Shown here piece after piece: positions 1 to 33,734 of a stretch of DNA of 33,734 bases. This DNA is from Asaia bogorensis (GTDB lineage: Bacteria; Pseudomonadota; Alphaproteobacteria; Acetobacterales; Acetobacteraceae). Numbering within the stretch: position 1 is the stretch's first letter; every line of letters begins with the position of its first letter. A model generated the notes under the pieces. It was not told the DNA's origin, searched no databases, and worked only from the letters and a program-made list of their open reading frames with translations. The position numbers were made by a program, and so were the translations under genes. The DNA is taken from contig CAMCDA010000027.1 in the NCBI GenBank assembly GCA_945873195.1, positions 1-33,734 on the forward strand, read 5' to 3'.

Positions 1-120
1 GCGTTGCGGATCAATCGTCTGAACCGGGACTGGGACGCTTATTGGGCGGCGCTGGCCGACAGGCCGTCGGCACCCGCCAATCTCAACCAGCCAGAAGCGT
101 CATCGAACGCCGCCGCTTGA
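1..120 (+). CDS. C-terminal end of an unidentified protein (partial)
   Basis: Frame 1 is open from the first base to a TGA at 118-120, giving a 39-residue tail (ALRINRLNRDWDAYWAALAD, then a Pro/Ala/Asn/Ser-rich end). The codons are GC-rich at third positions, like the neighbours, so this is probably the end of a real gene that begins outside the window. I do not recognise the family. The low-complexity end looks like a disordered tail. It is followed by a 126-base AT-richer gap, so it need not be co-transcribed with sbp. Confidence 0.5.
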   Translation, partial: ALRINRLNRDWDAYWAALADRPSAPANLNQPEASSNAAA

Positions 121-178
121 TCCCACAACTTTGGTTCGCACCCGAAGCCCGGGTTCCCGGCTGGAGGTTGTTTTTGCA

Positions 179-207
179 TTGACGCGCCTCTTTCTTTTTA
201 TCATATA
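179..207 (+). promoter_or_regulatory. Candidate promoter of the sulfate transporter operon
   Basis: TTGACG (179-184) is followed 17 bases later by CATATA (202-207), inside the only strongly AT-rich patch of the left end. The -35 is good and the -10 is poor; the overlapping TATCAT gives a shorter spacer. Transcription would start just inside the inverted repeat that precedes the sbp start. This is inference from position and composition. Confidence 0.3.
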
Positions 208-241
208 TATCCCAGTTATAAAATATGAATACAGGGATATA
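206..241 (+). repeat. Inverted repeat in the sbp leader
   Basis: TATATCCC (206-213) and GGGATATA (234-241) are perfect 8-bp arms around a 20-base AT-rich spacer. The right arm contains the GGGA that is the best available ribosome binding site for the ATG at 247. The element could be a protein operator, or an RNA hairpin masking the ribosome binding site. Confidence 0.45.
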
Positions 242-246
242 CCGCG

Positions 247-1305
247 ATGAGCAACCCGCCGCCGATCCGCCATCCCGAAGTCGTCATGGGCCCGCAAGGC
301 CCCGTCCTCACCCGTCGGACCGCCATCGCCGCGGCCCTCGTATCCGGCCTGATCGGCGGAACCGCCTGGGCCAACACGGCGTTGCTCAACGTCTCCTACG
401 ATCCCACCCGAGAGCTGTACCGGGAGATCAACCCCGCCTTCATCGCGGCCTGGAGCAGGAAGTCAGGCGAACGGCTGACCATCAGCCAGTCCCATGGCGG
501 GGCCGGCGCGCAGGCGCGGGCGGTGATGGATGGGTTGCAGGCGGATGTCGTGACCCTGGCGCTGTCGGGCGATATCGACACCGTCGCCAAGCGCGGCCTG
601 ATCGCGGTGGACTGGCAGAAGCGGCTGCCGGACAATTCCTGCCCCTACACCAGCACGATCGTGTTCCTGGTCCGCAAGGGCAATCCAAAGGCCATCCGCG
701 ACTGGTCCGACCTGATCAAGCCCGGCATCGGGGTGATCACGCCCAATCCCAAGACCTCGGGCGGGGCACGGTGGAACTACCTCGCGGCCCTGGCGTGGGC
801 CGAGCGGCAGCCGGGTGCGAATGCGGCGACGGCGAATGCCTACATGCGGGCGCTGTTCAAGAACGTCCCCGTCCTCGACACCGGCGCGCGCGGCTCCACG
901 ACCAGCTTCGCACAGCGCGGCCTCGGCGACGTCCTGCTGGCGTGGGAGAACGAGGCTTGGCTGGTGGGCAAGCAATTCGGCGCCGACGCGTTTGAGATTG
1001 TGTACCCGTCGCTGAGCATCCTCGCCGAACCGCCGGTCACGGTGGTGGACAGCGTGGTCGACAAGAAGGGCACGCGGGCCGCCGCGACCGCCTATCTGGA
1101 GTTCCTGTACACCCCGGAAGCCCAGGCCGTCATCGCCAAGCACTTCTACCGCCCGCGCAACGCCGAGGTTCTGGCATGCTTCGCCACCACCTTCCCCCCA
1201 GTCAAGATGGTGACCATCCAGGATTTCGGCGGCTGGGATGAGGCGCAGAAGAAGTTCTTCGCTGACGGCGCGCAGTTCGACCAGATTTTCACGCCGGGCA
1301 AGTGA
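247..1305 (+). CDS. sbp: Periplasmic sulfate/thiosulfate-binding protein of ABC transporter
   Basis: The product captures sulfate (or thiosulfate) in the periplasm and delivers it to the CysT-CysW-CysA importer. The 352-residue product has an N-terminal export signal with a twin-arginine-like TRR followed by a hydrophobic stretch ending TAWA (about residues 20-42). The family core follows: LLNVSYDPTRELYREIN, the SHGGAGAQARAV segment, LALSGDID, VFLVRKGNPK and ITPNPKTSGGARWNYLAAL, all typical of Sbp/CysP. The start could instead be the ATG at 286, which shortens the leader by 13 residues. The stop TGA overlaps the GTG start of cysT. It is the first gene of a four-gene operon. Sulfate versus thiosulfate preference cannot be told from the sequence. 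Confidence 0.93.
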   Translation: MSNPPPIRHPEVVMGPQGPVLTRRTAIAAALVSGLIGGTAWANTALLNVSYDPTRELYREINPAFIAAWSRKSGERLTISQSHGGAGAQARAVMDGLQADVVTLALSGDIDTVAKRGLIAVDWQKRLPDNSCPYTSTIVFLVRKGNPKAIRDWSDLIKPGIGVITPNPKTSGGARWNYLAALAWAERQPGANAATANAYMRALFKNVPVLDTGARGSTTSFAQRGLGDVLLAWENEAWLVGKQFGADAFEIVYPSLSILAEPPVTVVDSVVDKKGTRAAATAYLEFLYTPEAQAVIAKHFYRPRNAEVLACFATTFPPVKMVTIQDFGGWDEAQKKFFADGAQFDQIFTPGK

Positions 1306-2129
1306 CGACGCTCGCCTCCCCCCGCTCCGCGCTGCCGGGATTCCGGCTGACGCTGGGCATCACCCTGGCGTGGATCGGGGTCATCGTCCTGATCCCGCTG
1401 CTCAGCCTCACGCTGCAACCCTGGACGCTCGGCCTGAGCGGGATATGGGCGGTGATGGCCGACCCGCGCGTTCTGGCCGCGCTCCGCCTGAGCTTCGGCG
1501 GCGCGCTGCTGGCCGCGGCGATCAACCTGCCGCTGGGCCTGCTGATCGCCTGGGTGATGGTCCGCTACCGGTTTCCCGGCCGCAACCTGGCCGATTCGCT
1601 GATCGACCTGCCGCTGGCGCTGCCGACGGCGGTGGCCGGCATCGCCCTGACCGCGCTGTTCGCACCGCAGGGCTGGATCGGCTCCTGGCTCGTGCCCATG
1701 GGGGTGACGGTCGCCTATACGCCGTTGGGCGTCATCGTCGCCCTCGTGTTTGTCGGCCTGCCCTTCGTCGTGCGCACGCTCGAACCGGTGCTGATCGACC
1801 TGCCGCGCGAAGCCGAGGAGGCCGCCGCCACCCTGGGTGCCACCCGTGTGCAAACCCTGTGGCGGGTGGTGTTCCCCGCCCTCTGGCCCGGCCTGCTGGC
1901 GGGCTTCGGCGCGGCCTTCGCGCGCGGTGCCGGCGAGTATGGGTCCGTCATCTTCATCGCCGGCAATATGCCGATGAAGAGTGAGATCGCCCCCCTGCTG
2001 ATCGTCATCAAGCTGGAGCAGTACGACTATGCCGGCGCGGCGACGATGGCCCTGCTGATGCTGATCGTGTCGTTCAGCATCCTGCTGGGACTCAATCTGC
2101 TGCAACGCCGGATGCGGAGCCGCACATGA
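1302..2129 (+). CDS. cysT: Sulfate ABC transporter permease CysT (CysU)
   Basis: This is one of the two inner-membrane permease subunits of the sulfate importer. The 275-residue protein has about six hydrophobic segments. It carries the ABC permease EAA loop, seen as EAEEAAATLGATRVQTLWRV at about residues 172-191, which docks on CysA. GAGEYGSVIFIAGN and the run of Leu/Ile helices match CysT. The start is a GTG whose last bases form the sbp stop (GTGA overlap), so translation is probably coupled. The end overlaps cysW by an ATGA. Length is normal for the family. Confidence 0.93.
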   Translation: MTTLASPRSALPGFRLTLGITLAWIGVIVLIPLLSLTLQPWTLGLSGIWAVMADPRVLAALRLSFGGALLAAAINLPLGLLIAWVMVRYRFPGRNLADSLIDLPLALPTAVAGIALTALFAPQGWIGSWLVPMGVTVAYTPLGVIVALVFVGLPFVVRTLEPVLIDLPREAEEAAATLGATRVQTLWRVVFPALWPGLLAGFGAAFARGAGEYGSVIFIAGNMPMKSEIAPLLIVIKLEQYDYAGAATMALLMLIVSFSILLGLNLLQRRMRSRT

Positions 2130-2977
2130 CCGCCACTACCGCGACCCTTGTGACCCCGACCGAGGAACGGCACGCAGTTCGCCTCGGCCTGATCATCCTG
2201 ACCATCGTCCTGCTGGTGGCCCTGCTGGTGCTGCCGTTGGCCGTCGTGTTCGTCGAAGCCTTTGCCAAGGGCGGGGGCGCGATCCTGGCGGCCCTGGCCG
2301 AACCGGACGCGCAATCCGCCGTGGGCCTGACCCTGCTGGTGGCGTTGATCGCCGTGCCGCTGAACACGGTCTGTGGCGTGGCCGCGGCCTGGTGCATCGG
2401 CCGGTTCCAGTTCCCCGGCCGTGGCCTGCTGATGACGCTGATCGAACTGCCATTCTCGGTTTCGCCGGTCATCTCCGGCCTGGTCTGGGTGCTGCTGTTC
2501 GGCGCCAATGGCTGGTTCGGCAAGGCGCTGGAGGAAGCCGGCCTGCGTGTCATCTTTGCCGTCCCGGGCCTGGTGCTGGCGACCGTCTTCGTCACGTTCC
2601 CCTTCGTCACCCGCACCCTGATCCCGATGATGCAGGAGCAGGGGGCGTCGGAGGAAGAAGCCGCGCTGACCCTGGGCGCCACCGGTTGGCAGACCTTCTG
2701 GCGCGTCACCCTGCCCAGCATCCGCTGGGGGCTGCTGTATGGCGTGCTGCTCTGCAACGCCCGCGCGATGGGAGAGTTCGGGGCGGTGGCCGTCGTCTCT
2801 GGCCATATTCGCGGCCAGACCATGACCATGCCGCTGCAGATCGAAGCCCTGTTCAACGACTACGACTGGGTTGGCGCATTCACCATTGCCGCGGTCCTGT
2901 CGCTCCTCGCCCTCGTGACCCTGGTCCTGAAGGCGGCGTTGGAGTGGCGGATCGGACGGCGTCGCGGAGGACATTGA
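2126..2977 (+). CDS. cysW: Sulfate ABC transporter permease CysW
   Basis: This is the second permease subunit, pairing with CysT to form the sulfate channel. The 283-residue protein has about six transmembrane segments and an EAA motif (EEEAALTLGATGWQTFWRVT, about residues 175-194). The family signature ARAMGEFGAVAVVSGHIRG follows, with the conserved MPLQIEALFNDYD region. The ATG start overlaps the cysT stop as ATGA. A single base separates its stop from the cysA start. Length and domain order are normal. Confidence 0.94.
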   Translation: MTATTATLVTPTEERHAVRLGLIILTIVLLVALLVLPLAVVFVEAFAKGGGAILAALAEPDAQSAVGLTLLVALIAVPLNTVCGVAAAWCIGRFQFPGRGLLMTLIELPFSVSPVISGLVWVLLFGANGWFGKALEEAGLRVIFAVPGLVLATVFVTFPFVTRTLIPMMQEQGASEEEAALTLGATGWQTFWRVTLPSIRWGLLYGVLLCNARAMGEFGAVAVVSGHIRGQTMTMPLQIEALFNDYDWVGAFTIAAVLSLLALVTLVLKAALEWRIGRRRGGH

Positions 2978-2978
2978 T

Positions 2979-4013
2979 ATGCATGTTGAATTGCAGGACC
3001 TGAAGCGGTCCTTCGGCGCGGTGGCGGCCATCGACGGCATCTCCCTCTCCGTCAAGACCGGCGAATTCCTGGCGCTGCTGGGTCCCTCTGGCTCGGGCAA
3101 GACGTCGCTGCTGCGGGCGCTGGCGGGGCTGGAATATCTGGACTCGGGGCATATCGAGATCGGCGGCAAGTCGATGGATGGCGTTCCGGCGCGGGAGCGT
3201 GGGGTGGGCTTCGTGTTCCAGCATTATGCCCTGTTCCGGCACATGACGGTCGCTCGCAACGTGGCCTTCGGGCTGGAGGTGCGGCCGAAGAAGCTGCGGC
3301 CGGCGCAGAAGGTGATCGACCAGCGGGCGCATGACCTGCTGGAGTTGATGGGCATCGGGGAACTGGCGGACCGGTTCCCCGACCAGGTCTCGGGCGGGCA
3401 GCGCCAGCGGGTGGCCCTGGCGCGTGCCCTGGCGATCGAGCCGAGCCTGTTGTTGCTGGATGAGCCTTTTGGGGCACTGGATGCGAAGGTGCGGCGGAAT
3501 CTGCGGATATGGCTGCGGGACCTGCATGACCGGATGGGGCTGACGAGCATCTTCGTCACCCATGACCAGGCTGAGGCGATGGAGATGGCCGACCGCGTCG
3601 CCGTGCTGCGCGATGGTAGGATCGAGCAGGTGGACACGCCTGACCGTCTTTACCTGCACCCGTCCTCGGCCTTCGTGCATGAGTTCCTGGGCGACTCGAT
3701 CAAGCTGGACTGCGTTGTCTCCCGCGGGCAGGCGACGATCGAGGCGGTTCCCCAGGCCGTGCTGGCCACGACCTGCCCCTGCGGGCCGGCGACGGCGCTC
3801 ATCCGTCCGCATGAGATCGAGTTGCTGGCTGATCCCGGCCCGGCGCGGGTGACCAGCGTTCATACGACGGGGGCGTTGAAGCGCATCCGGCTGATGCTGG
3901 CCGACCGGGTGGTGGAGGTCTTGCAGCCGCTGGATTCCTGGACCCCGGCGATCGGGCAGGCCTGCGCGATCAATCTGTCCCGGGCGCGGGTGTACGGGGC
4001 GGGCGCGCCATAG
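2979..4013 (+). CDS. cysA: Sulfate ABC transporter ATP-binding protein CysA
   Basis: This is the cytoplasmic ATPase that powers sulfate import. The 344-residue protein has Walker A GPSGSGKT (about 33-40), Q-loop FVFQHYALFRHMTV, ABC signature SGGQRQRVALARALA, Walker B LLLLDEPFGALD and H-loop VTHDQAEAMEMADR. It ends with a C-terminal TOBE-like regulatory region containing ALIRPHEIELL. GGAGG lies about nine bases before the ATG at 2979. It is the last gene of the sbp-cysTWA operon. Only 14 bases separate its stop from the converging stop of the TAXI gene, with no clear terminator between them. Confidence 0.95.
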   Translation: MHVELQDLKRSFGAVAAIDGISLSVKTGEFLALLGPSGSGKTSLLRALAGLEYLDSGHIEIGGKSMDGVPARERGVGFVFQHYALFRHMTVARNVAFGLEVRPKKLRPAQKVIDQRAHDLLELMGIGELADRFPDQVSGGQRQRVALARALAIEPSLLLLDEPFGALDAKVRRNLRIWLRDLHDRMGLTSIFVTHDQAEAMEMADRVAVLRDGRIEQVDTPDRLYLHPSSAFVHEFLGDSIKLDCVVSRGQATIEAVPQAVLATTCPCGPATALIRPHEIELLADPGPARVTSVHTTGALKRIRLMLADRVVEVLQPLDSWTPAIGQACAINLSRARVYGAGAP

Positions 4014-4027
4014 GACAACCGGCCGCT

Positions 4028-5296
4028 TTATCCCGCCGGACCGGACGGCCCCACGCCACGCGCCATGAGCCCCGTGATCACCGGTGAGGCCGCGTGGTCG
4101 GCGTCCGCCCAGTACAGCAGCCGTCGCGCGATACGTAGCGACCGCATCTGCGCCGCCGTGATCCGCCCTGTCCGGGTGGCCGAACGATCGACCCGGCGCA
4201 CCATGCCAACCGCGACGGCCTCCACCATGGTGCCCAGCATGTCGGTGATCGGGCCGATGAAGACGAACACCGTGCCGATCAGCAGCAGTCCCAGGCCGAT
4301 CGTGTCATAGCGATCGACCATGCTGGCGAGCCAGGGCGGCAGATCGCGATACACCCAGGGCAGCCCGGACTTGTAGTAATCCATCGCGATCGGATGCGCC
4401 GACAACTGTGCTCCGGCCAAGGTGGGGAACTCGCCCGCCCCGCTCAGGAAGGTTGGCGCCCGGTGAACGGTCTGCATCGCCTCCAGCAGCGCATAGATCA
4501 GCGTCGGATGCAGGTCTTCCTTGATCACGATCCCGACCGTCGCCGCGACCAGGGGCGTGTCATAGGGCGGGATCGCGTCGGCGATGTTGTAGATACCGCG
4601 CGGCAGCACGACTGGGCGCAGGAACGGCAGGTGGTTGGCGATCGCCCGCGCCTCGGTATACGGCAGCAGCCGCAGCGATGAGTCAGCTGCCAGCGCCTTG
4701 ATCAGCGCGTTCTCGGGCGCGAGCATGAAGATGCCCGCGTCGAACTTCCCGGCCTGCAACTGCTTGGCGGCCTCGGCCAGCAGCATGAAGGTGAACGACG
4801 TGTTCTCGGCGGTGATATCGTATTGCGACAACACCTTGACCGCCGCGGCGCTGGTCGCGCTGTCCTCGGGCGGCATCACGATCCGCCGGCCGCGCAGGTT
4901 GTCCAGCACGCTGCGCCGGCCGAGATCGGCGCTGGCAAAGATGAAGAGCGGCTGCAACTGGACCTGCCCGACCGTCACCACGGCCTCTCCGGCCATGTGG
5001 CTCACGTCCTGCGCGATGAATCCGACATCGACGCCCGAGCCGCGGGCCGCCACGTGGTCGATGATCTCCATCGATTCGGGGTTTGGCTTGACCGTGACCG
5101 TGATGCCCTGCCGAGCGAGAGCGTCGCGGTAGAGGAGTGCGGTTTGGTGATAGCTGCCGCCGACCGGCCCGGTTTCGATCGTCATCGTGCTCGGCGGCCA
5201 GGCGGACCACGCGGCAACCACCAGCAGTCCCAACACCACCAACAGCATGAAGGCTCGGCGGCGGAAGAAACGGGGGCGGGGGAGGGGCGCGGTCAT
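4028..5296 (-). CDS. Membrane-anchored TAXI-family TRAP solute-binding protein
   Basis: The 422-residue protein belongs to the TAXI family, which binds small solutes for tripartite (TRAP) transporters. An N-terminal anchor helix (about residues 15-33) leads into IETGPVGGSYHQTALLYRDAL, the typical TAXI opening with its GGSY motif. DVGFIAQDVSHMAG, LRGRRIVMPPEDSAT and the KAGKFDAGIFML-like core follow. About 100 residues at the C-terminus are unusual: a second membrane segment (GLGLLLIGTVFVFIGPI) and a basic tail. That suggests a periplasmic domain held between two inner-membrane helices. No TRAP membrane subunits are in the window. The ATG lies one base after the stop of the upstream PstS-like gene, so the two are an operon. 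The ligand is unknown. Confidence 0.8.
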   Translation of the reverse strand: MTAPLPRPRFFRRRAFMLLVVLGLLVVAAWSAWPPSTMTIETGPVGGSYHQTALLYRDALARQGITVTVKPNPESMEIIDHVAARGSGVDVGFIAQDVSHMAGEAVVTVGQVQLQPLFIFASADLGRRSVLDNLRGRRIVMPPEDSATSAAAVKVLSQYDITAENTSFTFMLLAEAAKQLQAGKFDAGIFMLAPENALIKALAADSSLRLLPYTEARAIANHLPFLRPVVLPRGIYNIADAIPPYDTPLVAATVGIVIKEDLHPTLIYALLEAMQTVHRAPTFLSGAGEFPTLAGAQLSAHPIAMDYYKSGLPWVYRDLPPWLASMVDRYDTIGLGLLLIGTVFVFIGPITDMLGTMVEAVAVGMVRRVDRSATRTGRITAAQMRSLRIARRLLYWADADHAASPVITGLMARGVGPSGPAG

Positions 5297-5297
5297 C

Positions 5298-6893
5298 CTA
5301 GCGCACCGTTTCCGGCAGGCGTTCCTGCAACCGCTCGATCGCGCGCATCACGGAGGCCGATTCCGATCCCGAACTCCCCCTGGGCGCGATGGTCAGCTTG
5401 ACGTTCGGCAAGGGGAGCAAGGTGATATCGACCTTTGTGACCTGGTAGTCGTTGGATTCACTCGTATCGATGATGGCCTGGATCAGCCGCCGTTGCAGGG
5501 CGGAGCGGAAGCCCTGGCGCGCCCGGGCGTCCTTGTACAATTCACGCTCCAGGAAATCGCGGTCGCCCTCCGACATCTCCCGGGTGATCTTGAAGGACAT
5601 GGCGGCGCCGGGGATCAGCCCCAGTTCCGACTCGAATTCGGCCAGCTTGTAGCCGGCGGTGTCCATCAGCTTGGACAGATCCACCGCGCTCTCCGCGTCG
5701 GTGGAACTCAGCGAGGTGACGACTCCACTCAGCACGTCCCAGACGCTGGTCACCGTCGACAAGAGATAGTTCGACAGCCAGGTCAGGCTGTACGATTCCT
5801 CCTGGGCTGTCAGCCGAACACGTTGGGCAGCGCGCTCATCGTCGGGCAGGGGGATCAGGCCTTGTGGTTCCAGCAGGCCGCCCGGGCCGATCATGGCCTC
5901 GGACTTGGCCAGGCCAATGAGGCTTTTGATTTCCCGATCCAGCGCGGCCTGGTCCGGCCCGGCGTCCTGCGCCGGCCGAGCATAGAGCCACTGGGGGGAG
6001 GTGAAGCCGTAGAGGCCTTCCTGGATCGTCGCGCGGCTCGGGATGACGCCGTCGAGCGCGACCGCGACCAGGGCGCCGTTCGATCGCTGAATCTCCCTGT
6101 AGTCGAGGACGCCGACCGTGCCGGGCGGCGCGTCGAGCAACGCGCGGACCGCGAGTTCGTGGGGGATTTCCCGAATACGGTCGTACCGCAGAGTGGTACA
6201 CCGCTCGGTGCGCTGGCTGGCCTCGAAGATGCCCTTGATCTGGTCCACGTTCCGGCAACCGGCTTCCAAGACGAGCATTTCAAACTCGTGGCGGCGGTGG
6301 TCGCCCCGGGACGGTACCTGAAAGCGGATATCCTGCGGCGGCAGGGTCGGATCGACGTCTGCCCAGCGAATGGCCGTGTTGCGGCGGAATTCCTCTCCGA
6401 CCGGCACGTCGCGCGCCATCGCGAGGTAGATCTGCTGGGTTGTCAGGACTGTTGGGCGGCTGCCGGAGCGCACGGCCAGGACCAGGGCGGTGCGTCCCAG
6501 CGCCACGCCGATGATCGGGACTGGCCAGCTCGCGACGCAGTCCTTGGCGATGCTGGGAGGTAGCGCCCGGGGCGTGATGATGATCGGGGCGCCGCTTCGG
6601 CGGCCGGTTTGGCAGAGTTGCTTGAAGGCGGTGGCCGCTTCCACCGGCTGGATATCGAACCGCGCCAGCCCGGGACTGATCTCCGCGGCCCGGTCAAGCA
6701 TGGATCGGACGATCGGCTGGCTGTGCGGGGAGACGCTGATCGACAGGACGACGGGCGGGCGAGACGCCTGTGTCTGGGCTTGGGCCGGCGCGAGACAGGA
6801 CAGCAGGGCCACGGCGCCGAGGATGGCCGAACGCGAGATTGTGCCAAGGGCGCGGGCCGCGCGCCCCGTGGCCGCTGGGTGTCCTGATGGCAT
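5298..6893 (-). CDS. PstS-like periplasmic binding protein
   Basis: With the ATG at 6893 the product is 531 residues. It has a signal peptide (ILGAVALLSCLAPAQAQ, cleavage after AQA at about residue 40), then a type-2 periplasmic-binding fold resembling phosphate-binding PstS. Visible pieces include APIIITPRALPPS, GRTALVLAVRSGSRP, LTTQQIYLAMARDVP, the RGDHRRHEFEMLVLEAG region and GTVGVLDYREI. The last ~170 residues are not PstS-like. They hold a hydrophobic stretch (LTWLSNYLLSTVTSVWDVLS) and an acidic/basic region, and have no assigned family. A longer in-frame start exists up to 7208, but that extension lacks a signal peptide. The gene is coupled to the TAXI gene (1-base gap). The ligand is not known; a sensory or envelope role is inference. 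Confidence 0.7.
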   Translation of the reverse strand: MPSGHPAATGRAARALGTISRSAILGAVALLSCLAPAQAQTQASRPPVVLSISVSPHSQPIVRSMLDRAAEISPGLARFDIQPVEAATAFKQLCQTGRRSGAPIIITPRALPPSIAKDCVASWPVPIIGVALGRTALVLAVRSGSRPTVLTTQQIYLAMARDVPVGEEFRRNTAIRWADVDPTLPPQDIRFQVPSRGDHRRHEFEMLVLEAGCRNVDQIKGIFEASQRTERCTTLRYDRIREIPHELAVRALLDAPPGTVGVLDYREIQRSNGALVAVALDGVIPSRATIQEGLYGFTSPQWLYARPAQDAGPDQAALDREIKSLIGLAKSEAMIGPGGLLEPQGLIPLPDDERAAQRVRLTAQEESYSLTWLSNYLLSTVTSVWDVLSGVVTSLSSTDAESAVDLSKLMDTAGYKLAEFESELGLIPGAAMSFKITREMSEGDRDFLERELYKDARARQGFRSALQRRLIQAIIDTSESNDYQVTKVDITLLPLPNVKLTIAPRGSSGSESASVMRAIERLQERLPETVR

Positions 6894-6967
6894 GGTGGCT
6901 TCGCTTCCCAATCCGGCCTGTTGTCTGATCAAAACAACCGCTCCCACCTGTGTCAGGCGTGCTGAAC

Positions 6968-6998
6968 GCGAACCATTATTGCCCCGAGAACGGTTCGC
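6968..6998. repeat. Inverted repeat between rpoN and the PstS-like gene
   Basis: GCGAACC (6968-6974) and GGTTCGC (6992-6998) are perfect 7-bp arms with a 17-base spacer. They sit in the 214-base gap upstream of the PstS-like gene and downstream of rpoN. No T-run follows on either strand, so it is more likely an operator or a processing hairpin than an intrinsic terminator. Confidence 0.3.
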
Positions 6999-7107
6999 CA
7001 CGGCAGGACTAGCATGGACCGCGGGGTTGTTGGCAATTCCGATCGCGCGGCCTCGACCAGGACGGGATGGCACCGAATGAGGACGGGTCGAGGACGCTGG
7101 CCCGCTG

Positions 7108-8610
7108 TCACGCCGGGACTGATTTGTCCCGCCGGCGTTGCGCCGAATTTGGAATCCGCATCGCCTCTCGATACTTGGCCACCGTCCGGCGGGCGATATC
7201 CACACCATCCGCGCGCAGCATCGTGACCAGCGCGTCGTCGGACAGGACCTCTCGCGGGGCTTCGGCCTCGATCAGCAGGCGGATCTTGTGGCGCACGGCT
7301 TCGGCGCTATGGGTGTCGCCGCCGTCGGTGGCCTGGATCGCGGTCGTAAAGAAATATTTGAGCTCGAAGATCCCGCGCGGGGTCGCCAAATATTTGTTCG
7401 CGGTCACCCGGCTGACGGTGCTTTCGTGCAATTCGACCGCGGCGGCGATGTCGCGCAGGATCAGCGGCCGGAGATGCGCGACGCCGTGGCGCAGGAACGC
7501 GTCCTGTTGGCGGATGATCTCGGCCGCGACCTTGATGATCGTCTGCGCCCGCTGTTGCAGCGACCGCACGAGCCAGTTGGCGCTGGCCAGGCGTTCGGTC
7601 AGGAAGGTCTTGTCCTCCCGCTTCGCGTTGGGAACGATCTGGGCATAGAAGCGTTCGTTCACCAGCAGGCGCGGCATCGTTTCGGGGTTCAGTTCCACCA
7701 CCCAGGACCCATCGGCGGCCGGCCGCAGCAGCAGGTCGGGCACCACTGGCGGTGCCACCTCTCCGTCGTATGACGCGGCCGGCTTGGGATCGAGCGCGCG
7801 GATTTCCGCGATCATGTCGGTCAGGTCGGCCGCGTCGACACCGCAGAGTGTCATGAGCCGTTTCAGATCGCGGCGGGCGAGCAGGTCGAGATTGTCGAGC
7901 AGCGTGGCCATGGCGGGATCGAGGCGGTTTTTCTCGGCCAGCTGCGCGCTCAGGCATTCGCGCAGGTCACGGGCGAACAGGCCCGACGGGTCGAAGCGCA
8001 TCATGATCCCGCGCACATGCTCGACGCGTTCAAGCGGCAGGGCCATTGCGGTGGCGATCGCGGCCGGGTCGGCGGTCAGCCGGCCGGCGGGGCAGAGCAG
8101 GGCGATCAGATGGGCACCGATCATGCGATCGACCGGGTCCTCGAAGCTGAGGCGCAATTGTTCGCCGAGATATTCCCGCAACGGCGGGCGTTCATTGGCG
8201 ATGTCGTCGATGCCGCGCTCATCCCCCTCGAACGACAAGCTGCCGCCGCGACCTTCCATGCGGCTGCTTGGCGGCCCGCCATCGGCCGATCCGCCGGCGT
8301 CGTAGGTATTGGAATAGTCGACATCGAGCGGCGCCGCGGCCTCGGTCGGCAGGACATCGGCGCGGGCGGCGTCGGAGGAGTCGGTTGGCGTAACGTTGGC
8401 AATCGTCTGCTGGTCGAGCGCGGCGCGCTCGGTGTCCGGCATATCGGGGCGTTCGTCGCGTTCGAGCAGCGGGTTCCGCTCCAGCTCCTGCTCGACGAAG
8501 GCCGAGGCCTCGATGTTGGAAAACTGGAGGAGTTGGATCGCTTGCCGCAACTGCGGCGTCATTACCAGGGTTTGGCTTTGACGAAGGTCAAGACGGGGGG
8601 CAATCGCCAT
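7108..8610 (-). CDS. rpoN: RNA polymerase sigma-54 factor RpoN
   Basis: Sigma-54 directs core RNA polymerase to -24/-12 promoters that need an AAA+ activator. The 500-residue protein has all three regions. The Gln/Leu-rich activator-interacting N-terminus is LDLRQSQTLVMTPQLRQAIQ. A variable acidic linker follows (about 60-130), then the core-binding domain. The C-terminal DNA-binding domain contains LHESTVSRVTANKYLATPRG and the RpoN box ARRTVAKYREAMRIP. Length is normal. In most alphaproteobacteria rpoN directly follows lptB and precedes hpf and ptsN. Here a methyltransferase gene separates it from lptB, and hpf/ptsN are absent downstream. Confidence 0.95.
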   Translation of the reverse strand: MAIAPRLDLRQSQTLVMTPQLRQAIQLLQFSNIEASAFVEQELERNPLLERDERPDMPDTERAALDQQTIANVTPTDSSDAARADVLPTEAAAPLDVDYSNTYDAGGSADGGPPSSRMEGRGGSLSFEGDERGIDDIANERPPLREYLGEQLRLSFEDPVDRMIGAHLIALLCPAGRLTADPAAIATAMALPLERVEHVRGIMMRFDPSGLFARDLRECLSAQLAEKNRLDPAMATLLDNLDLLARRDLKRLMTLCGVDAADLTDMIAEIRALDPKPAASYDGEVAPPVVPDLLLRPAADGSWVVELNPETMPRLLVNERFYAQIVPNAKREDKTFLTERLASANWLVRSLQQRAQTIIKVAAEIIRQQDAFLRHGVAHLRPLILRDIAAAVELHESTVSRVTANKYLATPRGIFELKYFFTTAIQATDGGDTHSAEAVRHKIRLLIEAEAPREVLSDDALVTMLRADGVDIARRTVAKYREAMRIPNSAQRRRDKSVPA

Positions 8611-8700
8611 GATCCCGATTATCGGGAGGCGCCGGCCCAGGTCAATTGGAATTACTCAATTCGGATGCAAAAAGCGTGCTAGAGCGTGCGCCGTCCTGTT

Positions 8701-9423
8701 TCAGACGGTTGCGCGGGTCACACTGTGCCACATGGTGGCCGGTGCGCCACGCGGGCCATAGCGGAAGCGGGCCTGTTCGTGGACGACGGAGAACCCCGCG
8801 TCGGCGATCATCCGGTCCAAGGCGCGGGCGCCATAGCGCCACCAGATGTTCTCGGAATGCCCGCCTTCGTATGACATCAGCGGCGCGTCATGCCTGTCGA
8901 GATCGGGGAAGATGCATTCGGAGATCAGTGCATGCCCCCGGGTCACCTCGCGCATGCGGGTCAGGGCCAGCGCCGGGTCGCGCAGATGCAGCAGCAGGTC
9001 GCCGCAATGCACGATATCGAACTGGCCGAGCCGTTCCGGGGAGACGTCGTAGACGCTGCAATGCACGTGCCGGACCTTGGACCCGAGGCGCGTGTGGGCC
9101 ATGGCGAAACCGGCCCCGAAGGAGCGGTTGAGGTCCTCCTCGGTCATGCCGGCGCGGACCTTGGGGGCGAGATGGAGTTCGCTTGCCTGCGCGATGTCGA
9201 GCGCCACGACCTCGGCCGCGCCGCGGCGTTCGAACTCAAACGACCAGAACCCGTCGAAGGCGGCGATATCGAGCACGCGCAGGCCGTCGAGGCGCGCCGG
9301 CAATGCGTAATGATGCAGGATGGGGCGGTGATCGTAGTAGCCCGGCGTGACGATGCCATCGCCGAGGTCGATCGTATGGTACCAGCCGATCGCGTCCACC
9401 GCGGGATCGCGCCTGGTGCCCAT
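8701..9423 (-). CDS. Class I SAM-dependent methyltransferase, CmoB-like
   Basis: The 240-residue protein has a Rossmann methyltransferase fold. Motif I is LRVLDIAAFDGFWSFEFERR (about 47-66), the motif II acid is EVVALDIAQ, and motif IV is FDIVHCGDLLLHLRDP. The opening GWYHTIDLGDGIVTPGYYDH is typical of the CmoB/DUF1698 branch, whose best known member carboxymethylates tRNA wobble uridine. The true substrate here is unknown, and other members modify sugars or lipids. The start at 9423 has no clear ribosome binding site, and the frame stays open upstream with Pro/Ala-rich codons. The N-terminus is therefore uncertain. It lies between lptB and rpoN, breaking the usual pairing. Confidence 0.75.
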   Translation of the reverse strand: MGTRRDPAVDAIGWYHTIDLGDGIVTPGYYDHRPILHHYALPARLDGLRVLDIAAFDGFWSFEFERRGAAEVVALDIAQASELHLAPKVRAGMTEEDLNRSFGAGFAMAHTRLGSKVRHVHCSVYDVSPERLGQFDIVHCGDLLLHLRDPALALTRMREVTRGHALISECIFPDLDRHDAPLMSYEGGHSENIWWRYGARALDRMIADAGFSVVHEQARFRYGPRGAPATMWHSVTRATV

Positions 9424-9776
9424 GACCGGCGGCGGTGCGGCGGGTTCGGAGCCTGGTTCGTCCCGGGGCGTTGCGGCAGGCGGGATGACATCTCGATGCC
9501 GACACGCCGCTGGTCGCCGAACAGGGACAGCCGCAGGCCGAGGATGTCGAGGGATTTGGTTGCCACGGGCCAGATGCTCCTGTGCGAGGCCGGTGGGTGC
9601 GGACGGGGTGCCCGGGACCGCGGCATCGGTGGCAGTGATTTGATTTGTAACGTAGGTTGGACGGTCGAACCATCGCGATGCGATGACGGATGATTACGGT
9701 CCTTGACCGGGATCTAGCTCTTTGTTTGATCGCATCATTCACGGCCTGTGACGTTTACGCTCAGGCCGATCATGCT
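9424..9776. other. 353-base gap with a possible lost N-terminal exon-like ORF
   Basis: No complete gene is evident. On the minus strand a GTG at about 9566, preceded by AGGAG, opens a GC3-rich frame reading VATKSLDILGLRLSLFGDQR. This frame runs into the methyltransferase gene in a different phase. It could be a short leader peptide, or the original start of the methyltransferase followed by a frameshift. The region 9640-9776 is AT-richer and probably holds a promoter, but I cannot pick a convincing pair of hexamers. Confidence 0.35.
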
Positions 9777-10549
<773 letters not shown>

Positions 10550-10553
<4 letters not shown>

Positions 10554-11560
10554 TGGGCCTGTTGGGCGGGCTGGGTCGCCGCCTGGGCGGGATCGCCGGT
10601 CACGGCGCGTCCTGATGGATCGTTCGGCAGCACCAACCCCTGCACCCGGTCGGTGTCCGTGCCCAGCAGGCGGGCGACGCCGGTCTTCATGTTCACCACG
10701 GCCTGGGCCCCGTTCAATTGGTTCTGTCCGCGGGTGATCCGAACCGAGCCGCCAAGGCGGGCGATCCCGATGTCCGGCACGTAGATCGCGCGATCTCCGG
10801 TCGCCATGTCGGTTGGTGTGCGGATCGATACGTTGCCATAGGCCTCGACCTTTTCAAGCTTGCCGGTGTTCGGGGCCTCGGTTTCACCCGGGGCGCCTCC
10901 GGGGCGCGCGGGCTTGGTGGGCGGCGGCGTTCCGGGAGTGGCCGGCGCGTCGGCGGTATAGGCCACCAGCGTGTCGGCGGCGATGCGGCGCGCGTCATTG
11001 GTCAGGACAACGGCGCCGCCCCGAGCGACGGCCATGCGCTTCTGGGACCAGTACTCCAGGCTGTCGCGCGCTGTCAGGACCTCATTCTGCGTGATCAGGC
11101 GCAGGTCGCGCCCGGTCATGACCAGGACGGCGCTGTCCACGTCATAGGTCGCGCGATCGCCGAGCGCCTGTTCGCTGTCGGTGAAGATGCGGACATTGCC
11201 CTCGGCCTGCAGGCGATAGACCTCGGTCCCGGCGCTGTCGCTGTCCATCCCCCGGGCGCTGTCCATCCCCCGGGCGCCGTCCATTCCTGGGGCGCCGGCG
11301 GGTTTCGCGGCAGGCGTCGTGCCGTCGGCTTTCTTGCGGTACCAGGCGATCAGGCGGTCGGCGGTGACGGTGACGTTGTCGCGCTGGGCCTTCGCGTTGC
11401 CGCGCGCGATGACCTGCTGTTCGGCCTGGCGCCACTCGATCCCGTCACGCGCGGTGACGGCGATCGGGCCGCCCTGTGACAGGTCCAGCCCCTGCGCGCG
11501 GGCGGGCAAGGGGGCGAACAGGGAGCAGAGCAGCGGCGCGGCGAGGACCCAGCGGATCAA
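10550..11560 (-). CDS. lptA: Periplasmic LPS-transport protein LptA
   Basis: LptA forms the beta-jellyroll bridge that carries LPS across the periplasm. The 336-residue product has a signal peptide (LAAPLLCSLFAPLPARAQG, cleavage after ARA at about 22). Two OstA-like blocks follow: ITVTARDGIEW/QQVIARGNAKAQRDNVTVTA, then ATYDVDSAVLVMTGRDLRL to VNMKTGVARLLG near the end. It is longer than Escherichia coli LptA because of two low-complexity inserts. One is an Ala/Gly/Met/Asp repeat at about 95-112, the other a Pro-rich segment at about 205-225. The start is TTG at 11560, overlapping the lptC stop as TTGA, and no ATG is nearby. The C-terminus is a Gln/Ala tail. Confidence 0.92.
11240..11293. repeat. 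Three 18-bp tandem repeats inside lptA
   Basis: Two identical 18-bp units (11240-11257 and 11258-11275) and one diverged unit (11276-11293) encode repeated ARGMDS/GARGMD hexapeptides in a loop of LptA. Being in-frame multiples of three, copy-number change would lengthen or shorten the loop without a frameshift. Confidence 0.85.
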
Positions 11561-12261
11561 CGGGAGGCTCCGTTCAGGACGGCGGTGGCCGGTCCGGTGA
11601 AATTCAGGGCGGCGCCCTTGTCGGTGACGGTGAAGCCCTGGGCGTCGATTGTGCCGAACGGGCCTTCGACATGCACGGGGTCGTCGCTGGCGGCGGCGCC
11701 TGCCTTGAGATCGACCGAGGCGGAGGCGGTGGTCATGGTGGTCCCGTCGTCCCGATACAGGATCACGTTGTCCGACAGGTCAACCTGTGCGGTCGATTGG
11801 ATATAGACACCCTTGCGGGACTGCAACATGAGCCAGCGCCCGTCCTCCATCGTGATATCGGCCTTGGGCGCGACCATGTCGATCCGATCCTGCGAGGATT
11901 GGCGGGCGCGTTCGGCCGTGACGGTATAGGGGCGATCGCGTTGATCGACGCCGCGATAGCGCGGCTCGACCATGGTCGCACCCTCGATCTCGGCGGCGAT
12001 GCGCCGGAAGCTGATGCGCGCGCGCTCCGTCGCGCGGTCGAATTCCGGCCAAATGGCAATGATGGTCAGCAGCGCGAGCGCGGCGGCGGGCAGCAGCCAT
12101 TTTGTCAGCCGGATGGTGATGCGGCGGCGCAGCAGGGCGCGGGCGGCGGGGGCCTGGCGCAGGCGGGAGGTCGCGGCGTCGATCAGCCGGCTGCGGCTTT
12201 CCCTGCCGGAGGGCGGCGTGCCAGGAGCGGTGGGAGGCAGGCTCATGCTGCGCGCATTCAT
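11557..12261 (-). CDS. lptC: LPS export system protein LptC
   Basis: LptC is an inner-membrane bitopic protein that hands LPS from LptB2FG to LptA. The 234-residue product has a long basic cytosolic N-terminus (about 55 residues). One transmembrane helix follows (LLPAAALALLTIIAIWPEF, about 55-73), then a periplasmic beta-jellyroll. The latter includes PRYRGVDQRDRPYTVTAERA, ADITMEDGRWLMLQSRKGVY and HVEGPFGTIDAQGFTV. These match LptC. The start ATG at 12261 overlaps the kdsD stop as ATGA. The stop overlaps the lptA TTG. The N-terminal cytosolic part is longer than in enterobacterial LptC, as is common in alphaproteobacteria. Confidence 0.92.
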   Translation of the reverse strand: MNARSMSLPPTAPGTPPSGRESRSRLIDAATSRLRQAPAARALLRRRITIRLTKWLLPAAALALLTIIAIWPEFDRATERARISFRRIAAEIEGATMVEPRYRGVDQRDRPYTVTAERARQSSQDRIDMVAPKADITMEDGRWLMLQSRKGVYIQSTAQVDLSDNVILYRDDGTTMTTASASVDLKAGAAASDDPVHVEGPFGTIDAQGFTVTDKGAALNFTGPATAVLNGASR

Positions 12262-13253
12262 GCCAGGCCCGCGCGCAGCAGGTCATGGATATGCAATATG
12301 CCGAGGGGCGCGCCGTCGGGATCGACGACGAAAAGGGCGGTAACGGGGCGTTCGCGGGCGTTCATGACGTGCAGGGCCTCGGCCGCCAGCGCGTCCGGAC
12401 CGATCGTGCGCGGCGACCTTGTCATCAGGTCGGCGACATTGCGTGACAGCAGGTCGGGTCCCATGGAGCGGCGGAGGTCGCCATCGGTGACGATGCCAGC
12501 CAGGCGACCGTGCGAATCCGTGACGCCCAGGCAGCCGAAGCGCTTTTCCGTGATGATGAGCAATGCCCGGTCCATGGGCATGTCGGGCGGGGCCAGCGGC
12601 ATGTCGTCACCGGCGTGCATCAGTTCCCGCACCCGGCGCAGCTTGCCGCCGATGCTGCCGCCGGGATGGATGCGGCTGAAATCGGCGGCGGTGAAGCCGC
12701 GGCGGGTCAAAAGCGCAACCGCGAGCGCGTCGCCCAGTGCCATCTGCATGGTTGTGGATGTGGTGGGGGCGAGCCCGTTCGGACAGGCCTCGGCCGCCGC
12801 GGGCAGCAGCAGGGCGATGTCGGCGTCCTTGGCCAGCGACGATTCGGCGCGGGTGGTGATCGCGATCAGCGGCATGCCATGGCGGCGGCCATGCGCGACC
12901 AGATGCGCGAGTTCGGCGGTTTCGCCGGAATTCGACAGGGTCAGCACGACGTCGCCCGGGACGATCATGCCCAGGTCGCCGTGCGACGCCTCGGCGGGGT
13001 GAACGAACAGGGCCGGGGTGCCGGTGGAGGCGAGGGTCGCGGCGATCTTGCGCCCGACATGGCCTGATTTCCCCATGCCGGAAACGACGATCCTCCCCCT
13101 GGCGGCCGCGAGCAGATCGACGGCCTGGGCGAACCGGTCATCGAGGCTGTCGGCGAGCGCGGTCAGGCCCGCGGCCTCGGTGCGCAGGACCGCGCGCGCG
13201 ACATCCAGATCGGCGTCGTCAGGCGGTGGGGCACGAAGGCGGGTCTGCGGCAA
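12258..13253 (-). CDS. kdsD: Arabinose-5-phosphate isomerase (SIS + CBS domains)
   Basis: KdsD converts D-ribulose 5-phosphate to D-arabinose 5-phosphate, the first step of Kdo synthesis for the LPS inner core. The 331-residue protein has an SIS sugar-isomerase domain with RIVVSGMGKSGHVGRKIAAT (about 55-74), EASHGDLGMIVPGDVVLTLS and NSGETAELAHLV. Two CBS domains follow (about 210-330) with DRALLIITEKRFGCLGVTD and VTDGDLRRSMGPDLLSRNV. Length is normal. It is the first gene of the kdsD-lptC-lptA-lptB operon, linking Kdo supply to LPS export. The next gene, lptC, is translationally coupled by ATGA. Confidence 0.94.
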   Translation of the reverse strand: MPQTRLRAPPPDDADLDVARAVLRTEAAGLTALADSLDDRFAQAVDLLAAARGRIVVSGMGKSGHVGRKIAATLASTGTPALFVHPAEASHGDLGMIVPGDVVLTLSNSGETAELAHLVAHGRRHGMPLIAITTRAESSLAKDADIALLLPAAAEACPNGLAPTTSTTMQMALGDALAVALLTRRGFTAADFSRIHPGGSIGGKLRRVRELMHAGDDMPLAPPDMPMDRALLIITEKRFGCLGVTDSHGRLAGIVTDGDLRRSMGPDLLSRNVADLMTRSPRTIGPDALAAEALHVMNARERPVTALFVVDPDGAPLGILHIHDLLRAGLA

Positions 13254-13302
13254 GTGGTGTGTTCCGAAACAGGCCGGCGACCGCGATGGCGCCGACTGCC
13301 GT

Positions 13303-13332
13303 TCTATGGCCCCGCGTGGCGTCCAGGGTCAA
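13303..13332 (-). promoter_or_regulatory. Candidate promoter of the kdsD-lpt operon
   Basis: On the minus strand TTGACC (13332-13327) and CATAGA (13308-13303) are separated by 18 bases. Transcription would begin about 45 bases upstream of the kdsD start at 13253. The -35 resembles those of the tRNA promoters in this window. This is inferred from sequence only. Confidence 0.4.
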
Positions 13333-13407
13333 CCAAACGTGTCTTGGGGCGAGGTTTTCGGTGGACCCCACCTGTCAGTCCCGCTGCTTGTCCCGCTGGT
13401 GGAGGGC

Positions 13408-13433
13408 CGGCCCGCGAACGGACCGGCCCCACC
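13408..13433. repeat. Strong GC hairpin downstream of the small peptide gene
   Basis: GGGCCGGCCCG and CGGACCGGCCC form an 11-bp stem (one mismatch) with a CGAA loop. It lies just past the stop of the 26-residue peptide gene on the minus strand. No T-run follows on that strand, so it may stabilise or slow the transcript rather than end it. Confidence 0.5.
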
Positions 13434-13434
13434 C

Positions 13435-13515
13435 CTACCGTTTTCCGATGGTCAACTTGACTTCAACGCCAAGAATCACCACGATCAACAGTAGGATGAG
13501 GAGATGGTGCATCAT
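13435..13515 (-). CDS. 26-residue hydrophobic peptide, possible type I toxin
   Basis: This short ORF encodes MMHHLLILLLIVVILG followed by VEVKLTIGKR: one membrane-spanning hydrophobic run with a basic end. GGAGG lies eight bases before the ATG, the best ribosome binding site in the region. The double Met and Ile/Leu/Val run recall small membrane toxins of the Ibs class, but such short peptides carry little homology signal. It lies between rnd and kdsD. On the opposite strand a perfect intrinsic terminator ends just upstream of its ribosome binding site, so an antisense RNA could cover its start. It could alternatively be a small membrane-complex subunit, or not be expressed. No family assignment is claimed. 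Confidence 0.5.
   Translation of the reverse strand: MMHHLLILLLIVVILGVEVKLTIGKR
13457..13485 (+). promoter_or_regulatory. Candidate promoter for an antisense RNA
   Basis: TTGACT (13457-13462) and CACGAT (13480-13485) lie 17 bases apart on the plus strand, inside the small hydrophobic ORF of the minus strand. The -35 is good and the -10 is weak. Transcription would start near 13492 and run to the terminator at 13560. Confidence 0.25.
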
Positions 13516-13564
13516 CTCTCTGTCCTCCAGTGGTTAGCCGGCGGGCTCATTCCCGCCGGCTTTT
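13492..13564 (+). ncRNA. Hypothetical ~70-nt antisense RNA to the small peptide gene
   Basis: This is inferred from a weak upstream promoter and a strong terminator on the plus strand. Such an RNA would be complementary to the first codons, start codon and ribosome binding site of the 26-residue peptide mRNA, the geometry of a type I antitoxin. There is no direct evidence of transcription, and the 5' end is a guess. Confidence 0.25.
13537..13564 (+). terminator. Intrinsic terminator, plus strand
   Basis: GCCGGCGGG (13537-13545) and CCCGCCGGC (13552-13560) form a perfect 9-bp stem with a CTCATT loop, followed directly by TTTT. The T-run is on the plus strand, yet no plus-strand protein gene precedes it. 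It must end an unrecognised plus-strand transcript. It is oriented against rnd and kdsD. Confidence 0.8.
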
Positions 13565-13611
13565 CCATTTTGGGGACAAGATGTGAAGGAAGGGTTGATG
13601 CGCCGCCCGCG

Positions 13612-14265
13612 TCAGTGCGCGAACAGATCCGGGTCCTCGTAGCCGAGCAGGTCGAGGCGGCAGCGGGCGGGCAGGAAGTCGTAGCAGGCCTTTGCCAGCT
13701 CCAACCTGCCCTCACGGACCAGCAGCGCCTCCAGCCTTGCCCACAGCGCATGCAGATGCAGCACGTCGGACGCGGCGTAGGCAAGTTGTTCGCTGGTCAG
13801 GTCCACGGCGCCCCAGTCCGACGTCTGCTGCTGCTTGGACAGGTCGACGCCGACCAGTTCCTTGCACAGGTCCTTGAGCCCGTGGCGATCGGTGAAGGTG
13901 CGGACCAGCTTGGCGGCGATCTTGGTGCAGCGGACGGGGGCTACGGTCACGCCCAGGGCGTTCTGCAGCACGGCCACGTCGAAGCGCGCGAAGTGCATGA
14001 GCTTGACCACGTCCGGATCGCCCATCATCGCGCGCAGGTTCGGGGCATCATAGCCGCGGCCGCCCAGCGACACCGGAATCAACTGAACCAGATGGGCATG
14101 GCCGTCGCCCGCCGACATCTGCACCAGGCAAAGCCTGTCGCGATGCGGGTTGAGCCCCATGGTCTCGGTATCGACGGCGACGACCTTGCCGAGGCTCAGG
14201 CCATCGGGCAGGTCATGCCGGTGCAGGTGGATTGTCGCGCCGGCCATGAATTGTGTGATTCTCAT
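13612..14265 (-). CDS. rnd: RNase D-like 3'-5' exoribonuclease
   Basis: This is a DEDD-superfamily 3'-5' exonuclease of the small single-domain RNase D type, used in RNA 3'-end trimming. ExoI is VVAVDTETMGLNPHRDRLCL with the DxE pair. ExoII is KLMHFARFDVAVLQNAL. ExoIII is LAYAASDVLHLHALW with YxxxD. The HRDC domain of enterobacterial RNase D is absent, as usual for alphaproteobacterial short forms (about 205-220 residues). The ATG at 14265 (MRITQF) or at 14247 (MAGATIHL) could be the start. An earlier in-frame ATG lies inside tRNA-Leu and is unlikely. The gene starts seven bases after the tRNA-Leu 3' end, so tRNA and exonuclease are probably co-transcribed. Confidence 0.85.
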   Translation of the reverse strand: MRITQFMAGATIHLHRHDLPDGLSLGKVVAVDTETMGLNPHRDRLCLVQMSAGDGHAHLVQLIPVSLGGRGYDAPNLRAMMGDPDVVKLMHFARFDVAVLQNALGVTVAPVRCTKIAAKLVRTFTDRHGLKDLCKELVGVDLSKQQQTSDWGAVDLTSEQLAYAASDVLHLHALWARLEALLVREGRLELAKACYDFLPARCRLDLLGYEDPDLFAH

Positions 14266-14272
14266 GTGTTGT

Positions 14273-14359
14273 TGGTGCCCAGGAGAAGACTCGAACTTCC
14301 ACGACCTTTCGGCCACAGGTACCTGAAACCTGCGCGTCTACCAATTCCGCCACCTGGGC
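14273..14359 (-). tRNA. tRNA-Leu (anticodon CAG)
   Basis: An 87-nt cloverleaf reads on the minus strand: acceptor GCCCAGG pairs with CCTGGGC, there is a long class II variable arm, the T-arm contains GTTCGAGTC, and CCA is encoded. The anticodon loop TTCAGGT within stem CAGGT/ACCTG gives anticodon CAG, reading CUG, the dominant Leu codon in this GC-rich genome. Confidence 0.95.
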
Positions 14360-14413
14360 AACAGGCCCCGAGAAACCAACCATCGCGGTTCCAAGGGTGC
14401 GGGTAGGGCGCGG

Positions 14414-14442
14414 CATGTAGCGGCCAGCCGGAGCCTCGTCAA
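14414..14442 (-). promoter_or_regulatory. Candidate promoter of tRNA-Leu (and rnd)
   Basis: On the minus strand TTGACG (14442-14437) and TACATG (14419-14414) are separated by 17 bases. This places the start site about 45 bases upstream of the tRNA 5' end. The hexamers resemble those upstream of tRNA-Asn and tRNA-Val in this window. Confidence 0.45.
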
Positions 14443-14557
14443 CAGGCGTTCGACCCCAGGCGATGATTTTTCCGCCCGTCCTACATTTCTCCCATGGCGC
14501 CCGACGGCCGGCAGTGACAAATAACGGCGTGATTTGAATGCGGGAGCGGTGATCGCG

Positions 14558-15517
14558 ATGACGACGCGCAGCGTGGCGACGGTCTTTGGCGGCTCGGGCT
14601 TCATCGGGCGGTATGTGGTCAAGCGCCTGGCCCAGCTTGGGTATCTGGTGCGGGTGGCGGTGCGCGACCCGGAGGCGGCGTTGTTCCTTAAGCCGATGGG
14701 CAGCGTGGGGCAGGTGGTCCCGCTGTATGCGAGCGTCACCGACGACGCCTCGGTAGCCAACGCGGTGGCGGGCGCGGATGTCGTCGTGAACCTGGTGGGC
14801 ATCCTGTCCGAATCGCGTGGGGCCGGATTCCAGTCGGTGCAGGCCGAGGGCGCGGCTCGTGTCGCCAGCCTCGCCGCCGCGGCCGGGGTGGGGCGGCTGG
14901 TGCATCTTTCCGCGATCGGCGCCGACGCCGCTAGCCCGAGTGACTACGCGCAAAGCAAGGCCGCCGGCGAACAGGCGGTCCGGTCGGCCTTCCCGGGCGC
15001 CACGATCCTGCGCCCCTCGGTGGTATTCGGCCCCGAGGACCATTTCTTCAACCGGTTTGCCGCGATCGCTCGCCTCGCGCCGTTCATGCCAGTGATCGCG
15101 GGTGCGACGAAGTTCCAGCCCGTCTACGTGGGCGATGTGGCCGATGCGGTGATGGCCGCGATTGCCCGCCCGGACGCCGTCGGCGCCACCTATGAGCTCG
15201 GCGGCCCGCGGGTTTGGACGATGCGGGAGCTGATGGCCTATATCCTGGCCCAGACCGGGCGCGACAAGACGCTGGTCAACGTGCCGATGTGCATCGCGCG
15301 CATGCAGGCTGCGGTGATGGAGCTGATCCCGGGCAAGCCGCTAACGCGCGACCAACTGCTGCTGCTGCAACGGGACAATGTCGCTTCGGCCGGCGTTCCC
15401 GGACTGGCGGCGCTGGATATCGTGCCGACGCCGGTGGAATTGATCGTGCCGGCCTATCTGCGCCGCTTTCTGCCGGGCGGTGGACGCCGCCCGGTGCCGG
15501 CCGCGCGCGAAGCCTAG
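14558..15517 (+). CDS. Complex I NDUFA9-family NAD(P)-binding protein
   Basis: This is an atypical short-chain dehydrogenase/epimerase fold protein of the NDUFA9 group, accessory to respiratory complex I in alphaproteobacteria and mitochondria. The Rossmann dinucleotide motif is VFGGSGFIGRYVVKRLAQLG (about 10-29). VVVNLVGILSE, RLVHLSAIGADAASPSDYAQ (with a YxxxK-like YAQSK) and ATILRPSVVFGPEDHFFNRF are characteristic, as is the C-terminal FQPVYVGDVADAV. The ATG at 14558 gives 319 residues and places the glycine motif at the expected distance. The longer frame begins with an unlikely TTG at 14534. No complex I operon is nearby. Confidence 0.88.
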   Translation: MTTRSVATVFGGSGFIGRYVVKRLAQLGYLVRVAVRDPEAALFLKPMGSVGQVVPLYASVTDDASVANAVAGADVVVNLVGILSESRGAGFQSVQAEGAARVASLAAAAGVGRLVHLSAIGADAASPSDYAQSKAAGEQAVRSAFPGATILRPSVVFGPEDHFFNRFAAIARLAPFMPVIAGATKFQPVYVGDVADAVMAAIARPDAVGATYELGGPRVWTMRELMAYILAQTGRDKTLVNVPMCIARMQAAVMELIPGKPLTRDQLLLLQRDNVASAGVPGLAALDIVPTPVELIVPAYLRRFLPGGGRRPVPAAREA

Positions 15518-15530
15518 CCGGTGCGCCGCG

Positions 15531-15551
15531 CTCGGCCGGGCCCCGGCCGAG
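15531..15551. repeat. Perfect 10-bp inverted repeat after the NDUFA9-like gene
   Basis: CTCGGCCGGG and CCCGGCCGAG flank a single C. The hairpin lies 14 bases past the stop codon and has no T-run, so it may be a weak terminator or an mRNA 3' stabiliser. Confidence 0.4.
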
Positions 15552-15610
15552 TCGCGCGCCGAGCAGAGGCACTTGGCGCGACGCGAATCATGGTGCCATA
15601 ACCGCTGGCG

Positions 15611-16279
15611 ATGCGTGTCCTTCATCATTTTCCGCTGTCGCCCTACTGTCGCAAGGTCCGCCTTGTGCTGGCCGAGAAGCGATTGCCGTTCGAACCGCGC
15701 CTGGAACGGCCGTGGGAGCGGCGCGATGATTACCTCGAACTGAATCCGGCTGGCACGGTCCCGACGCTCATTGAGGACAACGGCCTGGTCATCCCCGATT
15801 CGACGGTGATCTGCGAATACCTTGATGAGGCGTATCCCGACACAGGCCTGATGGGGCGCACCTTGGCCGAACGGGTCGAGATCCGGCGGCTCGCGGCCTG
15901 GTTCGATGGCAAGTTCGCGCATGAGGTGACGAACAACCTCTACGGCGAGAAATACATGCGGCGGATGGCCGGGCGGGGCAATCCAGATCCCGCCGCGATC
16001 CGCACCGGCTACACCGCCCTGCGCTACCATCTGGAATATATCGGCTGGCTGGCCGAAACTCGGAAATGGCTCGCGGGCGGCGTCCTGTCCCTGGCCGATT
16101 TCGCGGCGGCGGCGCATCTGTCGTCGCTCGATTTCATGGGAGAGGTGGACTGGAATGTCTCGCCCGCCGCGAAGGAGTGGTACGCGCGGATGAAATCCCG
16201 GCCCAGCTTCCGGCCGATGCTGACGGATCGGGTCCAGGGCGCGGTCGCCGCGCCGCATTACGCGAACCTGGACTTCTGA
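15611..16279 (+). CDS. Glutathione S-transferase family protein
   Basis: The 222-residue protein has a thioredoxin-fold N-terminal domain: LHHFPLSPYCRKVRLVLAEK, with an SPYCRK active-site region, and LNPAGTVPTLIEDNGLVIPD with the conserved cis-Pro VP. DSTVICEYLDEAYP carries the glutathione-binding DS/ES motif. A helical C-terminal domain follows, with VLSLADFAAAAHLSSLDF, the GST folding-box Asp. Members conjugate glutathione or act in stress defence; the substrate here is unknown. The 93-base gap after the NDUFA9-like gene contains the hairpin at 15531, so it is probably a separate transcript. Confidence 0.88.
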   Translation: MRVLHHFPLSPYCRKVRLVLAEKRLPFEPRLERPWERRDDYLELNPAGTVPTLIEDNGLVIPDSTVICEYLDEAYPDTGLMGRTLAERVEIRRLAAWFDGKFAHEVTNNLYGEKYMRRMAGRGNPDPAAIRTGYTALRYHLEYIGWLAETRKWLAGGVLSLADFAAAAHLSSLDFMGEVDWNVSPAAKEWYARMKSRPSFRPMLTDRVQGAVAAPHYANLDF

Positions 16280-16317
16280 CCTGGGGAAAAGCCGTGGAGA
16301 AAAGCCGGATGATCGGC

Positions 16318-16346
16318 TTGACAGAGGCGGGGGCGGACGACTAACT
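16318..16346 (+). promoter_or_regulatory. Candidate promoter of tRNA-Val
   Basis: A perfect TTGACA (16318-16323) is followed 17 bases later by CTAACT (16341-16346). The start site would be about 12 bases before the tRNA at 16365. The -35 is strong and the -10 is weak. Confidence 0.5.
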
Positions 16347-16364
16347 CCTGCGCCTCGCGAGGAT

Positions 16365-16439
16365 GGGCGCGTAGCTCAGCGGTAGAGCATCGCCTTCACA
16401 CGGCGGGGGTCACAGGTTCAATCCCTGTCGCGCCCACCA
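16365..16439 (+). tRNA. tRNA-Val (anticodon CAC)
   Basis: A 75-nt cloverleaf: acceptor GGGCGCG pairs with CGCGCCC, the D-arm is GCTC...GAGC, the anticodon stem is TCGCC/GGCGG with loop TTCACAC (anticodon CAC, reading GUG), the T-arm is CAGGTTCAATCCCTG, and CCA is encoded. It is intact and not used as the integration site. Confidence 0.95.
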
Positions 16440-16771
16440 TCCTCCGGCCCCCCAATCCATTCACCCCGTGACGTCGCCGATTAATCCGGAATATCCGGCT
16501 TCCGACGTCCGTGACCCGGCGAAGGCGATGCCGCGTTTTGTCGCGCACACGGCAATGGCGGCGTGGTGCTGGATCAAAAGGCGTCCCGCACGGGCACGGG
16601 AAGTCGGTTGTCGACAGACCGGCCGCTATCATCGCTTTCCTTGGCAATGCTGGCGATTCGTCCCGCCGCACGCTCGGCAGTGCGCCTGAACGCACCTTGA
16701 GCCGGAAAGCGATGCCTTGGCGGGATCAATGGTTGGAGGCGGCCTGCTGTCCACTGATTTCGATGAAATAG
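16440..16771. other. 332-base gene-free stretch between tRNA-Val and attL
   Basis: There is no convincing gene on either strand. The open frames here lack ribosome binding sites or are tRNA complements. Before the satellite inserted, this DNA lay directly downstream of tRNA-Asn. I see no terminator or repeat of note. Confidence 0.5.
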
Positions 16772-16826
16772 TGGCTCGGGCGGTAGGATTCGAACCTACG
16801 ACCAATCGGTTAACAGCCGATTGCTC
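16772..16826. repeat. attL: 55-bp copy of the tRNA-Asn 3' part
   Basis: These 55 bases are identical to 25894-25948, the 3' three-quarters of tRNA-Asn (CCA end through the anticodon arm into the D-arm). After 16826 the sequence diverges (CCGGCAAAAC instead of the D-arm and acceptor). This is therefore the truncated copy left at the far end of an integrated element. Confidence 0.95.
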
Positions 16827-16948
16827 CGGCAAAACATGGCGTCATCAGAGGCAACCTGAGAAGCGGAAAAATGGCCGTATTACACCAATTTTCGGGGGTT
16901 GGTTCGAACATGACATAACACCAGATAACACCAGTTGACGGGCAAATC

Positions 16949-16968
16949 TGTTGCCCCGATGTTGCCCC
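16949..16968 (+). promoter_or_regulatory. Candidate integrase arm-type sites, left end
   Basis: TGTTGCCCC occurs twice (16949-16957 and 16960-16968), 11 bp apart, between attL and the integrase start. The same pair recurs near the right end (25816-25836). Paired direct repeats on the same DNA face near both att sites fit arm-type binding sites of a tyrosine integrase. Confidence 0.5.
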
Positions 16969-16985
16969 GAGGGAGAGCAACCGGT

Positions 16986-18194
16986 ATGGCGCGGGTTACG
17001 TTGACGGACAGGTTCATTACCTCGGCGAAGGTCAAGCCGGACGCTGGCCGGCGCGATTACCAGGATACCCTGGTGCCAGGGCTGGCCGTCCGGGTTGCCG
17101 CGTCCGGGCATCGTAGTTTCGTCCTGATCGCCCGTTACCCGGCGAACCCCAAGAACCCGACCCGCCGCGCGCTAGGCGACTATGGCGAGATCAGCCTCGA
17201 CCAGGCGCGTCAGCGGGCGCGGGAATGGCTGGCGCTGATCCAGCGAGGCATTGACCCCAGGACCGAGGAAGCCCGTCAGCGGGCCGCCGCGCGCCGTCAG
17301 GAGGTGACCACCTTCGGGAAGGTCGCCGCGGAATTCCTGGACCGTCATGCAAGCACGCTCCGGAAGGCAGTAGACGCGCGGCGAAGCATCGAGGGGGAAT
17401 TCGTCCGACGCTGGCGGGATCGTCCGATCGGAGACGTTCGGCCGGAGGAAGTCGCGGAGGCGGTGCGGGACATCGTCAAGCGCGGGGCGCCATACCAGGC
17501 CCACAACGCTCTGGGCTACCTGCGCCGCATGTTCTCGTGGGCGATCGGGACCCATGAATTCGGCATAGAGGCATCCCCGGTTGAGCGGCTCCGGCCCCGG
17601 GATCTGATCGGCACAAGGGAGGCGCGGGAACGCGTCCTGACCGACGCGGAACTGCGGGCGGTGTGGGGCGCGGCGGCTGGCCTAGGGTATCCGTATGGGC
17701 CGCTATTCCACATGCTGATCCTGACCGGACAGCGGGAACGCGAAGTTGCCGACATGGCATGGTCCGAGGTCGCGCTGGGCAAGAACCTTTGGACGGTTCC
17801 GGCTTCCCGCATGAAGGGAGGGCGATCGCACGAGGTCCCCCTTGCCCCGGACGCCGCCGCTCTGCTGGCCGGGCTGCCCCGGTTCAACCTTGGCGACGCC
17901 GTGTTCACGACCACCAGCGGCGCCAAGGCGGTGAACGGTTTTTCGAAAGCCAAGGTTCGGTTGGACCGCACCAGCGGCGTTGAAAACTGGAAAATTCACG
18001 ATCTGCGCCGGACGGTTCGAACCCACTTTTCCGCCCTGCCGGTTCAGGACCTGGTGCGGGAACTGGTGATCGCACACGCCCGGCCGGGGCTGCACAAGGT
18101 CTATGACCAGCACACCTACCAGTTGGAGAAGCTGGAATGCCTCACTCTTTGGGAGGCGCGGCTGCGCGGGATCGTCGCTTCTTCTTCGCCGTAG
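16986..18194 (+). CDS. int: Tyrosine integrase, P4 type
   Basis: This recombinase integrates and excises the element at tRNA-Asn. The product is 402 residues from the ATG at 16986. It has an N-terminal DUF4102/arm-binding domain (LTDRFITSAKVKPDAGRRDY ... RRALGDYGEISLDQARQRAR, 1-90), a SAM-like core-binding domain (about 100-200) and a catalytic domain. Visible catalytic residues are Arg in LTGQRERE (about 249), HDLRRTVRTH (about 338-347), IAHARPG, and the nucleophile Tyr in KVYDQH (about 372). A longer frame opens with TTG at 16935. That start would translate through the arm sites and lacks a ribosome binding site, so 16986 is preferred. The 3' end overlaps the opposing regulator gene by 53 bp. 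Confidence 0.93.
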   Translation: MARVTLTDRFITSAKVKPDAGRRDYQDTLVPGLAVRVAASGHRSFVLIARYPANPKNPTRRALGDYGEISLDQARQRAREWLALIQRGIDPRTEEARQRAAARRQEVTTFGKVAAEFLDRHASTLRKAVDARRSIEGEFVRRWRDRPIGDVRPEEVAEAVRDIVKRGAPYQAHNALGYLRRMFSWAIGTHEFGIEASPVERLRPRDLIGTREARERVLTDAELRAVWGAAAGLGYPYGPLFHMLILTGQREREVADMAWSEVALGKNLWTVPASRMKGGRSHEVPLAPDAAALLAGLPRFNLGDAVFTTTSGAKAVNGFSKAKVRLDRTSGVENWKIHDLRRTVRTHFSALPVQDLVRELVIAHARPGLHKVYDQHTYQLEKLECLTLWEARLRGIVASSSP

Positions 18195-18720
18195 GCGCCG
18201 CGGCGGGCGCGGGCTGCTCGGGGTTGAGTATCGCGGCGATGGAGTCCAGGGTTTGCCGCAAGGTCTGGCCGGCGGGCGGGGCCTTTGGCTCCCCCAGGGC
18301 CGAGCGCAAACCGTCCTTTATCTGGCCCACATCAATCTCAATCATGACGAGCGGGCTAGCAGGCGCGGGCGGCTCCAAAAGGTCACCCTTGTCGTCCGCC
18401 GCAAGGTAATATACATTCCTATCCGAGTAATGTTTCATTCTTACATATTTGTATTTGAAGTCATCCCATTCTAGGGCCTTCACTACTTCCGCCATATTCG
18501 ACAGTTGCCTGAGGGCGATACCCGCGTCCGAACCCGCGCGCAAAATGGCCAGCCGGATTGCGACTGAAAGCCGCACCTGGCGTTCCCGCCCGCGCCCACG
18601 GCCGGAGGCTTCAATTTCGATCCCCGGCAATCCCCGCCGCGTCCATGTCGTGACCGTGTCCTCGGTTAGTCCGATGGCCTGCATGACCTTCGTCAGCGGA
18701 TAGGTCGGTTCGTCTCGCAT
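18142..18720 (-). CDS. MerR-like HTH regulator of the satellite
   Basis: The 192-residue product begins MRDEPTYPLTKVMQAIGLTE DTVTTWTRRGLPG, a winged-helix/MerR-like DNA-binding start, and continues with a QVRLSVAIRLAILRAG helix. A central region (about 90-140) of unknown fold and a Pro/Ala/Lys-rich basic tail (KKKRRSRAAAP) follow. An in-frame ATG at 18765 would add 15 residues. It is transcribed divergently from the AlpA-like gene across a 90-base region with three TGGTCCG/CGGACCA half-sites. That is the arrangement of a repressor controlling early satellite genes. Its stop lies inside the end of int, so the two are convergent. The repressor role is inferred from position. Confidence 0.7.
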   Translation of the reverse strand: MRDEPTYPLTKVMQAIGLTEDTVTTWTRRGLPGIEIEASGRGRGRERQVRLSVAIRLAILRAGSDAGIALRQLSNMAEVVKALEWDDFKYKYVRMKHYSDRNVYYLAADDKGDLLEPPAPASPLVMIEIDVGQIKDGLRSALGEPKAPPAGQTLRQTLDSIAAILNPEQPAPAAAPTAKKKRRSRAAAPPKE

Positions 18721-18737
18721 CTTGTGCCCGTTTTTTT

Positions 18738-18797
18738 TGGTCCGTGGTCTTGCCGGACCAATCATATTAGATTACGTTCCGGCATGTAGACGGACCA
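18738..18797. promoter_or_regulatory. Divergent control region with three heptamer half-sites
   Basis: TGGTCCG (18738-18744) and CGGACCA (18754-18760 and 18791-18797) form one inverted pair and one direct copy. On the plus strand TTGCCG (18750-18755), a 17-base spacer and TACGTT (18773-18778) form a plausible promoter for the AlpA-like operon, and the middle half-site overlaps it. Occupancy would block the promoter. Confidence 0.5.
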
Positions 18798-18810
18798 TAG
18801 AGGCATTCTG

Positions 18811-19014
18811 ATGGACGGACAATATCTTCGGTTCAGTGATCTGAAGACCCGAGGTGTGGTGAACAACCGGACCACGCTTCAGCGGTGGATCGCGACGCAG
18901 GGCTTCCCGCCCGGCTTCCTGTTGGGGCCGAGCACGCGGGTTTGGACGGAGAAAGAGATCGCGGAATACGAGGCGCGGCGGCGGGGCGCATCGGACGGCC
19001 GGAAGGCAGCTTGA
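18811..19014 (+). CDS. AlpA-like HTH protein (activator/excisionase)
   Basis: This 67-residue winged-helix protein of the AlpA/Xis type reads YLRFSDLKTRGVVNNRTTLQ RWIATQGFPPGFLLGP, then TRVWTEKEIAEYEARRR. In P4-like elements such proteins activate integrase transcription or direct excision. It is the first gene of the plus-strand early operon. Its TGA overlaps the ATG of the next small gene (TGATG). Regulation by the divergent MerR-like protein is likely from position. Confidence 0.8.
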   Translation: MDGQYLRFSDLKTRGVVNNRTTLQRWIATQGFPPGFLLGPSTRVWTEKEIAEYEARRRGASDGRKAA

Positions 19015-19217
19015 TGCACGCCAACCATTACGCGGATCGCGCGGACCGCATGCATGAGCGTTTGCTTGCTCGGTGCTGGGGGATGCCCCCTCCGGAAAAT
19101 GAAACCCCCCGCTCCGGTGGCACGGAAACGGGGGGCGAATGGAAGGTAGGTCGGTCCTCCTTCAATACTTCTTCCGGCCGGGCCGATCAATGGATTTCGG
19201 GCGAGGTGGTGCCATGA
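19014..19217 (+). CDS. 67-residue protein between AlpA-like gene and primase
   Basis: The protein starts MHANHYADRADRMHERLLAR, with later Pro-, Gly- and Thr-rich sequence and no recognisable domain. Coding is supported by exact overlaps at both ends: TGATG with the AlpA-like gene and ATGA with the primase gene. That fits translational coupling of three genes. Function is unknown; it may simply couple translation or regulate the primase. Confidence 0.55.
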   Translation: MHANHYADRADRMHERLLARCWGMPPPENETPRSGGTETGGEWKVGRSSFNTSSGRADQWISGEVVP

Positions 19218-19354
19218 GCGGCGCCGTAGGCACCCCGGAGGCGTTCACCCGCCGGCCCATGGCCGGGATCGCGCCGGGCATCATCGACACGGACCCGGCC
19301 AAGACCAAGCCCGAGCCTATCAGCTTGGAGTCCCTATCCAGTCAGAAGTGCTAG
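19214..19354 (+). pseudogene. N-terminal fragment of primase-helicase, ended by TAG
   Basis: The ATG at 19214 (ATGA overlap with the preceding gene) opens a 46-residue reading frame that stops at TAG 19352-19354. The same frame continues directly as VAWQAEKRGDDTTKVPYVAI into the large primase ORF. Related proteins have Trp at this point (RWVAWRAEKR-like), and TGG to TAG is one base change. So this is the displaced start of a 761-residue protein, not a separate gene. Confidence 0.8.
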
Positions 19355-19420
19355 GTTGCTTGGCAGGCGGAAAAGCGCGGGGATGACACGACCAAGGTCC
19401 CCTATGTCGCCATCGGCAAG

Positions 19421-21499
19421 ATGGCGCGCGCAAACGCTGGCCCGTGGCTGACCCGTCGGGAGGCCACGGGCTTGAACCTAAAGCTACCGAACCCGCTCGC
19501 GATGGCTGGGGTAGGGATTGAGTTTTGCGACCTGGACTATGGGCGCAGCATCGGCGGGATCGACCTGGACGCGTGCCGTGATCCTGAAACGGGAGAGATC
19601 GAGGCTTGGGCCAAGGGCATCATCGGCGGCTTCAACAGCTACACCGAGATCAGTCCGAGCGGCTCGGGCGCGAAGGTCTACTTCATGTTCACCACGGCGG
19701 ACTGGCCCATGCTTCGCGAGGCGATGGGCAAGGGTTCCAAGTTTGGGAGGCAGTTTAAGCGGGGTGGTGGAAAGCATCCGCCCGCGATCGAGTTGCATCT
19801 CGGGAACAGGTATTTCTGCGTCACCGAGGATATTGTTGCGGGGATGCCGCACGACTTCCGGCACGTCTCAACCGAGACCATTATCTCCCTGATAACCGAG
19901 ACCGGGCCGGCCTTTGCCGGCAAGGCCAAGGCGACGACGACCGCCAAGACGCCGAACAAGTCCAAATTGAATGATGCAGTTGGCGACGCGGCACCCGATC
20001 TTGTTGACCGGATAGCGGCCGCTTGCGCTGGGAAGGCTTGGTTCGCGAAGCGGTGGAATGGTGATTGGGCCGGCATTTCCGACACGTCGGGTTCTGGGCA
20101 GGCGTTCACCGTCCTGGCCGTTCTGAAGCGGGCCGGGTTCCCCTATGCCGATGCACTCGCCGCGCTGCGCCTGAACCCGCACACAAGCGAATGGATGGCC
20201 GCGAAGGGTGAGGCGGCTGGGCAACGTGAACCTGGCCGCATGTGGGACGCGATCGAGGTGAAGCCGGAGGCGAAGCCGCGGCCAACAGGGAAGGACGCGC
20301 CGGCGGCCGGCTGGACATCGGACCTTGCCTATGACGACAAGGGCAACCCCATTCCCAACCTCGCCAACGCCGCTACGGCGCTGCGTAGGGCGCCGGAACT
20401 GGCCGGGCTGCTGAGCTATGACGAAATGACCCGGGCCGCTCTGGTGACGCGCACGCCGCCCGGAAGTCGCATGTCGCCCGTGACCACCCCGCGCCCTGTG
20501 ACCGATGCGGACGTGGGAGCCGTCCAGGAATGGATACAAAACGCGGCGATCGCGCGCCTTGGCCGCGAAGTGGCGCACCAGGCCGCCGACATGGTTGCCA
20601 GGGAAGCCGCGTTCCACCCGGTTCGGGACTATCTCGCCGCGCTTCAATGGGACGGGAAGCCGCGCATAGGCCACTGGCTGACCTATTACCTCGGCACCGA
20701 CCCGAGCGAATATACCGCCGCTATCGGCAAGATGTTCCTCGTTGCCATGGTCGCGCGGATCATGCGGCCAGGGTGCCAGTGTGATTACGTAATGGTGTTG
20801 GAGGGCCAGCAAGGCGCTTTGAAATCGACCGTTTGCGGGGTGCTTGCAGGGGAATGGTTCTCGGACGGCTTGCCGGACATCCGCAACAGTGATGCTGTCC
20901 GGCTGTCCATGCACCTTCGCGGAAAGTGGCTGATTGAGATTGCGGAATTGTCGGCAATGTCAAAAACCGCAGTGGAAGACATCAAAAAATTCATCACGCA
21001 ACGGAAGGAAATCTACACCCCAAAATTCGGCCGCAAGGAGGTTGTCGAGGATCGGCAGTGTCTGTTCATCGGCACCACGAACCGGAGCGTCTACTTGCGC
21101 GACGAAACCGGGGGCCGGCGGTTCTGGCCGGTGAAGGTCGGCACGATCGACATTGACGCGCTCCGTCATGACCGGGACCAGCTTTTCGCGGAGGCGATGG
21201 TTGCATACCGGCGCGGGGATCAGTGGTGGCCCGATCGGACCTTCGAAGACGAGCACATTAAGCCGGAGCAGGACGCCCGGTTCGAGCACGACATATGGGA
21301 GCAACCTGTTGCCGTTTGGCTGCGGGGAAAGGCGAAGACCACGGTCGATGAAGTCGCGCGGCTGGCGCTGATCATTGAGACGCCAAGGCAAGGGACGGTC
21401 GAGCAACGGCGGATTACAGCCATCTTTCAGCGCTTGGGGTGGGAGGCGAAGCGGGACAAGGATGGCCGGTTTTGGGTCCTGTCAAATGCCGAGGCATGA
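19421..21499 (+). CDS. Primase-helicase (prim-pol + VapE), N-terminally interrupted
   Basis: This is the replication protein of the satellite. In the full frame numbered from 19214, an N-terminal primase-polymerase-like region has the metal-binding IGGIDLDACRDPETGEI (about 113-129) and SPSGSGAKVYF. A C-terminal VapE/superfamily 3-like helicase domain follows, with VRDYLAALQWDGKPRIGHWL, Walker A LEGQQGALKS (about 529-538), GKWLIEIAELSAM (Walker B) and LFIGTTNRSVYLRDETGGRR (sensor/Arg). The frame is intact except for the amber codon at 19352. The first ATG after it, at 19421, would give 692 residues. It lacks a good ribosome binding site and removes about 69 residues before the prim-pol motif. 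The helicase part is complete. The product may still work by re-initiation or suppression, or be dead. Confidence 0.85.
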   Translation: MARANAGPWLTRREATGLNLKLPNPLAMAGVGIEFCDLDYGRSIGGIDLDACRDPETGEIEAWAKGIIGGFNSYTEISPSGSGAKVYFMFTTADWPMLREAMGKGSKFGRQFKRGGGKHPPAIELHLGNRYFCVTEDIVAGMPHDFRHVSTETIISLITETGPAFAGKAKATTTAKTPNKSKLNDAVGDAAPDLVDRIAAACAGKAWFAKRWNGDWAGISDTSGSGQAFTVLAVLKRAGFPYADALAALRLNPHTSEWMAAKGEAAGQREPGRMWDAIEVKPEAKPRPTGKDAPAAGWTSDLAYDDKGNPIPNLANAATALRRAPELAGLLSYDEMTRAALVTRTPPGSRMSPVTTPRPVTDADVGAVQEWIQNAAIARLGREVAHQAADMVAREAAFHPVRDYLAALQWDGKPRIGHWLTYYLGTDPSEYTAAIGKMFLVAMVARIMRPGCQCDYVMVLEGQQGALKSTVCGVLAGEWFSDGLPDIRNSDAVRLSMHLRGKWLIEIAELSAMSKTAVEDIKKFITQRKEIYTPKFGRKEVVEDRQCLFIGTTNRSVYLRDETGGRRFWPVKVGTIDIDALRHDRDQLFAEAMVAYRRGDQWWPDRTFEDEHIKPEQDARFEHDIWEQPVAVWLRGKAKTTVDEVARLALIIETPRQGTVEQRRITAIFQRLGWEAKRDKDGRFWVLSNAEA

Positions 21500-21613
21500 C
21501 ATCATGACATCTGATGACGTCATTTCCCCTATAGAGTCCTATACGCGTGCACGCGCGCACACACACGGAACGTCCTGTATAGAGAAAATGACGTCATCAG
21601 ATGTCATGATGTC
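21498..21613. other. Candidate replication origin: 28-bp perfect inverted repeat
   Basis: The arms at 21498-21525 and 21586-21613 are perfect 28-bp reverse complements. Each holds two ATGACATC-type units and the palindrome TGACGTCA. The 60-base spacer contains partial inverted CTATAGAG/TATAGAG copies and a 28-base uninterrupted pyrimidine-purine alternation (21540-21567) that favours Z-DNA or melting. It begins inside the stop codon region of the helicase gene, where satellites such as SaPIs carry their origin. No protein gene crosses it convincingly. Confidence 0.65.
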
Positions 21614-21660
21614 ACCACACACGCTGTCAGCCCTTGCCGCGCGTGTGTCCCGTCTTGGAC

Positions 21661-21990
21661 ATGACCGGCGCGGTGACGCGTCCTGGAAAGCCTGGGGGGG
21701 TATTTCCCGTGGGTGACCGCCTCCCCAACCGCCTGGCCCGCCCCCGGACCCCGGCCGACCGACAACGGGACTACCGGCGCCGGCAGGGGAAGGGCGAAGT
21801 CGTCGCGCCCGTGATCGTGTCGCACGCCATCGTGGAGCTGCTGCTAAACCTCCGCTGGATCGAGGCCGAGGCGTCCGAGGATCGCCGCGCCGTGGCCGAT
21901 GCGATCCGCCGCGTCCTGTCCGAAGCGGCACGTAACGGGATGGGCGATGGCCGGCTTCCTGAGTGCGGACGGAAAGCCGGCCCGCGCTGA
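21661..21990 (+). CDS. Small basic protein after the origin-like repeat
   Basis: The 109-residue product from the ATG at 21661 contains RTPADRQRDYRRRQGKGEVV, then APVIVSHAIVELLLNLRWIE and ADAIRRVLSEAARNG, a basic segment plus two predicted helices. The frame is open from 21634, and GTG at 21709 is another possible start. It looks like a small DNA-binding-type protein, but I recognise no family. It sits between the origin-like repeat and the capsid gene. Codon use is GC3-rich as in its neighbours. Confidence 0.6.
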   Translation: MTGAVTRPGKPGGVFPVGDRLPNRLARPRTPADRQRDYRRRQGKGEVVAPVIVSHAIVELLLNLRWIEAEASEDRRAVADAIRRVLSEAARNGMGDGRLPECGRKAGPR

Positions 21991-22066
21991 CCGGAACTAT
22001 CCACAAGCGGCACATTTCCGTTACGCGTCAACACAGCCTTCCGGCCGCGCCGTCCATACTGCGGAA

Positions 22067-23110
22067 ATGACAAAGCCACCCATCCCCCTCCGCCCCGCCC
22101 CGGCTGCCTCGGCCGGGGAAAACCTCGTTCGCGCCGCGTTTGCGACGTTCGCCGCCCGATGCGGCGGGACGTTTGTTGGCGATGAAGTAGAGAAACGGTA
22201 TCCCGGCGATGAGGCCGCGCTGGCGATCGTGACCCGCGGCGCCGTGCCCGTCGGCACCACGACAACCTCCGGCTGGGCATCGCAGCTTGTCCAGACCGCG
22301 GTGGGCAGCTTCCTCGCCGACCTGGCGGGCATGTCGGCGGCGTCGCGGTTGATGGCGCTGGGCATCAAGCCCGCGACGATCCCGCCGGGTGCGCCATCGC
22401 TGGGCTTCCATTTCCCGAACCGACCGGCCGGGCCTGTTGCACGCGGCTGGGTATCCGAGGGCGATCCGATCCCGGCGGCGTCAGCCAACCTGGAACTTCT
22501 GGACATCGTCCCCGGGAAGCTCGGCGTTATCATGGTCGGCAGTCGCGAACTGTTGCGCCGCTCGAACGCGGAGCTGGTGTTCCGCCGCATCTTGATTGAA
22601 GACGCGAGCATGAGCCTCGATAGCGTGTATTTCGGGGCCGCCGCCGCGACCGCCACAAGCTCGGCTGGACTGCTCTACAACGTGACCGCCACCCCCACGA
22701 CCGGCGCCTTCCGGGATGACCTACAACAGCTTGCCGAGATCGTCGGCGCTGGCGGTAGCGGCCAGGTGGCGTTTGTCACCGGACCCGGCCGCGCGGCTGC
22801 AACCGCCCTGCGGACCGACATCAACGCGCTGGTCCTCCCTTCAATCGCAGTCGCGGACGATACAGTCATAGCGGTGGACCCGCTCGCCATCCTGCACGCC
22901 TACGGACCCGAGCCGGACATTGCCGCCAGCGGCGAAGCCACATTGCATATGAGCGATACGCCGCTTCCGATCGTCTCGACGACCGCCGCGGACCCGGTGA
23001 CCAGCCTTTACCAGTCCGGCCGCGTCGCGTTGCGGATGCTTCTCGACGTGGGGTTTGTGAAGCGTCGCAGCACGGCGGTTGCATATACGTCGGGCATCTA
23101 CGGATGGTAA
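22067..23110 (+). CDS. HK97-fold major capsid protein
   Basis: The 347-residue protein resembles HK97-type phage major capsid proteins. An N-arm (FVGDEVEKRYPGDEAAL) is followed by an E-loop/P-domain stretch, GWVSEGDPIPAASANLELLD, and VMVGSRELLRRSNAELVFRR, which matches the conserved spine helix region. LDSVYFG and a C-terminal A-domain (FVTGPGRAAATALRTD, IAVDPLAILHAYGPEPDIAA, IYGW end) complete it. No N-terminal scaffold (delta) domain or fused protease is present, and no protease gene is nearby. The ATG at 22067 gives about 20 residues before the N-arm; the frame extends upstream to 21899 without support. Two small genes overlap downstream. It would form the element's own or a remodelled capsid. 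The fold assignment is by motif only. Confidence 0.75.
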   Translation: MTKPPIPLRPAPAASAGENLVRAAFATFAARCGGTFVGDEVEKRYPGDEAALAIVTRGAVPVGTTTTSGWASQLVQTAVGSFLADLAGMSAASRLMALGIKPATIPPGAPSLGFHFPNRPAGPVARGWVSEGDPIPAASANLELLDIVPGKLGVIMVGSRELLRRSNAELVFRRILIEDASMSLDSVYFGAAAATATSSAGLLYNVTATPTTGAFRDDLQQLAEIVGAGGSGQVAFVTGPGRAAATALRTDINALVLPSIAVADDTVIAVDPLAILHAYGPEPDIAASGEATLHMSDTPLPIVSTTAADPVTSLYQSGRVALRMLLDVGFVKRRSTAVAYTSGIYGW

Positions 23111-23364
23111 CCGAACGGAATTCGTCGGGGCGCGCCCTTGCCGCGGCGAATGAGGAAGGGGCCGGCGATGCGCCGGGCATGGCCGCAATGACGTCGGCCC
23201 CTGACTCGGTGCTGTATGCCGCGCTATGGCGGGCGTTCGTCGCGCAGAAGGAACTGAACGCGGCCATGCGGGCGCATATCGCGGTGCTGGAAGCCCGGGT
23301 TGCTTGGTATGACGCCGCCGCCGAGTCCCCGGAACCGGCACCGCCGCCGAGGACGTTGAACTGA
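23104..23364 (+). CDS. 86-residue protein coupled to the capsid gene
   Basis: The ATG at 23104 overlaps the capsid stop by seven bases. The N-terminus is disordered (RNSSGRALAAANEEGAGDA) and the C-terminus is helical (YAALWRAFVAQKELNAAMRA, then HIAVLEARVAWYDAA) with a heptad-like pattern. The N-terminus resembles that of the next protein. A capsid-associated or scaffolding-like role is inferred from position and coiled-coil character; no family is recognised. Confidence 0.6.
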   Translation: MVTERNSSGRALAAANEEGAGDAPGMAAMTSAPDSVLYAALWRAFVAQKELNAAMRAHIAVLEARVAWYDAAAESPEPAPPPRTLN

Positions 23365-23840
23365 TGGCGCCCAAACAGGATTCGTCGGGGCTTCCCCCGG
23401 CCGCGACGGATGGCGAGGGGGCGGAGCCATTGCAGGGCACGGCGGGCAAGCCAGCCCGCGAGGCTCCGCCCCCACCAGCCACGCGAAACGCCGATGGCAC
23501 ACTCCGCACGATCCGCACCGGCGGAGACCGTGCCGAATGCTCCGAGGCGTATTTTCGGGAGGCGCTGGTCGAGGTTCCCACCCTGCTGCGCGGCTATGCC
23601 CAAACCGGCCCCGACCCGGGCAAATTGGTTGGCTACACGCAGGGCCAGCATCGCGCGGTGCGGCTGGCCCTGTGCCAGCTTTGGGCCGAGGCGCGGACGG
23701 CTGAGCATATGTCGGAGACGCGGCGCCGTGACGCGATCGCCCAGGACGAGGCCACCCATGCCCTGCTGGCGGAGCTGGAAGGCCGGATAGCGGCGCTGGA
23801 GGCCAAGGTCGCGGCGCTGGAAGGTCGAGGCGCCCGGTAG
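23364..23840 (+). CDS. 158-residue coiled-coil protein, capsid operon
   Basis: The start overlaps the preceding stop as TGATG. A disordered Pro/Ala N-terminus beginning PKQDSSGLPPAATDGEGAEP is followed by a helical part (YFREALVEVPTLLRGYAQTG, then GQHRAVRLALCQLWAEARTA) and a C-terminal coiled coil (ALLAELEGRIAALEAKVAAL). It is the third gene of the capsid operon. It is not recognisable as terminase, portal or head-tail connector. It may be a scaffold, size-determining or decoration protein; that is inference only. Confidence 0.6.
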   Translation: MAPKQDSSGLPPAATDGEGAEPLQGTAGKPAREAPPPPATRNADGTLRTIRTGGDRAECSEAYFREALVEVPTLLRGYAQTGPDPGKLVGYTQGQHRAVRLALCQLWAEARTAEHMSETRRRDAIAQDEATHALLAELEGRIAALEAKVAALEGRGAR

Positions 23841-23933
23841 CCCCCGGGGGGGGCACCCGCCGAGCCTCAGGCGATGATGGGCCGATTTACCAATGAGGGA
23901 CCATCCGGAGGGTTTGAAGCCTCCCCAACTTGA

Positions 23934-24278
23934 TTATCCCGGCCGAACCAAGAGGATATCAAACGTGAACGGACACGGCGCTGGCGCTACCGGACGCGGC
24001 GGGGCAGGGGTGCGGCCGATGTTGGCCGTGTTCATCGTGGCAGGCCTGCCGGTCTTCGGGTGGATGAAGGTGCGGGGCTTCTGGTCGTGGTCCAGTTCAA
24101 CCACCCGGTCCGGGTAGGGGTTCTCATACTGGCGGTTTCCGCCAGTATCGGGCATCGGCGCAGGTCGCGGCGGCGCCGGGCGGAGCTTGCCGACGGTTTC
24201 ATGGGTGACCCCACATCGCCGCGCGATCTCCCGGTCGGACCAAGCCGACCATTCCGCATCATGGATCAGCCGCAGCAC
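23934..24278 (-). CDS. HTH protein, likely C-terminal remnant of a ParB-like family
   Basis: From the GTG at 24278 the product (114 residues) starts MLRLIHDAEWSAWSDREIAR RCGVTHETVGKLR, a helix-turn-helix. The frame is open upstream to about 24352, reading NSNHGQRRTNEDKRRAV. This NxxHGxRRTNxDKRRAV-WSDREIARRC arrangement is what follows the ParB nuclease domain in ParB-like regulators. The tail TGRPATMNTANIGR also resembles their C-termini. The ParB domain itself is missing and no good start precedes the open region. This is probably a remnant, or a stand-alone HTH expressed after the RHH gene. Confidence 0.5.
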   Translation of the reverse strand: MLRLIHDAEWSAWSDREIARRCGVTHETVGKLRPAPPRPAPMPDTGGNRQYENPYPDRVVELDHDQKPRTFIHPKTGRPATMNTANIGRTPAPPRPVAPAPCPFTFDILLVRPG

Positions 24279-24331
24279 CGCGCGCCGCTTGTCTTCGTTG
24301 GTCCGTCGCTGCCCATGGTTGGAGTTGCGCC

Positions 24332-24535
24332 CTAAGCTGACCTCTCGGCCTTCAACGCCGCCGCGATCAGACGACGGACCGCTTCCGGCCGGGATGGCGC
24401 GTCCGGCTGCGACTCGATCCAGGCGTCCAGGGCGGCAAGCTGTTCCGGGTGAAGGCGCACCAGCACGGGAACCCCCTGGCCCGTAGGCGCTGGCCCTCTG
24501 CGTTTTCGCGGTATCAAGGTTTCTTGCGTTGTCAT
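24332..24535 (-). CDS. Ribbon-helix-helix protein
   Basis: The 67-residue product starts MTTQETLIPRKRRGPAPTGQ and continues VPVLVRLHPEQLAALDAWIE, then DAPSRPEAVRRLIAAALKAE. A short beta strand plus two helices is the CopG/Arc-type RHH fold. Such proteins are antitoxins, copy-number or autoregulatory repressors. No toxin gene is adjacent. A 10-bp inverted repeat spans the start codon, suggesting autoregulation. It is divergent from the ParB-like gene at 24620. Confidence 0.7.
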   Translation of the reverse strand: MTTQETLIPRKRRGPAPTGQGVPVLVRLHPEQLAALDAWIESQPDAPSRPEAVRRLIAAALKAERSA

Positions 24536-24548
24536 CGGAACCTTGATA
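24512..24548. promoter_or_regulatory. Inverted-repeat operator at the RHH gene start
   Basis: TATCAAGGTT (24512-24521) and AACCTTGATA (24539-24548) are perfect 10-bp arms with a 17-base spacer that contains the RHH ATG. Position over the 5' end suggests autorepression by the RHH protein. Confidence 0.5.
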
Positions 24549-24619
24549 TCAGAGACGCGGCCGAGCGGAAAGGGTGAAGGCTTCCCGCCCGGCCTAACCT
24601 CAAGCAAGGAGTTGGGTCC

Positions 24620-25432
24620 ATGCCCGAAGCTACAAACACGCCTACCATCCCCCGCACGATCGGCCTAATTCTGGACGAGTGCGCCTCCGCTACCATGAAG
24701 TTGAACAGCGCCACGCGGATCGTGGACCATCTGAACATTTCTCGGAGTCCGGTGGAGACCAACGACCTGGTGGCCGTGGTGTTCACCCTGGAGCATGTCC
24801 AGGAGGAACTGGAACGTCTCCACGCGGAGGCCGCGCGCCTCTATGAAGTGCGCCCCGCCTGGATACCCGACCAGCCCGTGACGGCGGAACCGCGGGCGCG
24901 TGACGGATACATCTTGGTCGGCGGGCTGCATCGCCTGGAAGCAATGGTCCAGCGCGGCGCTACACACATCCCCGCCGTCGTGGTCGCAATGGATGACCTA
25001 GTCGCCACCATAGCCGAGTGCGACGAGAACCTGTGCGGGTCGAACCTTTCGCAATCCGAACGAGCGTTGTTCACGCGGCGGCGGAAGGAGGCTTACGAGG
25101 CGCTGCATCCTGAGACGAAGGCGACGAACAATGGCGGTGGCGGGAGGAATAACGAAACTCGTCGCCAAGTTGGCGACGATATAGCCGACCGTTTCACCGC
25201 CGACGCCGCCACCAAAACCGGACAGTCTGAGCGGACAGTCCAGCGCGATGCCGAACGCGGGGAGAACATCCCCGCGCCTATCCTCGCGGAAATCGCGGGC
25301 ACCGATCTGGATAAGGGCGTCGTCCTCGATCGCCTCAAGAACGCAGACGACGCGGCGGCCGAACTCGACACCATTCGCGCCCGCTGGCCGGCATCTTGTC
25401 CGACTGCGACGAGCACACGCACATGCTGGTGA
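24620..25432 (+). CDS. ParB-like protein with a shortened nuclease domain
   Basis: The 270-residue protein is preceded by AAGGAG. Residues about 1-80 are helical (TRIVDHLNISRSPVETNDLV, then FTLEHVQEELERLHAEAARL). The second half of a ParB domain follows: QPVTAEPRARDGYILVGGLH RLEAMVQRGATHIPAVVVAM, ECDENLCGSNLSQSERALFT and RRKEAYEALHPETK. The first half of the ParB fold, including the usual start with the catalytic strand, is absent. An HTH-like region (ATKTGQSERTVQRDAERGEN) and a short tail end the protein. ParB relatives act in partition or as CTP-dependent DNA-binding regulators; here activity is doubtful because half the domain is replaced. The end overlaps the next gene by 37 bases if that gene starts at 25396. 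Confidence 0.7.
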   Translation: MPEATNTPTIPRTIGLILDECASATMKLNSATRIVDHLNISRSPVETNDLVAVVFTLEHVQEELERLHAEAARLYEVRPAWIPDQPVTAEPRARDGYILVGGLHRLEAMVQRGATHIPAVVVAMDDLVATIAECDENLCGSNLSQSERALFTRRRKEAYEALHPETKATNNGGGGRNNETRRQVGDDIADRFTADAATKTGQSERTVQRDAERGENIPAPILAEIAGTDLDKGVVLDRLKNADDAAAELDTIRARWPASCPTATSTRTCW

Positions 25433-25737
25433 CGGCCGCGCGCTTGATCGATCACCTTGAAGGAAGCGAGGCGAATATCGAGTGCACGGACCTAGCCCCC
25501 ATTCGGTCGGTCGTGCGGACTGCCGCCGATGCGCTGGCCGGACTGCATGCCCAAGCGTGGGCGATCTTCAAGGCCGAGCGGGCCGAGGCCGAGGCGAAGC
25601 GGACGCCTGGGCCGCTCGACGCGCTGGCGTTGAAGATCAACCGGGGCCGCATGAGGGAAGCGGCCGAGGTAGCGCTGGCGCACCTGGCCGAACTGGACCG
25701 ACTCGACGAGGTTAACGGCGGGACCGCTGCCGCCTGA
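25396..25737 (+). CDS. 113-residue helical protein paralogous to the ParB-like N-terminus
   Basis: The segment MLVTAARLIDHLEGSEANIE followed by CTDLAPIRSVVRTAADALAG aligns with residues 30-75 of the preceding ParB-like protein: TRIVDHL / ARLIDHL, ETNDL / ECTDL and ELERLHAEA / ALAGLHAQA. A helical C-terminus (RMREAAEVALAHLAELDRLD) follows. The start is TTG 25396, or more likely ATG 25423, which gives 104 residues. It is the last gene before attR. Function is unknown. Confidence 0.6.
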   Translation: MSDCDEHTHMLVTAARLIDHLEGSEANIECTDLAPIRSVVRTAADALAGLHAQAWAIFKAERAEAEAKRTPGPLDALALKINRGRMREAAEVALAHLAELDRLDEVNGGTAAA

Positions 25738-25815
25738 CCGAACGGGGAGGATGGCGCCGCGAGATGCTGCACCTTCCTCCGACCCCGGCCGAACCCATGC
25801 GCGAAATCTGCGGAT

Positions 25816-25836
25816 TGTTGCCCCAGATGTTGCCCC
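25816..25836 (+). promoter_or_regulatory. Candidate integrase arm-type sites, right end
   Basis: TGTTGCCCC occurs at 25816-25824 and 25828-25836, 12 bp apart. It is the same nonamer pair and orientation as near attL, and lies 58 bp inside attR. Confidence 0.5.
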
Positions 25837-25893
25837 AGCCGAAACTGGGCAACCCGTCGATGGGGATTTTGGCGCTTAACCCATTGTAAAGAA

Positions 25894-25948
25894 TGGCTCG
25901 GGCGGTAGGATTCGAACCTACGACCAATCGGTTAACAGCCGATTGCTC
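25894..25948. repeat. attR: 55-bp copy within intact tRNA-Asn
   Basis: Identical to 16772-16826. The element supplied this 3' part of the gene, so tRNA-Asn stayed functional after integration. Confidence 0.95.
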
Positions 25949-25968
25949 TACCGCTGAGCTACGCCCGA
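25894..25968 (-). tRNA. tRNA-Asn (anticodon GTT), satellite integration site
   Basis: A 75-nt cloverleaf on the minus strand: acceptor TCGGGCG pairs with CGCCCGA, the D-arm is GCTC...GAGC, the anticodon stem-loop is ATCGG-CTGTTAA-CCGAT, the T-arm contains GGTTCGAATCC, and CCA is encoded. The 3' 55 bases are duplicated at 16772. A good promoter lies 19 bases upstream. Confidence 0.96.
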
Positions 25969-25986
25969 TCAGCGCCGTGAGGCGGG

Positions 25987-26015
25987 TGTCTAGTGGCACG
26001 CGGGGCCGCGGTCAA
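25987..26015 (-). promoter_or_regulatory. Promoter of tRNA-Asn
   Basis: On the minus strand TTGACC (26015-26010), a 17-base spacer and TAGACA (25992-25987) give a start site about 12 bases before the tRNA 5' end. The IS target duplication begins at the next base (26016), so the insertion just missed the -35. Confidence 0.6.
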
Positions 26016-26031
26016 CAGGCTCATCGCACCT
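26016..26031. repeat. Left target-site duplication of the IS remnant
   Basis: CAGGCTCATCGCACCT matches 27296-27311 (CAGGCTCATCGCAGCT) at 15 of 16 positions. Each copy directly abuts an inverted end of the element. Confidence 0.75.
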
Positions 26032-26058
26032 TGTTAGCGCAAAGTAGGAATGTCCCCT
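26032..26058 (+). repeat. Left inverted end of the IS remnant
   Basis: 27 bp starting TGTTAGCGCAAAG and ending AATGTCCCCT match the reverse complement of 27269-27295 at 24 positions. A second AATGTCCCCT lies 24 bp inward (26073-26082), probably another transposase binding site. Confidence 0.85.
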
Positions 26059-26100
26059 CTCCGCGAAATGAGAATGTCCCCTTTGTCGTTGCGTTGCGGG

Positions 26101-26275
26101 TGTTTGCCTTGCGTGAGCGGTGGCCACGGTTTGGCGAGTTGATCCAGATCGACGACGGCTCGCAGGGCTGGTTGAAGGATCGTGGTCCGCGCCGCACGCT
26201 GATTGTGTTCATCGACGACGCCACGGGTCGGCTGACGGCGCTGCATTTTGCCCCGACGAAAACCCGGCGCGCGGC
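26101..26275 (+). pseudogene. Transposase fragment 1 (first catalytic Asp region)
   Basis: The reading frame ALRERWPRFGELIQIDDGSQ, then WLKDRGPRRTLIVFIDDATG and RLTALHFAPTK, is the start of an integrase-type DDE core; IQID and FIDDAT carry the first metal-ligand Asp region. The HTH half that should precede it is missing: the fragment starts only about 20 bases after the inner terminal motif. It breaks off at KTRRA. Confidence 0.8.
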
Positions 26276-26383
26276 ATCGGCGGCTGCGGTGGCATGGCCC
26301 GATCACCGGCCAGGTCGGCGCGGTGCCGCCGGAACGGTGATTGGGCGCGCCAGAGCCTGTCGCGGCTCAGGGCTTGGCGAGGC

Positions 26384-26857
26384 TCAGAGCTTGTCGGCCT
26401 TCGTCGCGAAGATGATCTTCCAGTTGGACTCGCCCTTGCGGATGACGTTGGCTGTGTCGGCGAGGAACAGGTTCTTGTGCGCCGCCTCGGTGCTGTTGAT
26501 GTAGAGTTGGCCGTCGACGATCTTCCACAGGGTCGGGTTGATGACGACCTTCTTGCCCTTGCTCGCGCCGGCGGAGCACCAGCCGCCATAGGCGGGCACG
26601 TATTTGGCAGGGTTGGCGGCGAACAGGTCGCGGTTGGCGGCCGAGGCGAAGTACCAGGTGGCGCCTTGGAATTCGGACGCGAACTGCTTCGATCCCTGGG
26701 TGGGCGCGCCGGCCGTGTGGTAGGCGACAACGTCGTAGCCGCCGATCACGGCGCCGTCCTTTATGTAGTGCTCGTCCACGGCAAGGGCCGCGGAGATCGG
26801 CATGAGGGACGCGAAGGCGGCAACCACGGCAACGCGCAGCAGGCTGATATCTGGCAT
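26384..26857 (-). CDS. Secreted YHS-domain protein
   Basis: The product is 157 residues from the ATG at 26857. It has a signal peptide (SLLRVAVVAAFASLMPISAA, cleavage probably after ALA at about 27) and a YHS-type domain: GAVIGGYDVVAYHTAGAPTQ, FQGATWYFASAANRDLFAAN, KYVPAYGGWCSAGASKGKKV and LWKIVDGQLYINSTEAAHKN. Related periplasmic YHS proteins are suspected of metal binding or handling, but function is not established. The conserved Cys in GGWCSAG is encoded by TGC, so it is not a selenoprotein. The gene lies antisense inside a broken transposase. A longer frame to 26932 lacks a signal-like start. Confidence 0.85.
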   Translation of the reverse strand: MPDISLLRVAVVAAFASLMPISAALAVDEHYIKDGAVIGGYDVVAYHTAGAPTQGSKQFASEFQGATWYFASAANRDLFAANPAKYVPAYGGWCSAGASKGKKVVINPTLWKIVDGQLYINSTEAAHKNLFLADTANVIRKGESNWKIIFATKADKL

Positions 26858-27020
26858 GGGGAACCTCTCAATGGGTTGAATCGGCCCTGCTCGCCAGGGC
26901 GACCGAGCCGCATGATGCGGATCAGCTATCAACCAGACTCGGGGTAGCGCCGATCTGTTACAGCGCCTCGGACAATTTCCGGATCATCGACCCAGGGGAT
27001 TTTCGGCTTGTCGCGTGAAC

Positions 27021-27149
27021 CCAGCATATTCGGATCGGCACGGGATTTTCCGCGTCAATGCGAAGGACGTGCAAAGCGGTGACCGCAAGACGGAAGTCGG
27101 TCGCAGGTGCGATCGTTTGAAGATCGATCCGATCCAGGCGCTGACCCCG
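27021..27149 (+). pseudogene. Transposase fragment 2 (second catalytic Asp region)
   Basis: PAYSDRHGIFRVNAKDVQSG followed by RLKIDPIQALTP is the next block of the same integrase-type transposase as fragment 1, carrying the second catalytic Asp (YSD). About 15-20 residues expected between the fragments are lost, and about 745 bp of other DNA with the YHS gene lies there instead. The Glu-bearing C-terminus is absent. Confidence 0.8.
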
Positions 27150-27268
27150 CGGGCGAGAATTTTTCCCCCTCTCGCGCTGTATGAGGGCTGTTCGCGCGTG
27201 GCGCGGACCGTCCTTCTAAAGCGCGGGAGGGGGCAAGCGCGCAGGGGACATTTCCAATTGGGAGAACC

Positions 27269-27295
27269 AGGGGACATTCCTACCTTGCGTTGACA
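27269..27295 (-). repeat. Right inverted end of the IS remnant
   Basis: The reverse complement starts TGTCAACGCAAGG and ends AATGTCCCCT. A second AGGGGACATT copy lies inward at 27243-27252, so both ends have the same two-site structure. Confidence 0.85.
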
Positions 27296-27311
27296 CAGGC
27301 TCATCGCAGCT
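27296..27311. repeat. Right target-site duplication of the IS remnant
   Basis: CAGGCTCATCGCAGCT directly follows the right inverted end and matches the left copy at 26016-26031 with one mismatch. Confidence 0.75.
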
Positions 27312-27371
27312 TCGATGATCCTTCGCATACGATCGTCCGCCTTCCTCAGACTTCCTTAACCAAATCCGGTC

Positions 27372-27384
27372 ATTGTCCGACAAT
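27372..27384. promoter_or_regulatory. Small palindrome upstream of motB
   Basis: ATTGT-CCG-ACAAT, a 5-bp dyad 21 bases before the motB ATG, could be an operator or part of the leader. The evidence is weak. Confidence 0.25.
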
Positions 27385-27404
27385 CGCAACAGGGACAGGA
27401 CCCA

Positions 27405-28478
27405 ATGGCGGGCAAGGGCGACGGCAAGGGTGCCGTCATCATCAAGCGGTATGAGATCGTCGAGGCCGGCCATCACGGCGGCGCCTGGAAAGTCGCGTAC
27501 GCCGACTTCGTGACCGCGATGATGGCCTTCTTCCTGCTGATGTGGCTGCTGAACGCCACGACCGAGGACCAGCGCAAGGGGCTCGCCGACTATTTCAGCC
27601 CCAATAATCTCATGAGCCATGCCTCCTCCGGCACCGGCCAGCCCTTCGGCGGCCATACCGCCTTCGCGGAGGGCGCGCTCGTGTCCGATAAGGGCGCGGT
27701 GGAAATCGTCATGGGCAAGCGCCCGCCGGTGAAGGAATCGGACGTTGGCGACACCGAGATCGTGCGCCAGCCGACCGGCCCGAACGGAGAGGAGGTCGGC
27801 AGCAACGAAACCGCGCAGGGCCAGCCGCTGAAGGGGCAGGCGGCGCTGCGGATGGGCGACATGCCCGATGCCACCGGCCTGGCCGGCAATGCCCGGACCG
27901 AGGGCGACCTGGAGGCCGATGGCGCCCGCCCGCCCACCGAGGCGGAGCTGAAGGCCGAACTCGAACGGCAGGAGAAACAGGCGTTCGAGGCCGCGGCGGA
28001 ACAGATCCGGGAAGCGGTGCGCGGCGACCCGAGCCTCGCTGACCTTTCCAAGCAACTCGCCATCGACATGACGCCGGACGGATTGCGGATTCAGATCATG
28101 GACGAAGTGCGCCAGCCGATGTTCGCCACCGGGTCATCGGTTCCGAACGAACGCGCCCGCGCCTTGCTGCAAAAGGTGGCGCCGGTGCTGCTGAAGCTGC
28201 CGCAGTCGGTCTCGATCGCCGGCCACACCGACGCCGCGCCGTTCCCGGGCAAGGAGCGCACGAACTGGGAGCTGTCGGCCGAACGCGCCAACGCGACCCG
28301 CCGGCTGCTGGTGGAAGGCGGGCTGCCGGCCGAACGCATCCGCACCGTCACCGGTCACGCCGAACGCGACCCGCTGCTGCCGGCCGACCCGTTCGCCGCC
28401 GCCAACCGCCGGATCGCCATCGTGGTCCTGCGAGAGGCCGGGGCTGCCAAGCCCGCCTCTTCCGCGCCGCACCGTTGA
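27405..28478 (+). CDS. motB: Flagellar motor stator protein MotB
   Basis: MotB anchors the stator to peptidoglycan and forms the proton channel with MotA. The 357-residue protein has a basic N-terminus. A single transmembrane helix follows (ADFVTAMMAFFLLMWLLNAT, about 43-62) with the essential channel Asp in YADFVTAMMAFF. A long charged, Gly/Glu-rich periplasmic linker (about 70-200) leads to an OmpA/MotB peptidoglycan-binding domain: QSVSIAGHTDAAPFPGKERT, NWELSAERANATRRLLVEGG and ANRRIAIVVL. AGGGAC precedes the ATG. It lies nine bases before motA, the reverse of the usual motA-motB order. The linker is longer than in Escherichia coli MotB. Confidence 0.93.
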   Translation: MAGKGDGKGAVIIKRYEIVEAGHHGGAWKVAYADFVTAMMAFFLLMWLLNATTEDQRKGLADYFSPNNLMSHASSGTGQPFGGHTAFAEGALVSDKGAVEIVMGKRPPVKESDVGDTEIVRQPTGPNGEEVGSNETAQGQPLKGQAALRMGDMPDATGLAGNARTEGDLEADGARPPTEAELKAELERQEKQAFEAAAEQIREAVRGDPSLADLSKQLAIDMTPDGLRIQIMDEVRQPMFATGSSVPNERARALLQKVAPVLLKLPQSVSIAGHTDAAPFPGKERTNWELSAERANATRRLLVEGGLPAERIRTVTGHAERDPLLPADPFAAANRRIAIVVLREAGAAKPASSAPHR

Positions 28479-28487
28479 GAACCGTCC

Positions 28488-29351
28488 ATGCTCGTCATCG
28501 GTGGCTTCGTCTTCCTGCTGTTCAGCGTCTTCGGCAGCTACCTGGCGCATGGCGGCAAGTTCGGCCCGCTGGCCGGGTCCTTGCCGTTCGAGCTGTGGTC
28601 GATCGGCGGTGCCGCGGTGGGCACGTTCCTGATGTCGAACAGCATGCACGACGTGAAGCACACGCTGGGTTCGCTCGGAAAGATCCTCAAGGGCGGATCG
28701 TTCCACAAGCCGGACTATGTCGAGTTGCTGAGCCTGTTGTATTTCCTGGTCCGCCTGGCCAGCACCAAGGGCAACATGGCGCTGGAACCGCATATCGAGA
28801 AACCGTCCGAAAGCACCGCGTTCCAGAAGTTCCCGAAGATCCTGGCCAATCATCATGCCACGACCATCATCTGCGACTACCTCCGCATGGTGGGCATGAA
28901 CGCCGACGATCCGAACCAGATCGAGGACGTGATGGCGCGCGAACTCAAGAAGACCCTGGCCGAGGAGATGCATCCCTCCCACGCGTTGCAAGGCATGGCG
29001 GACGCGCTGCCGGCGCTGGGGATCGTCGCGGCGGTGTTGGGCGTCATCAAGACCATGGGATCGATCAGCGAGCCTCCGGCGGTGCTGGGCGGCATGATCG
29101 GTGGCGCGTTGACCGGCACGTTCCTCGGGGTGCTGATGGCCTATGGCCTGATGGCGCCCTTCGCCAGCCGCCTGAAGGGCGTGGTGGAGGAGGATGCCAA
29201 GTATTTCGAGGTGATCCGCGCCGTCCTGGTCGCCCATCTGCACGGCAACGCCCCCCAGGTGAGCGTCGAAACCGGCCGCAAGATGGTCCCCAATGAGCAC
29301 ATGCCGACCTTCCAGGAGATGGAGGAGGCTGTTCAGGCGGTGCAGATGTGA
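28488..29351 (+). CDS. motA: Flagellar motor stator protein MotA
   Basis: MotA forms the ring around MotB and couples ion flow to torque on FliG. The 287-residue protein has four membrane segments: LVIGGFVFLLFSVFGSYLAH, ELWSIGGAAVGTFLM, ALPALGIVAAVLGVIKTMGS and GALTGTFLGVLMAYGLMAPF. The large cytoplasmic loop between TM2 and TM3 has the basic and acidic residues used against FliG (KSTAFQKFPKILANHH-like, DVMARELKKTLAEE). The GIVAAVLGVIKTMG and PFASRLK motifs are typical of MotA. It follows motB after nine bases, so both are one operon. Confidence 0.94.
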   Translation: MLVIGGFVFLLFSVFGSYLAHGGKFGPLAGSLPFELWSIGGAAVGTFLMSNSMHDVKHTLGSLGKILKGGSFHKPDYVELLSLLYFLVRLASTKGNMALEPHIEKPSESTAFQKFPKILANHHATTIICDYLRMVGMNADDPNQIEDVMARELKKTLAEEMHPSHALQGMADALPALGIVAAVLGVIKTMGSISEPPAVLGGMIGGALTGTFLGVLMAYGLMAPFASRLKGVVEEDAKYFEVIRAVLVAHLHGNAPQVSVETGRKMVPNEHMPTFQEMEEAVQAVQM

Positions 29352-29387
29352 GGGCGGTTCGTCGGAAGAACCGCCCCCCTTCCGGCT

Positions 29388-30611
29388 TTATGCGACCGAG
29401 GGAACCCGCACCCGGTGCAGGCCGAGGCCCAGGGGCCGCTTCTCGCCCGCGGCGGGGTTGAGTTCGGCGGGAATGCCCTGCTCGGTCGGATGGAAGGTGA
29501 TCGACAGGGATACGTATCCCCCCGGCCGCCGGCCCTGCGTCGGGATCGGCACCCGCACGGAGCGGACGGCCCGGTTGTTGGTCGTGTCGAACGACCATTC
29601 CCCGATCTCCTGGCCGCCCATCCTGATCTTCACCGTCTGGCGCGTCTGCGATCCGGCCAGGAATGCATGCGCGTCGGCTTCCAGCTCGATCGAATCGCCG
29701 GCGTTTGCGGGGATCGCGAGGAACAGTTCGTGGGACGCGCCCAGCCCCCACACGCCCCAGCCTTCCGATGACCGCCAGCCATCGCCCAGCAGTTCTCGCA
29801 GGCCGCTATCGCCGGCGGATGCCCAGGCCGCCGTCAGCAGGGACGCGCGTTTGCGGATCAGCCAGTTGTTCGCTGTCATGGGCGTGCGCTGCTTGCGGAC
29901 CATCGCGCTGCCGGCGCCGTCGGGCATCGGGATGATGCTTTCCGGCTTGGTGGCGAAGAATTCATCCACCGCGCGTTCGGCGCCGGCCCAGGACGGGCTG
30001 GCGTAGTCATGGACGATGATGAACCCGCCCGGCGCCATGCGCGGATAGAAGTATTCCAGCGCGCTGGTGATCGGCGTGTAGAGGTCGCAGTCGATATGCA
30101 CCAGGCAGTACCGCCCGTCCGGCGGCAGTTGGCTGGCGGTTTCCGGGAAGTAGCCCTTCACGTAGCGCACCGCTTCCTCCCCCACGCGGGCGCGGACGGC
30201 TTCGAGGGACGTGTCGTTGAAGGTCCCCGTGCGCGCGCTGGCGTCGGGACCGGTGATGTCGCGCTGGTCAAACCCCTCGAACGTGTCGAGCACGTGCAGT
30301 GTGCGCCCGAGGCGGCGGGCCATCTGCGCGAGCATGGTCGCGGTGCGTCCCTGATAGGTGCCGAGCTCCATGAGATCGCCGTCCACGCGTTCCTTGATCA
30401 ACTGCTCGAACACGAGGCTGAACTGGTAGAAGCGCGTCATGTCACTTTGCAGCAGGCCGTCGGGCATGAAGCCGGCGACGAAACTTTCCAGATCGACGGA
30501 CCCGCCGATCCGCTTGTACGCATCGACGTTGACCGCATAGCGCTGCGGCATGGTTGTCCGGTAGGGCCAGGGCCGGTTGTTGCGTGTGGGCGGGGTCTTG
30601 TCGTCCGACAT
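29388..30611 (-). CDS. TylF/MycF-type methyltransferase with C-terminal beta-sandwich
   Basis: The 407-residue protein has a SAM-dependent O-methyltransferase domain of the TylF/MycF group (about 60-240). Seen are GDLMELGTYQGRTATMLAQM (SAM motif), LHVLDTFEGFD, the metal-binding CLVHIDCDLYTPITSALEYF and GGFIIVHDYASPSWAGAERA. Residues about 280-407 form a separate beta-rich domain (SEGWGVWGLGASHELFLAIP ... EIGEWSFDTTNN ... LGLGLHRVRV) of the kind found attached to glycosyltransferases. The two together suggest modification of a sugar on a glycan or glycoprotein. The converging position next to motBA hints at flagellar or surface glycan, but the substrate is unknown. Confidence 0.8.
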   Translation of the reverse strand: MSDDKTPPTRNNRPWPYRTTMPQRYAVNVDAYKRIGGSVDLESFVAGFMPDGLLQSDMTRFYQFSLVFEQLIKERVDGDLMELGTYQGRTATMLAQMARRLGRTLHVLDTFEGFDQRDITGPDASARTGTFNDTSLEAVRARVGEEAVRYVKGYFPETASQLPPDGRYCLVHIDCDLYTPITSALEYFYPRMAPGGFIIVHDYASPSWAGAERAVDEFFATKPESIIPMPDGAGSAMVRKQRTPMTANNWLIRKRASLLTAAWASAGDSGLRELLGDGWRSSEGWGVWGLGASHELFLAIPANAGDSIELEADAHAFLAGSQTRQTVKIRMGGQEIGEWSFDTTNNRAVRSVRVPIPTQGRRPGGYVSLSITFHPTEQGIPAELNPAAGEKRPLGLGLHRVRVPSVA

Positions 30612-30868
30612 TCAAAAGACGCCTTTCAACTGCTTGTGGGGTGCCTGGCGGGGGTGCTTGAAAAGGGGAGACGCGGGTCGGCCCGGTCAGTGGGGCGGCG
30701 CCGTTTCCCACGCGGATGTGTGCCCTCGGGCGCAGGCCGCATGGTGCGCGGCGGATGCGGCGCGACCGGGCACGGGGCACGGTGAGGCTGGCAATGGCTC
30801 ACACAGGGTCATCGCGGGGTGGATAGCATGCGGGGTGGCGGGCAACCAACCAGAATGATCGGTGAGGG

Positions 30869-33544
30869 TCAGGGGCCGAAGGTGAAACGTTTCACCCGGG
30901 GTGCCCAATGGCGCAGGCTCTCGATGATCGCCGCGGTCTCCTGCCCGTTGGCCGGTTGCCCCTCTGGTTGCTGCTTGACCGGCTTTTCGATGAGGGCGCG
31001 TGCCGCCTGGAACGCATGCGCTTCCTTGGCGGGGACCGGCGTGTCCATGGGCGCGAAGAGGGCTTCGAGCGTCAGCGGCTCGTCCTCCTTGGCCGCGATC
31101 AGCCGGTCGATCAGCGTCCGCGTGGCCTCGGGCGCGCCGGTGGACAGGGCCAGCAGGATCACCGCGCCGCGATAGGTGCCGGCCTTGCCGTCGTCCAGCA
31201 CGAAATCGCGCCTTTCGGCCGAGGACAAGGTCGCTTTCAGCAGCCGATACAGGTTCGCGAACCGCACGGTGCGGCGGGGCGAAATGCCGACTGCAGTGGC
31301 CATGTCCAGGATGCGCTCACGTTCCTCGCCGCCGAGGTTCAGGGCTTCGGCCGCCGTGCGCGCCTCGGCGGCGGCGATGACTTCGGGGGGCGGCGTCTCG
31401 ACTGCGGGCGTTGTTTCAGCAGGCGCGGAAGGCGCGGTGGTCCCGGCAGTCGGTTCAGATGGGGTTGCGGGCGGCTTCACCGCCTCGGTGGGCGGTGTGA
31501 CTTGTGTCGGCGGCTTGGGCGGGGCGTCCCCCTGGCCCGCCGGGTCGATCGCCAGGGCCAGCAGGCGGCGACCGGAGTCCGGGCTCATGTCGGGTAGCCA
31601 GAACGGAATCTGGAAGACCTTTTCCAGATAGTCGGTGGGGCTGGCGATCGAGTCTTCGCGGCCAAGCTGCCCGGGATAGCGGGTGAGCAAGGCCTGGGAG
31701 ACCCAGCGGATATCGACGCCCACGACCACGACGAACAGCGGGAAGGCCAGTAGCAAATGGACGGCCTCCAGCACCTCCACCACTCGTTGCGGGGGGCAGC
31801 GGTCGAGGTCGTCGATATACAGGACGATTCGTTGCACCGGCTGTTGCAAGCCGTCCACCCCGCCCTCGGCCGGGGAGATGTTGTTCAGGATGTCCTCCAG
31901 CCCCTCCATGTCCTGGCGGATCATGTGGATCAGGCCGAGGTGCCGTTGATAGCCGCCATCGGCGAGGCGTTCGGCCACGAATCGCATCATGCGTTCGGCG
32001 GAACTGGCTTTCCGCACATCCTCATGCGCCTGTTTGACCGCGGCCTGGGCGGCGTTCAGTTCGGCCTGGCGGCGGGATCGTTCGGCTTCTGCCTCGGCCG
32101 TGGCGCGTCGGGCGGCGAGGAGGGAGGCGTCGGCTTCGGCCAGGCGCTGGTGCTGGGTTTGCTCGACTCGTTTGCGTAGGGCTTCGAGGACGGCGAAGGC
32201 GCGGGTCGCCTTGGCGACATGCGTACGGCCCCAGGTGATCAGCGTGGCGAGGCCGGCGATCAGGGGGGCGATGACGGTCGTGACGGCGGTGACCATCGCC
32301 GCAAGATCGGCGCCCCAATAGCTGAGGACGATGGTGCCGAGGAGCAGGCCGCCGAACACCATGCCGACGCGTTCCAGCAGCGCGCCGCGTTCAGCGGGGG
32401 AAAAGCCCGCCTGGGCGAGCCAGCCAAGGACCGAGGCGCCGCGGGCCCCGCTTGCGCGGACTTCGTCGAGCAGTTCCTGCATGGCGCCGACCTTCTCGGC
32501 CAGAGCCTCGCTGGTGCCGGCGGCGCCATGGGCGGCGTTGCGAAGGGACGTGAGGTCCTGGGCCAGTTCCGGGCGGCCGAGGTACTCGGCGGCGTTGACC
32601 GCGCTGTCGCCGATGCTGGTAACCCAGGCAGCGGCGTTGCCCGCGCCGGTGGGGCGGAGGCTTTCCAAGGTCATGCCCCAGACTTCGTTTATGACGGCGT
32701 CCGCGCGTGGGACGGCCTGTTCAGCCAAGCGCCGCTTCGCGGCTTCGGCCTCGGCCTGTCGCAGGGCGGCCTGGGCTTCCTTCTCGCGGCTTTCAGCGGC
32801 GCGGAGTTCGGCTTCGGCCGCGACCTGGGCTGCCTCGTGGAGTTTCAGCTTTCCAAGAACGGCTTCAAAATCGGACGGCTTGCCCTGGGGGGAGAGCGCT
32901 TCCTTCAATCCGACCAGGATGGCGTGCATCAGGGAGGCCCAGAGGTTGCCCTCCACATAATGCCAGGCGTTGAACCAGATCGGGACGACACGGCGCTTGA
33001 ACACCGGCGGGGTCGAGGGCGCCGTCGCCTCCCGTTCGGCGTAGTCTTTGACCGCCCACTGGATCATCCGCATGAAGTAGGACTTGCCCGAGCCCCAGGC
33101 GCCGAAGACTGCAATGGAGAGCGGAGGCTTCTGGTTCTCGGCCGCGATGAGGGCACCGATGCCGTTGGCGAACTGGCGCAGGCCGAGGCGATCGTTCGGC
33201 CGAGGGTCCCGGTCGTCGGGAACCATGTCGGGGCGGGTGGTGGCGACCTGGACCGGGGGCGGGAGAAGGATTTGCCGCCAGATAGGGAGCTTGTCGCGAT
33301 CCTCGGGGAACAGGCTGGTGATGAGGTCGGGGAGGTCGGTCAGGATGGGGGTGACATCAACGCCTCGGTCGGCGAGCATGTCCGCGACGTCCTGGCGGAG
33401 GAGGAGCGCGGCGACGAGGTGGCGGGGGCCGGTCAGAGGGGCGTTGGTCTGCTCGGCAATCGAATACGCCTGATGGAGCAGGGCCGTAACGTTGGCATCC
33501 GGAACGCCGGTAGCTTCCCGATTACGGGCCATGCCGGCGCGCAA
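30869..33544 (-). CDS. KAP-family P-loop NTPase with Clp-N-like N-terminus
   Basis: The protein is 891 residues. An N-terminal helical segment (about 15-70; ALLHQAYSIAEQTNAPLTGP, RHLVAALLLRQDVADMLADR) resembles a Clp N-domain. The KAP NTPase core has Walker A AVFGAWGSGKSYFMRM (about 145-160), RRVVPIWFNAWHYVEGNLWA, and Walker B RIVLYIDDLDRCPPQRVVEV (about 600). Inserted between them are two Ala/Glu/Arg coiled coils and a pair of membrane helices (FGGLLLGTIVLSYWGADLAA and TTVIAPLIAGLATLITWG), typical of KAP proteins. A Pro/Thr-rich linker (about 690-740) and a helical end follow. KAP NTPases are membrane-linked and some take part in phage exclusion; the role here is unknown. The start is uncertain: TTG 33544 or ATG 33532, with the frame open to about 33595. 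Nothing is recognised in 30612-30868 or 33596-33734. Confidence 0.8.
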   Translation of the reverse strand: MRAGMARNREATGVPDANVTALLHQAYSIAEQTNAPLTGPRHLVAALLLRQDVADMLADRGVDVTPILTDLPDLITSLFPEDRDKLPIWRQILLPPPVQVATTRPDMVPDDRDPRPNDRLGLRQFANGIGALIAAENQKPPLSIAVFGAWGSGKSYFMRMIQWAVKDYAEREATAPSTPPVFKRRVVPIWFNAWHYVEGNLWASLMHAILVGLKEALSPQGKPSDFEAVLGKLKLHEAAQVAAEAELRAAESREKEAQAALRQAEAEAAKRRLAEQAVPRADAVINEVWGMTLESLRPTGAGNAAAWVTSIGDSAVNAAEYLGRPELAQDLTSLRNAAHGAAGTSEALAEKVGAMQELLDEVRASGARGASVLGWLAQAGFSPAERGALLERVGMVFGGLLLGTIVLSYWGADLAAMVTAVTTVIAPLIAGLATLITWGRTHVAKATRAFAVLEALRKRVEQTQHQRLAEADASLLAARRATAEAEAERSRRQAELNAAQAAVKQAHEDVRKASSAERMMRFVAERLADGGYQRHLGLIHMIRQDMEGLEDILNNISPAEGGVDGLQQPVQRIVLYIDDLDRCPPQRVVEVLEAVHLLLAFPLFVVVVGVDIRWVSQALLTRYPGQLGREDSIASPTDYLEKVFQIPFWLPDMSPDSGRRLLALAIDPAGQGDAPPKPPTQVTPPTEAVKPPATPSEPTAGTTAPSAPAETTPAVETPPPEVIAAAEARTAAEALNLGGEERERILDMATAVGISPRRTVRFANLYRLLKATLSSAERRDFVLDDGKAGTYRGAVILLALSTGAPEATRTLIDRLIAAKEDEPLTLEALFAPMDTPVPAKEAHAFQAARALIEKPVKQQPEGQPANGQETAAIIESLRHWAPRVKRFTFGP

Positions 33545-33734
33545 TACATCCAGCAGTGCCTCGTCGCGCCGCAGGTCGGCGAGTGCTAGCCCATCCTATT
33601 CATCGCTCCATCGTGTGATCGATGGCCTGACCTGCGGACGCGGTATCGCGGTGCGCAATTTCATCGCTCAAGCGGATCGTATCTGTTGGGCGTGAGGGTT
33701 GACGGGATCGGACTGGTTTTGAGGCACATCGCCC

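Follow-up and report, generated by a model that had tools for sequence, protein, structure and literature searches.

Gram-negative PICIs are not known to carry genes for the terminase large subunit, portal, tail and lysis. The cf-PICIs are defined by a capsid, protease, portal and terminase of their own, and P4 combines a P4-type integrase, an AlpA-like switch and a primase-helicase with psu/delta/sid-type capsid and transactivation genes. According to the published accounts, 21 of the 29 reference Gram-negative PICIs carry a capsid gene (PMC10111431), and these genes are reported to be dispensable for helper-assisted transfer (PMC10111431, citing PMC6092414). Small capsids were observed with SaPIbov5 and PmCI172, both of which possess capsid homologues (PMC5052747, PMC6092414). 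The SaPIbov5 homologue, Ccm, supplies the pentamers when small procapsids (T=4) are made, but cannot build a shell on its own (PMC8569155). Further, the delta domain of Ccm is shorter than that of the helper protein, and expression of Ccm alone cut the helper titre 10^3-10^4 fold (PMC5052747).

In the window, which is the whole analyzed stretch of 33,734 nucleotides, we found an element of 9.1 kb. Capsid genes are already known from Gram-negative PICIs, and the element would be a variant of such islands. Our preferred reading, with a probability of about 0.65, is a PICI-like phage satellite in tRNA-Asn whose short-arm capsid homologue redirects the helper shell to small size. Perfect 55-bp direct repeats (16772-16826 and 25894-25948) enclose the block. 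The proximal copy lies within an intact tRNA-Asn(GUU) gene, the integration target (25894-25968, minus strand; ARAGORN and Rfam), and the distal copy, which corresponds to the 3' part of this tRNA, is a weak tRNA-like match (34 bits vs 75 bits for the intact gene). A 61-bp stretch of the pair aligns at 97%, and the sequences diverge outside the identical 55 bp. The first-pass annotation had described these repeats, the distal one as a truncated tRNA-Asn end, and had placed the integrase next to the att copy that lies farther from the complete tRNA. All 55 positions are indeed identical, and the integrase is so placed both here and in the tRNA-Asn island of genome G031. Four TGTTGCCCC sites occur in the whole window, two just inside each element end, where about 0.09 would be expected in the element. 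The left pair (16949-16968, plus strand, 11 bp apart) is also present in the related loci L013 and L014 and the right pair (25816-25836, plus strand, 12 bp apart) in L013; a TGTTGCCC pair precedes int in L098 and L099. Such pairs thus return in an island that occupies this tRNA-Asn in a genus mate. The TGTTGCCCC pairs are probable integrase arm sites. A degraded IS adjoins the element.

The left part of the element encodes a tyrosine integrase of 402 aa (16986-18194, plus strand; Arm-DNA-bind_3, Phage_int_M and Phage_integrase), which is 69-70% identical to those of L013 and L014. It is followed by a MerR-like HTH protein (18142-18720, minus strand; Pfam match below cut-off), the probable repressor of a divergent switch, and an AlpA-like HTH protein (18811-19014, plus strand; weak match, below the Pfam cut-off), with 42% identity over 50 aa to its counterpart in L013 and 50% over 38 aa to that in L005. 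A VapE-type primase-helicase was called from the first ATG past a TAG stop (692 aa; 19421-21499, plus strand; VapE E=8e-73). The 46-codon ORF that ends at this TAG (19214-19354, plus strand; stop at 19352-19354) is in frame with VapE and may represent the 5' end of the primase gene, cut off by the stop; PHROG profiles begin approximately 35-50 positions before the called protein. The in-frame TAG upstream of the called start points to damage in this copy or to an error in the assembly. An origin-like region (21497-21614) is formed by a perfect 29-bp inverted repeat (21497-21525 and 21586-21614) that begins at the VapE stop codon; none of 100 shuffles gave a repeat of at least 10 bp. No 9-mer is present three times in this region, and its middle is 44% AT.

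Further to the right on the plus strand are genes for a 109-aa protein (21661-21990; no useful family match), an HK97-type capsid protein (22067-23110; 347 aa from the preferred start), an 86-aa heptad-bearing protein whose start overlaps the capsid stop (23104-23364; no family match) and a 158-aa protein with a C-terminal coiled coil-like part (23364-23840; coiled-coil models below cut-off). The right end encodes an HTH-like protein (23934-24278, minus strand; weak matches), an RHH-like repressor (24332-24607, minus strand; PHROG, E=9e-6), a ParB-like protein of 270 aa (24620-25432, plus strand; E=1e-20) and a 104-aa protein (25423-25737, plus strand; no family match). Thus, every component named in the first-pass annotation (integrase, switch, VapE, origin-like repeat, capsid, ParB/RHH) was found, the AlpA-like and MerR-like matches being weak. 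Its statement that terminase, portal, tail and lysis genes cannot be seen agrees with the family profiles, by which none of these, nor a protease, was recognized among the scanned ORFs of the window; profiles built for this analysis likewise gave no portal, terminase or protease match in the window. Defence cargo and RNA elements were considered and dropped, as PADLOC gave a single weak HTH match and the Rfam matches were tRNAs only.

The layout resembles that of Gram-negative PICIs such as EcCICFT073 and PmCI172, which are small islands with int, an AlpA-like regulator and a primase followed by an origin-like repeat. The int, alpA and pri genes that mark this group are all present (the AlpA Pfam match lying below cut-off), and neither a terminase large subunit nor a gene for portal, tail or lysis was recognized in the window, in line with PMC10111431. 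The element differs from them in its size (9.1 kb vs 10-20 kb) and its RHH/ParB right end. In Gram-negative PICIs, two iteron sets with an AT-rich segment between them form the origin directly downstream of pri; at this position the element has the perfect 29-bp inverted repeat. Further, it has three leftward genes (18142-18720, 23934-24278 and 24332-24607), whereas Gram-negative PICIs are described as unidirectional (PMC6092414). It shares with cf-PICIs an integrase, an AlpA-like gene, a primase and a satellite-borne capsid gene; however, the capsid-forming elements read here carry a protease and portal, some also a terminase, and a capsid protein with a long arm, whereas the short-arm capsid gene is the only one of these genes in the element. 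The P4-type integrase, AlpA-like switch and primase-helicase are shared with P4, but a capsid homologue stands in place of a psu- or sid-like family, of which no Pfam match was found in the scanned ORFs.

The right end bears on whether the element is instead an integrative plasmid-like island, conjugative or self-replicating, that uses ParB/RHH for partition and carries the capsid gene as cargo. The ParB-like protein is similar to partition proteins of the RepB type; however, no relaxase or ParA family was present among the matches of the scanned ORFs, and the RHH/ParB piece is common to a terminase-bearing satellite-like element, so that we regard such an island as extremely improbable. Contig C100 of the same genome has another copy of the RHH-like repressor (73% identity over 45 aa) and an 89-bp DNA match of 89% to the ParB-like gene; contigs C100 and C142 hold a cf-PICI-like element. 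TerL genes are located on C100, C303 and C32, and portal genes on C142, C147 and at two partial places. PF05065 capsid genes occur on C142 and C147 only, both of them satellite-like contigs. No helper or full prophage was recognized in the 400-contig assembly by the TerL, PF05065 capsid and portal searches. The satellite interpretation was to be abandoned if these genes always lay within a longer contiguous prophage; here the element is not part of one.

We defined as capsid-only those loci in which no portal, terminase or protease was found near the capsid gene. This layout was present in 11 of 29 contexts read from 30 capsid places other than the window's own (class and phylum samples); with two further plasmid-borne loci and the window there are 14, in which the absence rests on profiles and gene-list reading, the portal and terminase profiles missing other portal types. 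In L102, L106, L110 and L113, portal- and terminase-sized neighbours were spotted by reading only. L082 has a weak protease match and is outside the count, and the contexts of G761:C77 and G597:C163 were outside the reading. The 14 loci include Alpha- and Betaproteobacteria, and int was found in 12 of them. On the tree, in which L083 and L075 carried the phage label and L067 was left out, the capsid-only label requires at least four changes on well-supported branches; the short arm described below is thus probably recurrent. The anatomy supports the satellite-like nature, as does the recurrence of the capsid-only layout. The recurrence also bears on a decayed prophage that retained a few genes by chance, for which the in-frame stop before VapE and the adjoining degraded IS can be cited. 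However, the same genes are missing in the 11 of 29 contexts, the label changed repeatedly, matching att and arm sites are present at both ends, and the capsid and miniprotein genes overlap; such a remnant is very unlikely.

The first-pass annotation had further suggested a satellite family specific to this bacterial group. This is correct for the tRNA-Asn integrase, arm sites and AlpA-like gene, which are common to genus mates and an Acidiphilium, but the capsid-only layout extends beyond this group: it occurs across Proteobacteria and in none of 19 contexts read from 20 other capsid places of the window's own family. The annotation had also proposed a search for tRNA-Asn sites with and without the block. 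A related integrase lies beside a tRNA-Asn copy in 4 of 33 genus genomes. Gram-negative PICIs use specific att sites that prophages do not occupy; none of the four reads as a prophage, two of their contigs being truncated. An AlpA-like gene accompanies it in G031 and G019, and G004 has the related integrase. Two of the islands were readable at length, in G031 (whole) and the Acidiphilium (to the contig end). Their late genes are of other kinds, coding for a tape measure and terminase subunits, and over these extents a capsid gene was not seen. Within the reach of the 12 loci fetched for comparison (L009-L014, L016-L021 and L023), no collinear empty site was found. The single tRNA-Asn copies suggest that most sites are vacant. 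The proteins flanking the element are unmatched in the compared tRNA-Asn neighbourhoods, and the left-flank gene is on other contigs in genus mates.

The capsid protein matches the PHROG major head protein (E=6e-19) and has no Pfam match. An arm of 105-146 residues precedes the E-loop in 13 of the 14 capsid-only loci (the window at its preferred start); the exception is L075, with a long arm. All 23 unfused controls that were measured have 188-247 residues there. The long arm is also kept in all eight capsid-forming elements in which an integrase, a portal and a protease occur together. In the window, the arm before the E-loop Glu is 130 residues from the preferred start (22067), 170 from 21947, from which the start was moved, and 186 from the earliest (21899), which nearly reaches the control minimum of 188; this dependence on the start codon lowers our confidence in the preferred reading. 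For this measurement L075 was placed among the capsid-only loci and L083 among the fused, and L067, whose capsid gene ended early, was kept. Capsid genes that were broken, incomplete or truncated by a contig end (L004, L052, L053, L055, L082, L084 and L089) and five loci with frames of at least 594 aa (L102, L103, L106, L110 and L113) were omitted. One test separate from the tree and the arm measurement excluded L083 and L075.

By analogy with Ccm, truncation of the delta (scaffold) domain would be the cause of the short arm. Like the element, SaPIbov5 carries a single capsid homologue of the HK97 type, whose delta region is shortened there, and no protease was found in either (PMC5052747, PMC8569155, as far as available). 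The window homologue also lies outside a capsid operon and, at its preferred start, has a shorter arm than the controls. Unlike the window, SaPIbov5 is a Gram-positive PICI with a cos site, and the available parts of PMC5052747 and PMC8569155 describe no coiled-coil partner for Ccm. The effect of Ccm on helper titre, together with the reported dispensability of PICI capsid genes, would also suit a satellite whose capsid homologue is an anti-phage poison that enters helper or foreign procapsids and thereby blocks them, with no benefit for packaging a small genome. The small capsids of SaPIbov5 and PmCI172 argue against this, the adjoining heptad-bearing gene would better suit head building, and we consider a poison unlikely.

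In 13 of the 14 capsid-only loci the capsid gene has a short gene next to it, and a heptad motif was counted in 8 of the 14 with a pattern and in 11 on visual inspection. Of 11 controls, the nine in which a gene other than a protease comes next lack the motif. These counts would fit a satellite that makes its own small shell, the coiled-coil miniprotein scaffolding in trans and the helper giving portal, terminase and tail. However, Ccm alone formed no shells, and phage L050 has a similar start within a longer protein located after its portal, so that the heptad gene may be a head-fibre relic; an autonomous shell is quite improbable.

In the preferred reading, a helper-dependent satellite with a redirecting capsid protein, the integrase would excise and insert the element; the 3' part of the tRNA would provide the att core, and the TGTTGCCCC pairs would be the arm sites. 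The switch would consist of the MerR-like and AlpA-like proteins, and VapE would start replication, probably at the inverted repeat 3' of its gene. A helper phage would supply terminase, portal, tail and lysis. The delta-truncated capsid homologue and the heptad-bearing miniprotein would co-assemble with the helper capsid protein and redirect it to small heads fitting approximately 9 kb, as Ccm of SaPIbov5 does. This reading draws on the att repeats and arm sites that mark both borders, the related integrases at tRNA-Asn copies in G031, G019 and G004 (with an AlpA-like gene in the first two), the capsid genes of reference Gram-negative PICIs, the 14 loci in which no portal, terminase or protease was found, the short arm (13 of 14 vs 0 of 23 controls, 8 of 8 capsid-forming elements being long), the label changes, the Ccm precedents and the RHH/ParB DNA common to a capsid-forming element in the same genome. 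It is weakened by the unsuccessful helper search, the in-frame TAG, the long arm of L075, the lack of a collinear empty site and the dispensability reported in PMC10111431 (citing PMC6092414).

A satellite capsid gene could pass for a relic or spare copy. The apparently repeated loss of most of the scaffold arm in elements that lack a portal and protease of their own, and its retention in capsid-forming satellites, point to a gene kept for a definite job, and arm length would be a sequence rule separating capsid redirectors from capsid builders. If this is true, the Ccm principle reaches from staphylococci to Gram-negative satellites, in testable form. A broader proposition, which we hold tentatively and find doubtful as a whole, joins two parts. 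Satellites of Proteobacteria would several times have captured a phage capsid gene and trimmed its built-in scaffold, the heptad miniprotein replacing it in trans, so that a repeatedly evolved two-gene cassette alone sets the small head. Further, the tRNA-Asn platform of this bacterial family would carry a swappable morphogenesis cartridge, which is a short-arm capsid in one element, whereas other elements would have a single tape-measure protein, acting on tail length.

A single-sequence structure model of the window capsid (mean pLDDT 33) was set aside. The single-protein class search gave one relative besides the window and was superseded by the profile search. Peptide patterns found no close relative of the window capsid in IMG/VR, and none of the Sinorhizobium capsid either. 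The corresponding VapE pattern retrieved three viral contigs (L120-L122), on which VapE alone was found by profiles.

The 55-bp direct repeats at 16772-16826 and 25894-25948, described as perfect in the first-pass annotation, were identical over their full length. An intact tRNA-Asn gene (25894-25968, minus strand) has the right copy as its 3' portion, and the left copy diverges from the tRNA outside the repeat. The window holds only four TGTTGCCCC sites, two inside each end of the element (16949 and 16960; 25816 and 25828), while shuffling predicted approximately 0.09 in the element. A 17.8-kb island that occupies the same tRNA-Asn in the genus mate G031 carries matching pairs within each of its ends, and the left-end pair was also found in G019, where the contig is cut. 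We infer that these pairs are putative integrase arm sites.

The integrase, divergent switch, VapE, capsid and ParB/RHH genes reported previously were each recognized. The gene set comprises the integrase, divergent MerR-like and AlpA-like genes, VapE, a 109-aa gene, the capsid gene and 86- and 158-aa genes; its right part holds HTH and RHH genes (minus strand) and ParB-like and 104-aa genes. Profiles made for the analysis detected no portal, terminase or protease in the element, consistent with the reported absence of the first two. In the VapE frame, a TAG at 19352-19354 ends a 46-codon ORF ahead of the called start, and four PHROG primase profiles start approximately 35-50 positions before the called VapE protein, suggesting that the primase gene may be interrupted in this copy or that the assembly may contain an error. 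Just right of the tRNA-Asn, a degraded ISNCY transposase piece (E = 3e-14) is flanked by two copies of a 27-bp sequence in inverted orientation (26032-27295), and related pieces occur in contig C32 of the same genome.

A capsid profile built from five proteins (the window, L004-L006 and L026) was used to search 387 genomes of the class and 397 of the phylum (E ≤ 0.001). Thirty distinct capsid places were detected outside the own genome, and contexts were read for 29. Portal, terminase and protease were not found near the capsid gene in 11 of the 29 (L026, L071-L077, L079, L080 and L081; hereafter capsid-only), a proportion that is no frequency estimate because the composition of the profile biased the search towards window-like capsids. 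In the window itself, the genes do not belong to a longer prophage. An integrase was present in nine of the 11; L081 carries VapE with no integrase in view, and L079 is a 9.9-kb contig starting at an AlpA-like gene. The integrase of L074 is split over two overlapping frames (13363-14636), so that this copy is probably broken. A similar plan was seen in two plasmid-borne loci, L005 of Sinorhizobium sp. K101 and L006 of Cupriavidus oxalaticus, giving 14 capsid-only loci with the window. In the own family (200 genomes), none of the 19 contexts read, from 20 non-own places, looked capsid-only. The proposal of a group-specific family therefore held only in part: related integrases occupy tRNA-Asn in genus mates, yet the capsid-only layout itself appeared in the class and phylum samples.

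We compared the capsid arm, the N-terminal part before the E-loop Glu, between groups set by gene context, not by length. The arm was 105-146 residues in 13 of the 14 capsid-only loci (206 in the exception, L075) and 188-247 in all 23 measured unfused capsid proteins of phages and of capsid-forming satellites, which carry portal and protease (Mann-Whitney P ~4e-6, kinship ignored). Eight capsid-forming elements (L024, L056, L090, L105, L111, L114, L116 and L119) had arms of 194-229. The arm of the window protein is 130, 170 or 186 residues with starts at 22067, 21947 (the gene finder's) or 21899, respectively; we preferred 22067, as this choice agrees with the other loci and keeps the capsid gene clear of the 109-aa gene, and the window value is therefore not independent evidence. 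Starts at the other loci were those of the gene finder or annotators. In solved capsid chains, approximately 55 (8gta) and 70 (9d9w) residues precede the same Glu (hand counts on profile alignments), suggesting that capsid-only proteins probably retain a short extension without the full delta domain, the built-in scaffold. A tree of the capsid core, with the arm excluded (31 rows; L075 given the phage label), required five changes of the capsid-only label, four of them forced by well-supported branches, and placed the L026 capsid as sister to a protease-fused phage capsid. Each change may be either a gain or a loss, and two of the loci, L080 and L081, are long branches; the short arm probably arose more than once.

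A short gene (57-205 aa) lies directly 3' of the capsid gene in 13 of the 14 capsid-only loci, with a gap of -25 to +28 bp. A crude heptad pattern matched this partner in eight of the 14, and three more (L005, L071 and L074) were heptad-like by eye. Among 14 controls, a downstream gene was returned for 11, and the two with the motif were protease genes. The phage L050 has a similar start within a longer protein 3' of its portal.

Published reports describe the features of Gram-negative PICIs, among them PmCI172 with a capsid homologue and small capsids (PMC6092414). Of the 29 reference elements of this class, 21 carry a capsid gene, which is reported to be dispensable for transfer (PMC10111431). 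Small capsids require Ccm, the SaPIbov5 capsid homologue, whose delta domain is 44 residues shorter than that of the helper protein (PMC5052747); the domains are given as 87 and 128 residues, and Ccm makes pentamers but forms no shells alone (PMC8569155). The window element most likely functions in the manner of a Gram-negative PICI whose capsid protein acts as a Ccm-like redirector. Unlike that class, it is not transcribed unidirectionally, and because of this we do not class it as a Gram-negative PICI. The portions seen of the literature on capsid size, delta domains and satellites (including these four papers and PMC11364771) did not survey arm length across satellites of Gram-negative bacteria.

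Capsid-forming satellite-like elements were common among the family capsid places found. At least seven in the own family combine integrase, portal, protease and capsid (L024, L055, with broken frames, L056, L111, L114, L116 and L119), as do two more in the own genome (C142, 1-4001; C147, 1-3959). A capsid gene is cut at the end of C100 (element from base 11177) and at the start of C142, with approximately 49 identical residues in common. Together these contigs hold TerL, RHH/ParB pieces, capsid, protease, portal, AlpA-like and integrase genes, and primase- and RepA-like genes assigned by reading. The window RHH/ParB DNA matches C100 in two stretches, one of 264 bp at 75% and one of 89 bp at 89%, and satellite-like elements in this genome thus seem to have swapped modules.

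Among 33 genus genomes, tRNA-Asn had a full-length match in 26, was split by an insertion in three, was present only as a truncated copy in two (G019 and G004) and had no match in two (G002 and G027). Four (the own genome, G031, G019 and G004) carry a truncated 53-55-bp copy adjoining a related integrase, the latter three integrases being 54-70% identical to that of the window; in G015, a distant integrase (27%) lies close to a 91% copy. No collinear empty site was found in the tRNA-Asn neighbourhoods compared. Outside the genus, integrase identity was 67% in Acidiphilium sp. PA and 62% and 56% in two MAGs, and VapE relatives occur on Komagataeibacter, Gluconobacter and Roseomonas plasmids (five records), which points to Acetobacteraceae as the host family. 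Group I introns (Rfam RF00028, E 4e-20 to 3e-19; L019 569-817, minus; L020 638-886, plus, and 1444-1706, minus) split the tRNA-Asn of G008 and G025 directly 3' of the anticodon, within the 55-bp att core, and a like split pattern suggests that G006 is probably intron-split too. Intron insertion here might protect the att site from integration.

Tape-measure proteins were matched by PHROG profiles in the G031 island (L013 9749-11686, E = 7e-92), Acidiphilium sp. PA (L097 16856-18274 and 19249-21117, 2e-10) and L079 (5811-8300, 6e-285). No other tail genes were seen in these loci, each of which has an AlpA-like gene. The G031 locus, at the same tRNA-Asn, has a primase and a terminase-small-subunit-like gene (7238-8149); L097, a cut contig, has a primase and a terminase large subunit; and in L079, a cut contig of G734 with no integrase in view, the tape-measure gene adjoins the capsid-only gene. 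The three loci are possibly satellites carrying a lone tail-length gene, of which the portions seen of the literature on tape measures, satellites and PICIs made no mention. A sigma-factor-like gene (L097 12356-13159; PHROG E = 3e-32) lies between the AlpA-like and primase genes of Acidiphilium sp. PA.
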